This document shows, one piece after another, positions 1-64,000 of a DNA stretch of 64,000 nucleotides. How positions within the stretch are numbered: position 1 is the first letter of the stretch; every line of letters begins with the position of its first letter. The stretch is from Candidatus Gastranaerophilales bacterium (GTDB lineage Bacteria > Cyanobacteriota > Vampirovibrionia > Gastranaerophilales > Gastranaerophilaceae), in contig CALVEG010000005.1 in the NCBI GenBank assembly GCA_944326525.1, positions 1 through 64,000 of the forward strand, in the 5' to 3' direction. Position numbers and translations under genes: made by a program. Below the pieces are notes generated by a model, which saw only the letters and a program-made list of their open reading frames with translations, made no database searches and was not told the DNA's origin.

Positions 1-197
1 CAGCGGTAAACGCCCGGTAGCTGTGTTCCAAGCGGATAAGTGCTGAAAGCATATAAGTACGAAGCCCACCGTAAGATAAGATCTCTCATAGCACAAGCTA
101 GTAAGTCCCCTGGCAGATTACCAGGTTGATAGGTCAGAGATGTAAGTATGGCAACATATTCAGTCGACTGATACTAATCGGACGAGGGCTTTTCCTA
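1..197 (+). rRNA. rrl: 23S ribosomal RNA, 3' end (partial)
   Basis: The first ~197 bases match the conserved 3' end of large-subunit rRNA: the CGGTAGCTGTGTTCCAAGCGG-like segment, the AAGCGGATAAGTGCTGAAAGCAT stretch (positions ~32-53), and the closing GACTGATACTAATCGGACGAGGGCTT block (~164-192). The 5' part lies outside the window. It is followed by a ~100-base spacer without a tRNA and then the 5S gene, so this is the distal end of an rRNA operon on the plus strand. The 3' boundary is approximate. Confidence 0.95.
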
Positions 198-298
198 ATC
201 TGGCATTCAGTATATAGAATGTCTGAAGGATATGATGATTGCGATTGCTTATAATCATTATGCAACTTTCAGCGTGCAAGCCGCGCAAGTCACAAGTT

Positions 299-415
299 TC
301 TTGGTGACAAAGAGTGAGGAAACCACCCGTTCCCATCCCGAACACGGTCGTAAAGACTCACATCGGCGAAGATACTTGGCGGGCCACCGCCTGGGAAAAT
401 AGCTCGTTGCCAAGT
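299..415 (+). rRNA. rrf: 5S ribosomal RNA
   Basis: The 117-base segment carries the universal 5S core CCCGTTCCCATCCCGAACACGG (about 326-348) and the 3' region GATACTTGGCGGGC...TGGGAAAATAGCTCGTTGCCAAG. The ends pair (CTTGG at 300-304 with CCAAG at 410-414), forming helix I. It is the last gene of the rRNA operon and is followed closely by a terminator. Confidence 0.95.
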
Positions 416-426
416 CCTATTTTTTA

Positions 427-467
427 AAAGGAAATTTGATTCTAGGTTAATCGAATTTCCTTTTTTA
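427..467 (+). terminator. Rho-independent terminator of the rRNA operon
   Basis: An inverted repeat (AAAGGAAATTTGATT / AATCGAATTTCCTTT, one mismatch) runs into a T-tract just downstream of 5S rRNA. Confidence 0.85.
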
Positions 468-518
468 TTGCTTAGTTATTTTAGTATTTTGTGGGATCTA
501 TCTAGTGCGGGGTGCAGT

Positions 519-1055
519 TTAATGATTTTTATATATTGTTTTTAATACGTAAATATCATTTTCACTAGGAATTTGTATATTTTTTTTGTGTGGAACGTAC
601 ATTATATCATCAATTTCAATTCCATGTCCTAGGCCTAATGCGTGGCCAAATTCGTGCATTATTGCACAGTAAATACTTAAATCGCTTGTGTCTTTTCCTG
701 AATATTCATTTGGTAAGCCTATATCTATTGCGATTTTATTTATTGTTTGATTAACTACACTTAGGTATTTACACATACCTTCGTAAACTCGTCCGACTTT
801 TACCCAGTGTATTACTATGTCTGCATTTTGCGGATTTAAAGTTTCTTGAAAAAACACGTATATATTTTCTGATTTTAGAATTTTATTCCATTCAAGCATT
901 GATTTTTTAACTTGTGAATAAAAAAATTCTTTGTTATTAATTTGCGCTGTAATAGGGGTAATGTAAACGGTGACAATATTTTTATCCCAGCGGCAAAGTT
1001 TCCCGCGGATTAGTGAATTTTTTATATACATATCAATATTGGGTGATACTGTCAT
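519..1055 (-). CDS. Matrixin-like zinc metalloprotease
   Basis: A 178-residue protein with the metzincin zinc site HEFGHALGLGH at about residues 135-145 (three His ligands and the catalytic Glu), followed by a Met-turn IMY. Spacing and context match peptidase family M10A (matrixins), which cut proteins, usually outside the cell. The N-terminal part has the usual RWDKNIVTVYI strand at the start of such catalytic domains. No signal peptide or prodomain is visible. The start is supported by a -10 element 6 bases upstream and an in-frame TAA just above it; there is no ribosome binding site. The function is confident at family level; substrate and location are unknown. Confidence 0.8.
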   Translation of the reverse strand: MTVSPNIDMYIKNSLIRGKLCRWDKNIVTVYITPITAQINNKEFFYSQVKKSMLEWNKILKSENIYVFFQETLNPQNADIVIHWVKVGRVYEGMCKYLSVVNQTINKIAIDIGLPNEYSGKDTSDLSIYCAIMHEFGHALGLGHGIEIDDIMYVPHKKNIQIPSENDIYVLKTIYKNH

Positions 1056-1070
1056 AGACTGATTTTATCA
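1056..1070 (-). promoter_or_regulatory. Extended -10 promoter, leaderless start of the matrixin gene
   Basis: On the minus strand the sequence reads TGA-TAAAAT-CAGTCT-ATG, an extended -10 box whose last base lies 6 bases before the start codon. The transcript should therefore begin at or next to the ATG. Confidence 0.55.
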
Positions 1071-1109
1071 AGTTATAAAATTAAGACATCATTTTTACGA
1101 AGTATTACC

Positions 1110-1143
1110 TTGACTTATAAACAAAATTAATTATATAAAAGGT
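1110..1143 (+). promoter_or_regulatory. Sigma-70-like promoter of the zinc-ribbon gene
   Basis: TTGACT (1110-1115), a 16-base spacer and TATATA (1132-1137) are followed by six bases and the ATG at 1144. The AAAGGT in those six bases is too close to act as a normal ribosome binding site, so this is probably a leaderless start. Confidence 0.55.
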
Positions 1144-1521
1144 ATGATTTTACTGGAGTTATTTAAGAAAAATAGAATATGTACTCATGACAGAGTTAGG
1201 ATTGATAGTGATTTTTCGTATTGTCCTGATTGTGGCGAGTTAATTGAGAATAAGTGGTTTATAACAAGATGCGCTTGTTGTGGAGTAAAGTTGAAGGCTA
1301 CTATAAAAAATGGTGAGGTTGTCCCTGAAAACCATTATTGTAAAAATTGTGGCAGTCAAGAGTTTAAAGTTGAGAGAATTGATAAAATTAATTTTATCAA
1401 TATTGATTATGCAGTTCTTGTAAAAGATATAGTTAAACCTACGGTGTCGTCAAAAATCCAGACTTGGGTTGATATTAAAACATCCAATTACACACCAGAA
1501 TTGCTGACACAATTCCTATAA
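1144..1521 (+). CDS. Zinc-ribbon protein of unknown function
   Basis: A 125-residue protein with three Cys pairs: CPDCG (about residue 28), CACCG (about 43) and CKNCG (about 66). These could form one or two zinc ribbons. The C-terminal half has no recognised motif. The last 47 bases overlap the end of the convergent spmB gene on the other strand, so the two 3' ends share sequence. I do not recognise a specific family. The Cys pattern supports a real gene, and a near-consensus promoter precedes it. Confidence 0.65.
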   Translation: MILLELFKKNRICTHDRVRIDSDFSYCPDCGELIENKWFITRCACCGVKLKATIKNGEVVPENHYCKNCGSQEFKVERIDKINFINIDYAVLVKDIVKPTVSSKIQTWVDIKTSNYTPELLTQFL

Positions 1522-2008
1522 GATCCGCAATTAGACCAACGGCAAGGGCATAACGGATTTTCGAAATACCAACAGCTCCAAAGTAAACTGCAAGTACATA
1601 AAATGTTGTTTCACTAGAGCCAACCATTATTGCTGCAAGTTTTGTTGTAAAAGCATCTGGGCCTGCATTATGTGCAATATCCGAAAATATTCCAAGAGCC
1701 GCAGAGCCTGAAAGCGGTCGAACTATCATAAGAGGAATTACGTCTGCAGAAATGTTAAAGTGTGATAAAATCGGTGACATCAGTGTGCCTATACCTTCAA
1801 TAATTCCGGAAGCTCGAAGCATTGAAATTCCTACCATAATTGCAACAAGATATGGTATTATGTTTACTGAAACTTTGAATCCTTCTTTTGCGCCTGTTGT
1901 GAAGACTTCATATAACGGAACTTTACGTATAAGCCCGAATGTTAAGATTAAAATTATGATTGCTGGTAGTGCCCATACGGAAATTATGTTCATTACGGAT
2001 TGTAGCAT
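1475..2008 (-). CDS. spmB: Spore maturation protein B family (nucleoside-recognition/Gate domain membrane protein)
   Basis: A 177-residue polytopic membrane protein with several hydrophobic helices and the conserved run PLSGSAALGIF near residue 98, then GSSETTFYVLAVYFGAVGI, both typical of SpmB. In Bacillus, SpmA/SpmB act in spore core dehydration, but the pair is widespread in non-sporulating bacteria, where its transport role is unknown. Its ATG overlaps the spmA stop codon (TAATG, one shared base) and has a strong GGAGGTGAG ribosome binding site inside spmA, so the two are translationally coupled. Confidence 0.85.
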   Translation of the reverse strand: MLQSVMNIISVWALPAIIILILTFGLIRKVPLYEVFTTGAKEGFKVSVNIIPYLVAIMVGISMLRASGIIEGIGTLMSPILSHFNISADVIPLMIVRPLSGSAALGIFSDIAHNAGPDAFTTKLAAIMVGSSETTFYVLAVYFGAVGISKIRYALAVGLIADLIGIVSAILVCNWMF

Positions 2009-2637
2009 TATAACTCACCTCCGTTAATGTTTTTTCTTGAAATTTGTGTTTTCTCTATTTGGGGTTTCCAAAATTTTTCAAATAATTTAGCTATAAAAAT
2101 TGCGCTCAAAAATGCAATTGTTGTTACAAGAAGTGTTGGAGCTATAATTTCAGTCGGATTTTTGTAGCCGATTCCGATTAGAACCGCTATTACAGTTGCC
2201 GGTATAAGCTGAAATCCTGCTGTATTCATAGCAAGAAACATACACATAGCATTAGAGGCTGATTTTTTGTCGGTGTTATGTTTTTGCAGTTCTTCCATTG
2301 CTTTTATGCCGATTGGCGTTGCGGCATTTGTTAGTCCAAAAGCATTCGCGGTAAAGCTCATTGCAATGTCTCCAACAGCTGGTGAATTCTCTGGAATTTC
2401 ATTAAAAAGCTTTTTGGTAATTGGCTTTATAATTTTTGCAATAATCTCGATAAGTCCGGATTTTTTTGCAATTTCCATCATTCCAAGCCAAAATGCCATA
2501 ATCCCAATTAATGAAAAGGCTACCTTAACACTAAGTTCAGCTCCTGTCAGAATTGAATTAACAACTTCCGTCAGTCTGCCGTTTACTGCTCCTGCTATAA
2601 TTGAAATTACAATAAGAAAATAAAAAATGTAATTCAT
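2008..2637 (-). CDS. spmA: Spore maturation protein A family membrane protein
   Basis: A 209-residue membrane protein with the SpmA-type segments FWLGMMEIAKKSGL, MSFTANAFGLTNAATPIG and MNTAGFQLIPATVIAV. The latter two match the Gate/nucleoside-recognition core. It is the first gene of a two-gene operon with spmB. The substrate is not known for this family outside sporulation. No Shine-Dalgarno sequence precedes the ATG; a -10-like box lies 6 bases upstream. Confidence 0.85.
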   Translation of the reverse strand: MNYIFYFLIVISIIAGAVNGRLTEVVNSILTGAELSVKVAFSLIGIMAFWLGMMEIAKKSGLIEIIAKIIKPITKKLFNEIPENSPAVGDIAMSFTANAFGLTNAATPIGIKAMEELQKHNTDKKSASNAMCMFLAMNTAGFQLIPATVIAVLIGIGYKNPTEIIAPTLLVTTIAFLSAIFIAKLFEKFWKPQIEKTQISRKNINGGEL

Positions 2638-2652
2638 AAATGTATTAAAGCA
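2638..2652 (-). promoter_or_regulatory. Extended -10 promoter, leaderless start of spmA
   Basis: The minus strand reads TGC-TTTAAT-ACATTT-ATG: an extended -10 with exactly 6 bases to the start codon and no ribosome binding site. Confidence 0.45.
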
Positions 2653-2700
2653 TTAATAAGCTGTTAGGTCAATTAATATAAGTTGTGGCGTCTAATTAAT

Positions 2701-2726
2701 GAGCCGAATTGTTTCAATTCGGCTCT
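2701..2726 (-). terminator. Hairpin between the EF-hand protein gene and spmA
   Basis: A perfect 10-base-pair inverted repeat (GAGCCGAATT / AATTCGGCTC) sits just after the gene ending at 2753. The T-tract on the minus strand is weak, so termination is plausible but not certain. Confidence 0.5.
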
Positions 2727-2752
2727 AAGTTAAATATTTTTATAAATTATTT

Positions 2753-3457
2753 TTACCAATGTCTGTGATATTCGTTATATTTATGATTGTGCGGCGGTGC
2801 TGGTCTATGATGATGTGGCGGTGGCGGTCCGTATGGTCTATGATAATGCGGACGCGGATAGTAATAATATGGAAGTGGGGGAAGTGTATAATAAGGTATT
2901 GTTAGAACTCTCATAAGATCAACAAATTTGTCTACATTTTTGTTATTCATATAAGTGTTCATTACATTTTTAAATTCTCGGTAGTTCATTGTGTTTGGAT
3001 CAGAACCATCCTCATTATACATTTTTGAAAGCGCATTAAATTCTGCTGCATCCTCGCTCATCTGTTCATCTGTATATGGGTATAATTGAGTTTCGTTCCA
3101 ATTTTTTCTTTCTGTTCGCATTACTTCTTTTGCAGAGATAACTCCGTTTTCATTACCATTTTCGTCTATTTCATCAAAAACTTGTCGCATAGATTTATCA
3201 TTTTCATCAGGATCGGATTTTGTAATGTCGCCAACAACAAAACAATTAGGAACGGATGTTACTGTTTTTGTAGGCACATAGCTATAATATTGCGGAGTTA
3301 CTGGAACATAATAAAATTGTGCATCAGCTTCTGCCATAGGTGCCGCCGCAGCAATAGCTATTGCTGCAGCCCCTGCTGCATTTTTCAGCCTGTTTTTGCT
3401 ACCTTCTCCTTTAAAGCTATGCGGATTTGTTTGGTAATTTATTGCTGAAACTTTCAT
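2753..3457 (-). CDS. Secreted EF-hand-like protein with Pro/His/Tyr-rich tail
   Basis: A 234-residue protein. Residues 1-17 carry the window's recurring signature (M-K-V-S-A-I-N ... S-F-K-G). Next come basic residues, then an Ala-rich hydrophobic stretch (about 27-41) ending AEADA-Q, which looks like a signal peptide with an unusually long n-region. Around residues 95-110 the sequence DENGNENGVISAKE resembles an EF-hand calcium loop, with a second weaker acidic stretch near residue 150. The last ~45 residues are rich in Pro, His and Tyr. A GGGGG ribosome binding site supports the start. I infer a calcium-binding exported or surface protein; no exact family is recognised. Confidence 0.7.
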   Translation of the reverse strand: MKVSAINYQTNPHSFKGEGSKNRLKNAAGAAAIAIAAAAPMAEADAQFYYVPVTPQYYSYVPTKTVTSVPNCFVVGDITKSDPDENDKSMRQVFDEIDENGNENGVISAKEVMRTERKNWNETQLYPYTDEQMSEDAAEFNALSKMYNEDGSDPNTMNYREFKNVMNTYMNNKNVDKFVDLMRVLTIPYYTLPPLPYYYYPRPHYHRPYGPPPPHHHRPAPPHNHKYNEYHRHW

Positions 3458-3640
3458 ATATTAACCCCCATTTTTGACCACATGTCTATATTAAGTTGCT
3501 GAATATTTTTTTTGATAGATTGTAAAAAAATGTTACAAAAATAGCAGGTTTTGTGAAAAATTATGTAAAGTTTTGTTGCTAATTAGAAAAACAATGAAAA
3601 TGACGAATATATATATACTTTATATATATAATGAAGTATA

Positions 3641-3647
3641 AAGAGGA
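3641..3647 (+). promoter_or_regulatory. Ribosome binding site deciding the 3657 start
   Basis: GAGGAGC lies 9 bases before the ATG. Upstream (3606-3631) there is an alternating TA run ending in TATAAT that could hold the -10 box. Confidence 0.5.
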
Positions 3648-3656
3648 GCTTTCGCC

Positions 3657-5066
3657 ATGGGCGGTTTTAGTATAGATGGATACAATCCCGATCAAAAAGT
3701 TGGCAGATATACGAGAGGCGAACTTGATGCTTTAAAACAACAATCGCTTCAGATTATACGTGATAATGCTTATATGTCTATGCAACAATCCATTATGCAG
3801 GCAAGGCTTCAGCAAATGCAACAACAAAATGCTAATGGGCAAAGCAAGGGTAACAGTATTGAAGATGTTGTAAAAAATACTGTTACTACAGGGGTTGATT
3901 TGTATAAAAATATAAAATCCCTAAAAACATCATCAAATTCTCAAACACAACAAGCCGGAAATACACCTAAATCAACTTCGACAGGAGGAACAACTCAAGT
4001 AACCGGAAACGGTAATACTCCGACTGGTAAAGCTACCGGTGTTGATACAAGTGGTTCATCTGCAGTTTATGATACAACTTCTTTGGATAATATTTCAACA
4101 AAACTTGCCAATCCCGATATCTCAGCAGAAGATTTATCAGCACTAAAAACAGAAATAGGAACATCTAAAGCAGATGTCACAGCTAAACTTTCTGCTGCAC
4201 AAGCTGACTTAAGTAATATTCAAAGTCAGCAGGAAGTTGCAAAATCTAATGTTACCAAACTTGAAGGTGAAGTTGATACTGCCGAAACTACCAAAAATGA
4301 TGCTAAAAAGACTTTGGACGATAACACCAGCAAATTAAACCAATCGGTAAAAGCAAGAGATCAGCTTGATGATATGTTAGGCTCTGTCAATGAAGAATAT
4401 AAAGGTAAATGTGATGCTGTAAAAAATTGTGAAAAAGAAAAATCTTCCGCACAAACCGAGGTTTCTAATGCTAAAACATCTGTAGCACAGGCAGAATCTG
4501 GTGTTGCAATGGCTCAGCAACAGTTAAGTTCTGCTCAAGCAACACTTCAAAGTACACCTCCAACACTTCCTGATGGAAAACCAAATCCTCAGTATGCGAC
4601 AGCTCAAGCCGCAGTGAAAGCTGCTGAACAACAAAAAACTCAGGCTGATAAAGCTTTGGCAGATGCAAAAAATGCTCTTAATGATGCTGAAGGTAAGCTA
4701 AATACGGCTGAACAAAATTTACAGAGTGCTCAAGATGCCAAAAATCAAACTTTACAAAAGCTTCAGGAAACAGATTCTAAATATAAAGAAACAGCAAAAA
4801 GATGTGACCAAATGCAAAAAAATGTTCAACAAAATCAAAAAACATACGATTCTTCACTGGAAACATTCGATAATGCAAGCGCAAATTATGAAAAGTTGAA
4901 TACAGAACTTCAGTCACAAGAAGGTATTATAAATCAACTTAAAGTTTATGAAGAAAAAGTTGCAAATCTTCAGAACGCAGCCGCAAAAGTTGATCAACTT
5001 GAAGCTTCAATAAATCAAAAAATGCAAGGAACAGAGCAAAAATCTGATAAAAAACCAGATGTGTAA
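3657..5066 (+). CDS. Large coiled-coil protein, Ala/Gln/Lys-rich
   Basis: A 469-residue protein with no signal peptide or membrane helix. Residues ~20-65 are Gln/Met-rich helix, ~100-145 a Ser/Thr/Gly-rich linker, and ~160-460 a long heptad-like coiled coil dominated by Ala, Gln, Lys, Asp and Asn, with repeated segments such as AQ-x-x-L-x-x-A. A short Pro-containing break (TPPTLPDGKPNPQ) interrupts the coil near residue 305, so it may fold back as a hairpin. It is monocistronic, with a good ribosome binding site and its own terminator. I do not recognise a family; composition suggests a structural rod, adhesin stalk or filament-like protein. Confidence 0.65.
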   Translation: MGGFSIDGYNPDQKVGRYTRGELDALKQQSLQIIRDNAYMSMQQSIMQARLQQMQQQNANGQSKGNSIEDVVKNTVTTGVDLYKNIKSLKTSSNSQTQQAGNTPKSTSTGGTTQVTGNGNTPTGKATGVDTSGSSAVYDTTSLDNISTKLANPDISAEDLSALKTEIGTSKADVTAKLSAAQADLSNIQSQQEVAKSNVTKLEGEVDTAETTKNDAKKTLDDNTSKLNQSVKARDQLDDMLGSVNEEYKGKCDAVKNCEKEKSSAQTEVSNAKTSVAQAESGVAMAQQQLSSAQATLQSTPPTLPDGKPNPQYATAQAAVKAAEQQKTQADKALADAKNALNDAEGKLNTAEQNLQSAQDAKNQTLQKLQETDSKYKETAKRCDQMQKNVQQNQKTYDSSLETFDNASANYEKLNTELQSQEGIINQLKVYEEKVANLQNAAAKVDQLEASINQKMQGTEQKSDKKPDV

Positions 5067-5101
5067 GCTTAAAAATTAACAATTAAAAAAATAAAAAAAT
5101 A

Positions 5102-5136
5102 GACATCTCTTAAAAATTTAAGAGATGTCTGTTTTG
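5102..5136 (+). terminator. Bidirectional rho-independent terminator
   Basis: A perfect 11-base-pair stem (AGACATCTCTT / AAGAGATGTCT) is followed by TGTTTTG. It lies between two convergent genes and could serve both. Confidence 0.8.
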
Positions 5137-5161
5137 TATTTTTGAAGTTATTTATACCTCT

Positions 5162-7333
5162 TTATTTACCGCAAGAGCAAGTTACAGATCCGCAACCGCA
5201 TTTGCAGCCAAGAGCTTCTTTTGCTTCTTCCATTCTAACTTTGATACGTCCGTCAACCGCAATTCCTTCACCTGTTGTTTCAGATATAAGAAGTGGGTTG
5301 ATATCAAGTTCATCAATGAATTTGAAGTCGCTTACAAGTTGTGACAATCTGAGTAATGTTTCTTGAATTTGGTCGATTTGAGCCGGTTTTGTACCTCTTG
5401 CGCCTTCAAGAAGTTTGTATGCTTTTACGGATTTAATCATTTCTGCAGCGTCAACATCTGTTAATGGCGCAATTCTGAAGGTTACGTCTTTCATAACTTC
5501 AACAAATACACCGCCTAAACCAAACATCATCATCGGTCCGTATTGTGGATCTGTTGCAATACCGCAAACCATTTCACGGTTACCTTTTACCATTTCCTGA
5601 ATGATTACACCTTCAAGACCTTCAAGCAATCCTTTTGCTTCAAGTCTTTCTAATAGGCCTTTGTATTCTTTTCTCAATTGTTCTTCAGACTTGATGTTTA
5701 CAACAACACCGCCAACGTCTGTCTTGTGTGATGTTGTTTTTGAAGTCATCTTCATTACAACTGGATATCCGATTGAATTTCCTAGTTCTACAACTTCTTC
5801 TTCGTTAGTCGCAAGACCGTATTTGCAAGCACGGATTCCGTATGCCTGAAGTACGTCGATTGATTCTAATGTTGTAAGTTGTGCACGATCTTCAGCTAGT
5901 GCGTTTTTGATTATGCTTTCAACTTTAGCTCTGTCAACGTCGTAGCATGGAATTTTACCTTCCGGTCTTTCCATCCAGAGTCTTTGTTGATTTAATCTGT
6001 TCAAACCGTCTGCTGCTTGTTCTGCGTACATAAAGAACGGCATATTAACGTTCATATCTGAAAGTTTTGTGAAGAATTCGTTCTTTGTCATAAATACACC
6101 GATAACAGGTTTTTGCGGATTTTTAGCTTTAATTTCCATCAAAGCTTCTGCAACATCAATATCCTTCAAGCCAAGGAACGGAAGATAGATTGTTATAATC
6201 ATATCTACATTTTCATCGGCAATAACTGTTTCTAATGTTTGTTTGTAGTGTTCGATAGGAGCTGAAGCTATCATATCTATCGGGTTTTTAACTGATGCTG
6301 CTGCTGGTAAGAAACTTCTTAATTTTTCTTTTGTTTCTTCTGAAATTTTAGCCATTTGCATACCGTATTCGCAAACTGCATCTGTTGCCATAATTCCAGG
6401 ACCGCCTGAGTTTGTGATAATTGCTACTCTGTCGCCTTTCGGAATAGGGCAGTTTGCAAAAACTTTTGCTGTTTCAAACAGGTTTTGTAGTGAAAATTCT
6501 CTTATGACACCTGATTGATTAAGTAATGCTGCTGCAGCTTTGTCTGCTCCAGCTAATGAACCTGTGTGTGATGATGCTGCTGATGCACCTGCTGCTGAAC
6601 GTCCTGATTTTAAAGCTAAAATAGGTTTCTTTTTAGAAACTCTAGATGCTAATTTTCTGAAGTTTGCAGGGTTTTGAATTGATTCCATATAAAGTAGAAT
6701 CTGTTTAACATCGTCATCATTTTCCCAGTATTCAATTGCTGTTTCAGCATTTACATCAGCTTGGTTACCGATTGAAATGAATTGTGCAAAACCAAGGTTA
6801 AGGTCTTTTAAGATGTTTAAAATACCGCCGCCTAAAGCTCCTGATTGAGATACGAAACCGATATTTCCTCTTTCTGGAAGACTTTCTGCAAAACATCCGT
6901 CCATTCTTACGTCAGGATTTGTGTTTACAACGCCCAAGCAGTTTGGACCTACGCATCTCATACCGTATTCTTTAATTTTTTCAACTAATTGTTTTTCAAG
7001 TTCAGCACCTTCTTTACCTGTTTCTTTGAAGCCTGCTGTAATTATGCATAAACCTTTGATTCCCTTTTCGTGGCATTGGTCAATTGTTGCAAGTACAAAT
7101 TTTGAGTTTACAACGATTAATGCAAGGTCAACTTCTCCTGGGACATCTAAAATGCTTGGATATGCTTGAAGACCTTCTATTATTCCACCTTTCGGGTTTA
7201 CAGGGTATATTTTTCCGTTAAATTTGTATTCCTGCAATCTTTTCATAATATCTGATCCGATTGTGTGTTCTTTTGTTGACGCACCGATAACCGCAATTGA
7301 TTTCGGTTTCATGATTTTGTCTAAAATGCTCAT
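5162..7333 (-). CDS. Acetate--CoA ligase (ADP-forming), fused alpha and beta subunits
   Basis: A 723-residue acyl-CoA synthetase that interconverts acyl-CoA + ADP + phosphate with the free acid + CoA + ATP, giving substrate-level ATP during fermentation. The N-terminal CoA-binding domain (SIAVIGAS..., about 12-130) is followed by the succinyl-CoA-ligase-like region with the phospho-His loop SSHTGSLAG (about 254-262). The C-terminal ATP-grasp domain spans about 480-700, with YPVVMKM, IQEMVKGNREMVCGI and ELDINPLL motifs. Length fits the fused form. The last 14 residues hold five Cys (CKCGCGSVTCSCGK), absent from the usual family end, so the tail may bind a metal. It is monocistronic with an AAAGGA ribosome binding site. 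Confidence 0.92.
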   Translation of the reverse strand: MSILDKIMKPKSIAVIGASTKEHTIGSDIMKRLQEYKFNGKIYPVNPKGGIIEGLQAYPSILDVPGEVDLALIVVNSKFVLATIDQCHEKGIKGLCIITAGFKETGKEGAELEKQLVEKIKEYGMRCVGPNCLGVVNTNPDVRMDGCFAESLPERGNIGFVSQSGALGGGILNILKDLNLGFAQFISIGNQADVNAETAIEYWENDDDVKQILLYMESIQNPANFRKLASRVSKKKPILALKSGRSAAGASAASSHTGSLAGADKAAAALLNQSGVIREFSLQNLFETAKVFANCPIPKGDRVAIITNSGGPGIMATDAVCEYGMQMAKISEETKEKLRSFLPAAASVKNPIDMIASAPIEHYKQTLETVIADENVDMIITIYLPFLGLKDIDVAEALMEIKAKNPQKPVIGVFMTKNEFFTKLSDMNVNMPFFMYAEQAADGLNRLNQQRLWMERPEGKIPCYDVDRAKVESIIKNALAEDRAQLTTLESIDVLQAYGIRACKYGLATNEEEVVELGNSIGYPVVMKMTSKTTSHKTDVGGVVVNIKSEEQLRKEYKGLLERLEAKGLLEGLEGVIIQEMVKGNREMVCGIATDPQYGPMMMFGLGGVFVEVMKDVTFRIAPLTDVDAAEMIKSVKAYKLLEGARGTKPAQIDQIQETLLRLSQLVSDFKFIDELDINPLLISETTGEGIAVDGRIKVRMEEAKEALGCKCGCGSVTCSCGK

Positions 7334-7383
7334 CTTTTTACGTCCTTTCTTCGTAAGTTTTAAGTTCTATTGTGTTTATTTAA

Positions 7384-7800
7384 TTACTCTTCTATTTCAA
7401 ATGCTTTTAAAAATTTGTGCCAAACTACATTTAAACCAGCTTTGAGTTTCTGGCTTAATGGTTTCGGTTGGTTTTTAATTTTTTGGTCATGCACATTTAC
7501 CAAGTGATTAGCCAGTTCCTCATACATATCCATATTTGAAGAAACAATTCCTTCTGTTCTGAGTCCTTTGTTTTTTATGAATTGATCTTCTGTTTGAACT
7601 ATAAGAGATACATTGTTTTGTTTATGATTTTGTCTGATATATAGGTTGTATGGTTTGTCTTTAATCAGATTTTCCATAGCATTGTAGGCTTTTCTAACAT
7701 ATTTTGCCGGTTCGTAACTTAAATCTCCGGGGATTATGTCAATTCGACCTTGGAAGTTTTGTGAATTATATTGTGAATTTTTGATATTTTGTACCTGCAT
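7384..7800 (-). CDS. Unknown protein with M-x-V ... N-F-Q-G N-terminal signature
   Basis: A 138-residue protein. I place the start at the ATG at 7800 (GAAAGGA ribosome binding site); a longer reading would need a TTG overlapping that site. The first 18 residues (M-Q-V-Q-N-I-K ... N-F-Q-G) belong to the signature shared by five proteins here. The rest is soluble, with a predicted helix-rich YVRKAYNAMENLIKDK segment and a basic C-terminal part. No known domain is recognised. It lies 18 bases after the radical SAM gene and is probably co-transcribed with it. Confidence 0.65.
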   Translation of the reverse strand: MQVQNIKNSQYNSQNFQGRIDIIPGDLSYEPAKYVRKAYNAMENLIKDKPYNLYIRQNHKQNNVSLIVQTEDQFIKNKGLRTEGIVSSNMDMYEELANHLVNVHDQKIKNQPKPLSQKLKAGLNVVWHKFLKAFEIEE

Positions 7801-7818
7801 ATTTTTTCCTTTCAATTA

Positions 7819-8442
7819 CTAATATCCGTTTACAATCCACTCTCTCACTCTAAATTTTGCACCAAGATCTGTTGCAATTTGTTCGCATTTTTCAAGATCA
7901 AGGTGGCGGCCTTTGTAGCCTTCAACCACACTTGCGACAACCGAAATGTTTTCATCGGCGCATGCTTTTATGAATTTCTTAACTTCTTCATAAGCTTCTT
8001 CAAATTTTGGTTGTGAAAGCTCGTTATATTCTTCTTTTGTCGCTCCGTTAAGGCTTACCGAAAACTCATCCACAAGCCCTTTAAGTTCTGGAACAACATT
8101 CTTTTTATATACAAAATTGGCGTGTCCGTTTGTGTTTACTCTTATTTTAGAGTTTGGAAGTTTGGCTTTAAGGTATTTAGCAACTTCTTTTAATTCTTCA
8201 AACTTCAACATCGGCTCGCCATAACCGCAAAAGATAATTTCTTCTGATGGAGTTGTCGGGTAAATTTTTTCAAATTGTTCTATTACATCCGAGGCTGTTG
8301 AATTTTCGTCATCTAACCATAATTCTTGTCCCTTTACATCGCTTTTGTCTTTTCTTAAACAAAAAATACATTCATTTGTACAGCGATTGGTTAGATTTAT
8401 ATAAATTTTTCCGTCTAATGTATAAACTAAAACGTTTGACAT
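7819..8442 (-). CDS. Radical SAM protein, TatD-associated type
   Basis: A 207-residue radical SAM enzyme. The cluster motif CTNECIFC (C-x3-C-x2-C, about residues 21-28) binds the 4Fe-4S cluster that cleaves AdoMet. FCGYGEP (about 67) is the GGEP-like AdoMet contact and RVNTNG (about 98) follows. The short single domain lacks a SPASM extension. It resembles the short radical SAM family often encoded beside tatD, although no tatD is in view. The ATG at 8442 has an AAAGG site; a TTG 18 bases upstream is less likely. The substrate is unknown. Confidence 0.85.
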   Translation of the reverse strand: MSNVLVYTLDGKIYINLTNRCTNECIFCLRKDKSDVKGQELWLDDENSTASDVIEQFEKIYPTTPSEEIIFCGYGEPMLKFEELKEVAKYLKAKLPNSKIRVNTNGHANFVYKKNVVPELKGLVDEFSVSLNGATKEEYNELSQPKFEEAYEEVKKFIKACADENISVVASVVEGYKGRHLDLEKCEQIATDLGAKFRVREWIVNGY

Positions 8443-8519
8443 TTCTTGCCTTTCCAACAAAATTATCGCATGCTCAAAGTTTATTTACAAGAGCATAGTC
8501 GGAAAATTTCCTTGTTATT

Positions 8520-10103
8520 TTAAGCTTTTGTTTGTTGTTGGTTTTTATTTTGGGAATAATCTGTTGTACCTGGAAATGCGTTTTCTCCAGTTATTTTTTT
8601 AGTTACCCAGTATTGAATTTTAGGAATAAATGTTGACAAGAATGCTGCTGAAATTACAAAACCAGTGCCCCAGTTTATTGAGTTTTTAATAAAGTTCATA
8701 CGGCTGGCATTTTTAAGAACATCTTCTGTTATCATGCCGCCTTTTGCGCGTTTGATAATATCATTGATGTAGGCAACAGCATCATCTTTGATTCCGTCAA
8801 GTTCAGCCTGTGCAATAAATTTGAGTGGATTTTTTCTGTTTGACTGGGCGGTTTTAGCAAACGGAATATCCTCTCTGGTTGCAATTTCAAGTAAGTTATC
8901 GAGAAATTCAGGTGAGTTAAATTTGCCGCCTTTGAGGATACTTTCAACTTGACTCTTAGAAAGATATCCGATTCCTTCGATTTCAGGCTGAAGTTTGGAC
9001 ATTTCTTTTGCCACATTTGATAATCTTGTGTAATCATCATTTGTGGTGTTGTTTTTAAGTATGGATAGAAAATCGTCCAATTTAATTGCATCTTTGTCTT
9101 TACCGAAGAATTTTCCTTTAAGTTCTGCGTTGTTAAGGAAATCAGTGCTGCCAGTTCCGAATACCTGCTTTTTAAATTCTTCTACACTCATTTTGCCGTT
9201 GTTAGCTTTCAGAAGTTTGGACATTTCATCCGTTGCATATTTTGCTGATACCGGATCAAGTCTTGTTTTTCTGCCGTCTTCTATCATGTTTAACCATCTG
9301 TTTATGTTTGGCATATTAAACATATAGAAATAAATCGACGATAAATCGCGAATAAGAATTTCTCTTCTTTCATTATTATTTCTTGCCATTATTGTTCTAC
9401 CGCCAGCAATTCCGACATCGGTCGATAGAAGTTGGTATTTTGCATCGTTTTCAAAATGGTTAGCAAGTGTAAGCAGTGTTTGTGTGCCATTCAAGCCATT
9501 AAATGCCGCCATTTTCTTTTCTTGTTGTTTATTTGTTTTATTTAGAAATTCACTCATTTGTGGACGAGTGTAATTTGTTTGGATTGTTGGAATGTTATTT
9601 TGTGGCTGTTCGGCTTGCTGGTTTTTCCTGTTACGTCTAAAGTAGTTGGTTATTGATTGGTTTAATTTAGGAACGAGGAAGCCTACCAGACAGTTTGCTA
9701 AAATTATGCTGCTTGCAACTTTGGCAAACTTAAAGTTCGCAATTTTCTTTTCTGAAATGTTGTATTTTTTAAGGTAATTTTTTAAAGGATTATGTATTGA
9801 ATCTTTTCCGACATCAAAGTTTGTGTCAGGTAGTTTTAACATCTTTTTGCCGACAAAGTGGTCGATAAGTTTGTTGAAACTTTTAACCCCGCTAAACCAG
9901 AATAATGCTCCGATCATTTCTTCAGTAATACGTTCTCTGCCTTCGTCAAAACCTCCTCTTTTGTAGGCTTGGTAGGTTCTACCAATTTCAACGCAGGCTT
10001 CAAGTAATATTAGCGGTGCAAGTCCTCGACTTGCCATACTTTTTACAAAATGTCGCGGTGTATATTGAGTTTTTATTGGGTTTGGGGTTATTGTTGTAAC
10101 CAT
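8520..10103 (-). CDS. Lineage-type membrane protein of unknown function
   Basis: A 527-residue protein with hydrophobic helices near residues 25-45, 75-95, 130-148 and 488-506. A large central soluble part (about 170-450) is rich in Lys, Asn and Asp and carries an EF-hand-like run in the FGKDKDAIKLDDFLSIL area (about 338-353). The N-terminus (M-V-T-T-I-T-P-N ... H-F-V-K-S) is a weak variant of the recurring signature. It is divergent from the membrane protein at 10281, sharing a 177-base intergenic region. The start has an AGGAAACT site. No known family is recognised; pairing and topology suggest an envelope role. Confidence 0.6.
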   Translation of the reverse strand: MVTTITPNPIKTQYTPRHFVKSMASRGLAPLILLEACVEIGRTYQAYKRGGFDEGRERITEEMIGALFWFSGVKSFNKLIDHFVGKKMLKLPDTNFDVGKDSIHNPLKNYLKKYNISEKKIANFKFAKVASSIILANCLVGFLVPKLNQSITNYFRRNRKNQQAEQPQNNIPTIQTNYTRPQMSEFLNKTNKQQEKKMAAFNGLNGTQTLLTLANHFENDAKYQLLSTDVGIAGGRTIMARNNNERREILIRDLSSIYFYMFNMPNINRWLNMIEDGRKTRLDPVSAKYATDEMSKLLKANNGKMSVEEFKKQVFGTGSTDFLNNAELKGKFFGKDKDAIKLDDFLSILKNNTTNDDYTRLSNVAKEMSKLQPEIEGIGYLSKSQVESILKGGKFNSPEFLDNLLEIATREDIPFAKTAQSNRKNPLKFIAQAELDGIKDDAVAYINDIIKRAKGGMITEDVLKNASRMNFIKNSINWGTGFVISAAFLSTFIPKIQYWVTKKITGENAFPGTTDYSQNKNQQQTKA

Positions 10104-10280
10104 ATTTAATAGTTTCCTGTCAAATTTTATAATATTCCTGAAATTTTTTTTTTGCCAGATTAATTATCTTATTTAATACTTTGTTACACTATTGATTTAA
10201 AGTTTTGTTAATTTTTATAATATAACTGGCAAGAAAATTTTTTTACAGATTTTCTAAAAAGCGTAAGAAGGTGGTTTATA

Positions 10281-11105
10281 ATGCCCGTTAGTCAAATTTT
10301 AAATATAAATACGGAATCTAAATACAATAATTTTGATGCCTCTTTTACTTCTAAAAAAAGTAAAAATAACGATTATTCAAGACGTGAGCAACCGCTTAAC
10401 AAAACTGGTGTTTTGCTTTCGTCAATGGCAGGTGTTGGTGTAATGTCTGCTGTAGTCGCTAAAAAACAGGGATTTTCTTTAAATCCTAAAGTTATTTTTT
10501 CGCAAAGTCCGAAAGATTGGGCTATGTTAAAAATATTTAGCAAAAAACAACCGAATGCTAAATTGATGGAAATTGAAGCTCCTCAAATTTTGATGCTTGC
10601 ATCAGGTTCTGCTGCCGGAGGGCTTGTCGGTGGGGCAGTGTTTGATGATAAAAAACATTTCAAAAGTAAAGTTAGAGAAACTGTAAACCAAATTTTGGGA
10701 AATGTGCTTGTCCCTGTTATTTGTGTAGGTGGCGCTTCAATGTTATATAAAAAGTATCAATCTCAAATTTTGAGTAAAGTTCCACAGATTGCAAATGCAA
10801 CGGCTAAACCGGCTAAAGTGTTTAATAAGTTTTTGAAAGTTATTCCATCTGCGGCTATTACTGCGGCAGCTTTGGTTGCGGGTATCGTTGGTGGTAACAG
10901 GCTTTCTAATTTTATTAACGAAAAAGTTTATCATAAACATGTTGATAGGAAAATTAAGAAAACTGATTTTGCTCCGCACGTTGATGATTTGAGTATGGCT
11001 ATTACTTTAATGGCTAAAAAATCTCCATTGTCGACTGCAATTACCAGAACGGTGCCGGCATTCTTATGTGTCCCGGGCTATCAAATCGGTACACATAGAG
11101 ATTAA
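10281..11105 (+). CDS. Membrane protein with N-terminal signature
   Basis: A 274-residue protein starting M-P-V-S-Q-I-L ... A-S-F-T-S (signature residues 1-24). Four hydrophobic, Gly/Ala-rich segments follow, at about 46-62, 107-121, 140-155 and 193-212, joined by basic loops. An AAGAAGGTGG site supports the start. It is divergently transcribed from the larger membrane protein ending at 8520 and has its own strong terminator. The organisation, several Gly-rich membrane helices and no catalytic motif, resembles that neighbour. I do not recognise a family. Confidence 0.6.
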   Translation: MPVSQILNINTESKYNNFDASFTSKKSKNNDYSRREQPLNKTGVLLSSMAGVGVMSAVVAKKQGFSLNPKVIFSQSPKDWAMLKIFSKKQPNAKLMEIEAPQILMLASGSAAGGLVGGAVFDDKKHFKSKVRETVNQILGNVLVPVICVGGASMLYKKYQSQILSKVPQIANATAKPAKVFNKFLKVIPSAAITAAALVAGIVGGNRLSNFINEKVYHKHVDRKIKKTDFAPHVDDLSMAITLMAKKSPLSTAITRTVPAFLCVPGYQIGTHRD

Positions 11106-11137
11106 TTATTGGTTTAGTAAGTTTTTCGAAATTAATT

Positions 11138-11167
11138 AGGGGCGAATGTTACAAAACATTCGCCCCT
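11138..11167 (+). terminator. Bidirectional terminator hairpin
   Basis: A perfect 13-base-pair stem (AGGGGCGAATGTT / AACATTCGCCCCT) lies between two convergent genes (10281 and malQ). The plus strand continues CGTATTTTATTT; the minus strand has AATTAATTTCG. Confidence 0.8.
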
Positions 11168-11189
11168 CGTATTTTATTTATAACTTTTA

Positions 11190-13250
11190 TTATTCTTTTT
11201 CTTTTAAAATATCTGCATAGTGTTGTAGCTTGTCAAGCAGATATCCGTATTGATTGTAAAGCTCTTCGCGCTTTTGCTTGATTTTTTGATCTTTATCAGC
11301 ATCATTTTTTACTGAATCCATATATGCGACAAGCTTGCCGTCTATTGATGCTTGTACTGCTGTTTTTAATATTTCAGGCATGTTCAATGCTGTTGGATTA
11401 TCACTGGATAGATTTTCATAATATTTGTCAAGAAAATCAGGTGCTATTCTTTCTCGCCAGTTAATCTTGTTTGCGCTTCCGCCGATGTTGTATGAAAGTC
11501 CTGTTTCTGTTAAGCCTAAAATATCTGCAAATGATATTTGAATTTTTTCTTTCGTCATTAATTCTGCAAATTTTGCATCTACGATTGCTTTATCGGCTTT
11601 TTCCAGCTCATCACCTGTTTTGGGTTTGCCATCTTTTATGTCAGATATCTTGTTGCAAAATTCTGAACTTTCTTTAACCCTTTGGGGATCTTGATTTAAG
11701 TAGCCTGCTAAATACAATGCATTCCATGCTTTATGATTTCTTAAATTGTCTCCGTTATCTTTCAACAAGCTTAGTATAGGAATTGAGTCGTGTGAGCCTA
11801 GCAGATACCAATTGCTGTCGTTGCCAATGAAGTCTTTGGCTCTTGCATAATCAAGCATAATTAGCTGTGGCAAGTGGTGTTTTCCATAATAAATATCTTT
11901 GAATAATGCGGGTTCACAACATATATGTTCCCAAACAGGGTCGTTTTGTTCTAGTCCGCGTTCTTCTTTTAATGTTGGAAATACAATTCTTTCTAATATT
12001 CTTGGATAATCGAAATGTGTATCCATTGGAGCGCCGTTTTCGTCAAATAGTCGCGACATGAATCTGCCGTATAATTTGTCTTTAATCTGTTTGCCGTTTT
12101 CGTCATATTCTACTGAATCTCCACGATACACAAATGGCTCAATTAATCCCATAGCATGGTCTATTCGAGTGTTTTCACAGTTCTCTAATGCGTGTTTTAT
12201 TTTTTCTTTTAAAAATTGTCCGCCGATATTTAATTCGTTTTCTCCGATATATAGCATTCGCGGATTTAATACGTTAACACCCCAAGTTTGGTGTGCTCTG
12301 TTTGGATCCCATTCCGGGGCGCCCATATAATAGCCTTTTAAAAACGCTTCCTTATAACGCCAGTAATCCATTTTAGAGTTTCCGACCAATAAGTCAGAAT
12401 TGTATTTGAATCCTATTTTATCTCTGAATTCTTTATTCTCTTTTATTTGTTTTGTTACAATAAACTGTTCAAATTGATATTGTTCAATTGCGTTTTTAAA
12501 TCTTTTTTTCAAAGATGCATAATGTTTTATTGCAGAAGGATTTTCTTTTCGTAGATTTACCATAAGGTCAGAATCTTGTTTTTCCCAATTGTCGCAATCT
12601 TCGTCGCCATATAATGTCGATAATACTCGATAAATTCCTTCTTCTTCTGTTTGTTTGCCTTTTTTAGCCAAAAAAGCTTCAAATTCTTTGTTTAATTGGA
12701 TTGCTTCAGGCTGACCTTTTGCAAGGTTTGATTTAAATGTTTTGTAGCTTTCTGTTAGTGCGCGATAATATACAATTTTTGCTTCAGAAAAGTCTGTAAA
12801 TCTATAATCTTTGTCATTTGCTTCTGCTGGAATTGTTAAATTTTTATAGCTTTCTTCCGATAAAATTTTTCCGTACTTCTCGGTTGTTAGTGGTTTAAGG
12901 TCTATGAATAAAATGTTTTCGTTAAGGGCTGAAGCATTGTATGGTGAATAATTTTTGTCATCATACAAAATCATGCCTGTCGGACCTAATTGGTTTCCGT
13001 TAAAACCGTATAATTTTAAAAATTTTATCCATTCTGCGGCTCCTTCACCGTAAGGAGAGCCGATAAAAGAATCTCTGCCAACAGCAGGAAATACTGATCC
13101 GTGTGTGATTGCTAAGCGCTCTTTAACTCCGGCAGCTTTAAATCCTTCTTCCATTGTTTTTTGAAGGTCTGCCTCTTCGTCTTTTCTCGGACGTCTGCCA
13201 AAGGTTGTTGATTGGCTGTGTATTTGACTGTTTATTCCTGTTACGCGCAT
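11190..13250 (-). CDS. malQ: 4-alpha-glucanotransferase-like enzyme (GH77), divergent
   Basis: A 686-residue amylomaltase-like enzyme, expected to transfer alpha-1,4-glucan chains in glycogen or maltodextrin metabolism. The nucleophile segment TRIDHAMGL is near residue 360 (family: RIDHFRG) and the late Asp lies in LLGSHDS near residue 481 (family: GTHDN). The acid/base Glu may be the one in CCEPALF, where the usual AEDLG is not conserved. The N-terminal ~20 residues (M-R-V-T-G-I-N ... T-T-F-G-R-R) carry the recurring signature rather than a normal MalQ start. It is monocistronic. The catalytic class is fairly sure; substrate preference is not. Confidence 0.75.
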   Translation of the reverse strand: MRVTGINSQIHSQSTTFGRRPRKDEEADLQKTMEEGFKAAGVKERLAITHGSVFPAVGRDSFIGSPYGEGAAEWIKFLKLYGFNGNQLGPTGMILYDDKNYSPYNASALNENILFIDLKPLTTEKYGKILSEESYKNLTIPAEANDKDYRFTDFSEAKIVYYRALTESYKTFKSNLAKGQPEAIQLNKEFEAFLAKKGKQTEEEGIYRVLSTLYGDEDCDNWEKQDSDLMVNLRKENPSAIKHYASLKKRFKNAIEQYQFEQFIVTKQIKENKEFRDKIGFKYNSDLLVGNSKMDYWRYKEAFLKGYYMGAPEWDPNRAHQTWGVNVLNPRMLYIGENELNIGGQFLKEKIKHALENCENTRIDHAMGLIEPFVYRGDSVEYDENGKQIKDKLYGRFMSRLFDENGAPMDTHFDYPRILERIVFPTLKEERGLEQNDPVWEHICCEPALFKDIYYGKHHLPQLIMLDYARAKDFIGNDSNWYLLGSHDSIPILSLLKDNGDNLRNHKAWNALYLAGYLNQDPQRVKESSEFCNKISDIKDGKPKTGDELEKADKAIVDAKFAELMTKEKIQISFADILGLTETGLSYNIGGSANKINWRERIAPDFLDKYYENLSSDNPTALNMPEILKTAVQASIDGKLVAYMDSVKNDADKDQKIKQKREELYNQYGYLLDKLQHYADILKEKE

Positions 13251-13300
13251 ACTCTTCTAAAATCCGTCAATATTTTTTTTTGCTAGTGTATAAAAAAATA

Positions 13301-14776
13301 TTAAATATTCGCAACAATTTCTATCCCAAAATTGCATCCGATTTCTTCACGGGTAAGTACAACTATATTATTTAGATAGTTCGATAAAAGCGTGAAAAAT
13401 AAATGTCTTAATTCCATCGGTACAAGGATTTTTATCTCTTCTAACCCTAATTGAGATGCTTTTTTAGCTATTTTATTTGCTAATTTTTCCGCATAATCAC
13501 CGTCAATTTTGATTATAAAATCATCATCTTCCTCAAATCCCGGCATGAATGCATCAAGAGTTTTGTCTGAAATTTCTATTAAACTTATTATTCCGTTTTC
13601 GTTTGCATAGTTTGCGCAAATCCTTCTGGATAGCGATAGGCGAACTTTCTTTAATAAATCTGATTTTGCTCCCTGCTCTGCGTAATCGTTCATTTTTTCA
13701 AACAGATAATTGATATCTTTTATTGAAACTCGCTCTTTTATTAGGCTTGTTAGTATAAATTTCAAATCCGAAAGGGTCATAAAATCTGGAATTAAATTCG
13801 CTACCAAAAACTCATTGTGTCTGCTTACAACATCAATGTATTTTTCAATGTCAGAATAATCAAGAAGTTCATCTACATATTTTACAGCAACATATTCCAG
13901 CGCTCTTGCTATGTATTCAGCTCCGTTAATCCCTTTTTCCCAAAAGTCTTTTGTCTTACTTTTTTCTATCCATACTGTCTTTTTGCCTGTTATTAAATCC
14001 GTGTCATATATTGAATTTTTAATCTTGTTTTCCAAATGCAAGTCGTCTGCAAAATACATCGTATAATTCGGATAAACACATGCTCTATATACTTCCATTC
14101 CTCGAATTTTTATTGCAAATTCATAAGGATTTAAATTTTCATCATCTTGAAAAACTACTTTTGGAATTATATAACCAAGTTCTTCTGTTAAATTTAGTCT
14201 TACTTTTACAGTTTCAGCCAGAAGTGTTTCTTGCGTGTTTTCAGATTCGTTTTCTACATATTCAATAAGTTCTTCACTTAAATAAATCGCAAGTTTTTCT
14301 TCCGTAAGTTTTTCAAACATTACATCAGGTGAAGTCGTTTTGGCAAGTTTTATTTTTAAGTCATCCAACTCTTTCAGATTTGCCGAAATTTTATCATTTA
14401 ATTTTTTGCGGTTCACTGATGCCGGAGCTTCTTTTTCTAATTCTGTTTTAATTTTAGAAATTTTATTCTGCTGGCTTTTAATCTTTGACTGAATATCAAG
14501 GCAGGCTTCGTATGGCGAAAGCTTTGGAGACAGCATTTTTTCCATCTGGCTTTTGAAGGTCGAAATGTTTATGACATCTGAAGTTACATTATCTTCTTCC
14601 TGAGTTGATTCGCTCATAAAAATGCAGTTGAACTTTATACCTTCATCGGTTTCTGTTTCATTCATGCTGTAAAGTTCCCAACCATTCATTGACATTTCAT
14701 TTAAAAGATTTTGAAGCTCTTGCATGTTGTCACCCGAACAGGTTTTTATTATGTACTGCATCTTTTTGTTAAACAT
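13301..14776 (-). CDS. Soluble FlhA/SctV C-terminal-domain protein with DUF4177-like N-terminus
   Basis: A 491-residue protein. Residues ~6-52 (YIIKTC...LLNEMSMNGWELYSM) resemble DUF4177, and ~75-155 is a coiled-coil linker. From ~180 to the end it reads like the cytoplasmic domain of FlhA/SctV, the export-gate ring of flagella and type III secretion: ELGYIIPKVVFQD, IRGMEVYRACVYP, TGKKTVWIE, NLIPDFMTLSDLKFIL, LIKERVSIKDINYLFE, and a closing NNIVVLTREEIG equivalent to the family's VLSYxEI. The eight membrane helices of FlhA are absent. A GGAG site precedes the ATG, 3 bases after udp, so it is in the udp operon. No other export-gate gene is nearby. Domain identity is recalled from family sequences. 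Confidence 0.78.
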   Translation of the reverse strand: MFNKKMQYIIKTCSGDNMQELQNLLNEMSMNGWELYSMNETETDEGIKFNCIFMSESTQEEDNVTSDVINISTFKSQMEKMLSPKLSPYEACLDIQSKIKSQQNKISKIKTELEKEAPASVNRKKLNDKISANLKELDDLKIKLAKTTSPDVMFEKLTEEKLAIYLSEELIEYVENESENTQETLLAETVKVRLNLTEELGYIIPKVVFQDDENLNPYEFAIKIRGMEVYRACVYPNYTMYFADDLHLENKIKNSIYDTDLITGKKTVWIEKSKTKDFWEKGINGAEYIARALEYVAVKYVDELLDYSDIEKYIDVVSRHNEFLVANLIPDFMTLSDLKFILTSLIKERVSIKDINYLFEKMNDYAEQGAKSDLLKKVRLSLSRRICANYANENGIISLIEISDKTLDAFMPGFEEDDDFIIKIDGDYAEKLANKIAKKASQLGLEEIKILVPMELRHLFFTLLSNYLNNIVVLTREEIGCNFGIEIVANI

Positions 14777-14779
14777 ATC

Positions 14780-15556
14780 TTACTCCTGATTTTTGTCTTT
14801 TTTGATTAAAATTCTTAAAGCTTCGATTGCTGTTTTTATTGCTTTGTCTGTGTCATGAAAAACAGGATTTTCTAAACCCGCTTTTTCTCTTTCTTGATTT
14901 GCTACGGTCAAAAATACAGAGCCTACCTTGACTTTCAATGCGCTTGCAACAACAAAAAGTGCGGCTGACTCCATCTCGGAGGCTTTGCAGCCTAGTCGTT
15001 TCCAAGCTTCCCATTTGTTAATAAGTTCGTAACTTACGGGCGACTTCTCCGGACTGTGCTGTCCATAGAATGAATCTTTGCACTGTACGATTCCGGCATG
15101 GTAATCATTGTTTAATTTTTTGCAAGCTTCTACAAGTGCATTTGTAATATCAAGATCTGCTACAGCAGGAAATTCTATCGGTGCATACTCTTTTGAAGTC
15201 CCTTCCATTCGAACGGCTCCCGTTGCAACTACTATATCGCCGCCTTTGACATCAATATCTATCCCGCCACAGGTTCCGACTCTGATAAATTTCTCTGCTC
15301 CAACTTTTACAAGTTCTTCTAATGCAATTGATGCTGAAGGACCGCCTATACCGGTTGAAGTTACCGTTACTTTTTCACCGTCAAGATAGCCGGTATATGT
15401 AGTGTATTCTCTTCTGTCAGCTATTAATTTCGCATCATCGAAATATTCGGCAATCTTTTGGCATCTTTTCGGATCTCCAGGTAAGATTACATATTTCCCT
15501 GCATCGCCTTCTTTTAAGCCAATATGATATTGTTCGCCATTCTGTGAATATTTCAT
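14780..15556 (-). CDS. udp: Uridine phosphorylase
   Basis: A 258-residue nucleoside phosphorylase that splits uridine with phosphate to uracil and ribose-1-phosphate in pyrimidine salvage. Family landmarks are the phosphate-binding LPGDPKR (about residue 25), STGIGGPSA (about 67-75), RVGTCGG (about 91-97) and SEMESAALF (about 193-201). Length matches bacterial Udp. An AAAGGA ribosome binding site precedes the ATG. It lies 26 bases after ompH and just before the FlhA-domain gene, in a minus-strand run. Confidence 0.9.
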
Positions 15557-15582
15557 TTTTTATCCTTTCAATATTTTACCTC

Positions 15583-16032
15583 TTAAGGCATTGTTTTTAG
15601 TTTTTGTATAACTTGATCTGTTATATCAACTCCACCAATAAATACTGCATTGTAATCAAGTATTGCATCAAGTTTTTGTTCTACAAGTACTTGTTTTGCT
15701 GCTGCTTGAATTTTGTTGTAAACCTGCTCGCCTTTTTGTGCTTGAAGTTTCATTAAGGCTTCTTGTTTTGCATTAAATTCTCTTGCTGTTGCATCTTCAA
15801 AATTCTGTTTTTTTAGTGGTGTATCTAATGCTTTGTATTGTTTTTCTTTGTCTACCATATACTGTTGAAGTTCTAGACGTTTTGCATCAAGTTCTTTTAC
15901 AGCAGATTGTGCAAACGCATAATTTTCTTGAACTTTTGTATAATTAATATAACCAACTCCGCCCGCAATTGCTTTGCTGCTTAAACCGCACATCATTAAA
16001 ACCAATGCTGCTAATGCAAGATTTTTTTTCAT
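15583..16032 (-). CDS. OmpH/Skp family periplasmic chaperone
   Basis: A 149-residue protein with a Sec signal peptide (MKKN... to SSKAIA-G, about residues 1-23). The body is a charged coiled coil with the Skp/OmpH pattern VGYINYTKVQENYAFAQSA at its start and ITDQVIQKL at its end. Skp-type chaperones hold unfolded outer-membrane proteins in the periplasm. It lies 23 bases downstream of bamA with a strong AGGAGGT site, the same order (bamA-skp) as in many Gram-negative bacteria, although lpx genes do not follow here. Confidence 0.88.
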   Translation of the reverse strand: MKKNLALAALVLMMCGLSSKAIAGGVGYINYTKVQENYAFAQSAVKELDAKRLELQQYMVDKEKQYKALDTPLKKQNFEDATAREFNAKQEALMKLQAQKGEQVYNKIQAAAKQVLVEQKLDAILDYNAVFIGGVDITDQVIQKLKTMP

Positions 16033-16055
16033 ATTACCTCCTTATGTCGTCCTTT

Positions 16056-18353
16056 CTAATATATTAAATCACCTACACCAAAAGTAAAGTATCCGTTCGG
16101 ATTTCCGTTTGATCCAGGATTGGTGAACGGAATACCGTAGTCAATTGATAATGGTCCCATTCCAGGTATGTACAATTTCAAACCTACACCGGCTGATATT
16201 GCTTCAAGAGGTCTGTCGTATAGTGTGTTTGTAATTGTTGGGTTAAATATTTTACCTGCATCAGCCCATACTGTAAATCTGATATTGTTTAAGAAATTAA
16301 CTTTTCTTGCAAGTCTTGTTCTGTCCAAAAATGGAATTGGTGTTGCAAATTCTGCTGAACCCATAATGAACGATTCACCAGTACCAACTCCGCTCATCTT
16401 GAAGCCTCTGATTGTGTATGGACCACCTAATCTGTACATCATTACCTCTGGCATATCATCTCCGTGAATTCTACCGCCACCTTTAACTGTGAATGATAAT
16501 GATGATTTTTTACCCATCGGTATGTAATGCTTGAATGATCCGGTTAACTTTCCGTGGGTTTTGCCAAAATCTATAAGTCCTATTTCTTCATCAAATCTTA
16601 AGCTTGCGATAGTACCTTTTCTTGTAACTGTTCCGCCTTCTCTTGTGTCAAAGATAAGGGCAGGACTTAATGACATAAATAATCCGCCGTCAAGTTGCTT
16701 TGCACGTTCTTCGATTGGAATATTATATTTTTGGTACAAACTTGCAATTTTATTGAAATCACCTTCGCTTACGTCAATATTTTCGACGCCAAGTGAGAAT
16801 GTTGATGTAAGATGTCTGTTGCGTTTTACCCTGTGTGCAACCGTAATCTCGCCCCCAACTCTGCGTTCAATTGCAAGCGGAACCTGATAGCTGCCGAAAT
16901 CTCTGTAAAATAATTTGCTCATCAATGATGTATCGGCATTAAAGAAATATGGTTCAAAGAAACTTAACTCAACTTGAAGGTTCATTCTTCGCATTATTGA
17001 TGCATCGTTTAAGATTACACCTGAACCTACAAGTCCGTTTAACGAAACTCTTTGGTTGCGGCCTCTGAAGTTGTTGTCAGCTATACCAAGTGATCCGAAT
17101 ACACCTGTTACTGTATCAAGACCACCACCTATTGATATATTTGCGGTTCTCTGTTCTTGAACATTAATTGTAATATCATAGGTGTCTGGCATGTCTTCAC
17201 AAGGTGTTATTTCTCTTGTTACATCTTTGAAGGCTTGTGATGCATAAAGTCTTACAATATCTTCTTTCAAAATGTTCTCATTATAAACCATGCCAGGTTC
17301 TGAAAGCACGTTTCTTTCAATTACAAAATCTTTAGTCTTTTCGTTTCCGGCTATTAAAATTCGGTTTATTGTACCTTCTTTTATGCTTATGTTTATTGTT
17401 CCGTCCGGATCATCAGTTACAGAATCTATACGCGCAAGTATGTAACCTTTTGATGCATAACACATTTGAATCTTTTCTATTGCTTCATTAAGTTTTGCAA
17501 TATTTTGAGGTTTCCCTTTCATATCTATCAGGTATGAAAGAATTTCTTCATTTGATACAACTGTGTTACCTTCTATCGTAAAATCGGTTACAGGTGCATT
17601 CTCTTCCAAAATGATTTTAAGAGTAATCGTTCCGTCCGGGTTGTTTACAGGTATGGCTCTCATCTTTTCACTGAAATAACCCATTTGATAGATGTTTCTT
17701 AAATCTTCCTGAACTGTTTCTCTGCTGTATATCTGGCCTTTTTTCTGTTTTACCTGCTGTAAGATAAGTTCTGGAGATATTACATTCGCTCCGTGAATTT
17801 CAATATCTTTAATATATTTGTCACTGCGTGTTGTGCCCCTTGATACAGCTGGTGTTTCATTGTCCTCGTACTGGCTGAAACCGTAATTTAAATTAGGCTC
17901 TTTTTCATTATCTGAATATTCTTTGCTTGTATCTGTTGTATCGGATGTTGGAACAGTTTGAAGTTCAATTTCTTCTTCAGATTGAAGTTCATTGTTCTTT
18001 TTGTTTCTGTGAAAAATATTTGTAAACCAATTCCCTTGTTTTTCGGATGTTTCAAAAGTTGGGGCAGCTTCGTTGATAGCTTGATTTTCTTCTGTCGTTA
18101 AGACTGAATCTTTTGCTTGTTTTTCTTTTTTTAGTCTATTTTTTCTTTCTCGTCGGGTTTCTTTATGGGTTGTTTTTTCTGTAGCAGAAAGTTCCGGCTG
18201 TTGCTCGTATACATATCTTTCAGCCATCTCACTTCCCGTTGTGTCCATGGAGTTGTAATCCCATAGACTGTCAGCCCCAACACTTGTTAACGGATATAAT
18301 GTCATTAATGATAATGATATTATTATTGGATATATGATATTCTTTGATTTCAA
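16056..18353 (-). CDS. bamA: Outer-membrane assembly protein BamA (Omp85 family)
   Basis: A 765-residue Omp85 protein. A hydrophobic N-terminal segment (about 7-24, ending VGA-D) acts as signal peptide. Residues ~30-170 are a low-complexity charged linker. POTRA domains span about 175-400 (IKDIEIHGANVISPELI, VTDFTIEGNTVVSNEEI, INRILIAGNEKTKDFVI). The beta barrel occupies ~410-765, with the RGFKMSGVGTGE motif (VRGF-type) near residue 654 and a final strand ending FGVGDLIY. It inserts outer-membrane beta barrels. The reading starts at a TTG with a GAGGA site about 10 bases upstream. The long linker before POTRA is unusual for proteobacterial BamA. Confidence 0.93.
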   Translation of the reverse strand: MKSKNIIYPIIISLSLMTLYPLTSVGADSLWDYNSMDTTGSEMAERYVYEQQPELSATEKTTHKETRRERKNRLKKEKQAKDSVLTTEENQAINEAAPTFETSEKQGNWFTNIFHRNKKNNELQSEEEIELQTVPTSDTTDTSKEYSDNEKEPNLNYGFSQYEDNETPAVSRGTTRSDKYIKDIEIHGANVISPELILQQVKQKKGQIYSRETVQEDLRNIYQMGYFSEKMRAIPVNNPDGTITLKIILEENAPVTDFTIEGNTVVSNEEILSYLIDMKGKPQNIAKLNEAIEKIQMCYASKGYILARIDSVTDDPDGTINISIKEGTINRILIAGNEKTKDFVIERNVLSEPGMVYNENILKEDIVRLYASQAFKDVTREITPCEDMPDTYDITINVQEQRTANISIGGGLDTVTGVFGSLGIADNNFRGRNQRVSLNGLVGSGVILNDASIMRRMNLQVELSFFEPYFFNADTSLMSKLFYRDFGSYQVPLAIERRVGGEITVAHRVKRNRHLTSTFSLGVENIDVSEGDFNKIASLYQKYNIPIEERAKQLDGGLFMSLSPALIFDTREGGTVTRKGTIASLRFDEEIGLIDFGKTHGKLTGSFKHYIPMGKKSSLSFTVKGGGRIHGDDMPEVMMYRLGGPYTIRGFKMSGVGTGESFIMGSAEFATPIPFLDRTRLARKVNFLNNIRFTVWADAGKIFNPTITNTLYDRPLEAISAGVGLKLYIPGMGPLSIDYGIPFTNPGSNGNPNGYFTFGVGDLIY

Positions 18354-18448
18354 AAAATCAGAGTCCTCAAATCTTCTCTTATAATAATTACATTATAGCA
18401 TAAACTTCTAAAAGTGCTAATTTTATTATTAAGTTCCGAAACATTTGT

Positions 18449-19261
18449 TTATATGTCTAAAACCCTTTTGTAGATTTCGTTTTTGCCTGCTCCGTATAAT
18501 TCGGAAAGAATTATTGAAATATCTTTTGCACTAAAATTTTTATTTTTTAATTTTTTTATTTTTTCATCAAAAATTTCTATATCATGTTTTTGTTTTTTTG
18601 CAAAAACCATGCCGACAATTTCACCTTTTAGCGGATTTGTTTTGAAATGATTTATAACTTCTTCTGCACTGCCTGCGGTTATTTCTTCAAATATTTTTGT
18701 GAGTTCGCGACCGATTGAAACTTGTGGATTGTTTCTTGCTTTTTTTATTACTTCAAGGGTGTTATTTAATCGGTTCGGGCTTTCGTAAAATACAAGGTTT
18801 GTTTCTTTGTATTTTTGCAAAATATTTTCAATTTGTGTGTCTGATTTCGGTAAAAATCCCGCAAAATAAAAATCTTCTCCTTCTCGTGCATTTTGAGATA
18901 GAAATGTTGCAACGGCATTCGCTCCTGCAAGTGAAGTTATTGTATAATTTTCTTTCCTTAATTCTTCTACCAAAACGGCTCCGGGATCACAAAATAAAGG
19001 GGTTCCGGCATCTGATACAAGTGCAATTTTTTTACCTTGAGTTAATTGTTCTTTGAAAAAATTTAGTCGCTCTTTTTCATTAAATTTGTGATATGAAACA
19101 CATTTGGTTTTTATTTCATAGTGATTTAGAAGCTTTTGAGTTACACGCATATCTTCGCAAGCTATTATGTCAACAGCTTTCAATACTTCGATTGCTCTTA
19201 AGGTTATGTCACCAAGATTCCCGATTGGCGTCGGCACTATGTATAAATCATATTCTTTCAT
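18449..19261 (-). CDS. rsmI: 16S rRNA (cytidine(1402)-2'-O)-methyltransferase
   Basis: A 270-residue SAM-dependent tetrapyrrole-methylase-fold enzyme that methylates the ribose of C1402 in 16S rRNA. Conserved motifs are YIVPTPIGNLGDITLRA at the N-terminus, CEDMRVTQKLLNH (about 35), VSDAGTPLFCDPG (about 83-95), FYESPNRL (about 158) and GRELTKIFEE (about 184-193). The C-terminal ~45 residues form the usual small Lys-rich domain. The ATG has no ribosome binding site and sits 6 bases after an extended -10 box, so it is probably transcribed separately from the gene ending at 19281. Confidence 0.95.
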   Translation of the reverse strand: MKEYDLYIVPTPIGNLGDITLRAIEVLKAVDIIACEDMRVTQKLLNHYEIKTKCVSYHKFNEKERLNFFKEQLTQGKKIALVSDAGTPLFCDPGAVLVEELRKENYTITSLAGANAVATFLSQNAREGEDFYFAGFLPKSDTQIENILQKYKETNLVFYESPNRLNNTLEVIKKARNNPQVSIGRELTKIFEEITAGSAEEVINHFKTNPLKGEIVGMVFAKKQKHDIEIFDEKIKKLKNKNFSAKDISIILSELYGAGKNEIYKRVLDI

Positions 19262-19276
19262 AATCTGATTTTAACA
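19262..19276 (-). promoter_or_regulatory. Extended -10 promoter, leaderless start of rsmI
   Basis: The minus strand reads TGT-TAAAAT-CAGATT-ATG, an extended -10 with 6 bases to the start codon, nearly the same as the matrixin promoter at 1056-1070. Confidence 0.5.
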
Positions 19277-19280
19277 TGAA

Positions 19281-20453
19281 TTAAAGTTTTTCGTTAAAAT
19301 TTTTCTCTAATTTTTGTTTCGTTCTATCAAGAATTTCGTTATAATTTCTGTTTACGGGTGTCGGTTTTGAGGTGTTTATAACTTGAAGAAAAACTTTTGC
19401 ATTTTCCGGCTTTTTTCCGTCTAAAAAGCTTGGCGAATTTGCTGAGGATTTTCTTGCTGGAACTATTAAACCGCTTTGAGAAAATTTTTCAAGACTTTCT
19501 TTTGAAGAAAGAAATTTAATTAATTTTGCGGCTTCTGTTTTGTGCTTTGAATCCTTTGAAATTGCCCAGCCTGAAGCATCAAGAGGAACTATACTTCCTT
19601 TAGTTCCCTTTGGAAACTGTGCTATATCCCAGTCAAATTCTGCACTTTCTCTATATTTTGGCACAAGCCATCTTCCGGTTAAGTGCATTGCAAGTTTGCC
19701 TTGCAAAAACATTTGAGCCATTGTCAGGCTTGCACTTTCACTTTTTTTAGGTGCTACGTGGTATTTGTTTCTTAAATCGGAGTAAAAGCTTATTGCACTT
19801 TGGCTAGGTGTTGTTTCAAGAATTTCTGTTTGTCCGTCATCAGCTAAAAGTCCCCCGCCTTCACTCATTAGATAGGGAAGATAGAACAGTGGATCTTCTT
19901 CAAAACTTATTCCATAAATACCATTTGCTTTATCTGTTGTTTTTTGGGCAAGCTCCAAAAATTCGGCAATTGTTGTATTGGCATTTGGGTAGGGTAGGTG
20001 GTTTTTGTCAAAAATTTCTTTGTTATAAAAGATTACAAGATTAGATACGTCCCTTGGTATCCCGTAAATTTTTCCGTTACGGCTTAAAGCTTCCGTTGCT
20101 TTCGGGTAAAAATCATCATCTGTAAGGTTGTAATCTGTTAGATCTTCAAGTTTTCCTGCATCTGCATATATCGGCAAGTAAAGATTGTTTATAAAAATTA
20201 CATCAGGTGCTGTGTTTGAGGCAAATAACAGGTGAAGTTTTTGAAAATAATTTTGAGGAATATGCATAAAATCAATTTTTATTTCAGGATTTTCTTTTTC
20301 AAATTCCTCAAGAATCGGTTCCAAAATCTCAATTTCTGATTTTGACCCCCAGCTGGAAAATTGCAAATGTGTTCTTGTATCTTTTGGGGTGCAGCCGCTT
20401 AGTAATATAATTAAAAGCGCTCCTGTAAATAATGCTCTAATCGCTTTTCTCAT
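19281..20453 (-). CDS. ABC-transporter solute-binding lipoprotein (family 1, sugar type)
   Basis: A 390-residue extracellular solute-binding protein. The signal peptide ends in a lipobox LLSGC (Cys ~21), so it is membrane anchored. The body has the family-1 pattern: LQFSSWGSKSEIEILEPILEEFEK (split over about 30-53), APDVIFINNLYLP, a MFLQGKLAMHLTGRW segment (about 247-261) and an AWAISK-like VPLDASGWAISKD motif (about 284-296). Such proteins bind oligosaccharides or glycerol phosphates for import. No permease or ATPase gene is adjacent. An AGGAAA site precedes the ATG. Confidence 0.88.
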   Translation of the reverse strand: MRKAIRALFTGALLIILLSGCTPKDTRTHLQFSSWGSKSEIEILEPILEEFEKENPEIKIDFMHIPQNYFQKLHLLFASNTAPDVIFINNLYLPIYADAGKLEDLTDYNLTDDDFYPKATEALSRNGKIYGIPRDVSNLVIFYNKEIFDKNHLPYPNANTTIAEFLELAQKTTDKANGIYGISFEEDPLFYLPYLMSEGGGLLADDGQTEILETTPSQSAISFYSDLRNKYHVAPKKSESASLTMAQMFLQGKLAMHLTGRWLVPKYRESAEFDWDIAQFPKGTKGSIVPLDASGWAISKDSKHKTEAAKLIKFLSSKESLEKFSQSGLIVPARKSSANSPSFLDGKKPENAKVFLQVINTSKPTPVNRNYNEILDRTKQKLEKNFNEKL

Positions 20454-20475
20454 TAGTTTTCCTGTTTAAAATTTA

Positions 20476-20510
20476 AAAAAGCGGGTTTTATTTTGCACCC
20501 GCTTTTTATT
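20476..20510 (-). terminator. Rho-independent terminator after the AMIN-like gene
   Basis: A perfect 11-base-pair stem (AAAAAGCGGGT / ACCCGCTTTTT) with T-runs on both strands, just after the stop of the gene at 20514. Confidence 0.8.
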
Positions 20511-20513
20511 TCT

Positions 20514-22742
20514 CTATAATTCTATTAAAACACCCATATTGTTTTGTCCGACTTCTACCAGAGATTTGAAGTTGTCTGCTTTAACCATATAAACATTCGG
20601 GTTGTCCATTCTTACCTGAAGCGGTTTGTCTATGTTTCTGTCAAATTTTTTCAAGACAAAAACTTCTTCTCCTATTCTGCCTACAACTGCAGATTTGCCG
20701 TCAAGTGACACAAGATAAAATCCTCGATTTGCATCAATGTTGAAACCTGATTTTACTATTAAACCGCTTAGATAATCTGCTTTTGTTTCGTTTTGGTTTT
20801 TTGTAATCGGATTTGTAATATTTGATGTTTTTGTATTTTGTGTATGTGATGGTTTTATGCTTGCAAGACTGTTTGCTACGACATCTGATAATGAGCTTGT
20901 AACTTTTGATTTGTCATTATCCATAATGTTAAAATATTCATCAACGGAAATTACTTCGTAGTCGTTTTTGTCTTCTTTGAATTCCGGTTTGTTTAAAAAT
21001 TTGTTGTTTGTTGCAATTAAATCTGAAACGCTGAGGTTGGCATTTTTAAACATTCTATGATTTGTGTGAAGTTCTGAATCTCCAAGATTTATGTGAGGTC
21101 CTTCTTGGGGAAGTTCAATTTGAATACGTCTGTGTTTAATTCGTTTGTTTCTGCGTGTTTCTTCAAGGGTATCTTTCTCCGCAAATGCTTTTAATTTTAT
21201 TGGTTTTATACTTTCGTTTATTGCATTATCTTCCGAAACTGTCGGTTGTACGAGTTGAATATTGTTATCATTTTCAATTGAAAGTGGTATATTTTCTGTT
21301 TCAATTATGTCATTTTCAATTTGAGTTTTTTCTTTATTCGGAGATATGTGAAGCAGTCTTTCTAATTTTTCAAGACGTGAATTTGTAACAAATTTAGACT
21401 GAGCTGCTTTTGGTTCCGGTTTTGTTGGTTTTGATGCTGCAACTTTTGGCTGCATATTTGATTGCGATTCTGGCTGCTGAATTGTTTGGTAAGTTCCCTG
21501 ATTTTGTTGTACTTCTTCTATTGCATCTGGCTTTGTAATAAAAGTATATTTTTCGTTTTGAGCTTCTTGGGCTTTGTTCATTGCTTCTATTCTTTCTCCG
21601 GAAACATCCATATATTGCTGATATTTTTCTTGCCAGCTTAAGTTTTCATTGTTAATTATGTTATCATAATTTTGAATTGGTTTTCTTCTTTTGGCAATAT
21701 TGTTAAGAAATGATGCTTTTAGTGCCTGAGATCGAATTAATGAATTTCTTATAAGGTTGAACAAAGATATTAGGCAGAATAACGGTACTAAAACTAAAAC
21801 CAAAGTAACAGGCAAATTTTGCGGCATTTTGTGAATTAATTTTGAGATAAAAATACCTGCTGATTGACCGATATTTGAAGAAGTTTCAGTGGTTTCCGCT
21901 TGTGGTGACGGTATTTGTATTGCAACATCTAGTGATTTTCCAATATTTTCTGCGGTTGAACTTAATATCTTTTGGTTATTTTCAGAAATTTTGGTTTTTG
22001 GGGCGTCTGTATTTTTATTTAATGTTTGTTCTGTATTTGTTGTTGGTTTTTGTTCCGCTTTTTGTTTTACGGGTTCTGTTTTTGTGGTAGAAACTTTCTT
22101 TATATTTGAATCCTGAGAATTTGCGGAAGACGCGATTTTAGATACTGCGGGTTTAGTTACGGTTTTAGCAGTATTTTCGGCTGTCTTTTTAGTAGTTTTG
22201 GATGCTGCTATATCTTGAGCTGTTTTAGTAGGCTGAATTTCCGGTAATTTAAATCCTGCAGATTTCTGTTGAGTTGTATTAGGTGCCGGAGTTTGCACAG
22301 AAGTTTTTTTCTGTGCAATAAGAGCACGATATTCTTTTTGTTCTTGAGTTACGGGGGATGTATTTGCGGTATTTGTTTTTATATTAACGGGACGGTTTGT
22401 AATGACCGTTACTTTTGTGTATCCGCCTGCGCCATCGTTAATTGCCCTGACGTCAACATCTGTTACTACATCTTTTGCATAACCGAAATCAGGTTTTGCG
22501 GTTGATGCGTTGTTTACATTTGGCATCAATATTACGTATTTGTTGTCTGATTTTTTGGTAACAACAACATTATCAGCATAAGGGCTTGAGGTATACAAAG
22601 TGAATTCAAGTCCATCTGTTGAATTTTTTCTGATGTCTACTTGATTAAGTGTATTATCTGCTAATGCGGGCCCGCTTGATATATTAGTTAAGCTAAGGCA
22701 CAATAATAAAATAAGACCGAGTTTTTCGGAGTTTTTAATCAT
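20514..22742 (-). CDS. Envelope protein with AMIN-like N-terminal domain and one central membrane helix
   Basis: A 742-residue protein. Residues 1-28 form a signal peptide (LILLLCLSLTNISS ... ALA-D). Residues ~30-130 read like an AMIN-type beta domain (LNQVDIRKNSTDGLEFTLYTS, then YVILMPNV and VTVITNRPVNI). A long Thr/Lys/Gln-rich disordered segment follows (~130-290), then a membrane helix at ~312-332 (VTLVLVLVPLFCLISLFNLI). A charged region comes next, and a small C-terminal domain (~660-742, GFYLVSLDGKSAVVGRIGEEVFVLKKF). AMIN domains usually bind peptidoglycan or target secretion and pilus machinery. The role is unknown; a Gly-Gly-Gly-Ala4-type site (GGGAAAAA) precedes the ATG. Confidence 0.65.
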   Translation of the reverse strand: MIKNSEKLGLILLLCLSLTNISSGPALADNTLNQVDIRKNSTDGLEFTLYTSSPYADNVVVTKKSDNKYVILMPNVNNASTAKPDFGYAKDVVTDVDVRAINDGAGGYTKVTVITNRPVNIKTNTANTSPVTQEQKEYRALIAQKKTSVQTPAPNTTQQKSAGFKLPEIQPTKTAQDIAASKTTKKTAENTAKTVTKPAVSKIASSANSQDSNIKKVSTTKTEPVKQKAEQKPTTNTEQTLNKNTDAPKTKISENNQKILSSTAENIGKSLDVAIQIPSPQAETTETSSNIGQSAGIFISKLIHKMPQNLPVTLVLVLVPLFCLISLFNLIRNSLIRSQALKASFLNNIAKRRKPIQNYDNIINNENLSWQEKYQQYMDVSGERIEAMNKAQEAQNEKYTFITKPDAIEEVQQNQGTYQTIQQPESQSNMQPKVAASKPTKPEPKAAQSKFVTNSRLEKLERLLHISPNKEKTQIENDIIETENIPLSIENDNNIQLVQPTVSEDNAINESIKPIKLKAFAEKDTLEETRRNKRIKHRRIQIELPQEGPHINLGDSELHTNHRMFKNANLSVSDLIATNNKFLNKPEFKEDKNDYEVISVDEYFNIMDNDKSKVTSSLSDVVANSLASIKPSHTQNTKTSNITNPITKNQNETKADYLSGLIVKSGFNIDANRGFYLVSLDGKSAVVGRIGEEVFVLKKFDRNIDKPLQVRMDNPNVYMVKADNFKSLVEVGQNNMGVLIEL

Positions 22743-22833
22743 ATTTTTCCCGTTACATTACCTACCACTATATATTTATATAATACATTGACATAAAAAA
22801 AATTGCTAGTATATTAAAAAATTGATACTTTTG

Positions 22834-22849
22834 TGTTAAGATTGTAAAC
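22834..22849 (+). promoter_or_regulatory. Extended -10 promoter, leaderless start of era
   Basis: TGT-TAAGAT (22834-22842) is followed by 7 bases and the ATG. No ribosome binding site is visible. Confidence 0.45.
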
Positions 22850-23740
22850 ATGAAAAGCGGATTTACAGCAATAATAGGACGCCCAAATGTCGGCAAGTCT
22901 ACCCTTTTAAATTGTATTTTAGGGCAGAAAATTGTAATTACTACAGATAAGGCACAGACTACAAGAAAAAGAATAAAAGGTATTTACACAACAGAAAAAG
23001 GTCAAATTGTTTTTGTGGATACTCCAGGCGTTCACAAACCTTTGAATAAATTGGGCGAATTTCTTCTTGACGAAGCAAAAGTTGCTGTTCCGGATGCGGA
23101 TGTGATTTTGTTTCTGGTAGACGGTTCAGAACCCGCCGGAAAAGGCGACAGGTGGATTGCACAGAATATTCTGGAAACAGAAACTCCCGTAATTATCGTG
23201 ATGAACAAAGTCGACAAATTAAAAAAGCCCGAAAAGGTTGAAGAAAATCTGCTTTCCTATAAGACTCTATTCAACAAAAATTTGCCTGTTGTAAGGGTTT
23301 CGGCTAAAACAGGACGTAATATTGATACTTTGATAAGCGAAATTTACAAAAAACTTCCTCAAGGTGAACTTTTGTATCCGGAGGACGTTGTGACGGAAGA
23401 AACTATGCGCTCTGTGACGGAAGAAATTGTCAGAGAAAAAATTCTTCTGAACACTTCTGACGAAATTCCGCATTCTGTGGCTGTGAAAGTCGAACAATAT
23501 CAGGAAGAAGATGAAATCGACCGTATTAGAGCAACAATTTTTTGTGAAACCAAAAGCCAGAAGGGGATTTTAATCGGTAAAAACGGTTCCATGCTCAAAA
23601 AAATAGGGATGGAAGCACGTCAGGATTTGGAAAAAATTGTTGAGAAAAAAGTTTTTCTGGGACTTGAAGTTAAAGTTGAAAAGGACTGGCGTAAAAAAGA
23701 ATCTTCGCTTAAAAACTTTGGATACGAACAAGAAAAGTAG
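22850..23740 (+). CDS. era: GTPase Era
   Basis: A 296-residue GTPase that helps 16S rRNA maturation and 30S assembly. G motifs: G1 GRPNVGKST (about 9-17), G2 around TTRKRIKG, G3 VDTPGVH (about 57-63), G4 NKVD (about 121-124) and G5 VSAKTG. The C-terminal KH domain has RATIFCETKSQKGILIGKNGSMLKKIG (split over about 225-251), with the GxxG loop GKNG. Length is typical. It is followed by an 80-residue unknown protein. Confidence 0.96.
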   Translation: MKSGFTAIIGRPNVGKSTLLNCILGQKIVITTDKAQTTRKRIKGIYTTEKGQIVFVDTPGVHKPLNKLGEFLLDEAKVAVPDADVILFLVDGSEPAGKGDRWIAQNILETETPVIIVMNKVDKLKKPEKVEENLLSYKTLFNKNLPVVRVSAKTGRNIDTLISEIYKKLPQGELLYPEDVVTEETMRSVTEEIVREKILLNTSDEIPHSVAVKVEQYQEEDEIDRIRATIFCETKSQKGILIGKNGSMLKKIGMEARQDLEKIVEKKVFLGLEVKVEKDWRKKESSLKNFGYEQEK

Positions 23741-23797
23741 CAAAAAATATTTTTTACAGATTTTATCTTGTTTGTGTAGTTTTAGAAAGGAGAAAAT

Positions 23798-24040
23798 ATG
23801 AGTATAGAATTAAATCTACATACAGGAAGAACCGGCTTGAAAAGAGTTGGAAAGTTAGTAAAACAACAAAGAATGAGAATGACATATAATAAAACTTTAG
23901 AAGGTTTATTCGGTCAATCTGATAAGGATTATATATGTTTAAATAAAAAGTTTTCAAATGTTGCAGAGCCGCAAAATAACGTATTTAAATCATTTGCAGA
24001 AGGTTTACAAAGCTTTTTTGAAAAAGGTTGCATGTTTTAA
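23798..24040 (+). CDS. Small basic protein of unknown function
   Basis: An 80-residue protein with an AAAGGAGAAA ribosome binding site and its own terminator, so it is likely expressed. The N-terminal half is basic (GRTGLKRVGKLVKQQRMRM); the C-terminal half has an amphipathic FKSFAEGLQSFFEKG helix. It contains two Cys but no metal motif. It follows era by 57 bases. I do not recognise a family. Confidence 0.55.
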   Translation: MSIELNLHTGRTGLKRVGKLVKQQRMRMTYNKTLEGLFGQSDKDYICLNKKFSNVAEPQNNVFKSFAEGLQSFFEKGCMF

Positions 24041-24071
24041 ATAGTATTTCGTTATAAGATTTTAAAATGAT

Positions 24072-24100
24072 AAAAAGCCCGTATTATACGGGCTTTTTAA
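24072..24100 (+). terminator. Bidirectional terminator
   Basis: A perfect 12-base-pair stem (AAAAAGCCCGTA / TACGGGCTTTTT) with a 3-base loop, between the convergent small protein and regulator genes. Confidence 0.85.
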
Positions 24101-24119
24101 TGAAAAAAATAAGATGAAA

Positions 24120-24824
24120 TTATTCTTCGATGTTTAGCTTATAACCGCCGCCGTAAATAGTTTCGATGTACTTTTTACCGTTTGAAATTTTGTCAAGTTT
24201 TGAGCGAAGGTGGCGAATATGAACTCTAATAGTTTCAACATCATCGTCCGGAGCGTAACCCCAAATTTCTTTCAAAAGTTTAGAGGATGAAACCATATTC
24301 CCTTGATTTTGAAAAAGAAGATTGAAAATATCAAATTCAATTGGGGTTAATTTTGCAATTTTATCGTTAATTTTGACGCTGTAAGTTTCCGGAAGAAGTG
24401 TTATTTCACCCAAAGTAAGAAGTTCTCTTGTTGCAATACTTTCAGGGATTTGATCTGTGCGTTTTAAAAGTGCGCGCACTCTAACCTGAAGTTCTTCCAT
24501 TTCAAAAGGTTTTACAAGGTAATCATCAACTCCGATATTAAAACCTTTCACTTTATCGTTAATTTGCGAAAGTGCTGTAAGCATTAATATTGGAATATTT
24601 TTGGTGTCTTCATTCTTTCTTATTCTTTGCGCAACCGTGAATCCGTCCACTTCCGGCATCATAACGTCTAAAACCACCAAACTCGGTTTTTCTTGTTTGC
24701 AAAGTGCAAAGCCTTTTGTGCCATCGAATGCCTGCACAACTTTGTATCCGCAAAGCTCTAAATTTACCTTTATCAACTCATTGATTGCACTATCGTCATC
24801 TATTACTAAAATTTTATTATTCAT
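24120..24824 (-). CDS. OmpR-family response regulator, RpaA-like
   Basis: A 234-residue two-domain regulator. The receiver domain (1-118) has DDD (about 8-10), the phospho-acceptor Asp in VVLDVMMPEVDGFTV (about 53), Thr in MLTALSQ and Lys in VKPFEMEE. The C-terminal OmpR-type winged helix (~135-234) has LTPIEFDIFNLLF and VETIRVHIRHLRSKLD. Close recall-based similarity to cyanobacterial RpaA is seen in ILVIDDDSAI, LMLTALSQ..DKV.GFN and RVRALLKRTDQIP. In cyanobacteria RpaA is the clock-output and redox regulator. No histidine kinase gene is adjacent. The ATG is 6 bases after a TAGAAT box, with no ribosome binding site. Confidence 0.88.
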   Translation of the reverse strand: MNNKILVIDDDSAINELIKVNLELCGYKVVQAFDGTKGFALCKQEKPSLVVLDVMMPEVDGFTVAQRIRKNEDTKNIPILMLTALSQINDKVKGFNIGVDDYLVKPFEMEELQVRVRALLKRTDQIPESIATRELLTLGEITLLPETYSVKINDKIAKLTPIEFDIFNLLFQNQGNMVSSSKLLKEIWGYAPDDDVETIRVHIRHLRSKLDKISNGKKYIETIYGGGYKLNIEE

Positions 24825-24836
24825 AAGCTAATTCTA
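24825..24836 (-). promoter_or_regulatory. -10 element, leaderless start of the RpaA-like gene
   Basis: The minus strand reads TAGAAT-TAGCTT-ATG. No clear -35 was found. Confidence 0.4.
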
Positions 24837-25007
24837 TAATAAAAATATCCTAAATGTATGATTAATAAAACTTAATAAATGTTCTCCAAAAAGATAATTA
24901 ATATCAGTGCATTTGAGGGGTTGATAATTTGAAGTTTTGTAAAAAAATAAATTTAAAGTGTAAAAAATACAAATTTTTAATTTTTTGTAGTAATATGTTG
25001 ATTGCAA

Positions 25008-25026
25008 ATTTGCATTGGGCAAATTG
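25008..25026 (+). promoter_or_regulatory. Inverted repeat in the speD upstream region
   Basis: AATTTGC-ATTGG-GCAAATT forms a perfect 7-base-pair inverted repeat about 45 bases before the speD start. It could be an operator or a leader hairpin. Confidence 0.3.
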
Positions 25027-25070
25027 CAGTGTGGTAGTAAATATACATTTATACAAAGGAGGCACATGAA

Positions 25071-25526
25071 TTGGCAATAACATCACCATTTACAGCGTTT
25101 AAGGAAAACGGCAAAAAAGAAATCCACTTAGGACAACACGTTTTAGCAGAATTTTTCGAATGTGATCCAAACACATTAAACAGTATTGATAAAGTAGAAA
25201 AATATATGGTGGATGCCGCCCTTGAATGTGGTGCTACTATTGTCCAAAAATGTTTCCATATGTTTACCCCATACGGAGTGTCAGGTGTCGTAATTATTTC
25301 AGAAAGCCACCTTGCAATCCACACTTGGCCGGAACTTGGTTATGCGGCAGTTGATCTTTTCACTTGCGGTGACAAGTGTGATCCTAAAATTTCTTATGAA
25401 TTTTTAAAAGAAAAATTCAATTCTAAAAAAGCTTCTTTCACAGAACTTAAGCGTGGTATTATCGACGAAGAAACTATGAAAGTTGCTGAAAAACCATTTG
25501 AAATAATGGAACAGATGGTTAACTAG
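25071..25526 (+). CDS. speD: S-adenosylmethionine decarboxylase proenzyme
   Basis: A 151-residue proenzyme of the short prokaryotic class, which self-cleaves to form a pyruvoyl cofactor and decarboxylates AdoMet for spermidine synthesis. The cleavage site is in SESHLAIHTWPE (about residues 76-87), cut before the second Ser; DLFTCGD (about 96-102) carries the catalytic Cys. The start is a TTG with AAAGGAGG 8 bases upstream. An ATG at 25066 lies only 3 bases from that site and runs into a stop after four codons. The C-terminal ~30 residues extend past the usual family length. Confidence 0.93.
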   Translation: MAITSPFTAFKENGKKEIHLGQHVLAEFFECDPNTLNSIDKVEKYMVDAALECGATIVQKCFHMFTPYGVSGVVIISESHLAIHTWPELGYAAVDLFTCGDKCDPKISYEFLKEKFNSKKASFTELKRGIIDEETMKVAEKPFEIMEQMVN

Positions 25527-25546
25527 AATTAAATAAAACAATAATT

Positions 25547-25581
25547 AAAAGGGTGAACAAGTGTTTGTTTACCCTTTTTTA
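25547..25581 (+). terminator. Rho-independent terminator of speD
   Basis: AAAAGGGTGAAC pairs with GTTTACCCTTTT (one bulge) and runs into TTTTTT. Confidence 0.75.
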
Positions 25582-25695
25582 ATTTATGTAAAAAATTTGA
25601 CAAAATGTATTAAAAATAGAATATGTTTATTTTATTATTCGCTTAAGAGGAAGTATCGCATATCGGTGCTGGTTGTAGAATATTCGGGGGATTAA

Positions 25696-26178
25696 ATGAT
25701 CGAAGAAATTCTAGATAAAAAATCTAATTTTGATTTAACTTCAAAAAGTGCGTTTTCAAAAGAGGACGATTCTTTTACATCACGTTCTTATGCAGCGTTG
25801 CTTGCGAAGAATGCAATTCCATATTCGCACAGAAAAGTCGCGGATAATTACACTATTGTAAAGCGTATTTTTAAATTTCAAGCGGTTAATAGCCGTATCT
25901 CAAATGCGGATAAAGCTTTGCTTGCTAAATATGATTTTAATATTCTTGAATATACAACCGTAAAACAAATGTACGAAGAACTTACTCTTCTTCAAAAGTG
26001 GTCAGCTTCTCAGGATGTAAAGCTAAAGAATGATGCTGATTCTATACTTGAAATAAGAGCGAAAGAACTTAAATATATAGATTCAAATCGTTATGCTAAT
26101 GTTTCAAATGAAATTTATAAAGGATATGTTGCTTTGGAACATTATTTTGAAGAAATAAGTAAATATAAAGAAGTTTAG
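25696..26178 (+). CDS. Helical protein of unknown function
   Basis: A 160-residue soluble protein with a GGGGG site 6 bases before the ATG. It is Lys/Glu/Ser/Ala-rich and mostly helical, with a YSHRKVADNYTIVKRIFKFQ segment around 55-74 and repeated YxxLxxW/E-type helices to the end. There are no membrane helices, signal peptide or Cys motifs. It is monocistronic between two terminators. No family is recognised. Confidence 0.55.
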   Translation: MIEEILDKKSNFDLTSKSAFSKEDDSFTSRSYAALLAKNAIPYSHRKVADNYTIVKRIFKFQAVNSRISNADKALLAKYDFNILEYTTVKQMYEELTLLQKWSASQDVKLKNDADSILEIRAKELKYIDSNRYANVSNEIYKGYVALEHYFEEISKYKEV

Positions 26179-26195
26179 ATAAAGTTATAAGCAAG

Positions 26196-26224
26196 AAAAA
26201 GACGGTTTAAAGCCGTCTTTTTTC
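26196..26224 (+). terminator. Rho-independent terminator
   Basis: AAAAGACGG / CCGTCTTTT stem with a 7-base loop and T-run, 18 bases after the gene ending at 26178. Confidence 0.85.
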
Positions 26225-26314
26225 GTGTGTTAGTGAAACGAAGTTAAGTTGTTTAAGCGAAAATAATCGACATTAAAAGATGTACTGTAAAAATGTTTGG
26301 TGGATTTTTAATAC

Positions 26315-26351
26315 AAAAAGGACTTGATCAAAACTAATCAAGTCCTTTTGT
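26315..26351 (-). terminator. Terminator of rpsP
   Basis: A perfect stem (AAAAGGACTTGAT / ATCAAGTCCTTTT) lies just downstream of rpsP, with a T-run on each strand. Confidence 0.8.
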
Positions 26352-26375
26352 CTTGTTAAAAATTTATTAAAGCAA

Positions 26376-26756
26376 TTAAGCTTCAGCAGGAGCTTCAGCT
26401 GCAGCAGCAGCGGCTGCTTTAGCTTCTTCTTCAGCTTTTGCTTTAGCTTCGGCTTCTGCTTGAGCTTTAGCCTGTGCTTTTTTAGAAAGTTTTACAACTT
26501 CTTTTTTCTGATAATTTAAAGTGCCGTCATCGTTGCAGTTTTTAATTAAATAAGCAACGGTTTCAGTCGGTTGAGCGCCTTTTTTAACCCAATCAAGAGC
26601 AGCAACTTTGTCCAATTTCATAACTTTAGTTTTTGGATTGTAGTAGCCAAGTTCTTGAACCGGTCTGCCTTCACGTTTTGTTGTTGAATTGATTACGATA
26701 ACTCTGTATGAAGGGTTTTTCTTAGCACCCATTCTTTTTAATCTAATTTTTAACAT
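26376..26756 (-). CDS. rpsP: 30S ribosomal protein S16
   Basis: A 126-residue S16. The core (1-85) is canonical: [31 protein letters not shown] and [15 protein letters not shown]. Residues ~90-126 form an Ala/Lys/Glu-rich helical tail ([20 protein letters not shown]...), which makes the protein about 40 residues longer than usual. Similar acidic/alanine tails occur in some other S16 proteins. The gene stands alone, without the common rimM/trmD neighbours. It has a ~140-base leader with its own promoter and several hairpins. AAGAAGGAAA is the ribosome binding site. Confidence 0.96.
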
Positions 26757-26894
26757 TTTGTTTTTCCTTCTTAATTTTCGAGTAACTTTGATTTCCTAAT
26801 GTTGGAAATCTTTTAACCGACGGATGTGTCAAACACTGCAGCCGCGCCGTATTTGGCAATCCTTGAACAAGGCTTAAGAGGAATTGCCCGTTCC
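26757..26894 (-). ncRNA. Structured 5' leader of rpsP (candidate regulatory RNA)
   Basis: The ~138-base untranslated leader is unusually G+C-rich for this genome. On the minus strand it holds GGCAAT...ATTGCC enclosing a CCTTGTTCAAGG hairpin (26851-26886), a GGCGCGGC segment, and a perfect GATTTCC...GGAAATC hairpin (26790-26815 area) near the start codon. It is conserved-looking but does not match SRP, 6S, tmRNA or a riboswitch I know. It may be an autoregulatory leader or a processed small RNA. Confidence 0.45.
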
Positions 26895-26900
26895 GATTTA

Positions 26901-26930
26901 ATTATAATCACAAAATTTACCGATAATCAA
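26901..26930 (-). promoter_or_regulatory. Sigma-70-like promoter of rpsP
   Basis: TTGATT (26930-26925) and TATAAT (26906-26901) on the minus strand are separated by 18 bases. The expected transcript start is near 26894. Confidence 0.7.
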
Positions 26931-27501
26931 GGCTTTAGTTAACAAAATTAAATAAACAGAGCAAGAAAAATGGATAAATTTTTATATTTATAAAAGCCTT
27001 TGGCAAGTCTTGCGCAGATAGCGAAAAAGTAATCTATTTTTAAAGTCCTTCGGACGGGGGCACTTTTTATGGAAAAAGTGCCTCAAAACCATCGACACGC
27101 TTCGTTCGCTAATAATAAGCAAAGCTCAAGTTAAAAGCCGTCAAACTCGCTACGCTCAAACAAAGACGGCTTTGTCGTTCTTTCGCTTGCCATTATTGCT
27201 CACTCCGCTATCGTCGCATTTTTATTTTAACCGCCCTTTACGTAGAGAGCAAGAATTGTTTTGTTTCACAACTTTAGAAGCGAGTTTGCTTGTTTTAGGT
27301 GAAACAATTACAAATGATTAGCGAACGAAGTTCAGGGCGTGGTTTGCGTTGCTTTTCCACAAAAACGACCGACCTTCTAGCGTAAGACTCACCGAAGGCT
27401 ATAAATTTAATGCGTCAGACGATGCGCTCTACTAATTAAGCAAAATTAAATAAACCGAGAGAGATTTACTCAATCGGTTTGAGGGAAAATTGAAGAAATT
27501 T
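26931..27501. other. Intergenic region rich in inverted repeats, no gene seen
   Basis: About 570 bases without a supported ORF. It holds a GGCACTTTTT / AAAAAGTGCC hairpin (27058-27082), an AAAAGCCGTC / GACGGCTTT pair (27133-27173), a 14-base perfect inverted pair (27100-27113 with 27317-27330), a GTTTCAC / GTGAAAC pair (27263-27305), and a direct repeat CAAAATTAAATAAAC (26943-26957 and 27441-27455) at the two ends. It could be a decayed element, a gene remnant or a structured RNA. Confidence 0.4.
27452..27480 (-). terminator. Hairpin after the XRE gene
   Basis: AAACCGA / TCGGTTT arms followed by TTTATTTAATTT on the minus strand, downstream of the gene ending at 27502. Confidence 0.55.
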
Positions 27502-27705
27502 TTAATCGGGAATTTCTTCTAAAATATCCTTAACGCTGCAATTAAAGAACTTCGCAATTTTTTCAAGCGTACTTAGCTTGAGATCAACATGCTCACCTTT
27601 TAAAAGTTTTGTGATTGTTGATGGGCTTATTCCTGTAAGCTCTGCAATTTCTTTTCTTGTGTAGCGTTTATTCCACTTAACTCTAAATAAATTTACGATA
27701 ACCAT
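27502..27705 (-). CDS. XRE-family helix-turn-helix regulator
   Basis: A 67-residue single-domain Cro/C1-type repressor. YTRKEIAELTGISPSTITKLLKG (about 18-40) is the helix-turn-helix, followed by LSTLEKIAKFFNCSVKDIL. I place the start at the ATG at 27705, because upstream sequence would add a hydrophobic stretch foreign to the family. A TATACT box lies 6 bases before it and there is no ribosome binding site. It is divergent from the 80-residue gene at 27818, whose consensus promoter it faces, so it may repress that gene or itself. Confidence 0.82.
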   Translation of the reverse strand: MVIVNLFRVKWNKRYTRKEIAELTGISPSTITKLLKGEHVDLKLSTLEKIAKFFNCSVKDILEEIPD

Positions 27706-27717
27706 AATTACAGTATA
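27706..27717 (-). promoter_or_regulatory. -10 element, leaderless start of the XRE gene
   Basis: The minus strand reads TATACT-GTAATT-ATG. A TTGTTG about 18 bases upstream may be the -35. Confidence 0.45.
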
Positions 27718-27749
27718 TTTATCGGTGGTTGTAATCAACAAAAAAAGTG

Positions 27750-27778
27750 TTGACATTATCTTAAAAGGATAGTATAAT
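27750..27778 (+). promoter_or_regulatory. Consensus sigma-70 promoter
   Basis: TTGACA (27750-27755), a 17-base spacer and TATAAT (27773-27778) drive the 80-residue gene. This is a perfect match to the consensus, rare in this window. It lies in the divergent region next to the XRE gene. Confidence 0.75.
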
Positions 27779-27817
27779 ATCTTTATAGAAATATTACTTA
27801 ATATTAAAAACAGGCTT

Positions 27818-28060
27818 ATGGATTCAGACAATCAACAATTCGGTTATTCCGAAGATTTAATAGCGGAACTAGAATATAAACTTGGAGATTTGTTATCTCA
27901 CATTAAACTATTATCCAATGCGACCGTCGGATTGGGAGCAGATTTTTCATTCGATATTAAAGATATCAATTCGATTAGTCAAACACTTCATGATAAGGCG
28001 GTCAATTCTCTTTTTGTGGTTGAAAAATTAAAAGCTTCTTTAGGGCATTTAAGTGTTTAA
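27818..28060 (+). CDS. Small helical protein, convergent with fliI
   Basis: An 80-residue acidic, helical protein (ELEYKLGDLLSHIKLLSNATVGL; then SISQTLHDKAVNSLFVVEKLKASL). Its stop codon overlaps the end of fliI by 4 bases on the opposite strand. The gene has a perfect promoter, but only a weak CAGG ribosome binding site. Small size and all-helix character recall export chaperones, but no sequence evidence supports that. Unknown function. Confidence 0.55.
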   Translation: MDSDNQQFGYSEDLIAELEYKLGDLLSHIKLLSNATVGLGADFSFDIKDINSISQTLHDKAVNSLFVVEKLKASLGHLSV

Positions 28061-29403
28061 ATTTCAATATCTTTCATCATATCGACAAGTGTGTTTATGG
28101 TTGTATCCATACTTACGATATCGGAAGTTCTCTGTTGCAGGAACGCATTAATTTTCGGCATCAATTCGATTGCAATATCAAGTCTGGGGTTTGTTCCTGG
28201 TTGGTACATACCGACGTCAATAAGGTCTTTGTTTTCTCTGTAAAGTGCCATAATCGTACGCATTTTGCCCGCAGCAGCCTTATGTTCAGGTGTAACAATC
28301 GAGGACATAAGCCTTGAGATACTTCCAAGAACGTCAATTGCCGGATAGTGGTTCATTTCGGCAACCTTACGTGAGAGGAAAATGTGTCCGTCAACAATAC
28401 CTCTTACGATGTCGACTATAGGGTCAGAGATGTCGTCACCTTCCATTAAAACTGTATAAAGAGCTGTGATTGAACCTTTCGGACTGTTTCCGGCTCGTTC
28501 GAGAACTTTTTGAAGCCAAGAAAATATTGATGGCGGATAACCTTTCATAGTCGGAGGTTCGCCGATAGAAAGCCCTACTTCTCTGCCTGCCATAGCGCAA
28601 CGGGTTACGGTGTCGGTCATAAGAAAAACTTTTTTCCCTTGATCTCTGAAATATTCGCAAACAGCAGTTGCGGCTTGAAGTGCTTTTTGACGGATTAATG
28701 GCGGCTGATCGCCTGTTGAGCAGACAAGAACAGACTTTTTCATACCTTCTTCGCCAAGGGCATCTTCGACAAATTCTTTAACTTCTCTTCCACGTTCTCC
28801 GATGAGGGCAACGACGTTAACATCAGCATCCGAGTTCCTTGCAATCATACCGAGAAGCGTACTTTTTCCGACACCTGAGCCTGCAAATAACCCCAAACGC
28901 TGTCCGCAACCCATTGTCATACAACTGTCGATTGCTCTTACGCCTGTTGAGAAAACTTCTGTGATAATCGGTCTTTCAAAAGGTCCCGGAGGCGGGCCTT
29001 CAATAGGACGCCAGGTGGCTCCTGTTGTGTCAAGCGGTTTTCCGTCTATCGGTTCTCCCATAGGGTTTATTAGTCTTCCAAGAAGAAAATCTCCGACCGG
29101 AATGATAATCGGTTTTCCCATTGATGTTACAAGACTTCCTTGTCCTATCCCGTTTCCGTCAAGAAGAAGCAGCAGTTGAGCAGCTTCACCTTTAAAGGCA
29201 ACAACTTCGGCAGGTTTCTTTTCGCCTGATTCTGTTTCAATATAGCATAAATCCCCGATTTTAAGTCCCGGAAGCTTTACCTCTACTGTTAAGCCCAAAA
29301 GTTTTGATACTGTTCCTTTGAACTTGAAAAGGGTTGTTTCATTAAGTTTTGATTTAACCCGTTGTTTTAATTCTGTAAGTCTGCTGTCATCAATATTCTG
29401 CAT
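28057..29403 (-). CDS. fliI: FliI/SctN-family ATPase (flagellar or type III export)
   Basis: A 448-residue AAA+-like ATPase related to F1-beta. Walker A is GLFAGSGVGKST (about 166-177) and Walker B is VFLMTDTVTRCAMAGRE (about 248-264). IGEPP, GYPPSIFSWLQKVLERAGN and DGHIFLSRKVAEMNHYPAIDVLGSISR are FliI/SctN family blocks. N-terminal beta-barrel residues 25-95 are present. In flagella and injectisomes it unfolds and delivers substrates to the FlhA/SctV gate. No other export gene adjoins it; a soluble FlhA-domain gene lies ~14 kb away. The promoter TTGTTT-17-TATAAT ends 6 bases before the ATG, so the message is likely leaderless. Confidence 0.92.
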   Translation of the reverse strand: MQNIDDSRLTELKQRVKSKLNETTLFKFKGTVSKLLGLTVEVKLPGLKIGDLCYIETESGEKKPAEVVAFKGEAAQLLLLLDGNGIGQGSLVTSMGKPIIIPVGDFLLGRLINPMGEPIDGKPLDTTGATWRPIEGPPPGPFERPIITEVFSTGVRAIDSCMTMGCGQRLGLFAGSGVGKSTLLGMIARNSDADVNVVALIGERGREVKEFVEDALGEEGMKKSVLVCSTGDQPPLIRQKALQAATAVCEYFRDQGKKVFLMTDTVTRCAMAGREVGLSIGEPPTMKGYPPSIFSWLQKVLERAGNSPKGSITALYTVLMEGDDISDPIVDIVRGIVDGHIFLSRKVAEMNHYPAIDVLGSISRLMSSIVTPEHKAAAGKMRTIMALYRENKDLIDVGMYQPGTNPRLDIAIELMPKINAFLQQRTSDIVSMDTTINTLVDMMKDIEI

Positions 29404-29438
29404 ATTAAGATTATAATTAGAATTTATTTAAAAAACAA
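29404..29438 (-). promoter_or_regulatory. Sigma-70-like promoter, leaderless start of fliI
   Basis: On the minus strand TTGTTT (29438-29433), a 17-base spacer, TATAAT (29415-29410), then CTTAAT and ATG. Confidence 0.6.
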
Positions 29439-29485
29439 TTTGTTTACATTTGATTTTGTGGTAGAATTTTTGAGGAGTAAGAATT

Positions 29486-30289
29486 ATGACATTACCGCAG
29501 AATTTTGGAATAGCAATGTTGATGACGCTTTTTGCCGGTTTGACGACGGCAATTGGCGGGGCTATTGCTTTTATGGTTAAAAAAGATAATCTAAGAGCTT
29601 TGTCTGTGGGGCTTGGGTTTTCTGCGGGAGTTATGATTTTTCTTTCGTTTAACGATATAATTCCAGAGGCTGGCGAGCTTTTGGCTGTGAATTATCCGAA
29701 TGCTTATGAATGGATGGTTTTGTTCGGATTTGTTGCAGGGATTGTTGTTGCAATATTGATAGATTATTTTCTTCCTGATCACGTTGATCCTGAGGAACTT
29801 GAAAATCCTGAAGGTCCTTGTAATAAGCGTCATAAAATAAAAAGAGCAGGACTTTTAACTGCTATTGCTATTTGTGTGCACAACTTTCCTGAAGGAATGG
29901 CTACTTTTTTAACTACAACGCAGAATTTAACTTTAGGTATTTCTGTTGGGTTAGCGATTGCAATTCATAATATTCCGGAAGGAATTGCTGTTGCGCTTCC
30001 TATATATCATGTGACAGGCAAAAAGCGTTATGCAATGCTATATGCGGCATTGTCGGGTATTACTGAACCAATCGGGGCGGTTATCGGAATGTTTTTATTC
30101 AGCTTGTTTTTGCCTCAAGTGCTTGTGGGAATTTTGCTTGCAGCTGTTGCCGGAATTATGATTTATCTTTCATTTGATACGTTGTTGCCGTTATCAAGAG
30201 AATACGGAAGTTGGCACCTTTCCATGATTGGAATTGTGACAGGAATTTTGTTTATTTGGACAGGTTTGATTATTTTGGGGCATATTTAA
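29486..30289 (+). CDS. zupT: ZIP-family zinc/divalent metal transporter
   Basis: A 267-residue membrane protein with eight predicted helices. The metal-path motifs HNFPEGMA (about residue 131) and HNIPEGIAVALP (about 161) on helices IV and V are those of ZupT, which imports Zn2+, Fe2+ and Mn2+. The His/Glu pairs are intact. An acidic loop (about 95-115) precedes helix IV. A GAGGAG site lies 7 bases before the ATG. It is monocistronic and followed by a terminator. Confidence 0.92.
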   Translation: MTLPQNFGIAMLMTLFAGLTTAIGGAIAFMVKKDNLRALSVGLGFSAGVMIFLSFNDIIPEAGELLAVNYPNAYEWMVLFGFVAGIVVAILIDYFLPDHVDPEELENPEGPCNKRHKIKRAGLLTAIAICVHNFPEGMATFLTTTQNLTLGISVGLAIAIHNIPEGIAVALPIYHVTGKKRYAMLYAALSGITEPIGAVIGMFLFSLFLPQVLVGILLAAVAGIMIYLSFDTLLPLSREYGSWHLSMIGIVTGILFIWTGLIILGHI

Positions 30290-30335
30290 TATACCGCTAA
30301 AGGCTTTTAAATTCTTAGATTTAGCGTTTTGTGCT

Positions 30336-30388
30336 GTCCGTAAAAATACGTACGTATTTTTACTTAAGTAGAATTGCGGACTTTTTTT
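30336..30388 (+). terminator. Terminator after zupT with a perfect palindrome
   Basis: GTCCG / CGGAC arms enclose a 22-base perfect palindrome (30341-30362, TAAAAATACGT and its complement) and run into TTTTTTT at 30382-30388. Confidence 0.65.
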
Positions 30389-30390
30389 AT

Positions 30391-30420
30391 TTGAAAAAAA
30401 TATTATAATCAAAATATAAA
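30391..30420 (+). promoter_or_regulatory. Promoter upstream of the capsid island
   Basis: TTGAAA (30391-30396), an 18-base spacer and TATAAA (30415-30420). Expected start near 30427. Confidence 0.5.
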
Positions 30421-30426
30421 AGACAT

Positions 30427-30695
30427 AACCGGAATAAATTCAGAAGGGAAGAAGCTTTTAATCCGGGGCAGGAGAAAAAACGGGATATTAAAACTGTTAA
30501 AGTCAAAATGCTTTTAAACAGTTTGATTAGTCGTGGCTTTCCAAAAAATGCACATTGAAAATCCTTTGCTTAATAAGGCTTAATTTATAAGTTTTAGCTA
30601 TATGAAATCCATCTCTTAACACCCTAAACCCGCAGTTGTGCGGAGGTATTATTAATTTATCTTACTCTATCGGGAGGATTTTTCCTCCCTTTTTG
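30427..30695 (+). ncRNA. Candidate ~270-base leader or small RNA before the capsid island
   Basis: The segment lies between a promoter and a strong terminator and holds no ORF longer than 16 codons with a ribosome binding site. It contains a CCGCA-GTTG-TGCGG hairpin (about 30631-30645). It may be an independent small RNA or an attenuated leader for the operon that starts at 30775. No known RNA family is recognised. Confidence 0.4.
30672..30695 (+). terminator. Strong terminator/attenuator hairpin before the capsid island
   Basis: GGGAGGA-TTTT-TCCTCCC followed by TTTTT; 80 bases upstream of the LuxR-type gene. Confidence 0.8.
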
Positions 30696-30774
30696 TTAGA
30701 CTGAAATATTATTAATTTAAAGGGGTGTGGTTAAGATAATATGAAAAAAACTAAAAATTTTAAGGAATTAAGTA

Positions 30775-30981
30775 ATGATTATATCACCAAAGGAACTAAA
30801 TGTTTTGACTTTGGTTGCGCAGGGTTATTCAGATAAGGAAATTGGGGCTAAATTAAAGATTTCCGAACGTACTGTTCAAACGCATATAACGCGAATAATA
30901 TTAAAGTTAAATGCAAAAAACCGAGTCAATGCGGCAGTTTTGTTTTTTGTAAAAAATACAAAACTTTTTAAAAAGCACTAG
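30775..30981 (+). CDS. Stand-alone LuxR/GerE-type helix-turn-helix protein
   Basis: A 68-residue protein that is almost only a GerE domain: ISPKELNVLTLVAQGYSDKEIGAKLKISERTVQTHITRI (split over about 3-41) followed by LKLNAKNRVNAAVLFF. No receiver or ligand-binding domain is attached. An AAGGA site lies 7 bases before the ATG. It is the first gene of the capsid island, 18 bases before the amidase, so it may control the island. A 31-codon ORF (30741-30836) overlaps its start in another frame. Confidence 0.82.
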   Translation: MIISPKELNVLTLVAQGYSDKEIGAKLKISERTVQTHITRIILKLNAKNRVNAAVLFFVKNTKLFKKH

Positions 30982-30999
30982 TAATAAAGGACAATAGTT

Positions 31000-31497
31000 A
31001 TGAAAAGAATTATACTTCACTGGACGGGCGGAGGGTATTATCCTACGGCTGTTGAGAAAGAATATTACCATTTTTTGGTAGATGCAGAAGGTAGAGTTTA
31101 TAAGGGGAAATTTCGACCGGAGGACAATCTTGTTTGCAAGCCTCATAGTTATGCTGCGCATACGGGCGGTGGTAATACAGGTTCAATTGGTATTGCGTTG
31201 TGCGGAATGCAGGGGTATAAGGATTGTCGGGTTGTTGGCAAGTACCCAATCACTCTTGCACAATTTGAGAAGGCTATGAAATTAGCTGCATATATTGCTT
31301 GTAAATATAAGCTGGTTGTTGATAGAACAACGGTTATGACACATTACGAATTTGGAATAAAGCATCCTGCTACTTCAAGTTATGGCAAGCCGGATATAAC
31401 TTTTATTCCAGCATACCCTTGGGTAAGTAAAAATGAAGTCGGAGATTTTATCCGCTCAAAAATAAGGTGGTACAAAACAAAAATGAAAGAGGTTTAG
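31000..31497 (+). CDS. N-acetylmuramoyl-L-alanine amidase (endolysin type)
   Basis: A 165-residue Amidase_2/PGRP-fold enzyme that cuts the amide between muramic acid and the peptide stem. Zinc-site features: LHWTGG at residues 6-11, the HSYAAHTGGGNTGSIGIALCG block (split over about 49-69) and a late KHPATSSYGKPDI segment (about 126-138). It has no signal peptide, as in phage endolysins, which rely on a holin. An AAAGGACA site precedes the ATG. It stands in front of the structural genes, an unusual place for a lysis gene. Confidence 0.88.
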   Translation: MKRIILHWTGGGYYPTAVEKEYYHFLVDAEGRVYKGKFRPEDNLVCKPHSYAAHTGGGNTGSIGIALCGMQGYKDCRVVGKYPITLAQFEKAMKLAAYIACKYKLVVDRTTVMTHYEFGIKHPATSSYGKPDITFIPAYPWVSKNEVGDFIRSKIRWYKTKMKEV

Positions 31498-31499
31498 TT

Positions 31500-33023
31500 A
31501 TGGAAACAGATTATTACAATTTATCAGGCGGAATTAATCTTGCGCTAACTAAAACAGAACTCGGAATTGACACAAAAAAAATGTACTGGTCAGACAGCAA
31601 AAATGTTGAAATATACAAAAACCGAGGAGTTTCAAAACAATTGGGAAATACCCAGATTTGTGCAGTTCCGAATAATGAAGCCATAACAGGACTTCATGAA
31701 ATGTTTTATAGGGATGATTCTAAGCTTGTTATAACAACAGAATCCGGAAAAATTTATGTTTTTAACCCGATAAATAATGCTATGACATTGTTAAGTTCAA
31801 AAACATTAAAAGGTAAAAAACCGCGATTTGCATCATTTTTAAACGGTGTACTTTGCATAACAGAAAGTGATGGTTTGTTTTATATAAAAAATGATTCAAC
31901 GTATAGTGTTGTAGATTGTAACTTAAAAAATTCATCAGGCTTAACAGTAACAGGAGATGTTTTAACCGTTTACAAAAGCCGAGTGTGGGTTGCAAGTCAG
32001 TCAACAATATATTATTCAGCGCTTGGAACTTATAATGATTTTACAAGTGATGATGATGCCGGTTATATAAGTGATTTTCATACAGATACTGCGGAAATTA
32101 CGGCATTAAAGTCTTATAAGGATTATTTAGCGATTTACAAAAAAGATAAAGTATATCTTTTGACAGGAACGAGTCCTTCAGATTTTGCAATTGTTCCTTT
32201 TGCAGATAGAGGAACTGTAGCACCGAGATGTGTTGCAAATGTAGATAACAAACAGTATTTTTTATCTTCAGGTATTTTTGCTCTTGAGCAGGTTGGCGAG
32301 CTTAACCAAATTCAATTAGGCTCTGAAATTTCACTGAAAATCAGACCGGAATTTGACAGTTTTGATAAAAGTAAGTTGTCGGAATCTATTTGTGTTCATT
32401 ATGAAAATAAAAATCAAATGTGGTTTTTTATACCGTATGCTACACAAGATTATTATCAAACAATTTGGATTAATGATTATGTAAATAAAGCTTGGTACAA
32501 GCGAGTTGTACCTCAAAATATTACAACGGCTGGAATTTTTGAAGATTATGTAATTACGGGAGATGCCAGCGGTAAAATTTACAGAGAAAATTACGGTTCG
32601 ACATTTAACGGAAAAGCGATAGATTTTATGTGGAAATCTCCGTTTTTATCAATAGGTTCTCCTCACCACAGAAAAGTAATAGATGAATTTTACTTTATTC
32701 TTGATGATGCATATGATAATAATTTTAACTTTTCGGTATACAAGGATTATGACAGCCAACTTAGTGATGATCCGGAAAAAATTTATTCGGTTCATTATGA
32801 TCAATTAATCTGGGCAGATGACAATACTTCTGATAATCTTCCTTGTCATTGGACTCCGGACGATGCTGATGTGCCAGTTTGGCCGGCAAACAAGGATGTG
32901 CTTGAAAAGGCAGAAATTTCCGAATCAAATTATGCAATTCAATTATGTGTAGAAGGTTCAGAAGAAAATGAGAATGTTGCAATAATCGGTTTGCAATTTA
33001 GAGAAATTTATAACGATGATTAG
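31500..33023 (+). CDS. Phage beta-propeller tail / DNA-stabilisation-like protein
   Basis: A 507-residue protein. I chose the ATG at 31500 (AAAGAGG site) over an upstream GTG inside the amidase gene. The sequence is a series of beta-strand repeats with YxxGxxxxxF-type blades (LVITTESGKIYVFNP, LAIYKKDKVYLLTG, YVITGDASGKIYREN). It has the overall look of podovirus tail-knob or P22 gp10-like connector proteins. An N-terminal NLSGGINLALTKTELG segment is common in such phage proteins. Function is inferred from fold pattern and position before the coat gene. Confidence 0.65.
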   Translation: METDYYNLSGGINLALTKTELGIDTKKMYWSDSKNVEIYKNRGVSKQLGNTQICAVPNNEAITGLHEMFYRDDSKLVITTESGKIYVFNPINNAMTLLSSKTLKGKKPRFASFLNGVLCITESDGLFYIKNDSTYSVVDCNLKNSSGLTVTGDVLTVYKSRVWVASQSTIYYSALGTYNDFTSDDDAGYISDFHTDTAEITALKSYKDYLAIYKKDKVYLLTGTSPSDFAIVPFADRGTVAPRCVANVDNKQYFLSSGIFALEQVGELNQIQLGSEISLKIRPEFDSFDKSKLSESICVHYENKNQMWFFIPYATQDYYQTIWINDYVNKAWYKRVVPQNITTAGIFEDYVITGDASGKIYRENYGSTFNGKAIDFMWKSPFLSIGSPHHRKVIDEFYFILDDAYDNNFNFSVYKDYDSQLSDDPEKIYSVHYDQLIWADDNTSDNLPCHWTPDDADVPVWPANKDVLEKAEISESNYAIQLCVEGSEENENVAIIGLQFREIYNDD

Positions 33024-33082
33024 CTCCGTTCATTTTTTATAACAGTATTTACACTATTAAGCCAAGAAAGGGAAATGAAATT

Positions 33083-33946
33083 ATGGCAGAAACAAATTCT
33101 TATTCAGTTTTTATTCCGGAAATATGGAGTGCAAAATTGAACAACATGCTTGAAAAAGAGTGTGTAATGCTACAGTGTGTTAACAGAAATTACGAAGGTG
33201 AAATTAAAAATCAGGGCGACAAAGTGAAAATTATAACTCCGGCTCCTGTGACAATTTCTACACTCACAACAAGTTCAATTACATACAATGAATTAGAACC
33301 GACATCAACAGATTTAGTAATTGATCAGAAGAAGTTTTTTGCATTCAAAATCAATGATGTAGCACAGGTTCAGTCAAATTCAGACATTATGGAAGCTCAT
33401 TTACAGAATGCCAAAAATGCTATAGAAGAAGTTCAAGATGCTTATCTTTTATCAATGCACGCAAATGTTGATGAAAACAATATAGTTGGTTCAGAATCAG
33501 TTCCTGTAACACTTGACAAGACTACAATTTATGAAAACTTTGTAAATCTTGCAATGAAACTAAAAGACTCAAATGCGGTAAAAGCAGGAAAGCGTCCTTG
33601 GGTTGTAATTAACCCGCTAGTTGAATCTTATCTTCTTCAAAGTACAGAATTTATCGGAGCAAACAATGTTGCGGATGAAACATTAAGAGAAGGTGCGATT
33701 GGACGAATTGCCGGCATGGATGTTCTTGTAAGTACAAATCTTACACCTGTATCAAACAATTACTATATTATGGCAGGAACAAACGATGCAATAACATTTG
33801 CCTCACAGCTTGCAAGAATTGAAAGTTTGCGAGATAAAGACAGTTTTTCAGATTTAGTCAGAGGTCTGTACTTATACGGTGCAAAAACTGTACAGCCAAA
33901 AGCTTTGGCAAAAATGGTAGTAAAAGATCCGAATGCTGAAGAATAA
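33083..33946 (+). CDS. Major capsid (coat) protein
   Basis: A 287-residue phage coat protein of HK97 fold, P22-coat-like/T7-like class. It shows FIPEIWSAKLNNMLEKE near the N-terminus, VKIITPAPVTI (about 49-59), FFAFKINDVAQVQS (about 89-102), WVVINPLVESYLLQS and AGMDVLVSTNLTP (about 213-225). No prohead protease or delta domain is visible. A GGGAAATG site precedes the ATG. It is followed by a scaffold-like gene rather than preceded by one. Confidence 0.85.
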   Translation: MAETNSYSVFIPEIWSAKLNNMLEKECVMLQCVNRNYEGEIKNQGDKVKIITPAPVTISTLTTSSITYNELEPTSTDLVIDQKKFFAFKINDVAQVQSNSDIMEAHLQNAKNAIEEVQDAYLLSMHANVDENNIVGSESVPVTLDKTTIYENFVNLAMKLKDSNAVKAGKRPWVVINPLVESYLLQSTEFIGANNVADETLREGAIGRIAGMDVLVSTNLTPVSNNYYIMAGTNDAITFASQLARIESLRDKDSFSDLVRGLYLYGAKTVQPKALAKMVVKDPNAEE

Positions 33947-34029
33947 GAATAGAGCAAAAGTTTAAAACTCAAAAGTATTTAGAGGTTTAAGCTTTGTATG
34001 TAAATCCAGAACAAATAGGAGAAAATTAG

Positions 34030-34749
34030 ATGTTAAACAACAATGCAGCAAATCAAATTTCATCGACTGCCGCAGTCCAACAGCAAGGTTTGATGAATAA
34101 TAATCCGATGCAAGGTCAGATTTCGGGTGCAATGTCTGCAATGCCTAACAATACAACGGGTAGTCCTAATGCAATAAGACAAGCATTGATGCGTGATATG
34201 AGTATCATAAACAGTCTTATGCAATCAGGTGTAATAAACTCGGTACAAGGACAACATTTGATGAACTTCATCATAAACAAGGCGCAATTAGAGTCAACAA
34301 GGCAGCCGCAGACACAAACTTTCACCCAGTTGTCGCAAAATCCTCAAACGACAATTCCGCAAGGAGGAATTGTTTACGGGATAGAAGCGTTCTTAAAAGA
34401 AAATCCAGACTTTTTTAACAAGAATGGCAGAAGCCGCGTGTTGGAATATTTAAAGAAATCGAACTCTGTTGTAGACAAAGATGAAATAATGCAGATAGCC
34501 GAACTGGTCGAAGCCCTAGAGCAAAGTGCCGTAGACGGATATTTGCAAACACAGGCGCACGAGAAATCAATAAATGACGAAAACAAGGCCGCCAAAGCGA
34601 AGTTGAGAGCGAATGCACAAAATTCAAATACGGCAGATGCAAATGCGAAGGTATTTACTCGTGAGCAAATCGGCAGAATGAGCGGAGCAGAATTTGCCAA
34701 AAACGAAAAAGCAATAATGGAACAGTTAAGAAACGGCTTAATCCGATAA
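34030..34749 (+). CDS. Phage scaffolding-like protein
   Basis: A 239-residue hydrophilic protein. Residues 1-110 are Asn/Gln/Ser/Met-rich and probably disordered. Residues ~115-200 are charged helix (FLKENPDFF, IAELVEALEQSA). The C-terminus FTREQIGRMSGAEFAKNEKAIM is a basic helical end like coat-binding ends of scaffold proteins. It lies next to the coat gene. An AGGAG site is 10 bases upstream. Identity is inferred from composition, C-terminal motif and position. Confidence 0.65.
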   Translation: MLNNNAANQISSTAAVQQQGLMNNNPMQGQISGAMSAMPNNTTGSPNAIRQALMRDMSIINSLMQSGVINSVQGQHLMNFIINKAQLESTRQPQTQTFTQLSQNPQTTIPQGGIVYGIEAFLKENPDFFNKNGRSRVLEYLKKSNSVVDKDEIMQIAELVEALEQSAVDGYLQTQAHEKSINDENKAAKAKLRANAQNSNTADANAKVFTREQIGRMSGAEFAKNEKAIMEQLRNGLIR

Positions 34750-34769
34750 TAACGGCAAATTTAGAAAAT

Positions 34770-34798
34770 CTTACGGGCGGGTTAAGCCCGTCCGCAAG
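34770..34798 (+). terminator. Hairpin between scaffold and adaptor genes
   Basis: CTTACGGGCGGG pairs with CCCGTCCGCAAG over 12 base pairs (two G-U). The T-tract is weak (ATTTATT), so it may be a processing or attenuation site. Confidence 0.5.
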
Positions 34799-34826
34799 AT
34801 TTATTAAAAGACTCGAGGAGAAAAAT

Positions 34827-35465
34827 ATGAATTATTTTGATTTGGTTAACAAATGTTTGGTTGAACTTAATTACAAACAAGTCAATGCATTTTCCGAATT
34901 AACTAAAAATGATCATAAAAAAATAAAAAACATAATAAATTTGGTAAATACGGAAGTATGTAATTATGACAATTGGGATTTCAAATTAAGGAAAATGACG
35001 ATTAATCTTCCGCCCAAAACATCAGAGTTGGACAATCCTATAGACGGAAGAATAGCATCATTGGTAATAGACGGGCATGTGTACAAATATTTTGACAAAC
35101 CCGAAGTATATATAAATGGGGATGCTCCTTCTAAAACGTGGGGAAGATTTAATGACAAGCTTTTGCTTCCTGAATTTGAAGAAGAAAAAAGTATAAATAT
35201 AGTTTACTACACGGCAAATTCAGCGGTAGACACGGAAGGGAATGAAAAGAAATATTTGGAAAACGAAACCGACAAATCGCTAATTCCGGAAATATTTGCA
35301 GAATCAATTTTGGTTTACGGTACTTGTATGCGCTTAAAGGCAAATCCGCAGCATGTAAAATTCGGATATTGGATGAGCATGTTCAATAGTGCCTTGGCGA
35401 CCATGCGTGCAAAAATTAAAATTGATGCTGAGGCGGCACCCTATGTAAATATGCACAGATACTAG
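34827..35465 (+). CDS. Head-completion/adaptor protein (P22 gp4-like)
   Basis: A 212-residue protein with the pattern of phage head-to-tail adaptors: an N-terminal helical part (FDLVNKCLVELNYKQVNAF; then IKNIINLVNTEVCNYDNWDFKLRK) and a beta-rich middle (IDGRIASLVIDGHVYKYF). A C-terminal helix follows, with SILVYGTCMRLKANPQHVKFGYW. The NxEVxxxxxWDFxxR feature is common in podovirus adaptors. A GAGGAG site precedes the ATG. Role inferred from these features and from the neighbouring coat and portal genes. Confidence 0.65.
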   Translation: MNYFDLVNKCLVELNYKQVNAFSELTKNDHKKIKNIINLVNTEVCNYDNWDFKLRKMTINLPPKTSELDNPIDGRIASLVIDGHVYKYFDKPEVYINGDAPSKTWGRFNDKLLLPEFEEEKSINIVYYTANSAVDTEGNEKKYLENETDKSLIPEIFAESILVYGTCMRLKANPQHVKFGYWMSMFNSALATMRAKIKIDAEAAPYVNMHRY

Positions 35466-35603
35466 GTTTTAGAAAAATTGCATAAAAAAAACAGGAAGTT
35501 TTCATTCCCCCCTGTTAAGATTTACACTAGCCGAAATATAAATAGCAATATTATTATACAATTTTTTTTCAAAAAGTACAAACTTTACTAAGAAATGTAA
35601 ATT

Positions 35604-36038
35604 ATGGACAGATTAACACAACAACAAAAACGATTTGTAATCGAATATATAAAATCGCTGGATGGTGAACTATCGGCGCAAAAGGCGGGATATAAATCTA
35701 AAGATTTGAAATTAATTTCGAATACACTTCTTTCTAACAAGCTTGTAATAAATGAAATAAAAGAGCAGTTAAAGAATCAAATATCGTCATTGAGAGTAAA
35801 CAAAGGTTACGTAATTCAGAAACTTTTGCAGATAGCGGAGTTTTCGCTCGAGGAGGAGGAAGTTCTGGATAAAGAGGGAAACTTGACCGGAAAGAAAAAA
35901 TTACGTGATACATCCGCTGGTTTAAAGGCGTTAGAAAGTCTTTGCAAATATCTTGGATTTAATTCAGATAACGAAGAAACCGAATATAGGCAGGCGAAAA
36001 TTATTACGATTTCAAATCTGGACGATGACAAAATTTAA
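35604..36038 (+). CDS. Terminase small subunit
   Basis: A 144-residue Terminase_2-type protein. LTQQQKRFVIEYIKSLDGELSAQKAGY (split over about 4-30) is the typical N-terminal helix-turn-helix start. VNKGYVIQKLLQIAEF and GLKALESLCKYLGF (about 111-124) match the family's C-terminal helices. It recognises phage DNA and positions the large subunit. It is separated from terL by ~2.7 kb, which is unusual. No clear Shine-Dalgarno sequence precedes the ATG. Confidence 0.82.
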   Translation: MDRLTQQQKRFVIEYIKSLDGELSAQKAGYKSKDLKLISNTLLSNKLVINEIKEQLKNQISSLRVNKGYVIQKLLQIAEFSLEEEEVLDKEGNLTGKKKLRDTSAGLKALESLCKYLGFNSDNEETEYRQAKIITISNLDDDKI

Positions 36039-36056
36039 TAAAGGAGTAGAAGAGAA

Positions 36057-36428
36057 ATGAAAAATAAAGACGAAGATATTGAAGAAATGCTTTTAGGATC
36101 TGCTTCTCTGGATGATTTGATACGAATGAAGATAGAGTCTGAATTCCAAGATGAGATGAAGAAGGCTCAGGAAAATAAGCTAAACAGAGAAAAAAAGATT
36201 TACACAAAAATTTCTGAAGTTCCGAAGGGTTATATTTTTTCAAAACATGCTGTTTTCAAGTATTACAACAGGCATAACAAATTGGAAACCTACATAAACG
36301 GAATTCAAGCGGATGCACTTTTAGGACTTCAAAATAATATCAGAGGAAAAATTTTAAATGGAGAAATGAGTACATTTTCGACAGATGAAGCTTATGTAAA
36401 GTTTGAAAAAGTATGTGTAAATTCTTAA
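36057..36428 (+). CDS. Phage-island protein of unknown function
   Basis: A 123-residue charged protein with an AAGGAG site. The N-terminal 50 residues are acidic/basic helix (EEMLLGSASLDDLIRMKIE). The middle has an IFSKHAVFKYYNRHNKLETYING segment and the C-terminus is beta-like. Its end overlaps the GNAT start by 16 bases, so the two genes are coupled. I do not recognise a family; position between TerS and portal suggests a packaging-linked or accessory role. Confidence 0.6.
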   Translation: MKNKDEDIEEMLLGSASLDDLIRMKIESEFQDEMKKAQENKLNREKKIYTKISEVPKGYIFSKHAVFKYYNRHNKLETYINGIQADALLGLQNNIRGKILNGEMSTFSTDEAYVKFEKVCVNS

Positions 36429-36958
36429 GTTTAGTAATAGATAGAGCGCATTCAAGGTTTGAGAATACGGAATATTTATCAAATGTAGTTTTTTTATATT
36501 TGCGATATTCGAAATTTTTAAACGATGACTATGCGCCGGAGGCAAATTATTCAAATATATTATCGAAAATAGAGAGCTGCGGAGGTTTGTTTTATATAGT
36601 TCTAAATTCATCGGGCAGTGATTTTGCGGGATTTATTTATATAGATAATTTGATAGGAAATGCAGACGAAATTCATGGCGGTGAAATTACGGCTTGTTTT
36701 GAGAAGAAATACTGGGGAAAATTTACAAAAACCGTAGCGGACCAATTTTTTGATTATTGTTTTAACACTTTGAAGTTTAAAAAAATAAAAGCACAAATTT
36801 ATCCGTTTAATTCACGAGTCAGAGCGATATTAAAGTATTCAGGCTTTAAAAAAGACGGGGTTTTGCGCGGGGAAACGATGAAAAACGGCAGATTATCGGA
36901 TGTAGAAGTTTACTCGCTGTTAGCAGAAGATAGAAAATTTGTACGCTTAACAGGATGA
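36413..36958 (+). CDS. GNAT-family N-acetyltransferase of the phage island
   Basis: A 181-residue acetyltransferase fold: FAGFIYIDNLIG (central strands), EIHGGEITACFEKKYWGK (about 90-107) and INSRVRAILKYSGF-like FNSRVRAILKYSGFKKDGVLRG (about 141-162), the usual NxxxxxxxxxxGF end of GNAT domains. The acetyl-CoA P-loop Q/RxxGxG/A is weak. Proteins of this type occur beside portal genes in some podoviruses. The start codon lies inside the preceding gene and the stop overlaps the next possible ATG (ATGA). Confidence 0.75.
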   Translation: MCKFLSLVIDRAHSRFENTEYLSNVVFLYLRYSKFLNDDYAPEANYSNILSKIESCGGLFYIVLNSSGSDFAGFIYIDNLIGNADEIHGGEITACFEKKYWGKFTKTVADQFFDYCFNTLKFKKIKAQIYPFNSRVRAILKYSGFKKDGVLRGETMKNGRLSDVEVYSLLAEDRKFVRLTG

Positions 36959-36969
36959 AAGGTAAAGGT

Positions 36970-38637
36970 ATGAAAATAGAAACCGAAGATTTAACAGCAC
37001 AAATAATGCCGGAAGAAGAAAATTATTTAACGGCAGAAATAACAAAAAAATATGACAAGTATGATGATTTACGGAGTTCGCAGATAGCGGATAACAGGAT
37101 AATGCGAGATGCCATTTATAACAATGACATTCCTCGATTAAACGGCTGGGATGATAAAGTTACGCTGCCTGATATTTATGAATTAGCGCAAACTTTAAAG
37201 GCTCATATAAGTGAAAATTTATATTCACATCCGGAGGCGATGTTTGATGTAACCGGTGCGACTCCTGAAAGTCAAAAGTTTGCAAATAAACAGAAATCAA
37301 TGCTTGTGAACACTTTTGAAAACATGAAACTTGAAGATGAAATCGAAAAAATCATTAACGGGATAGTAGAAACAGGTGAATGCACGCTTTTTGTAGGTTG
37401 GGAAACAAAAATTAAGCGTATCAGAAGGGTTTTAAGCTTGCAGGAACAGTTGGAAGATCCTCTTAACAGACCGTTTACGATAGAAGAAAAAATTGTTTAT
37501 GACAATGCGAAAGTGAAATATATAAAGCCGGAAGATTTTGTCTTTGACACAACTGACCGTGACAATTGGGACAGATGCGCAAAGATTTATAGAACATATT
37601 CTACGTTTGACGAAATTTGTTCAGACAAATCGAATAATATGCTGACGGAAGAAAAATTAGAGAAGTTGAAAGGAGTGGTGGCAGGTAAAAAATCAAGAAC
37701 TTATGATAAATCGGTATCCGAAAACAAATTGGAAATACTGGAGTATTGGGGCGATATAGAACTTTCAAATGGTAAATTGCTGAAAAATTGGCTTGTAACG
37801 GTAGCGGCAAGACAAGAAATAATAAGATTTGAACCAAATCCGTTTGTAATTAATCCTTTTATTTATGCGAACATAATCGAATCTCCGTCGACAGGTAGAG
37901 GAATTTCGCCTTTGAGGGTAGCACTGATTTTGAACAATATATCATCGACGATTTTAAACAAGCAGATAGATGCACTTGCTTTAACCATGAATCCTCCGTA
38001 TTTGGCTCCAAAAGGTTCATTTAGCGGGGAACAAGTTGTTAAACCAGGTAAAATTATCGAATATGATTCAGCCTTAATGCCGAACCAGCCGATACCTTTG
38101 AATTTTGACAAAGCTATGGTCGGATGGGATTTCTTAAATTACTTTAAATCAACTATAGAAAGTGCGACGGGAATTTTCAAAAATATGGCCGGCAACACTC
38201 AATCGACGGCAAGAACTGCGACAGAGCTTAATTATTCTGCAAATGGTCAGGAAGCGAGATTGAATATGCTGCTAGATGCGATAAACAGAAAAGTAATAGT
38301 TCCGATGGTAGAAAAAACAGCCGACATAATAGCTAACTTTAAACTCGGAACAGAGCTTATCGGGATTTATGATAAAGGTGAAGTTTCGTTTTTAGAAATT
38401 GATGATAAAATCCGAAATGGCAGCTACATTTACCGATATGGTGACAGGAAGGCATCATTTGAGAGAAAAATGCGCTTAAAAGAGCTTTTTGAAGTTGTTA
38501 AATCATTTGCGGAAGTTCAAGAAGTTTCGCAAAAGGTAGATTGGTTAGAGTGTTTCAAATTCGCGCTGGAACAATACGGAATAGAAAATGCAAATAATTT
38601 TTTGAAAAGTGAAGAAGTTTCAGCGGATAAACAATAG
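36970..38637 (+). CDS. Phage portal protein
   Basis: A 555-residue protein (from the ATG with AAAGG 7 bases upstream; an alternative ATG at 36955 overlaps the GNAT stop). Portal features of the podovirus type: RIMRDAIYNNDIPRLNGWDDKVTLPD near the N-terminus (split over about 40-65), NPFIYANIIESPSTGRGISPL (about 298-318), the wing/clip region with ALTMNPPYL, and MAGNTQSTARTATELNYSANGQEARL (about 412-437). The dodecameric portal forms the DNA channel through which terminase packages the genome. Confidence 0.85.
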   Translation: MKIETEDLTAQIMPEEENYLTAEITKKYDKYDDLRSSQIADNRIMRDAIYNNDIPRLNGWDDKVTLPDIYELAQTLKAHISENLYSHPEAMFDVTGATPESQKFANKQKSMLVNTFENMKLEDEIEKIINGIVETGECTLFVGWETKIKRIRRVLSLQEQLEDPLNRPFTIEEKIVYDNAKVKYIKPEDFVFDTTDRDNWDRCAKIYRTYSTFDEICSDKSNNMLTEEKLEKLKGVVAGKKSRTYDKSVSENKLEILEYWGDIELSNGKLLKNWLVTVAARQEIIRFEPNPFVINPFIYANIIESPSTGRGISPLRVALILNNISSTILNKQIDALALTMNPPYLAPKGSFSGEQVVKPGKIIEYDSALMPNQPIPLNFDKAMVGWDFLNYFKSTIESATGIFKNMAGNTQSTARTATELNYSANGQEARLNMLLDAINRKVIVPMVEKTADIIANFKLGTELIGIYDKGEVSFLEIDDKIRNGSYIYRYGDRKASFERKMRLKELFEVVKSFAEVQEVSQKVDWLECFKFALEQYGIENANNFLKSEEVSADKQ

Positions 38638-38701
38638 AGTTTTGTGTAAAAAAGATCCTCATGTGTTTATTAGTTATTGACATCATTATGACTCTCTTAG
38701 C

Positions 38702-38753
38702 GGGTGCCGTTTAAAATTCTTGCACTTAAAACACTTGTTGCGGCACCCTTTTC
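38702..38753 (+). terminator. Hairpin between portal and terL
   Basis: GGGTGCCG (38702-38709) and CGGCACCC (38741-38748) form a perfect 8-base-pair stem with a 31-base loop and run into TTTTCC. It suggests that terL can be transcribed apart from portal. Confidence 0.5.
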
Positions 38754-38796
38754 CTTAAATGGGAGCGTTTCTTCATTTGCTGAAAAGGAAAGGAAA

Positions 38797-40086
38797 ATGA
38801 AATACAAATTATTAAAAGCGCAGCGGGAATTTTTGGAAATCCCGCATAATTATACATTGGATGTGGCTGTTTACCAAGGCGGATATGGTTCTGGAAAAAC
38901 TTTTGCGGGATCACTTCTTGGAATTTTGCTTTGTTTAAAATTCCCCGGAATAAGAGGGCTTGTTGGGGCGCAGACTTATACTCTTGTGAGGGACACAACA
39001 CTTCAGACATATTTTGAACATTTTGAGAATATGAATTTTCAGGAAGGTATAGATTTTGAATGGTCGTCCTCATTGCAGAAACTTACGTTTCATAATGGCA
39101 GCGAAATCCTTTTTAGACATTTTGATGAGCCTAATAAGTTGAAATCCTTGAACTTAGGTTTTGTAGAAATAGAGGAAATGTCGGATATTCCTTATGACAC
39201 ATTTAAAATGCTATTAAGCAGAATGCGCCAGCAAAAAAAGCCTGAATGGAAGAATTTTACATATCGAATTTTTGCCCACACAAACCCTGAAATGCAAAGA
39301 GGATGGGTGTATAAGACATTCGTAGAGAATCCTTCTCCAAATTACAGACTGATAACAGCACCGACGACACAGAATATATATCTTCCAGACGGCTTTTGCG
39401 AGGAGTTGAAAAAACTTTATGATGAAGAATATTACAACATTTTTGTTTTAGCCCAAAACGGGGAATATAATAAAGGACTTGTCGTAAAGGATTTTACGGA
39501 CGAAAATTTACGTGATATTCAATACTGTCCAGATATGGATCTTCACATAAGCTGTGATTTTAACGTGGATCCGATGGCTTGGGTTTTGGCTCACAAAACC
39601 GAGGATAAAGTTTTTTATTTTGATGAAATTGTAATGGAAAACACGACAACATCTCATGCGTGTGACGAGTTTTGCAGACGCTACCCGAACCATAAAGGAA
39701 AAATCATAATAAACGGCGACGCTTCAGGTGATAACCGTTCTTGTACAAGCGAATACACCAATTACGTAATAATAAAGAAAAAACTTTTACGAGCAGGATA
39801 TGACGTAGAAATTAAGATAAAAGCCTTCAATCCTCCGATAAAAAACAGAATAGCGGCATTCAATGCGAAAGTTCGGACAGCAGACGGGGAAGTTTGCCTT
39901 TTTGTGGATAAGAAGTGCGAAAAGCTCCTCTACAATATTTACAATCTCAAATACAGAGAAGGTTCTTCAAAAATAGATATTCCGACATATCAGCAGATAA
40001 AACAGACCAAAGAATTAAAATTTTTATCGCATCCGATGGATGCAGCATCATACCTGGTGGATTATTACTGGCCGATAAGACTCTAA
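38797..40086 (+). CDS. terL: Terminase large subunit
   Basis: A 429-residue packaging motor. I chose the ATG at 38797 (AAAGGAAAGG site), since upstream sequence contains the hairpin. ATPase: Walker A GGYGSGKT (about 28-35), Walker B LGFVEIEEMSD (about 118-128), then the coupling motif RIFAHTNPE (about 157). RNase-H-like nuclease: Asp in SCDFNVDPMAWVLAH (about 252-266), INGDASGDNR (about 305-314) and a late Asp in HPMDAASYLVDYY. All catalytic parts appear intact, so the enzyme is probably functional. Confidence 0.9.
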   Translation: MKYKLLKAQREFLEIPHNYTLDVAVYQGGYGSGKTFAGSLLGILLCLKFPGIRGLVGAQTYTLVRDTTLQTYFEHFENMNFQEGIDFEWSSSLQKLTFHNGSEILFRHFDEPNKLKSLNLGFVEIEEMSDIPYDTFKMLLSRMRQQKKPEWKNFTYRIFAHTNPEMQRGWVYKTFVENPSPNYRLITAPTTQNIYLPDGFCEELKKLYDEEYYNIFVLAQNGEYNKGLVVKDFTDENLRDIQYCPDMDLHISCDFNVDPMAWVLAHKTEDKVFYFDEIVMENTTTSHACDEFCRRYPNHKGKIIINGDASGDNRSCTSEYTNYVIIKKKLLRAGYDVEIKIKAFNPPIKNRIAAFNAKVRTADGEVCLFVDKKCEKLLYNIYNLKYREGSSKIDIPTYQQIKQTKELKFLSHPMDAASYLVDYYWPIRL

Positions 40087-40123
40087 AACGTGTAAGAAAA
40101 AGCTTTGCAGAAAGGAATTAAAA

Positions 40124-40837
40124 ATGGTGAATTCAATTGATATAGAGAAATTACATAAAAAAGCCGAAATAATAAAAAGACTTTGTCTTAAAGCAGGCGA
40201 GGCATTAGAAAAGGAAGATAATACAGAGATAATGGATGGCTGGAAAAAGCTTGACGGATTTCACGAGCCGAAAACAAATTTTAAAGGTGTTTTGTATTCG
40301 GACGGACAGGAATACGTAATTTGTTATTTGGGAACAGATTGCAAAAGTGTAAAAGATCATATTGAAAATATAATAATGGGAATTTTTGGAAAGACCCTTC
40401 AAATGCGAATAGCAAATTACTATTACACAAAATGCAAGGAAAAATTTGGGATATATAATGACAAATTGACGTTGGCCGGTCATAGTGAAGGCGGAACGGA
40501 AGCAACTTACACGGGGATAAAAAACAGGGTAAAAGTTATAACTTATAATGTTTATGGTTTAAGCCGCAGACTTTATGACGTTAAAGCAGACTATTCAAAT
40601 CTTGTAACCAATTATCGAGAGGCCTCAGATCTTGTTTCAAAGATGAAAGAGAACCCTGGTCGAACATATATTATTCCAACAGTAGTAAAGCAATGTTTTA
40701 TAAAGCGGATTTTCGGCTCAATAAAATCGCACAGATTAGAAAATTTAGGAGATTGTCAAAATGCAATTCCACTGGAAGAATATATGTTAACTCATCCTCG
40801 TTTTATAAATTCTTATAAATTATTAAAAAAATTATAA
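40124..40837 (+). CDS. Lipase-like alpha/beta-hydrolase protein of the phage island
   Basis: A 237-residue protein with a lipase nucleophile elbow LAGHSEGGTEA (about residues 119-129, Ser in GHSEG), preceded by YVICYLGTDCKSVKDHIENI (about 63-82). This layout matches class-3 lipase or Mbeg1-like phage proteins. A candidate Asp/His partner is not clear. The C-terminal part is basic and helical. There is no signal peptide. An AAAGGA site precedes the ATG. Such a hydrolase might act at lysis or injection, but that is inference. Confidence 0.6.
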   Translation: MVNSIDIEKLHKKAEIIKRLCLKAGEALEKEDNTEIMDGWKKLDGFHEPKTNFKGVLYSDGQEYVICYLGTDCKSVKDHIENIIMGIFGKTLQMRIANYYYTKCKEKFGIYNDKLTLAGHSEGGTEATYTGIKNRVKVITYNVYGLSRRLYDVKADYSNLVTNYREASDLVSKMKENPGRTYIIPTVVKQCFIKRIFGSIKSHRLENLGDCQNAIPLEEYMLTHPRFINSYKLLKKL

Positions 40838-40883
40838 AGCGTATTATCGAGTTGTGGCAGGTGAAGAAGCAAAGGAAAATAAA

Positions 40884-41114
40884 ATGGAATGTTTGTTAAA
40901 TTATGCACCGATTTTAGTTGCAGTGATGATATTTTTAATTCAACAACGAATAGTAATAACGCCGGAACAGTTGGAGAAAAAACACCGTGAAATTATAGAA
41001 GATATAGAAGAAAAGTTTGTTACGATTCACAGTTTTAATGATTTAAAAGAACATTTTGGTGAAATGAAAGAAAAAATAGATAAGATTTATGATTTTATAA
41101 TAACGGTGAAGTAA
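40884..41114 (+). CDS. Small membrane protein with coiled-coil tail
   Basis: A 76-residue protein, started at the ATG at 40884 with AAAGGAAA upstream (a GTG at 40854 is possible). One N-terminal membrane helix (LLNYAPILVAVMIFLIQQ, about 3-20) is followed by a charged helix (LEKKHREIIEDIEEKF) to the end. It closes the phage-like island. Topology resembles single-helix phage membrane proteins (holin- or spanin-like), but sequence alone does not prove a lysis role. Confidence 0.55.
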   Translation: MECLLNYAPILVAVMIFLIQQRIVITPEQLEKKHREIIEDIEEKFVTIHSFNDLKEHFGEMKEKIDKIYDFIITVK

Positions 41115-41256
41115 AAGAAATAAACGAAAAAAGTTAAATGTAAAGAAATGTAAAAAATGCTATAAAAAAGCCGTTATAATTTAAAGTTTACCAAAAGAAA
41201 TACCGAAACACATGGCAAAGAAATGTTACTAGACATGTGAAAGGAAAGCATACTCA

Positions 41257-43005
41257 ATGGGATTGGCAGCAACACAAGCGAGATTTTTAGGCATAACAGC
41301 CAGAAAAGCTAACTGTGAATTTCAATCAATGCAGATAGCTCAGCAAAAGCTGTCACTTACTCGTGAGTTGGAAAAAGCAACTCAAGAATATCAGAGTGCT
41401 TTGAATGCATCAAAACTTATTTGGGATCCGGATGGAAGTGGCGAAAATGTTTATGATTTAAGTTACAATATAATGATGACTCCGTCAGCTGTAAACAACT
41501 TTACTCCATATATGATATCAGCTCGTGATGGAAAAATTGTTTTAAATAGTAAAATGGCAGCAGCAGCGGAAGCCGCAGGTATTCCAAAAGAAGGCTGTGA
41601 TCCGAATGCAGATCCTGATATGTACACTAAATTCTTAAATTATATGGTAAAATTTGGCGGAATGAGTCAATCTCACGCTGATTCTTGTAAAGCTGCAGGT
41701 TTGTTGGAAGATGTTGGTCTTGGTGCTCCATTACTCGATAAAACAACAGCTTCCGAAATGGGTATTAATGATTTACTTGCATATTTGGATATAATGATTT
41801 CAAACGAAAATACATTAAGCGGAGAAGATAAGGCTCTTGTTGATGCTTTGAAATTTAATTTTGGTGTTGGATCTGATGGAAATCCGATTCCGGATTTGAA
41901 TTTGCAAACAGCGTTGGATGATAAGGGTGATGCAAATCAAAACTACTTTGTAGTAAACGGAAATAGAACCTCAGAAACTGAATTTGATTTAACAGATTTG
42001 TTGACTAATGATATTACATTTGCACAAACCGGTGATAAAAACAAGAACGGTTTTTGGAAGAAGATAGTTGCCGGAGTCGCAGCTGCATTTACCGGAGGAT
42101 TTGCATTCTGGACGTATAACGGCATTTTAGATATGTTAAATTACTCAATGGGAGAAATTCCAGAGGGTGGTACTCCTGCTGATATGGCTTTATTATCATT
42201 TTTAGATGAAATGTTTATGGGTTATGCAGAGTTATTGGATATTGAAAATGCAGATAAGACAACACAAAACTCTTTCCAATATGCAATTCAAGAAACCTTA
42301 GCTTTATTAAGTGGTAGCAATGATCTTGGAAATAGAAACCATTCTATAGATGCATTTAATGATGCCGTAAAAGGTGCAAATGATTATAACGGATGGGTTA
42401 CCAAAGGTGCAAATAAAAATAAAAACTATGGTACAAGAGCAATAAGTTTATCAAACTTAGCAGAATCCTTTATGACATTATATGCACAGGCAGAAAACGG
42501 TTTTGATCAGTCATATTATATAAATAAAAGAGCAGATCAATCAAGTTATGTAACAGATGATCCATATTATATGTGGGTAATCGGAGATCCTGATGCAGAA
42601 ACAACAATGGATATGTACGTTGCAGAATTTTACAGTGCATTATTCAATAATATCTGTCAAAACGGATGGGTAGAAAATGAACGAATAGATGATAAAGAAT
42701 ACTTAAGTAACAGCTTATTGAATGCACAATACTTTATAACATCAATGAGCAGCGACAATTATTACTACCAAGACAGATATACAGAGAACGGTTATGTAGC
42801 AGAAGTTACTGATGATGATGCTATAACTCAGGCAGAACTTGCATATACTCTTAAAAAGAACAAGTTGAACAGTAAAGAAGAAGAACTTGATTTAGATATG
42901 CAAAAGCTTGATTTAGAAATATCCGCATTGTCAACTGAATATGAAACAGTTAAACAGATGATCAATAATAACGTAGAAAAAACATTTACAATGTTCAATT
43001 CATAG
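41257..43005 (+). CDS. Protein with paired terminal helices, possible surface or axial protein
   Basis: A 582-residue protein without a signal peptide. The N-terminus (MGLAATQARFLGITARK, then FQSMQIAQQKLSLTRELEKA) is a long amphipathic helix. The C-terminus (AELAYTLKKNKLNSKEEELD, then LDLEISALSTEYETVKQMIN) is a long helical coil ending NVEKTFTMF. In between is a soluble region with a Gly/Ala-rich hydrophobic stretch (KKIVAGVAAAFTGGFAFW, about 269-286). Terminal helices that pair around a variable middle are a hallmark of flagellin/hook-type axial and some type III export substrates, which lack signal peptides. That relation is inference. GAAAGGAAAG is the likely ribosome binding site. Confidence 0.6.
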   Translation: MGLAATQARFLGITARKANCEFQSMQIAQQKLSLTRELEKATQEYQSALNASKLIWDPDGSGENVYDLSYNIMMTPSAVNNFTPYMISARDGKIVLNSKMAAAAEAAGIPKEGCDPNADPDMYTKFLNYMVKFGGMSQSHADSCKAAGLLEDVGLGAPLLDKTTASEMGINDLLAYLDIMISNENTLSGEDKALVDALKFNFGVGSDGNPIPDLNLQTALDDKGDANQNYFVVNGNRTSETEFDLTDLLTNDITFAQTGDKNKNGFWKKIVAGVAAAFTGGFAFWTYNGILDMLNYSMGEIPEGGTPADMALLSFLDEMFMGYAELLDIENADKTTQNSFQYAIQETLALLSGSNDLGNRNHSIDAFNDAVKGANDYNGWVTKGANKNKNYGTRAISLSNLAESFMTLYAQAENGFDQSYYINKRADQSSYVTDDPYYMWVIGDPDAETTMDMYVAEFYSALFNNICQNGWVENERIDDKEYLSNSLLNAQYFITSMSSDNYYYQDRYTENGYVAEVTDDDAITQAELAYTLKKNKLNSKEEELDLDMQKLDLEISALSTEYETVKQMINNNVEKTFTMFNS

Positions 43006-43032
43006 AAAAAGTCAGATAATATCTGACTTTTT
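43006..43032 (+). terminator. Rho-independent terminator
   Basis: AAAAAGTCAGAT / ATCTGACTTTTT stem directly after the stop codon at 43005. Confidence 0.85.
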
Positions 43033-43064
43033 GTAGCAATTAAATTTTTAATACGTTTACAAGA

Positions 43065-43099
43065 AATAATGTTTTATGATATAAAACATTATTTTTTTA
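43065..43099 (+). terminator. Second hairpin before secA
   Basis: AATAATGTTTTAT / ATAAAACATTATT, a perfect 13-base-pair stem with a T-run. It follows the first terminator by about 30 bases, a tandem arrangement. Confidence 0.6.
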
Positions 43100-43170
43100 T
43101 TAAGGAGTGTGAAAATCCCTTTGTCTATGATAAAATCTAAACATCAAGACTAGGAGAGGAAAATTTTATA

Positions 43171-45807
43171 ATGATAAGCTTATTATTAAAACTTTTAGGT
43201 GACCCAAACGAAAGAAAAGTAAAGAGTATACAGGGAATAATAGACCATATAAATTCATTAGAGCCGCAGTTTGAAAAAATGACAGATGAGGAACTTCGTG
43301 CCAAAACAGATGAATTTAAAGAAATTTTGTCCAAACGTCCAAAGAGTGAAGATTTTAATACAGATAGAAAGCTAGAAAAAGAAGCGTTAGACAAACTTTT
43401 GCCTGAAGCCTTTGCAACGGTGCGTGAGGCTGGTAAGAGAGTATTAAATATGCGTCATTTTGACGTTCAGTTAATTGGCGGATATTTTCTTCATAATGGA
43501 CACATTGCAGAGATGAGAACCGGTGAAGGTAAAACTCTAGTTGCAACCTTGCCTGCTTATTTAAATGCTTTAACAGGTAAAGGAGTTCACGTAATTACTG
43601 TAAACGATTACTTAGCAAAGCGTGACAGTGAATGGATGGGAAAAATTTATAAGTTTTTGGGCTTATCTGTTGGTGTAATTCTTTCAGGAGGGCGTACTGC
43701 AGACGATTTTGCCGCAAAAAAAGCTGCTTATGATTGTGATATTACATACGGAACAAATAATGAATTCGGGTTTGATTATTTGCGTGACAATATGGCTGGC
43801 AGTCTTGAAATGCAAGTTCAAAGACCATATAATTACGCAATTATCGATGAAGTTGATTCAATCTTGATTGACGAGGCAAGAACTCCGTTGATTATAAGCG
43901 GAAGACTTGAAAAATCTGCAGAGCTTTACCAACTGATGGCAAAAATTGCTCCTCAGATGATTAAAGATAAAGACTACGAAGTTGATGAAAAAAATAAAAA
44001 CATAATCCTGACAGAAGAAGGTATTGACCACGCTCAGGAACTTTTAAATATAAAAGATTTATTTGATATTAATACTCAATATGCTCACCATCTTTTACAA
44101 GCTCTAAAGGCAAAAGAGCTATTTGTAAAAGATACGGATTATGTCGTTAAAAACGGTGAAGTAATGATAGTAGATGAATTCACCGGCCGTTTAATGGAAG
44201 GCCGTCGCTGGTCAGACGGGCTTCATCAAGCAGTAGAAGCTAAAGAAGGGGTAAAAATTCAGGATGAAACCCAAACTTTAGCAAGTATTACATTCCAGAA
44301 TTTATTTAGGCTTTACCCGAAACTTTCAGGTATGACAGGTACAGCAATGACAGAAGAAGCTGAATTTGGCAAGATTTATAACCTTGAAGTTACGACAATT
44401 CCGACAAACAAGCCTGATATCAGAATAAATTATCCTGATATAATTTATAAAACAGAGCGCGCAAAATATAATGCAGTCGTAAATGATATAATTGAAATGC
44501 ACAAAATCGGAAGACCTGTTCTTGTCGGGACGATAAGTATTGAAAAATCCGAATATGTTTCTGCATTATTGAAACAAAAAGGCATAAAGCATAATGTTTT
44601 GAATGCAAAGCATCACGAGAAAGAAGCTTACATAATCGCACAGGCAGGCCGAGTTGGAGCAGTTACGATTGCAACCAACATGGCAGGTCGAGGAACCGAT
44701 ATTTTGTTAGGTGGTAATGCGGAATATTTGGCAAAAGAAAAACTTGAAACAATGGGGATTACACCAGAATCTCCTGATTACGAAAGGATTAAAGATGAAG
44801 TTTTAGCTGAAGCCAGAAAAGTAACAGAAGAAGAGCACAAAAAAGTTGTAGAAGCCGGCGGACTTCACGTAATCGGAACGGAACGACACGAATCAAGACG
44901 TATTGATAATCAGTTAAGAGGTCGTGCTGCACGTCAGGGCGATCCTGGTTCTACAAGATTTTTCCTTTCTTTGGAAGATAATTTGATGAGAATATTCGGT
45001 GGAGACAAAATTACCGCATTGATGAATATGCTTAATGTTGAAGAAGATTTGGCGATAGAAAATGCGCTTATTACAAAGCAAATTCAATCTGCGCAAAAGA
45101 AAGTCGAAACTTACCACTTTGATATAAGAAAATCAGTTCTTGAATATGACGATGTTATGAATATCCAAAGAGAAAAATTTTATGCACAGCGTCGTAAAGT
45201 GCTTGCAGGTAAAAACTTGTCTGAAGATATTTATTACATGATAGAAAAAGAAATTGAAAGACTTATAAAAAGCTATATTTCGCCGGAACAACATCCAGAA
45301 GAATACATTTATGAAGATTTGGAACGAATGATAAAAGAACTTCATTCAATTGTTCCACAGTTGTCATATTTTACAGTAAATGACGTGCAGAATTTAAGAT
45401 TTGATGCAATTTATGCAAAAATGAAAGATTTTGCGATTAAAGCGTATTCAGATCACGAGCAGGAAGTAATAGATTTTTATAATGAAGTAGTAGCAAAATA
45501 TGATCCTGATTTTATGCCGCAGATAGCATTTTCACAGGATAATGTAATAAGAAATCTTGAAAAAGATATTTTGTTAAGAGTTGTAGATAACAAATGGATA
45601 GACCATCTTCACAATATAGATATGCTTCGCGACAGTATTGGTTTAAGGGCTTACGGTCAAAAGGATCCTTTAATTGAATACAAACGAGAAGCTTATGATT
45701 TATTTAACAAAATGATGTACGAAATTCAGGAAGATACAGTTCGCCACCTGTTCAGAACAAAGTTTGGAATTCAAGTAATGGGCGGTCCGACTGAACAAAT
45801 GGATTAG
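43171..45807 (+). CDS. secA: Preprotein translocase ATPase SecA
   Basis: An 878-residue motor that drives proteins through SecYEG. NBD1 has Walker A MRTGEGKTLVA (about 107-117) and DEVDSILIDEARTPL (about 225-239). The preprotein-crosslinking domain follows. NBD2 has TNMAGRGTDI (about 503-512) and RIDNQLRGRAARQGDPGS. Wing and scaffold domains run to the end. The protein stops at GGPTEQMD without the Cys-rich zinc tail found in many SecA proteins, so SecB/lipid binding through that tail is absent. GGAGAGGA is the ribosome binding site. Confidence 0.97.
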   Translation: MISLLLKLLGDPNERKVKSIQGIIDHINSLEPQFEKMTDEELRAKTDEFKEILSKRPKSEDFNTDRKLEKEALDKLLPEAFATVREAGKRVLNMRHFDVQLIGGYFLHNGHIAEMRTGEGKTLVATLPAYLNALTGKGVHVITVNDYLAKRDSEWMGKIYKFLGLSVGVILSGGRTADDFAAKKAAYDCDITYGTNNEFGFDYLRDNMAGSLEMQVQRPYNYAIIDEVDSILIDEARTPLIISGRLEKSAELYQLMAKIAPQMIKDKDYEVDEKNKNIILTEEGIDHAQELLNIKDLFDINTQYAHHLLQALKAKELFVKDTDYVVKNGEVMIVDEFTGRLMEGRRWSDGLHQAVEAKEGVKIQDETQTLASITFQNLFRLYPKLSGMTGTAMTEEAEFGKIYNLEVTTIPTNKPDIRINYPDIIYKTERAKYNAVVNDIIEMHKIGRPVLVGTISIEKSEYVSALLKQKGIKHNVLNAKHHEKEAYIIAQAGRVGAVTIATNMAGRGTDILLGGNAEYLAKEKLETMGITPESPDYERIKDEVLAEARKVTEEEHKKVVEAGGLHVIGTERHESRRIDNQLRGRAARQGDPGSTRFFLSLEDNLMRIFGGDKITALMNMLNVEEDLAIENALITKQIQSAQKKVETYHFDIRKSVLEYDDVMNIQREKFYAQRRKVLAGKNLSEDIYYMIEKEIERLIKSYISPEQHPEEYIYEDLERMIKELHSIVPQLSYFTVNDVQNLRFDAIYAKMKDFAIKAYSDHEQEVIDFYNEVVAKYDPDFMPQIAFSQDNVIRNLEKDILLRVVDNKWIDHLHNIDMLRDSIGLRAYGQKDPLIEYKREAYDLFNKMMYEIQEDTVRHLFRTKFGIQVMGGPTEQMD

Positions 45808-45867
45808 TAATATTTTGTTTGGTATAGAATAAAGATAAGATAAAAAGAAAGATTAAGGAATATAAAT

Positions 45868-46965
45868 ATGCTGAGAACAGGGATTGTAGGATTACCGAAT
45901 GTAGGAAAGTCAACTTTATTTAACGCTTTGACAAGTGCAAAAAATGCGCAGAGCGCTAATTATCCGTTTTGTACTATAGAACCGAATGTCGGAGTTGTTA
46001 ATGTGCCTGATGAAAGGTTAGAAATACTTGCAAAGCTTTGCAAAACTCAGGAGATTATTCCGACAGCAATAGAATTTGTTGATATTGCAGGGCTTGTCAA
46101 AGGTGCAAGTAAAGGTGAAGGTTTAGGAAACCAATTTTTGCACAATATAAGAGAAGTTGATGCAATAATTCAAGTTGTAAGATGCTTTGATGATCCGAAT
46201 ACAATTCACGTAGCAGGCAGGGTTAATCCTTTGGATGATATTGATACGATTAATACGGAACTTGCGCTTGCGGATTTAGCTTCAGTTGAACGTCGTCAGG
46301 CAAGAATTTCTAAACAAGCCAAAGGTGGAGATAAAGAAGCTGTATTAGAAGATAAAGTTTTGAAAAAATTAACCGAACTTCTTTCCGAAGGTACTTTTAT
46401 AAATATAAATGAACACTTTGATGAGGACGAAATTCCTGTTGTAAAACAGCTTAATTTAATGTCTACAAAGCCTGTAATTTATGCAGCAAATGTTTCTGAG
46501 TATGATTTAAAAGACGGAAATGCTTATACAAAACAAGTTGAAGAATACGCTTCAAAGCACAGTGCAGAAGTTGTTTTGATTTCAGCTAAAATCGAGGAAG
46601 AACTTGCAGAGCTTGGTGAAGATGAAGCTAAAGAATATTTGAAGGAATTAGGCATTGAAGACAGCGGCATTAATCGTATGATTAAATCTGTTTATAAGCT
46701 TTTGAATTTAAGAACCTTTATAACCGCGGGAGAAAAGGAAGTTCACGCTTGGACAATACCTGCAGGCGCTAAGGCTCCTCAAGCTGCCGGAGTAATTCAC
46801 ACGGATTTTGAAAAAGGCTTTATAAGAGCAGAAATTACACCATACAAAGAATTTGTTGCTTGTGGCTCTTATGCTGCTTGCAAGGATAAAGGTGTAACTC
46901 GTCTTGAAGGTAAAGATTATGTTGTTCAAGACGGAGATCTTGTGCATTTTAGATTTTCTGTATAA
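45868..46965 (+). CDS. ychF: Redox-regulated ATPase YchF
   Basis: A 365-residue Obg-family P-loop protein. G1 is GLPNVGKST (about 8-16) and G3 is DIAGLVKGASKGEGLGNQFL (about 68-87). The fourth motif is NVSE (about 210) instead of NKxD, as in YchF, which prefers ATP. The helical arm and C-terminal TGS domain (about 280-365, AWTIPAGAKAPQAAGVIHTDFEKGFIRAE, split) are complete. It binds ribosomes and relates to oxidative stress. It follows secA by 60 bases with an AGGAAT site and shares its terminator. Confidence 0.96.
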   Translation: MLRTGIVGLPNVGKSTLFNALTSAKNAQSANYPFCTIEPNVGVVNVPDERLEILAKLCKTQEIIPTAIEFVDIAGLVKGASKGEGLGNQFLHNIREVDAIIQVVRCFDDPNTIHVAGRVNPLDDIDTINTELALADLASVERRQARISKQAKGGDKEAVLEDKVLKKLTELLSEGTFININEHFDEDEIPVVKQLNLMSTKPVIYAANVSEYDLKDGNAYTKQVEEYASKHSAEVVLISAKIEEELAELGEDEAKEYLKELGIEDSGINRMIKSVYKLLNLRTFITAGEKEVHAWTIPAGAKAPQAAGVIHTDFEKGFIRAEITPYKEFVACGSYAACKDKGVTRLEGKDYVVQDGDLVHFRFSV

Positions 46966-46986
46966 CAAATTACAATAAAATATTAC

Positions 46987-47021
46987 AAAAAAAAATGCGA
47001 AAAGATTTTCGCATTTTTTTT
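46987..47021 (+). terminator. Bidirectional terminator
   Basis: AAAAATGCGAAAA / TTTTCGCATTTTT stem with T- and A-runs, between the convergent ychF and GH13 genes. Confidence 0.85.
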
Positions 47022-47041
47022 GTATTAATTTTATAAATTTA

Positions 47042-50000
47042 TTAAACTAAAACAAGAAGGTTATTAGTATTAATTTTTTTCGGATCAATTTTTGGGTAAG
47101 TTACAGGTCCGATAATTTTGGGAGGTTTTGAATATAATGTAAGTGTCGGATCTGAGAAGTTTATAGATTCATCAGCATAGTTTCCATTTCCTTTGTAAAC
47201 CAATTTTTTGATGAAAAATCTTCCGTTAAATTCTCTTACTACATAACGATCTTGTTTATCTTTAGCATTATAAAGAATTGTTCCCGGAGTTAAACCTTTT
47301 GTCATTTTGCGCGGATCGTCATTGTTTATGCTGTTCAAATTAATACTGTCAAGAGTTACATTATGCGGGTTGTAATCACCATCAAATGTATGATTTATTC
47401 CTGAAGTGTTAATTAAAGAAATTACAACAGAATTATCTGTTCCTTGTCGCAAAATAGCGGATAAATCAATATTTCTTCCATCGCACTGACCGTTTTGAAT
47501 GTCTAAAAGGAACGGTGCACCGTCATTAAGAGCGTGAAGCTCAGGACGGTTACGCATTGTAAGAGTTTTGTTTAACTTATCGTAATGCTGTTGGATAAAT
47601 TTAAAATCAGTATTCCTTTCATCAAGCCATTCATTGTGGATGTAACCTCTGTTTCTAAGGTATAAGTTTTTAGTTTCAGATTCATACCCAGTTGCACCGA
47701 TATCGTCACCTGCATATAATGTTGGCATACCAGGTAAAACTGTAAGAACTTCCATCATAGCTTGAAGTTTTTTAAGTGCCGGAGCCAAAGCTTTTTCTAC
47801 GGTTATGTTCTTAAGATCTGTAATTTCAGAATCAGAAAGTTTGATTTTGTTCATATATTGAACTTCATCTATTACAAGATCAATTGCAACATCAACAGGG
47901 TTTACGCCAAATCCGTCAGCTTCAAAATTGTTACCTTTATAAGAACCTTTAGCAAGATTTGCCAGAGCTTTATTAATAGCATCTTCAAGTTGCTTAGCTC
48001 TTTCCGGATAATTTGCATATTTTTCGCTAATCATTTTATGGAATGCTGCGTGTAATGCTTCAGCCATAGCAAGTGCTTTTCCGCTTGCATTTTCAAGACT
48101 GTGAGAATTGTTAAATAAGTCTATTCTTTCTTTAAAGTCTTGGTCACTTTCGTTGTAAGCTTTATTTACCAAATCTCTGTCATAAGTTCCGGTAAGAATA
48201 CGATATGCTCTGTTTCTGTAATCTTTGTTTTGAATATCACCAAGTTTTGTTCTATACCATCCTGAATCTACCACAAGTCCGTGTAAAACTCTTGGTTTAT
48301 CGTGGTTGCCGATAAAGTTGTAAGAGTTCAAGATAGCTTCATAAGGCATATTATTGAAAAATCCTGCAGATTTATCGTGCATTCTGTGGCTTAGATCAGG
48401 ATTGAATCCGTCAGAGCCTTGTTTGTCATTGTTATCAAAGTGGTTTGCAAACAGGTTAAGAATAGATGAGAAATATGATGAGTAATTGGCTGTAGATTTT
48501 ATACCTGATTCTCGAAGCAATTTCTTAACCATTTCATTTGAATTTGCATATTTTCTTGAACTGTTATTGCTTGCGCTAAAGAATTTACCTTCATCTGTAA
48601 TTTCAGCTACAATGTAGGCATTTCTATTTTTAGAGTAAACTGCGCCAGCCCAATTCTTCCAGAAATTAGTGACTTCGCTCCACATTTCGTCAAGTCTTTC
48701 TGTACCTGCTTTAAGAGCGTTCATATCACCGATATCTTTTGTTGCGTCAATTCTCCAGTCAAGACCTGCGTTTAATCTGTCTGTAATCATTTCAGCAAGC
48801 ATAAAGCTGTTTTCGTTTGTTCCTTTTAGTGATTTGAAAATAGCATCAACAAGTAATTTTTTATCATCCTTGTTTAATTTTTTCAAACCTGATCTTAGTT
48901 TTGATATTACTTGATCAGCTTCATCTTCAGGGCCTGCTGCAGATACAACTCCTATTGACTGAAGGGTTGTTTTCTTTAGAGCTTCGTAATCGTATGAGAT
49001 TTCACCTGTTTTTTTATCAACTTTTACTTCAGTATTTGGTGCCAAAGCTTTAATGATAGCGTATTTTGCTATAGTTTCGGCAATATATGGCATAACATAT
49101 TTGCCGTATGTTGAAACTTTGTATCCGCTATAAATTTGTACATCTTCAGGAAGTGTTGCATTTAAGTTATTAATTATTTCATTTGCAAATTCAGAAAGTT
49201 CTTTTTCATAAATTCTGTCCATACGTTTGTATGTGGATTCGTATTCCGGAAGAAGATGCGGATTGCCGTTTACATACATTTCATATCTTGTTTTGCCAAG
49301 TGTATTAGCATCAATTGCTCGTTTTGAAATATATGGACTTGCTAATACTGATGCAAGGTTATCGCCAAATTCAATACTATCAAGTGGTAGATTCATTAAA
49401 TTTTGAATTAAATATTTTTTATATTCAGTTTTAGGTAAAGGTTTTAGCTCATAAATACCTGAAAGAACATTATCAACTATTTGAGGATTGATTTCACCTT
49501 TTAATTTTTTAGGGAAATTGCCATTTTTAATATTATTTAGAATATTAATATATGCCTTAGTCGGGTTATTAGCATCGATTCCTGTAAGTTGTTGAGCAAC
49601 ATAAAGATTCAGGATATCACTTGTTTTTTCTGTCCAATACATGCCCGATTGGATTGCGTAATCTTGTACGCCGTAATTGCTGTGAATAACCTTTGACTGG
49701 TATTCTTCTTGTTCACTTCTTGGTATATGTAATTTTTGATATTTTGTATCTTCTTTGGTGTACAAATATTTTAATTTTGGAATATCAGTGTTTGCATCCC
49801 AAGTTGAAATTTTACTTTCAATTTTTTCTTCAAGTTCAAATGTTCTGAACTTTGATAAAAATCTTGTTCCCATATAACTGTCAAGTTTGATTAAGCTATG
49901 AAGTTTTTTCAAGTTATATGTTAGTTTTTGTTCCTGTGCATCGCTCATTTTCAGATCATATTCTTTTTTCGCGCGAGCCATAATTAAATCAATTTTTTGA

Positions 50001-51445
50001 GCGTATTTTTTATCGCCGTCTTTTTCTTCGACGTCTTCCGTTGCTTTATCAAGAATATTTTTTACTTCTATATTCCTTTGAGCATCAACATCTGATGGAA
50101 ATACTTCATCAACTGCCTTCATAATAGCTTTATGCATATTAACCGGAGGCTGTTTTGAAACATTAGAGTTGTGCTCAATAAGTTTTTTAATGTTTTCGTT
50201 ATAATCATCAGGATTAATTTCAAAAGCATAAGGAATAACGATATCGTTATGAGTATTGATATCCAGAGGGTTTTCAGGATTTATTATATCATATTCTTTT
50301 ATCAAATATTGTGGATCTTCTGCAAGTTTCTTAGAAACAACTTTGTTGTTATAAATTTGGAAGAATGTAGGTTGATTAGCTTTATACTTTTTATTTATAC
50401 TAATTGAAATTTTTCCGGTTTTTTCATCTTGAGAATAGACATATTTAGGGTTTACGACTTTGTGGCGGATATTAGCGTTATTTTTACCAAAAACGCCAAG
50501 GGTGAAGGCTCCGTCTTTAAGGTTGTTTGCATCAAACCACAAGAAATACGGTGATTTTTCTCCCCATTTAAGTACGTTTTGGAAGTGAATACCTTCAAGT
50601 CCTTCGTTTACGTAAGCACCGTCAGATACAAAATTTATACCTTTTTTAAACATTTCTCTTTGCAAAGAGGCATAGTTGTTAATGTTTCCAAGAGATTGGA
50701 TGATCTGCATACAGTTTTTGTTCCAGTAGCCGTGTGAAGACAGATCATCATCCGTAAATAGAGGGGTAGAGATGATTTTGGAATATCCGTTGAATTTTCC
50801 ATCAATTACATCTTTTTCAATTCCCGCAATATTTCCACCTATTTTATTTGCAAAGTTTTTAACAACACCTCTTAAACCTGCATATTTTGTGTTTTCAATA
50901 ATTTTGCCGTTACTGTCGTAAGTCCATGCCGGATTATAAAAATCAGGCATAAGCAATTTCATCGCACCGATATTATTTGCAGCAGAGCTGTTTGCAGTTA
51001 CAATATTGTATATCTCGTGTCCTTTTTCAGGCGTGCGGAAGTCTATAAAATCACCTGCATCAATTTTATAAGTAGGAATAACGGAGTTGTCATTACGATC
51101 TTTTCCTTTCGGAATTAATACATAATGATAAGCAAAAGCTTGTTTTTCTCTAAGTCCGTAAGAATCTGCTAAATCAATCTTGTTTCCGCCGGGATTAAGT
51201 TTAAAATTCCCATCAGGCGAATTTTGATTTTTTAACCCTTCGGTAATGTAATAATTTTGGTGTTTATCTGCTGCAACTTTGCAGATCTCAAGATAACAAT
51301 CATATTTGCTTGCGTCATACGGGTAGTTGAATTCATAAACCAATTCACCGTACGAATTCTTCGTTGTGTTATAACCTTCAAAACTTACAGCTTTGTTGTT
51401 GTATTGTTTTTTGTTATTTAAATTAAGATCAAAATTAACTTTCAC
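47042..51445 (-). CDS. Giant GH13 (alpha-amylase family) protein with N-terminal signature
   Basis: A 1,467-residue protein. I start at the GTG at 51445, 5 bases after AAGGAG; a GTG two codons earlier touches that site. The start then reads M-K-V-N-F-D-L ... V-S-F-E-G, the recurring signature. A beta domain (~30-125) precedes the TIM barrel. GH13 regions: I FVSDGAYVNEG (about 270, Glu instead of the usual His), II GLDWRIDATKD (about 893, nucleophile Asp), III AYIVAEITDEG (about 943, acid/base Glu) and IV NFIGNHDKPR (about 1042). Regions I and II are ~620 residues apart instead of ~100. A C-terminal beta domain ends the protein. It probably acts on glycogen-type glucans. Confidence 0.8.
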   Translation of the reverse strand: MKVNFDLNLNNKKQYNNKAVSFEGYNTTKNSYGELVYEFNYPYDASKYDCYLEICKVAADKHQNYYITEGLKNQNSPDGNFKLNPGGNKIDLADSYGLREKQAFAYHYVLIPKGKDRNDNSVIPTYKIDAGDFIDFRTPEKGHEIYNIVTANSSAANNIGAMKLLMPDFYNPAWTYDSNGKIIENTKYAGLRGVVKNFANKIGGNIAGIEKDVIDGKFNGYSKIISTPLFTDDDLSSHGYWNKNCMQIIQSLGNINNYASLQREMFKKGINFVSDGAYVNEGLEGIHFQNVLKWGEKSPYFLWFDANNLKDGAFTLGVFGKNNANIRHKVVNPKYVYSQDEKTGKISISINKKYKANQPTFFQIYNNKVVSKKLAEDPQYLIKEYDIINPENPLDINTHNDIVIPYAFEINPDDYNENIKKLIEHNSNVSKQPPVNMHKAIMKAVDEVFPSDVDAQRNIEVKNILDKATEDVEEKDGDKKYAQKIDLIMARAKKEYDLKMSDAQEQKLTYNLKKLHSLIKLDSYMGTRFLSKFRTFELEEKIESKISTWDANTDIPKLKYLYTKEDTKYQKLHIPRSEQEEYQSKVIHSNYGVQDYAIQSGMYWTEKTSDILNLYVAQQLTGIDANNPTKAYINILNNIKNGNFPKKLKGEINPQIVDNVLSGIYELKPLPKTEYKKYLIQNLMNLPLDSIEFGDNLASVLASPYISKRAIDANTLGKTRYEMYVNGNPHLLPEYESTYKRMDRIYEKELSEFANEIINNLNATLPEDVQIYSGYKVSTYGKYVMPYIAETIAKYAIIKALAPNTEVKVDKKTGEISYDYEALKKTTLQSIGVVSAAGPEDEADQVISKLRSGLKKLNKDDKKLLVDAIFKSLKGTNENSFMLAEMITDRLNAGLDWRIDATKDIGDMNALKAGTERLDEMWSEVTNFWKNWAGAVYSKNRNAYIVAEITDEGKFFSASNNSSRKYANSNEMVKKLLRESGIKSTANYSSYFSSILNLFANHFDNNDKQGSDGFNPDLSHRMHDKSAGFFNNMPYEAILNSYNFIGNHDKPRVLHGLVVDSGWYRTKLGDIQNKDYRNRAYRILTGTYDRDLVNKAYNESDQDFKERIDLFNNSHSLENASGKALAMAEALHAAFHKMISEKYANYPERAKQLEDAINKALANLAKGSYKGNNFEADGFGVNPVDVAIDLVIDEVQYMNKIKLSDSEITDLKNITVEKALAPALKKLQAMMEVLTVLPGMPTLYAGDDIGATGYESETKNLYLRNRGYIHNEWLDERNTDFKFIQQHYDKLNKTLTMRNRPELHALNDGAPFLLDIQNGQCDGRNIDLSAILRQGTDNSVVISLINTSGINHTFDGDYNPHNVTLDSINLNSINNDDPRKMTKGLTPGTILYNAKDKQDRYVVREFNGRFFIKKLVYKGNGNYADESINFSDPTLTLYSKPPKIIGPVTYPKIDPKKINTNNLLVLV

Positions 51446-51571
51446 AAACACTCCTTACTTCCACAATTATAAATATGGTGAATATAATTTTTTGTCAAAA
51501 ACGAATTCAATATTAAGAAAATTTTACATTTATTGGCTATTAATCATGTGCATTTTATAATCTAATTATAG

Positions 51572-52861
<1,290 letters not shown>

Positions 52862-52884
52862 AAATAATAAGAAATAATAAAAGT

Positions 52885-52917
52885 GGCGCCAATTTTAAAT
52901 TAAATTGGCGCCGTTTC
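52885..52917 (+). terminator. Terminator of ahcY
   Basis: GGCGCCAATTT / AAATTGGCGCC perfect 11-base-pair stem, followed by GTTT; convergent with the TerC-like gene. Confidence 0.7.
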
Positions 52918-52937
52918 AGTATTGTATAAATACAAAC

Positions 52938-54017
52938 TTATGCTTGAGGTAAGTTTTCAGTATTGTCTTCAGCTATACATCTTTCAAGTTTTTTGTTGTG
53001 CATAATAGAAGAAATAAAAGATGCAACAATAAATAATAATCCGATTAAACCTGTTAGAACTTCAGGAACCTCTCTTATTGCTGAAATTAGCATTAGTATT
53101 GATAAAGCTCCGATAGCCCAATGAGCTCCGGATTCAAGGTAAATGAATTTAGCAAGAGTTTTCTTTTCAACAAGCATAATTGTTAAAGATCTAACAAACA
53201 TAGCGCCGATTGCAAGACCGATAGAGATAATAATAATATCTTTACTTAAGGCAAAAGCACCAAGAACCCCGTCGAGCGAGAAAGATGCATCTATAAGTTC
53301 GAGATAAATAAATGCAATTAATCCTCCGCATTTAATATTATCAGCAGCGCATTTAGCAAGTCGCATTTCTTCGTGTTTTTCAAGATAGTGAGTAACGCCG
53401 TCGATTATCAAGTAAATTACAACACCTGCAATTCCGGCAAGAAGCGAATAGTGATTTTGGCTTCCGTGAATAAAGTGTTGTGCGATCATAAGTGAAATTA
53501 ATGTAATAACAATTTCAATTCCTTTAAAGTGGTCAAGATGCGAAAGAGCAGCTTCAATTTTTTTAAGCCAGTGTACTTCTTTTTCGTGGTTGAAGAAGTA
53601 ATTTAGGAAAAGCATCATCAAGAAAGTTCCGCCAAAAGTAACGATAGGTGCGTGAGTTTCGTGCAGATAATGCGCATATTGTTCAGAATCAGTAAGTGCA
53701 ATTTTAGCAACGTCATACATGCCTATTTTAGCAAAGACGGATACGACTAAAATCGGGAATAAAAATCTCATACCGAATACGGCAATAAGAATACCCCAAG
53801 TTAGAAATCTATGTCTCCAAACGTGTGACATTTTTTCTAATTTCATTGCGTTAACAACTGCGTTGTCAAACGAAAGGCTTACTTCAAGAACGCTAAGAAC
53901 AATAGCAATAAAAACGCAAGCCCATCCAGTGCCTGGAGCCACGTGGTTTCCCCAGAAGTAAGCACCAAGAAGCCCAAAAATTGTAACTATATATGAGCCC
54001 AAAAAGTATTGAATCAT
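52938..54017 (-). CDS. TerC-like DUF475 membrane protein
   Basis: A 359-residue polytopic membrane protein. The double signature VLEVSLSFDNAVVNA (about 42-56) and IDASFSLDGVLGAFAL (about 236-251) places acidic residues within membrane helices, as in the TerC/DUF475 family of probable metal-ion exporters (Mn2+ for several members). A His-rich loop (WRHRF, HYLHETHAP) lies between. A GGAGAAAA site precedes the ATG. It is a single-gene unit. Confidence 0.85.
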   Translation of the reverse strand: MIQYFLGSYIVTIFGLLGAYFWGNHVAPGTGWACVFIAIVLSVLEVSLSFDNAVVNAMKLEKMSHVWRHRFLTWGILIAVFGMRFLFPILVVSVFAKIGMYDVAKIALTDSEQYAHYLHETHAPIVTFGGTFLMMLFLNYFFNHEKEVHWLKKIEAALSHLDHFKGIEIVITLISLMIAQHFIHGSQNHYSLLAGIAGVVIYLIIDGVTHYLEKHEEMRLAKCAADNIKCGGLIAFIYLELIDASFSLDGVLGAFALSKDIIIISIGLAIGAMFVRSLTIMLVEKKTLAKFIYLESGAHWAIGALSILMLISAIREVPEVLTGLIGLLFIVASFISSIMHNKKLERCIAEDNTENLPQA

Positions 54018-54109
54018 TTTTTTTCTCCTGTTAATGTACGCATTTAATATTATTTAAAAATTGGTTAAAGGTCAAACTTATAGGATTTTTTCATACGTTT
54101 GACTGATAT

Positions 54110-54143
54110 TTGAAAAATAATTTGTTCCTGATATAATCAGGTT
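54110..54143 (+). promoter_or_regulatory. Promoter with leaderless start of prfA
   Basis: TTGAAA (54110-54115), a 16-base spacer and an extended TGA-TATAAT (54129-54137) are followed by CAGGTT and the ATG at 54144. The strongest of the leaderless-type promoters in the window. Confidence 0.65.
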
Positions 54144-55226
54144 ATGAAAGATATGTTAGATAAAATTTTACAGATAGAAAAGAAGTACAACGAGTTAGGT
54201 GTAACGTTGTCAGATCCTGCTGTAATACAAGATTATAACAGATTTAGAGACCTTTCAAAACAGCGTAAATCAATGGAAGAAACTGTTAATCTGTATTATG
54301 ACTGGAAAAAAGCAGTAGATGCAATAGCCGAAGCAAAAGAAATGATAAAGTCCGAGCACGATGAGGAAATGAAATCGTTTTTAAAAGCTGAAATGGAAGA
54401 AAATGAGGCAAAGCTTCCTGAGTATGAAGAACGGATGAAAATACTTTTACTTCCTCGAGATCCGATGGATGACAAAGACATTATGTTAGAAATCCGCGGC
54501 GGAGCCGGAGGAGATGAGGCAAACATTTTCGCAGGCGATTTAGCGAGAATGTATATGCGTTATGCGGATAAAAAGGGCTGGCAGACGCAGGTTTTATCCA
54601 AGACTGAATGTGAGGCTGGCGGAGTTTCCGAAATTATTATTTCAATAAAAGGTGATGCCGTATATTCTCAACTTAAATACGAATCTGGCGTTCATAGAGT
54701 TCAGAGAGTTCCTGCAACGGAATCTCAAGGCCGAGTACATACTTCAACCGCAACTGTCGCTGTAATGCCGGAAGTTGATGACGTTGAAGTTGAACTTAAT
54801 ATGAATGACATAGAAATAACAACAGCTCGTTCAGGCGGTGCCGGCGGGCAAAACGTAAACAAAGTAGAAACAGCAGCCAGAGTATTTCATAAACCAACAG
54901 GCATAATGATTTTCTGTACAGAAGAACGATCACAGCTTCAAAACAAAGAACGTGCATTGCAGATTTTGAAAGCAAAGCTTTATGATATGGAAGTGCAGAA
55001 GCAAATGCAGGAAATTACCGATCTTCGTCGTTCACAGGTTGGCACAGGCGACAGAAGTGAGCGAATAAGAACGTATAACTTCCCGCAAGGCCGTTTAACT
55101 GACCACAGATTAAATCACAACTTAAATGTCTGGACGGTAATAGACGGAGATCTGGACGAGCTTATAAAACTTTTAATGGAATATGACCAGAAATTAAAAC
55201 TGGAAAAGTTAGCAGAGGTGAATTAG
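54144..55226 (+). CDS. prfA: Peptide chain release factor 1
   Basis: A 360-residue class I release factor reading UAA and UAG. The catalytic GGQ is in [19 protein letters not shown] (about 225-243). The codon-recognition loop has [13 protein letters not shown] (about 192-204), where PxT specifies RF1. The final [15 protein letters not shown] segment is canonical. It opens a run of translation genes: ylxR overlaps its stop by one base (TAGTG), then infB, rbfA and truB. No separate ribosome binding site is seen; translation likely starts on a leaderless message. Confidence 0.97.
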
Positions 55227-55468
55227 TGACAGATAGAAAGTGCGCCGGATGCGGAGAAATTAAAAATCGAGAAGATTTGATAAAAATCACCAGACAACAT
55301 TCCGGCGGTATAGCTATCAACCCTGATTCCAAAGTATTTGGCAGATCGGTATATCTTTGCTATAATAAATTGTGTATAGAGAATGCTTTTAAGAAAGATA
55401 AAATATCAAAAGCTTTAAAAGCCTCTGTACCTGCAGAACTGAAAGGGAAATTAATAAATGAGTTTTGA
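55226..55468 (+). CDS. ylxR: YlxR-family RNA-binding protein (DUF448)
   Basis: An 80-residue protein starting at a GTG that overlaps the prfA stop. RKCAGCGEIKNREDLIKITR at the N-terminus and GRSVYLCYNKLCIENAFKK in the middle match the DUF448/YlxR family, which usually lies between nusA and infB and binds RNA or RNase P. nusA is absent here; prfA takes that place. Its end overlaps infB by 11 bases. Confidence 0.9.
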   Translation: MTDRKCAGCGEIKNREDLIKITRQHSGGIAINPDSKVFGRSVYLCYNKLCIENAFKKDKISKALKASVPAELKGKLINEF

Positions 55469-57980
55469 AACCAAAAGAATAAATGAAATAGCAAAAGAAT
55501 TAAATATGACAAGCAAGGAAATTATAGAAAAGCTTGCAGCGATGAATATTACAGGGAAAACTCATTCAAGCACTTTGACACCGGATCAAGAACGGAGATT
55601 AAAGGAATTTATAAATTCAGGTTCAGAAAAACCGGCTAAAAAGCCGAAAGCATTTGTTGTGAAAAAAGCTAAGAATACCGAAGCTCCTGCAGAAGTAGAG
55701 GTTGTGGAAGTTGAGTCGCCGACAAAAGAAAAAGAGCCAGAGAAGAAGGAAGAACCGGTAAAGCGTCCGCAAATAGAGGTTGTAAAGCCAAAGAGCAGAT
55801 TAGAAATTGTTCGAAGAGCTCCGCAGGCTCCAGCAAATGGTTCAGCAAAAGCTTCAGAGGGTAAAAAGTTTCCTCCGCGTCCGGAGCGTGGAGAAAGACC
55901 TGAAAGAGGCAAAAGACCATTTGGTTCTCAAGGTTCAAAAGAAAATGATAAATCAAAAGATTTTAAAAAGTCAGAAAGACCAGAATCAGGCGAAAGAAAA
56001 CCTATTCAACGCCATATAATTTCGCAAGAGATATACGAAAATAAGTCACCAGGCAGAAGAAGAAGCGATAACAAACGTAAAGAGAAAGATTTCAACTCTA
56101 AAAAAGAAGAGCAAGAAAGAATTTCACTTGAAAAAGCAGCAGCTCAAAAGCATAAAAAGCGTGTTCATAAAGAAGAAGAACAAGAAGCTGTAACTCAAAT
56201 AGTTGTAGATAGAGCAATGACAATAAGCGAGTTAGCTGAAAAAATACAAAAGACACCTGCCGAGATAGTAAAATTTTTAATGTTTCAAGGCATAATGGCG
56301 ACAGTAAACCAACTTATAGACGTAGATGTAATCAAGAAGGTCTGTGCCGAATATAACTTAGAAGTTTTGGAAGAAGACTTAGAAGCTTATATGGAAGAAG
56401 AGTTGGAGAAAGAAGAAAAGCAAAAGGCTCTATCAGAAGTTGACAAAAAACTTTTGAAGCGCCGAGCACCAGTCGTAAGTATTATGGGACATGTAGACCA
56501 TGGTAAAACAACGTTATTAGATAGTATACGAGCATCAAAACACAAAATAGTAGCGACAGAAGTTGGTGGAATTACACAGTCAATTGGTGCTTATACTGTT
56601 TATCTTGATAACAGTAACGAAAAGAAGATTGTTTTTGTAGACACCCCAGGTCACGAAGCCTTCACAGAAATGAGGGCAAGAGGTGCAAAAGCAACAGATA
56701 TTGCGATTTTGGTAGTAGCAGCTGATGATGGAATAATGCCGCAGACTATAGAAGCGATTAACCACGCAAAAGCAGCAGATGTACCGATTATAGTTGCTGT
56801 AAACAAGATTGATAAACCTGATGCTAATCCAGATAAGATTCTTCAGCAATTGACCGAACACGGGCTGGTACCTGAAGAATGGGGTGGAGATACTATTACA
56901 GTAAAAGTTTCAGCACTTCAAGGATTAGGTATTGATGAACTTCTTGAATATATACTTTTGGTAGCTGAAATTCAAGATTTAAAAGCAAATCCAAAAGCAG
57001 AAGCTACAGGGGTTGTAATAGAGGCAAACCTAGATAAGGGTAAAGGTCCTGTTGCAACACTATTAGTTCAAAATGGTACATTGCGAGTAGGAAATTGTAT
57101 TGTTGTAGGAACAGCATGCGGGCGTGTTAGAGCGTTACTTTCAGATAGCGGAGAAAGAATTACCAAGGCAGAGCCGTCTACTCCTGTAGAGGTATTAGGA
57201 TTAACAGAAGTTCCGCAGGCAGGTGATCATTTCGAAGTAGTCAAAAACGAAAAAGAGATGAAATCAATTGTTGAAAAACGCAAAGAAAAAGAACGTGATA
57301 AGCGTCTTGATGCAATGTTGCCGGCGCACATTCGCCGTGAGGCAGTAGCAGGAGAAGATGATATTCCGCAGTTGAACTTGATAATAAAAGCAAATACTCA
57401 CGGTTCAGCGGAAGCTGTTTCGCAAGCAATTGCACAGTTGGATTCAAAAGAAATCAAAACAAAGATTATACACGTAGGCGTAGGTGATATATCAGAGGCC
57501 GATGTAATGCTGGCTTCAGCGTCAAACGCATTAATCTTAGGATTTACCGTAAAAGAAGATAGTAATGCGCTTGCAGCAGCAGAAAAAGAAGGCGTTACGA
57601 TTAAGAAATACGATATTATTTATCAAATTTTAGAAGATATTGAAAAGACAATGCTTTCATTACTTGAACCTGAAGTTAAGGAAGTTGAACTAGGAAAAGC
57701 AGAAGTCAGACAGATATTTACAATAGGAAAAACTACAAGAATTGCCGGTTGCTATGTTACAGAGGGTAAAATAGTCAGAAGCAAAGATGCAGTTTTATAC
57801 CGTGGCGGAAAAGAAATATACAGAGGTGCAATTGATCAGCTTAAACGTTTCAAGGATGATGTAAAAGAAGTTGCACAAGGTTTTGAATGCGGTATATCTT
57901 TTGCAAAATGGAATGATATCGAAGTCGGTGATATTATAGAAGTTTCTACAAAAGAAGAAGTTCAAAGACAAAGTTTGTAG
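55458..57980 (+). CDS. infB: Translation initiation factor IF-2
   Basis: An 840-residue GTPase that brings fMet-tRNA to the 30S subunit. Residues 1-60 form an N-terminal IF2_N-type domain ([19 protein letters not shown]). About 60-250 is a charged low-complexity linker, then a second IF2_N domain. The G domain starts at ~335: [11 protein letters not shown] (G1), [15 protein letters not shown] (G3), NKID (G4) and VSALQG (G5). Domains II-IV fill the rest. The start is inside ylxR. Confidence 0.97.
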
Positions 57981-58020
57981 TTTAGCCCTTTCGTAATCAA
58001 CAGAATTAAAGGAAATCAAA

Positions 58021-58365
58021 ATGACATTAAGAAACGAACGAGTTAGGAAAGAATTAATGAGAGATATTTCGGATATCTTAAGAAAAGAAATTCGAGGTCT
58101 TGCAGGTGTAGTATCAGTTTTAGACGTAGAAGTTTCTCATGACAATTCTTTTGCAAAAGTCATATATAGTGTCTTAGGCAGTCCTGAGCAGGTTGAAAAG
58201 ACAAAAGAAATTATAGAAAAAAGCACCCCAAAAGTAAGGTTTGAAGTTGGAAAAAAAATTCGTCTTCGCCTGACTCCTGAGTTGAAATTCGTATATACTG
58301 ATTCATTGGAAAAAGGTTCAAGGGTTAGCGAGATAATAGATAAAATTTCAAGAGGGGAACTTTAG
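58021..58365 (+). CDS. rbfA: Ribosome-binding factor A
   Basis: A 114-residue KH-like protein for 16S rRNA 5'-end processing and cold adaptation. RNERVRKELMRDISDILRKEI (split over about 4-24) and LRLTPELKFVYTDSLEKGSRVSEII (split over about 80-104) are typical. AAAGGAAAT precedes the ATG. It lies between infB and truB, the standard order. Confidence 0.94.
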   Translation: MTLRNERVRKELMRDISDILRKEIRGLAGVVSVLDVEVSHDNSFAKVIYSVLGSPEQVEKTKEIIEKSTPKVRFEVGKKIRLRLTPELKFVYTDSLEKGSRVSEIIDKISRGEL

Positions 58366-58367
58366 TT

Positions 58368-59288
58368 TTGGTAAAAGCTGATTGTGGCTCAAGTGTTACA
58401 AGCAATGCGGCAATAAAAAAAGATTTTGGTATTTTAGGGTTTTTAAATATAAGAAAACCGGTAGGAATGACCTCTCATGATGTTGTTTATAAAATCAGAA
58501 AAGCATCCGGAATAAAGCAAGTTGGGCATACAGGAACATTGGATCCTTTTGCGGAAGGAGTTTTACCTGTTTGCATCGGGAAAGCGACAAGGCTTATTGA
58601 ATATTTGGATGACGACAAAGAATACCTTGCTGTTGTAAAATTTGGAATTGAAACTGATACTTATGATTTAGATGGAAATATTATTTCTGTCTCAGATAAA
58701 AAAATAACTAAGTCGGAGTTGGAGCGAATTTTACCTGAATTCAGGGGTGAAATTCTGCAAACTCCTCCGATGTTTTCTGCGATAAAAGTTAAAGGGAAAA
58801 AGTTATACGAATACGCAAGAGAGGGAAAGCAGATTGAAGTTGAGGCCAGAAAAGTTTTTATTGAAAAACTTGAATTGAATAGTTTTGACTCGGAAAAACA
58901 AGAGGCCGAAATTGTTGTAAAATGTTCAAAAGGTACATATATCCGTTCAATTGCGCATGATATAGGCGCGAAATTATTAGTTGGCGGGCATCTTGTAAAA
59001 TTAACAAGAACAAAAGCAGGAAAATTTAATATAGAAAATTCTGTAGATTTAGACAATTTTCAAAGTATTTCAGATGTAAAAAAATATCTTATAAATCCTC
59101 TTGAAATGTTGGATTATCCTAAGGTAAAAGTTGATGTCACAGAAAACGAGAAGATTTCGCATGGAAACCCGATACATAATAAGAATGATATTTCAACGGG
59201 TCAAGTTGTAATTTTAATTTATAATGATATAATAAGTGCAGTCGGAGTAACCGATGGAGATAAAATCTTAATTAAGAAAGTATTTTAG
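58368..59288 (+). CDS. truB: tRNA pseudouridine(55) synthase
   Basis: A 306-residue enzyme making pseudouridine 55 in the tRNA T-loop. LNIRKPVGMTSHDVVYKIRK (about 27-46), GHTGTLDPFAEGVLPVCIGKATRL (split over about 54-77, catalytic Asp in TLDP), YEYAREGKQIE and CSKGTYIRSIAHDIG (about 186-200). The start is a TTG with AGAGGGGA upstream, two bases after rbfA. The first ~25 residues go beyond the usual N-terminus, so the true start could be slightly later, although no better site is visible. Confidence 0.94.
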   Translation: MVKADCGSSVTSNAAIKKDFGILGFLNIRKPVGMTSHDVVYKIRKASGIKQVGHTGTLDPFAEGVLPVCIGKATRLIEYLDDDKEYLAVVKFGIETDTYDLDGNIISVSDKKITKSELERILPEFRGEILQTPPMFSAIKVKGKKLYEYAREGKQIEVEARKVFIEKLELNSFDSEKQEAEIVVKCSKGTYIRSIAHDIGAKLLVGGHLVKLTRTKAGKFNIENSVDLDNFQSISDVKKYLINPLEMLDYPKVKVDVTENEKISHGNPIHNKNDISTGQVVILIYNDIISAVGVTDGDKILIKKVF

Positions 59289-59292
59289 AAAA

Positions 59293-60192
59293 ATGAAAAA
59301 GCAAATTTGCGTTTTAGCAGCAATAATGTTCGGGTTGTCCGGAGGGTTTAATACAGTACAGGCACAGCAAACTGAAGGTTTTAGATGTGTTGCGCCTTAC
59401 GATTTATCAAGCGGATTTTCAAGTACTTTAAGCCGAATAAGCGGAGCGAATTTTTTAGGCAGCAAAATAGCTGAACATATATTAAAGTCACAAGTTACTA
59501 AGAATGCGGACGGTAAATTTACTGTTGGCGTAAAATCATATAGTGTAGCCGACTTGAAAGCCGGCAGGTTTAAGTCAATGGAAATTCACGGTAAAAATGT
59601 TGAAGCAGACGGTGTATATTTTAGTACAATGGATATTTCAACCCTTTGTGATTTTAACTATATAGTATATGATGAAAAGAATTCAACAGCTGTATTTAAA
59701 GAAGATTTTCCGATGAGTTTTGCAGTAACTTTGTCAGAGGAAGATCTTAACAAAACAATGAAAGCTGCTGGATACTTTGATATGATAGAGAAGGTTAACA
59801 ATTTTGGAAAATCAATTTCTCTATTTAATATTGAATCAACACAGGCAAAAATTAGAAACAATAAATTCGTATATGTTTTTAATTTGAATGTGCCAGCTCT
59901 AAGTTTTCTTTCAGGTAAAGGTTCAAGATTGGAAGTAGCATTGATAACCGACTTAAAAGTAGAAGATGGTGAAGTTCTTTTAGACAATCCTCAGTTTGTG
60001 AATTCTTATGTAAAGGTGGATTTAGGAAGTCTTACAAAGGTATTCAATTATCTTGATCCATTGGATTATTCATTAAAAGTTATGGAAAACAAAGATGCAG
60101 ATTTGCAAGTAAGAAACGTAAATATAATAAATGACAAAATAAATATCTCGGGTACAATAAACATACCTAAAGATAAACTTACACAACTATAA
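59293..60192 (+). CDS. Secreted DUF2993-like lipid-binding protein
   Basis: A 299-residue protein with a signal peptide (MKKQICVLAAIMFGLSG ... VQA-Q, about 1-24). The body is alternating strands of the DUF2993/LmeA type: FKSMEIHGKNVEADGVYFSTMDISTLCDFNYI (split over about 96-127), MSFAVTLSEEDLNKTM and LDYSLKVMENKDADLQVRNV. DUF2993 proteins occur widely in cyanobacteria and actinobacteria and bind phospholipids. It follows truB by 4 bases and may be co-transcribed. Family assignment is moderate. Confidence 0.65.
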   Translation: MKKQICVLAAIMFGLSGGFNTVQAQQTEGFRCVAPYDLSSGFSSTLSRISGANFLGSKIAEHILKSQVTKNADGKFTVGVKSYSVADLKAGRFKSMEIHGKNVEADGVYFSTMDISTLCDFNYIVYDEKNSTAVFKEDFPMSFAVTLSEEDLNKTMKAAGYFDMIEKVNNFGKSISLFNIESTQAKIRNNKFVYVFNLNVPALSFLSGKGSRLEVALITDLKVEDGEVLLDNPQFVNSYVKVDLGSLTKVFNYLDPLDYSLKVMENKDADLQVRNVNIINDKINISGTINIPKDKLTQL

Positions 60193-60202
60193 GGAATGAT
60201 AT

Positions 60203-60847
60203 ATGGGAAGACGCAAGAAGAAAAATAATACAGTAAATAATATAAAAATATTTTTCATAGGTATTATCTTGACGGCGCTTGTGGCCTGCGGGGTTTATTT
60301 TGGATTGCAATATTGGACACCTGGAGATGAGATAGTAGATATTCCGGATAAGAAGGAAGTTCAAGTTCCACCAGAAGATGTTCCAACACCTCCGGAGCAG
60401 AAGCAGCCTGAACCACCAAAACAAGAGGAATATGTAAATATATTTTTCATTGGAAAAAATGAGAATAATGAAGAGGTTTATAGAGCAGTAAAACGTGTTT
60501 ATAATCCTGAAGTTGACGGATCAAAAGTAAAATATGCAGTAACAAGTCTTGTCCTAGGTCCAAAACCCGGAGAAAAAGCAGGCGGTGTATATTCAGAAAT
60601 TCCTGCGGATACAAGGATAATAAGTATAACAGAGAAGCCTGATAAAGTAATAATAGATCTTTCATCAGCTTTTGCAACAGGCGGTGGAACGGAAAGTGTT
60701 TATAAAAGGTTATTCCAGTTAATAAAAACAGCAAAACGTAACACTTCAAAAGCGGTATTTTTATATATAAACGGTCAACAGGCAGATGTAATCGGAGGCG
60801 ACGGCATAATGATTACACAACCTTTGACAGAAAATTCATTGGACTAG
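60203..60847 (+). CDS. GerMN-domain membrane-anchored protein
   Basis: A 214-residue protein. Residues 12-35 form a membrane anchor (IFFIGIILTALVACGVYFGL). About 45-75 is a Pro/Glu-rich linker. The GerMN (sporulation/spore germination) domain spans ~78-205: VNIFFIGKNENNEEVYRAV, VTSLVLGPKPGEKAGGVYSEIP and VIIDLSSAFATGGGTESVY. In non-sporulating bacteria such domains are periplasmic and of unknown role. AAGGAATGA precedes the ATG; it is the fifth gene after infB. Confidence 0.85.
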   Translation: MGRRKKKNNTVNNIKIFFIGIILTALVACGVYFGLQYWTPGDEIVDIPDKKEVQVPPEDVPTPPEQKQPEPPKQEEYVNIFFIGKNENNEEVYRAVKRVYNPEVDGSKVKYAVTSLVLGPKPGEKAGGVYSEIPADTRIISITEKPDKVIIDLSSAFATGGGTESVYKRLFQLIKTAKRNTSKAVFLYINGQQADVIGGDGIMITQPLTENSLD

Positions 60848-60850
60848 AAA

Positions 60851-61117
60851 ATGGAAAAAGATATAGATTATTACCTTAACCTTGATTGGACTCTTATAGA
60901 AGGTGAGGACTTGGATTTTGAGGGGAATCCTTACCATTATATAATGATAGAAGAAATCCCAAGTTTTTGCTTTTGTGCTAAAACCATAGAAAAAGCAAGA
61001 GAGAATTACAAGAAACAATTAAAACTAACGTTAACGGTAATGTTAGAGTCAGATGAAACAATAAGAGAACCAGGCGAAGGCGATGGAGAACCCGATTGGG
61101 AAAGCCTTTGTCCATAA
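60851..61117 (+). CDS. HicB-like small protein
   Basis: An 88-residue acidic protein 3 bases after the GerMN gene. YHYIMIEEIPSFCFCAKTIEKARENYKKQLKLTL (split over about 28-61) matches the HicB antitoxin-type fold (strand, IxEIP, Ala-rich helix). No HicA toxin is next to it, and a C-terminal DNA-binding domain is absent. The end is a Glu/Gly/Asp-rich tail. I infer an orphan HicB-like fold used for something else. Confidence 0.6.
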   Translation: MEKDIDYYLNLDWTLIEGEDLDFEGNPYHYIMIEEIPSFCFCAKTIEKARENYKKQLKLTLTVMLESDETIREPGEGDGEPDWESLCP

Positions 61118-61126
61118 TTTTCAAAA

Positions 61127-62254
61127 TTAATTGTTATAAGTTTCAGCATATTTAGGGTTAACAGCAAGCCACTTGAATGCTTGGGAGTCGGATTGAGGAA
61201 TATCTATAACAAAAGTTCCGCCGTATCTTCCGCGTGAAAATGTCAGATAGCCTTCAGCAGCCAAGTTTTTAAATGCTTTTCTGATAGTATTCGGGCTTAA
61301 ATCTAAAGCTTTTGAAAGTGCCATTATGGATGGTAGTCTGTCACCGATTGAATAATTTTCACTTATCATTTTTTTAATCTGATTTTGCGTTCTTTCGTAA
61401 TAGTAAAAAGCCGTGTCTTGAGCTTTAGCAAAGATAGAGGTTTCAACTCCGATATTTACTGTTTTGTCACCGGGCATTTTGATAACTGAAGTTCCGTATC
61501 TTCCGCGTCTTGGGAGAAGAATCCCTTCGTTAATCAGATTTTGTAAAGCGTCATGAATTGTTTTTATACTTACATTGAATAATTTTGCAAGCTTGCCGTG
61601 AGGAGGAAGTTTATCTCCTTGTCGAAGGTTTGTTGTTATGTAATTTTTTAAATCATTTTCAACTTTTTCAACTAATGTTTCGGTTTCCAAAGGTTTTTTT
61701 TGAGTTGAAAAATTGTTTGATTTAACAACCCATCCGGAATCTTGCGAGTTTTTGTATCTGCGTTCCAGAATCCCCTCTGTGCATAATTTTTCAAGAGCAA
61801 GTCTTGTTGTATTAAATGATATTGAAATTTCATTTGCAATATTTCTTGAAGACGGTAAAATTGAACCGCATTTGAATTTTTTACTTTTAATGTATTTTTT
61901 AATTTCTTCGATAGCGGATTCTCTTTTAGATGTCAATTTTCTTATTTTAGGTTCAGAGTTTTTATATTTAATAATGGTGCCTATGCATTGTTTAGATTCT
62001 AAATAACCCAAATCTTCAACAATTCTTAAAGCATTTTGGATTGTTCCAACGCTTACGCCAAGAAGAAATGCCATATCGGGTTTTGCAGGAAGAAGCGAGC
62101 CTGATTTGATTTTTCCGGAGTTCAATCCTTGTTCTATAAAATTTGCAAGCCATTCTGCAATCGCAGTTGCTTTTGATTTTTCAATATTTTTTAGCTCAGG
62201 TAAACTTCCTGCAAGTTCAACTGTACTAATCTGTTTAAGCTTGTTTTTTTGCAT
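61127..62254 (-). CDS. Regulator with four tandem GntR-type winged helices
   Basis: A 375-residue protein made of four GntR-like DNA-binding domains at about 29-96, 110-178, 196-260 and 287-351, with short linkers and no effector domain. Each shows the pattern I/LP-S/A/P-x-x-x-L/I-A-x-x-x-x-V/I-S-x-x-T-I/T followed by GYL/GIL and a wing. The third and fourth end with nearly the same wing, RGRYGTSVI and RGRYGGTFVI, suggesting internal duplication. A typical GntR regulator has one such domain plus a sensor. AAAAGGG precedes the ATG. TAGTGTAT boxes on the minus strand (62253-62260 and 62282-62289) could be operator sites. Confidence 0.8.
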   Translation of the reverse strand: MQKNKLKQISTVELAGSLPELKNIEKSKATAIAEWLANFIEQGLNSGKIKSGSLLPAKPDMAFLLGVSVGTIQNALRIVEDLGYLESKQCIGTIIKYKNSEPKIRKLTSKRESAIEEIKKYIKSKKFKCGSILPSSRNIANEISISFNTTRLALEKLCTEGILERRYKNSQDSGWVVKSNNFSTQKKPLETETLVEKVENDLKNYITTNLRQGDKLPPHGKLAKLFNVSIKTIHDALQNLINEGILLPRRGRYGTSVIKMPGDKTVNIGVETSIFAKAQDTAFYYYERTQNQIKKMISENYSIGDRLPSIMALSKALDLSPNTIRKAFKNLAAEGYLTFSRGRYGGTFVIDIPQSDSQAFKWLAVNPKYAETYNN

Positions 62255-62289
62255 ACACTACCCTTTTAAATGATTTTAATGATACACTA
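62253..62289 (-). promoter_or_regulatory. Repeated ATACACTA box upstream of the GntR gene
   Basis: ATACACTA occurs at 62253-62260 and 62282-62289, 29 bases apart. The first overlaps the start codon of the four-winged-helix gene. They may be autoregulatory sites. Confidence 0.3.
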
Positions 62290-62355
62290 TTTATAAAAAA
62301 ACATCAAGGTATTTTTTGCGGTTTTTTAAAGAAATTTTTACAAATATATTAACCG

Positions 62356-62384
62356 TTGAAATCGCACTATTCTTGGTGTAGAAT
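62356..62384 (+). promoter_or_regulatory. Sigma-70-like promoter of adk
   Basis: TTGAAA (62356-62361), a 17-base spacer and TAGAAT (62379-62384). The spacer and -10 contain an imperfect inverted repeat CACTATTCT...AGAATAATAGTG, a possible operator. Confidence 0.6.
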
Positions 62385-62421
62385 AATAGTGAATTTTACA
62401 TAAGAGAGAAAAGAGTGAACT

Positions 62422-63081
62422 ATGAAAAAAGAACTTATTTTTTTAGGACCTCCGGCTTGCGGGAAGGGAACACAGACGAATAAATTAGCAGAATATTTAA
62501 ATTTTCCACACGTAGATACAGGCTCTCTTTTAAGAAATGAAATTAAAAACAACACAGAAGCCGGTATCGAAGCAAAGAAGTTTATTGATAAAGGTCAGCT
62601 TGTACCTGTAGATTTGGTTGCAAGAATTATCAAGAACAGACTTGCGCAAGAGGATTGCAAGGACGGATATATTTTAGATGGATATCCAAGAAGTGTAGAG
62701 CAGGCTGATAAGCTTGATATAATTAATAAAGAAATAAATTCAGACAACAATGATGTTGATTTTAGAGCAATTTATTTTGACATAGATACAAAAGTTTTAG
62801 TGGAAAGAATTGTAAACAGACGTTCTTGCCCAGTTTGCGGTGAAATTTATAACTTAGAATTCAAACCGCCTAAAAAAGAGGGTGTTTGTGATAAAGATGG
62901 CGCAGCTCTTGTTCAAAGAAAAGATGATACAAGAGAGGTTGCAGAATCTCGTTTTGAAACTTATTTTCATGAAACAGCACCTTTGATTGATTACTACAAA
63001 AACAAAGGCGTGTTAAAAACAATTGACGCAAACGGAACGATTGATGAAGTTTGGGAAAGATTGTTGGATGTAATTAAGTAA
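62422..63081 (+). CDS. adk: Adenylate kinase
   Basis: A 219-residue kinase balancing AMP, ADP and ATP. P-loop GPPACGKGTQ (about 8-17), NMP-binding HVDTGSLLR (about 32-40) and DGYPRSVEQAD (about 86-96). The LID has zinc-ligand Cys residues, CPVCGEIYN and GVCDKDG (C-x2-C ... C-x-x-D), as in Gram-positive-type enzymes. It is followed 71 bases later by map, the usual adk-map order, although secY and infA are missing. Confidence 0.96.
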   Translation: MKKELIFLGPPACGKGTQTNKLAEYLNFPHVDTGSLLRNEIKNNTEAGIEAKKFIDKGQLVPVDLVARIIKNRLAQEDCKDGYILDGYPRSVEQADKLDIINKEINSDNNDVDFRAIYFDIDTKVLVERIVNRRSCPVCGEIYNLEFKPPKKEGVCDKDGAALVQRKDDTREVAESRFETYFHETAPLIDYYKNKGVLKTIDANGTIDEVWERLLDVIK

Positions 63082-63152
63082 TTAAAAGAAATGAAAGGGG
63101 CTTGAGTTTTCGGCAATATAATTTAAGCAGAAGAAACAAGCTAAAAAGAAAG

Positions 63153-63914
63153 ATGATACACAGAAAATCAAGAGATGAAATCAAGCGTATGCGTCATGCA
63201 GGTCATATTGTGGCGCTTGTTCACCAAAAAATGCGCGAGGTGATAGAACCGGGTATAAGCACAAAAGAGCTGGATGATATTGCATATCATATAATAAAAG
63301 AAAACAGAGCTATTCCGACATTTTTAGGATATGCAGGGTTTCCGGGATCAATTTGTGCATCAATAAACGAACAGGTTGTTCATGGAATTCCGCATGAGGA
63401 TGTGAAAGTAAAAGAAGGCGATATAATTTCAATAGATGTTGGTGCAACTTACGGCGGAATGGTTGGTGATGGAGCTTGGACTTATCCTGTCGGGAAGATT
63501 ACGCCTGAAGTTCAAAGGTTATTGAACGCAACTGAAGAAGCTCTCTTTGAAGGTATTAAGCAAATGAGAGAAGGAAATGTTCTTGATGATGTATCAAAAG
63601 CTATAGAAAGAGTTGCAAATCGTGAAAAACTTGGAATTGTTCGTCAGTATGGCGGGCATGGAGTAGGACATGAAATGCACGAAGAGCCGTTTTTGTTTAA
63701 TTACAGTGTTGGAAACCAGTTGCCACTAAAGCAAGGTTATGTAATTGCAATTGAGCCTATGTTGAATTTGGGCGGAGATGATGTTGTGGTTGCAGATGAT
63801 GAGTGGACTGTTTCTACAACTGATAAACAGCCGTCTGCACATTTTGAACATACTGTTTTGGTTACTGAAGATGAGCCGCTGATTATTACTCAGCTAATGC
63901 CTCAGGAGAAATAG
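63153..63914 (+). CDS. map: Methionine aminopeptidase, type I
   Basis: A 253-residue enzyme that removes the first Met. I start at the ATG at 63153 (MIHRKSRDEIKRMRHAGHIVA), which matches the family; a TTG at 63102 would add 17 basic residues and sits only one base from its AAAGGGG. Metal ligands: D in SIDVGATYGGMVGDGAW (two Asp), H in QYGGHGVGHEMHEEP, E in IAIEPML and E in HFEHTVLVTEDEPL. The following gene begins right after its stop. Confidence 0.95.
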   Translation: MIHRKSRDEIKRMRHAGHIVALVHQKMREVIEPGISTKELDDIAYHIIKENRAIPTFLGYAGFPGSICASINEQVVHGIPHEDVKVKEGDIISIDVGATYGGMVGDGAWTYPVGKITPEVQRLLNATEEALFEGIKQMREGNVLDDVSKAIERVANREKLGIVRQYGGHGVGHEMHEEPFLFNYSVGNQLPLKQGYVIAIEPMLNLGGDDVVVADDEWTVSTTDKQPSAHFEHTVLVTEDEPLIITQLMPQEK

Positions 63915-64000
63915 ATGAGATATTATGTGGGTTTGTCGCTTGCTGCAACTTCAAGCGTGGATACCGGAGTTGCAATAATAGATGACTTTAATCATATTAC
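63915..64000 (+). CDS. DUF429-like protein, 5' part only
   Basis: An ORF starting at 63915, immediately after the map stop codon, with CAGGAG upstream. The 28 visible residues (MRYYVGLSLAATSSVDTGVA, then IIDDFNHI) match the start of DUF429-type RNase-H-fold proteins (RYVGIDLA ... TGVAVLD). The rest lies outside the window. Confidence 0.55.
   Translation, partial: MRYYVGLSLAATSSVDTGVAIIDDFNHI

Follow-up and report, generated by a model that had tools for sequence, protein, structure and literature searches.

A soluble paralogue of the FlhA ring domain, conserved across Gastranaerophilales and possibly serving a filament-less export machine

An open reading frame with an ATG start (13301..14776, minus strand), described in an earlier note on a 64,000-nucleotide stretch of contig CALVEG010000005.1 from a Candidatus Gastranaerophilales bacterium (hereinafter the window), codes for a 491-aa protein, here called C, that is a complete FlhA/SctV cytoplasmic domain without the transmembrane half and with a new N-terminus. 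C is old, near-universal in Gastranaerophilales and under strong purifying selection. Our preferred reading, to which we give roughly four chances in ten, is that it is a soluble paralogue of the FlhA-B ring domain, dating from the Gastranaerophilales stem, that serves a filament-less export machine as a docking or regulatory component. In flagella and injectisomes, cargo docks on the FlhA ring and is sorted there; with a natural soluble version of this domain whose chaperone site is rewritten, the assembly of the ring could be separated from the docking of chaperones. C has been kept through the entire history of this gut order and points to a flagellar export machine lacking a filament in common gut bacteria.

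An FlhA cytoplasmic domain with a new N-terminus

Sequence profile searches matched residues 135-480 of C to the Pfam FHIPEP family (E 1.2e-48; 166.6 bits against a cut-off of 29.1), the match covering positions 321-653 of the 657 in the profile, that is, the cytoplasmic half only; the N-terminal membrane domain with its FHIPEP loop is accordingly absent. The NCBIfam FlhA and SctV models also match C, with scores well under their equivalog cut-offs (for TIGR01398, 150.9 bits, short of the equivalog score of 772 bits), and FlhA_C chains in the PDB match it by sequence with E-values down to 9e-27. An AF2 model built from 37 orthologues (pLDDT 80, pTM 0.64) recovered FlhA_C structures in a Foldseek search, a check that the earlier note had proposed (6ch2_C, E 1.6e-21), and VIA superimposed the model on the nonameric 7amy_A with Z 30.0 over 329 residues at 2.8 A. 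Profile, model, Foldseek and VIA thus agree on the four-subdomain FlhA_C fold, with D1-D4 at residues 161-491 (13304..14296, minus strand) and the dimple positions at D260, T263, R291 and A292. We found no membrane-spanning segment in C, in which no 19-residue window has a hydropathy above 1.6 (versus 73 such windows in the full-length FlhA of the same genome), and the proposal that the ring domain of an export gate has lost its membrane tie is borne out. Nor does a membrane half adjoin C, its neighbors being udp upstream and malQ downstream. The missing membrane half, and nothing more, would suit a split or decaying ordinary FlhA; the genome encodes an intact 701-aa FlhA elsewhere, and the order-wide conservation of C with dN/dS values of 0.02-0.05 leaves that explanation practically no room, so that we consider it ruled out.

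The region N-terminal to the FlhA_C domain comprises a β-α-β-β domain at residues 1-57 (14606..14776, minus strand), followed at residues 71-147 (14336..14566, minus strand) by helices including a predicted helical hairpin (residues 88-115 and 121-147). W33, L35, Y36 and the stretch C51-I52-F53 are invariant in an alignment of 84 orthologues, which were collected via N-terminal patterns, so that N-terminal conservation in this alignment is biased upward; the N-terminus is also well conserved in an independently collected orthologue set. The fusion to a DUF4177-like domain claimed in the earlier note thus stands as regards a new N-terminal domain, whereas the family label falls below threshold: DUF4177 (PF13783) matches C with E 0.015 and 16 bits, under the Pfam gathering cut-off of 25 bits, and reaches E < 0.1 in 27 of 37 orthologues. 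The two share a GWEL-type motif and a predicted small α/β fold, and the relation, as far as sequence goes, is only a resemblance. A second DUF4177-like gene was not found in the genome, and the N-terminal model has no relative in the PDB at E <= 0.001 (best E 3.6e-3). PadR-like structures were rejected as relatives, the alignment with them running mainly via the helical hairpin.

Between the hairpin and the ring domain, residues 148-166 (14279..14335, minus strand) align with the NPNRMYERL linker of full-length FlhA; P150 and M153 are invariant, and Y/F154 is present in 83 of the 84 orthologues. In Salmonella FlhA, the linker residue Trp354 packs against the adjacent subunit and drives ring formation, and D456, F459 and T490 form the chaperone-binding dimple (PMC8166844; PMC8213127). 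M153 and Y/F154 fall at the aligned place of Trp354, in an alignment that may be off by one. At the dimple, the register of which was confirmed via an F459A mutant chain included in the alignment, D456 is kept in 83/84 orthologues, F459 is replaced by T in 78/84, T490 by R/K in 76/84, H491 by A in 64/84 and G368 by S in 83/84; of the D456/F459/T490 triad, therefore, C retains D456 alone. The dimple substitutions, taken with the invariant P150 and M153, make C look like a ring-type domain in which the canonical chaperone site has been rewritten. Relative to the FlhA/SctV cytoplasmic domain, C keeps the four-subdomain fold, a putative linker anchor and a VSIKDI-type motif in D3, but differs in its lack of a membrane half, its added N-terminal domain and hairpin, its replaced dimple residues and the location of its gene outside the fli/flh operons.

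FlhX-type proteins are soluble homologues of the FlhB C-domain that are thought to substitute for it, and the parallel with C is that a membrane protein of the export gate has its cytoplasmic domain retained as a separate soluble paralogue. The gate protein concerned is a different one, and C stands apart by its additional conserved domain and its distribution over the order. A comparable spare-part role, with C standing in for the cytoplasmic domain of FlhA within the gate, would suit the retention of all four subdomains. It appears very improbable given that the C-domain of the full-length FlhA in this genome is intact, with D/Y/T/H as its dimple residues, while C combines a different dimple with an additional N-terminal domain on which selection is strong.

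Near-universal distribution and relation to FlhA-B

Counting a best match below 1e-70 as C and matches of about 1e-39 as full-length FlhA only, we found C in 184 of 191 genomes of the family and in 156 of the 160 of good quality. It is absent from six genomes (G002, G003, G079, G089, G180 and G189), and a seventh, G031, is without any match; these absences may be assembly gaps, and a genus mate of G002 carries C. The sister family f2 has C at 40% identity, whereas C is missing from f3, which belongs to a sister order in that class and encodes FliP and a full-length FlhA (FlhA-B). Genomes with and without flagellin alike encode C, and its dN/dS against five relatives is 0.018-0.046, with several of the dS values near saturation. 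Matches on plasmids looked like ordinary FlhA.

In our most careful phylogenetic tree, C forms a single group (support 100/100) that joins FlhA-B of Gastranaerophilales with a support of 90/74; in a tree with more soluble proteins, long-branch rows included, the same placement receives 97. A grouping with type A, the flagellin-associated FlhA, was rejected by the AU test (p-AU 0.0014), and where more distant classes have a second full-length FlhA, this forms a lineage separate from FlhA-B of Gastranaerophilales. The most favored position of C is that of an offshoot of FlhA-B, at moderate support and with long branches involved. FlhA-B, encoded in the cluster fliE-fliF-x-fliH-flhA, is both the closest relative of C in the tree and the bearer of the same linker block; in contrast to C, it is a full-length membrane protein with ordinary dimple residues. 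Identity between the two is highest in D3 (0.39) and D1a (0.34) and lowest in D4 (0.18) and D2 (0.16). C would have arisen in the Gastranaerophilales stem, most probably via duplication of FlhA-B, the membrane half of the copy being replaced by the small α/β domain and the helical hairpin.

A filament-less export machine and other soluble FlhA_C proteins

The genome encoding C (assembly of 1.95 Mb, 98.5% complete) was searched for FliP/Q/R, FlhB and a full-length FlhA, as the earlier note had advised, and all were recovered. The flhA gene lies downstream of those for FliE, FliF, a 353-aa protein in the fliG position and FliH; FlhB and FliI are also encoded, and genes for a FliM/N-like protein and FliO adjoin those for FliP, FliQ and FliR. 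Rod proteins, FlgE/F/G-like proteins and a weak FliK-like match are likewise present; no flagellin was found in this genome, which has one FliP. The protein in the fliG position (L093 17014-18075) has no FliG match in Pfam. Among 50 genomes, FHIPEP matches comprised full-length type A in 19, full-length type B in nearly all and C in 43, with a contig end truncating it in two. FliP occurred in all 45 genomes searched, and flagellin in exactly 16 of these 45, namely those with two good FliP copies. Since a single FliP and no flagellin go together with FlhB, FliI, FliO, rod and hook genes, type B is the marker of a filament-less export system of flagellar type, and this set is more than a decayed flagellar copy because flagellated relatives hold both sets. 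Incomplete flagellar gene sets in non-motile members have been reported earlier and treated as non-functional or decaying flagella (PMC4040986; PMC3787301), with two flhA genes listed for ACD20 (PMC3787301), yet such partial sets coexist with a complete second set in flagellated relatives. A tie of C to a reduced secretion system, as the earlier note had envisaged, holds up in spirit: a filament-less export apparatus is present, and the tree favors C as a paralogue of the FlhA belonging to it. Several kb upstream of fliE-fliF-fliH-flhA, a segment of the same locus (L093 6730-9968; G000:C1) codes for 522-aa, 273-aa and 108-aa proteins, the first of which starts MGMAASQARYLGLTARKTNVEYEGQQINQAR; these are possible substrates of the filament-less system.

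Other FlhA_C proteins, membrane-free or anchored anew, occur in the phylum. Some Gastranaerophilaceae, mostly flagellated, encode forms of 215-294 aa without D2 and D4, and one genome (G013) has a 593-aa fusion in which the N-terminal domain known from the fliG-position protein (E 9e-15 in a single comparison) is combined with a hydrophobic helix and FlhA_C. In another class (G193; L140 9315-10556), a 413-aa protein fuses HTH_17 (E 1e-11) to FlhA_C (FHIPEP E 7e-49) beside fliP, fliR and flhB. This fusion, together with the recurrence of soluble FlhA_C with variable N-termini, invites the view that C acts outside the gate as a regulator, titrating substrates, chaperones or FlhA-B subunits and coupling the export state to expression. 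We regard that as rather improbable: C has no recognized DNA-binding domain, its N-terminal model found no significant structural match, and the HTH fusion belongs to a different lineage in the tree. These cases suggest that the FlhA_C module has been released and reused repeatedly in linkage to export, which does not in itself prove the role of C. A literature search covering few subscription papers found no soluble FlhA paralogue or type III system in these bacteria. More tentatively than the preferred reading, soluble FlhA_C proteins might be unrecognized, repeatedly evolved co-factors of flagellum-type export in non-photosynthetic Cyanobacteriota, with C a near-obligate part of an order-wide filament-less machine for secretion or surface assembly. 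Soluble FlhA_C-like proteins of several different kinds, 330-620 aa in length, were also seen in high-GC members of the phylum, each of these genomes having more than one (G204, G207, G217 and G219; loci L139, L141-L147 and L150). Additionally, a 109-aa open frame (G193:C57 26761-26979) matches the C-terminal part of FlhB only (profile 262-335), as an FlhX-like soluble FlhB_C.

Gene neighborhood and the role of C

The earlier note had placed C far from any export gene in view; this is mistaken, as the window codes for FliI, the type III export ATPase of the filament-less system (28057..29403, minus strand; 547 bits against a cut-off of 379.5), 13.3 kb from C. The spacing is 13-14 kb in five close genomes, and C and FliI share one contig in 8 of 32 genomes, in some close genera only; the linkage is one of neighborhood, with no operon. 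Immediately around C, on the minus strand throughout, lie udp for uridine phosphorylase (14780..15556, 3 bp upstream of C), genes for an OmpH/Skp-like periplasmic chaperone (15583..16032) and a BamA-like outer-membrane assembly protein (16056..18353), both conserved neighbors, and downstream a malQ-like 4-α-glucanotransferase gene (11190..13250), conserved in most genera read. A synteny check in relatives, also among the steps recommended at the outset, found the BamA-Skp-(Udp or Pdp)-C-malQ context stable, with the exception of the distant members G032 and G321.

This stable context, the altered chaperone dimple and the absence of C from export operons would fit an exaptation independent of secretion, in which C forms a soluble ring or scaffold with BamA, Skp and the nucleoside phosphorylase, for example in envelope assembly or nucleoside salvage. 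We think this unlikely, though worth weighing: in G032 and G321 C lies apart from its BamA, Skp and phosphorylase neighbors, no genome was encountered that had C but not the export apparatus (FliP being universal in the genomes searched), and the structures give no evidence for an envelope or scaffold role. Against an export co-factor, in turn, stand the lack of any operon shared by C and an export gene, the presence of FlhA-B and FliP without C in f3, a support for the C plus FlhA-B grouping that is short of decisive and involves long branches, and conserved neighbors that point to envelope biogenesis and nucleoside salvage. On the preferred reading of C as a soluble docking or regulatory part of the filament-less export machine, it would still make subunit contacts of the FlhA type via D1, D3 and the putative linker anchor, either by itself or with FlhA-B, and its N-terminal domain, rather than the altered chaperone dimple, may recruit a client or partner to the gate.

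The slot directly upstream of C, compared between the window and loci L014, L027, L029, L032 and L138, is occupied by uridine phosphorylase in most genomes and by a pyrimidine-nucleoside phosphorylase-like gene (435-440 aa, with an STGGVGDK motif) in others, an apparent non-orthologous displacement. Elsewhere in the window, positions 31000-36038 hold a run of plus-strand genes that, judged by eye, looks like a prophage (amidase-like, structural and small-terminase-like genes).

Follow-up and report, generated by a model that had tools for sequence, protein, structure and literature searches.

A divergent GH13 protein of 1,467 residues from a Gastranaerophilales genome with a predicted all-helical domain between helix α3 and strand β4

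The open reading frame at 47042-51445 on the minus strand of a 64,000-nucleotide stretch of contig CALVEG010000005.1 ('the window') is real and encodes a divergent member of GH13, with predicted enzymatic activity, in a genome of Gastranaerophilales type. Its α-amylase-type barrel is interrupted by three enlarged loops, among them an all-helical domain. On balance (probability roughly 0.64), we consider the protein to be an active, intracellular, retaining α-glucan enzyme nearest to the neopullulanase/cyclomaltodextrinase type, the helical domain of which may serve docking, assembly or regulation.

Results

The frame is single and unbroken (1,467 codons plus stop), and the length given by the original prediction is borne out with a GTG start at 51445. 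The ORF listing holds an alternative GTG one start earlier, at 51451; the later start is favoured because AAGGAG occupies 51456-51451 (Table 1). Since the frame is kept over hundreds of genomes and whole-gene dN/dS against three same-genus relatives lies within 0.075-0.093 (0.075, 0.093 and 0.080), a chance ORF is excluded, and purifying selection is seen in every segment with computable dS, the inserts included. Relatives were found in 184 of the 192 genomes of the order (a few weak matches counted), and the class has them in two further families; its weak matches (E about 1e-5 to 1e-8) sit in frames of about 560-870 residues and are probably ordinary GH13 proteins. Beyond the phylum, one scan of genome contigs with the single protein returned four loci, of which three bear the title Gastranaerophilales and the fourth 'uncultured bacterium', and a plasmid search returned no match.

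Table 1. Features of the gene and its protein, in window coordinates
Feature	Position	Strand	Basis or conservation
CDS of the 1,467-residue GH13-like protein	47042..51445	-	GTG start 51445, stop 47042-47044
Probable ribosome-binding site (AAGGAG) five bases upstream of GTG	51451..51456	-	sequence
N-terminal domain, residues 1-156, invariant F22-x-G24	50978..51445	-	profile, alignment
Barrel β1 to β3 and CSR-I, residues 157-303	50537..50977	-	nearest neopullulanase-type GH13
CSR-I Asp275	50621..50623	-	D in 52/53 rows, X in 1
Enlarged domain B, residues 304-553	49787..50536	-	250 residues; median 164 in 53 rows
Extra stretch within domain B, about residues 426-515	49901..50170	-	9/10 same-genus rows (53-row alignment)
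CSR-V-like segment, residues 549-559	49769..49801	-	W549 53/53, D554 52/53, K557 52/53, L558 48/53
Helix α3 with YWT605, residues 592-619	49589..49672	-	part of 44-residue predicted helix (576-619)
All-helical domain between α3 and β4, residues 620-886	48788..49588	-	200-300 residues over 53 rows
CSR-II nucleophile Asp900, within WRIDATKD	48746..48748	-	53/53
CSR-III acid/base Glu948, within AEITD	48602..48604	-	53/53
CSR-IV transition-state stabiliser Asp1049, within GNHDKPR	48299..48301	-	53/53
Third enlargement between β7 and β8, about residues 1056-1220, helical	47786..48280	-	model and alignment
β8 and C-terminal region, residues 1221-1467	47045..47785	-	model reaches 1349 only

Profile libraries overlook this protein. 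As a single sequence it gave chance-level or fragmentary matches only against Pfam and NCBIfam, with no significant Pfam domain, GH13 included, and the PF00128 matches of a six-frame Pfam search stayed below the family cut-off. The GH13 assignment of the original prediction is nonetheless secure, as profile, fold and residue conservation agree: the best PDB sequence by profile is 1sma (E 3.1e-24), and the AlphaFold2 model (residues 150-1349, 1,200 residues, pLDDT 90.3) yields a (β/α)8 barrel of the α-amylase type, of which 404 residues align to 2z1k (Z 30.4, r.m.s.d. 2.5 Å). Neopullulanase, maltogenic amylase and cyclomaltodextrinase-type enzymes (1sma, 2z1k, 1ea9, 1j0h), a group which we take to be subfamily GH13_20, fill the top rows of the second fold comparison. 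The likeness to this group extends to barrel Z-scores of 26-30 over about 400 residues, the strongest sequence profile matches, the catalytic triad, HDxPR after β7 and a KLN-like CSR-V. An ordinary member, however, has about 590 residues in all, a short domain B and no helical domain between α3 and β4, whereas the query has 1,467 residues, an enlarged domain B and such a helical domain; moreover, the query lacks the NH of CSR-I and the GXR of CSR-II, and its N-terminal domain has no recognisable match. GH13 enzymes carry a β domain C at the C-terminus; in the query, the corresponding region shows three strands at model positions 1161-1196 (the model ends at residue 1349).

It is also conceivable that the protein, with barrel and triad unchanged, does not hydrolyse glucans but transfers or isomerises them as a trehalose-forming enzyme or a glucanotransferase; the enlarged domain B and altered CSR-I would then steer the glucosyl-enzyme to a sugar acceptor. 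Among NCBIfam models, malto-oligosyltrehalose synthase (TreY) scores best (E 9.4e-6), TreY structures (6lcu, 5zcr, 3hje, 1iv8), which share the GH13 barrel, occupy Foldseek ranks 1, 2, 3 and 5, and TreS chains weakly match β8. However, the TreY match (TIGR02401) reaches 24.1 bits against a curated cut-off of 498.65 and covers residues 222-325 only, the Foldseek alignments are poor (r.m.s.d. about 25 Å, TM-score by target about 0.4), and the sharper fold comparison puts neopullulanase-type enzymes first. On these grounds identity with TreY was rejected. We regard the transglycosylase or isomerase explanation as unlikely.

The catalytic Asp, Glu and His-Asp that had been read from the sequence are indeed present: all 53 aligned rows, with identities to the query down to about 21%, carry D900, E948 and D1049 as well as Arg898 of CSR-II, N1047 and H1048 of CSR-IV occur in 52 and 51 rows, respectively, and the triad is retained in eight of the nine ORFs from other class families that were read over their whole length. 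Some features of the conserved regions speak against an enzyme. The residue following the CSR-II Lys, usually His in GH13, is Asp in 53/53 rows, the Gly position of GXR is mostly D, N or E (GLDWR, GLNWR, GLEWR), so that GXR is absent, and the NH of CSR-I is missing. According to PMC11239784, NH at the end of CSR-I and GXR at the start of CSR-II are typical for most GH13 subfamilies; as the former is typical and not obligatory, GH13 membership stands.

His is absent from CSR-I at the ungapped position in all 53 rows, as had been claimed; its replacement by Glu, claimed as well, is uncertain, since ungapped profile alignments place Asn280 on His and Val279 on Asn. Position 279 is V, T, C or I, 280 is N, S or D, and 281 is E, Q or F, with NH at 280-281 in the class member L160 only. 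Because L160 has its His at position 281, a one-residue slip that would put Glu281 on the CSR-I His is possible from the alignment.

The missing CSR-I His and the fact that the barrel makes up a minority of the protein might suggest a glucan-binding protein that is inactive or chiefly structural and uses the GH13 fold as scaffold. Non-catalytic members do exist: in the class paralogue L161, from a genome that also carries the triad-bearing L154, neither the CSR-I Asp nor any triad residue remains. Yet the invariance of the triad at such low identities makes this very unlikely for the query.

The genome that holds the gene also carries GH77 and further GH13 genes, together with a GT5 glucan synthase (E 1.3e-69) and a short phosphorylase (E 4.5e-14). 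Of 12 loci inspected for neighbours, 3 have the gene adjoining a GH13-like gene of about 630 residues. Both observations favour an α-glucan enzyme.

Region I had been placed about 620 residues ahead of region II; the distance from Asp275 to Asp900 is 625 residues (435-628 in the 53 rows, median 539). This very long stretch had been ascribed to a single insertion of about 500 residues, which does not hold, as a CSR-V-like segment (W549...D554-x-x-K557-L558) and α3 (...YWT605) lie mid-way in the extra residues, most clearly in class relatives reading KWDGQIDVPKMNMKNPEVRQYIQDAMVYWS. N559 occurs in 32 and P556 in 9 of the 53 rows; CSR-V of GH13_20 is given as MPKLN in PMC11239784. The '500-residue insert' is domain B (about 304-553) plus an all-helical domain (620-886), the latter being placed after α3 because CSR-V and α3 are recognisable ahead of it. 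In the AlphaFold2 model, the description 'mostly helical' fits residues of about 412-494 and 576-886, not 304-410, the β-rich part of domain B that follows CSR-I and precedes CSR-V and α3; the enrichment in Lys, Asp and Glu is mild (26.2% in 306-885 vs 20.7% elsewhere; 34.4% in 425-520). A Pfam match to Gluconate_2-dh3 in the genus-specific stretch 443-520 (E 0.0058, below cut-off) was rejected as chance.

Two GH13 proteins of the same order with about 680 residues (L096 and L097, cyclomaltodextrinase-like by NCBIfam) align with the query from β1 to domain B (E 3.4e-20 for a profile match of 187 columns that extends into domain B). Profile segments are significant there only, a full-length MAFFT alignment failed to place their CSR-II, and the α3 segment profile gave a non-significant E of 0.44 against L096. 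Unlike the query, they are half as long, possess the NH of CSR-I and have merely 11 residues between the α3 Trp and the nucleophile (W364 to D375 in L096), compared with 296 (W604 to D900). The first part of the insert is an enlarged domain B, partly alignable with that of ordinary GH13 enzymes; the larger helical part follows α3 and lies outside it. The condition set to refute the original prediction, an ordinary domain B, applies to the first part only.

That the whole of 306-885 forms one giant domain B over the active site would account for the 625-residue separation, and helix 878-890 just ahead of β4 could then pass for α3. The usual text of CSR-V and α3 (W549-D554-K557-L558, NPEV, YW) stands mid-stretch, however, and the helical-domain profile matches the neopullulanase α3 at the right place, if at E 0.34-0.85 only, which renders a single giant domain quite unlikely.

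Folded separately (residues 556-885), the helical domain is modelled at pLDDT 93.2. Alone, it found none of 75 Foldseek matches in the PDB at E <= 0.001 (best E 1.7); in the second fold comparison with 868 chains, 35 had Z >= 2 and none Z >= 5 (best 4.8). Predicted cellular proteins are absent from these fold libraries, so a missing match is no proof of a new fold. The profile of the helical domain hit seven PDB chains (E 0.27-0.85), five from GH13 at α3 and two unrelated, and Pfam matched three families, each in one of 32 helical-domain segments.

The GH13_20 neopullulanase group carries an N-terminal CBM34 domain; the profile of residues 1-156 found no relative and no GH13 chain among PDB sequences. 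The N-terminal signature reported earlier stands within the family, F-x-G being invariant in 29/29 N-termini, and its sharing with other proteins is weakly supported. A loose F.G pattern occurs in 15/89 N-termini vs 57/705 internal windows; a tighter one, chosen after looking and counted without proteins above 1,150 residues and near-identical N-termini, occurs in 8/87 own-genome genes, where shuffling gave 1.9 on average and 7 at most, and in 0/47 and 0/22 of two other sets. F-x-G as a general N-terminal signal is not established by these sequence counts.

Discussion

An active enzyme nearest to the neopullulanase type would act by double displacement on maltodextrin- or glycogen-like chains, with D900 as nucleophile, E948 as acid/base and D1049 as stabiliser. 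Three enlarged loops extend an otherwise normal (β/α)8 barrel, that is, domain B between β3 and α3, the helical domain of about 267 residues, and the helical stretch between β7 and β8. The helical domain exits the barrel via a lengthened α3, re-enters just ahead of β4 and, going by TIM-barrel topology only, would lie across the barrel from the active site; from this location of the α3-β4 loop we infer docking, assembly or regulation over a catalytic role.

Few enzyme families have been studied as closely as GH13, and the variation reported for it usually concerns domain B and the terminal binding domains. Among the literature matches listed, including the available parts of PMC3787301, PMC4040986, PMC11239784 and PMC5347038, no description of this protein was found. 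It is tempting to propose, tentatively and at slightly less than even odds, an undescribed GH13 subfamily that is confined, as searched, to the class (Vampirovibrionia/Melainabacteria), with an all-helical α3-β4 domain of about 267 residues, the fold of which is absent among solved structures and the position of which in GH13 is unrecorded in the literature searched. If true, a large helical domain on another loop, conserved throughout the order, would widen what the GH13 barrel is seen to tolerate, and the protein would become a target for a new fold as well as for starch and glycogen handling in uncultured gut bacteria.

Family identity and catalytic residues

The long protein, encoded by a single open frame of 1,467 codons on the reverse strand, is real and conserved, and by prediction clearly a GH13 enzyme. 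As its start we retain the originally predicted GTG at 51445 in preference to that at 51451, chosen by an automatic ORF listing, because an AAGGAG (51456-51451) lies five bases ahead of the former. As a single sequence, it yields nothing significant with Pfam (a PF00128 match is under its cut-off) and only short GH13 stretches in NCBIfam and PDB searches; the 52-row alignment, used as a profile against the PDB, finds maltogenic amylase 1sma (E 3.1e-24), followed by neopullulanase/cyclomaltodextrinase chains. The AlphaFold2 model of residues 150-1349 (mean pLDDT 90.3; pTM 0.88) likewise shows a GH13 barrel, with 404 of 1,200 residues superimposing on 2z1k (Z 30.4; r.m.s.d. 2.5 Å) and other neopullulanase-type enzymes next. 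Plain Foldseek placed TreY slightly above the latter, yet with an r.m.s.d. of about 25 Å.

Nucleophile D900, acid/base E948, stabiliser D1049 and R898 are each present in 53/53 aligned rows, H1048 in 51 and Asp275 of conserved sequence region (CSR) I in 52 (X in one). The gene is under purifying selection (dN/dS 0.075, 0.093 and 0.080 versus three same-genus relatives). That the protein is a dead scaffold remains a rival reading. The residues following Asp275 do not match the canonical NH: position 279 is V in 43 rows, T in 7, C in 2 and I in 1; position 280 is N in 46, S in 6 and D in 1; position 281 is E in 47, Q in 5 and F in 1. While the original prediction took the region I His to be Glu, ungapped profile alignments place residue 280 on this His; the Glu-for-His reading is possible given a loop one residue longer, since class member L160 (DGAFVNHG) has His at the 281 position. 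Residue 904, after the CSR-II Lys, is Asp in 53/53 rows; most GH13 enzymes have His there.

Domain B and a separate helical domain

Regions I and II are indeed 625 residues apart (435-628 across 53 rows), but the single long insertion predicted between them is divided by CSR-V and helix α3, recognisable mid-stretch (W549 in 53/53 rows, D554 and K557 in 52/53 each, L558 in 48/53); W604 and T605 are found in 53/53 each. In relatives belonging to other families of this class, ordinary GH13 text stands at CSR-V/α3 (KWDGQIDVPKMNMKNPEVRQYIQDAMVYWS), and residues 304-553 are therefore domain B. In a profile comparison, the first part of this domain can be aligned with its counterpart in ordinary ~680-residue GH13 enzymes of the same order; in 9/10 same-genus rows the domain contains about 85 additional residues. 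The α3 assignment rests on the motif, weak neopullulanase α3 matches and the class relatives, since direct α3 profile comparison with the ordinary enzyme L096 was not significant (E 0.44). The insert is domain B in its first part but not an ordinary domain B throughout, residues 620-886 lying beyond α3; the rival description is that the whole stretch forms one giant domain B covering the cleft.

Residues 620-886 are all helical (200-300 residues across 53 rows), the α3 Trp being 296 residues from the nucleophile versus 11 in L096. In a third enlargement, also helical, CSR-IV and β8 lie 134-333 residues apart (53 rows). Folded alone, residues 556-885 reach pLDDT 93.2; of 75 PDB matches listed by Foldseek, none reached E ≤ 0.001, the best having E 1.7, and a second aligner, comparing 868 chains, scored at most Z 4.8 (114 residues aligned). 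Because helical models generally gather much higher chance Z-scores in such comparisons, the fold looks unusual relative to libraries without predicted cellular structures. The domain's dN/dS (0.072, 0.127 and 0.096) is close to that of the whole gene.

Distribution

Searched with its own profile through 97 genomes of the order, the helical domain is present in 87; the matches listed all lie in frames of 820-1,618 residues and include no short copy standing by itself. The whole protein matched 184/192 genomes of the order (E ≤ 1e-5), a few of these, e.g., two at E 4.9e-6 and 3.6e-8, being probably ordinary GH13. A 14-row profile matched 172/386 genomes of the phylum, all in the order but one of the same class, and the 52-row profile 297/382 genomes of the class, the weakest being frames of about 560-870 residues, ordinary GH13 in appearance. 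Nine ORFs of the class from outside the order's own family group (L153-L161, other families) were read whole; by alignment each carries the helical insert, and eight keep the triad. The ninth, paralogue L161 (genome G420, contig C29; 1,344-residue frame), has the same architecture and has lost the CSR-I Asp, nucleophile, acid/base and stabiliser (ASGIFTNQG, WQMNDFAD, LITNLNYDE, QTDLKST); G420 also carries triad-bearing L154.

The window's genome is Gastranaerophilales-type: a single-protein scan of genome contigs named four relatives (57-89% identity), three titled Gastranaerophilales and one 'uncultured bacterium'.

Genomic context

The gene, present once in this genome, is not clustered: a ychF-type gene converges on it, and an S-adenosylhomocysteine hydrolase gene diverges from it. 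Among 12 loci examined for neighbours (L031, L033, L034, L095, L098-L105), three from different genera (L100, L101, L102) have an adjoining GH13-like gene of ~630 residues, with products 47-51% identical to one protein of the window's genome. These belong to a GH13-like family of about 520-640 residues with weak library matches, two members of which lie elsewhere in this genome.

An N-terminus of type M-x-[VI]...F-[GKQTE] is common to several unrelated proteins; it is enriched in this genome (8/87 versus 1.9 by shuffling, noted after the fact) but occurs in 0/47 and 0/22 proteins of two other sets. Beside the FlhA-type and FliI/EscN-type proteins, no further export genes were recognised among the proteins scanned.

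Coordinates of the long gene and of other features
Feature	Location	Remark
Long GH13-like gene	47042-51445	N-terminus type
Carrier of N-terminus type	11190-13250	
Carrier of N-terminus type	2753-3457	
Carrier of N-terminus type	7384-7800	
Carrier of N-terminus type	10281-11105	
Carrier of N-terminus type	L115:4279-4650	
Carrier of N-terminus type	L116:4583-6496	
GH13-like family member	L117:3383-5128	elsewhere in genome
GH13-like family member	L118:2898-4457	elsewhere in genome
Second GT5-like protein	G000 contig C8:54563-55450	unusually long, 992-aa frame
FlhA-type protein, 491 aa	13301-14776	matches only C-terminal half (FHIPEP 321-653, E 1.2e-48)
FliI/EscN-type ATPase	28057-29403	
Phage-like block	about 31000-43000	
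SU10-type portal	36955-38637	in phage-like block
Terminase large subunit	38704-40086	in phage-like block

Possible role

The genome also encodes GH77, other GH13 genes, a GT5 glucan synthase of normal length (483 residues, elsewhere in genome G000) and a short phosphorylase; α-glucan metabolism is therefore present. Passages of PMC3787301 and PMC4040986 predict, from genomes, that these bacteria use starch and glycogen. The long protein would act on α-glucans by a retaining mechanism, although transferase action remains an alternative, and is probably cytoplasmic, a signal peptide not being evident in its sequence. Its helical domain grows out of a lengthened α3 and comes back ahead of β4. In TIM barrels, loops of this kind lie on the face opposite the active site; from barrel topology, we thus favour a role of the helical domain in assembly or docking.
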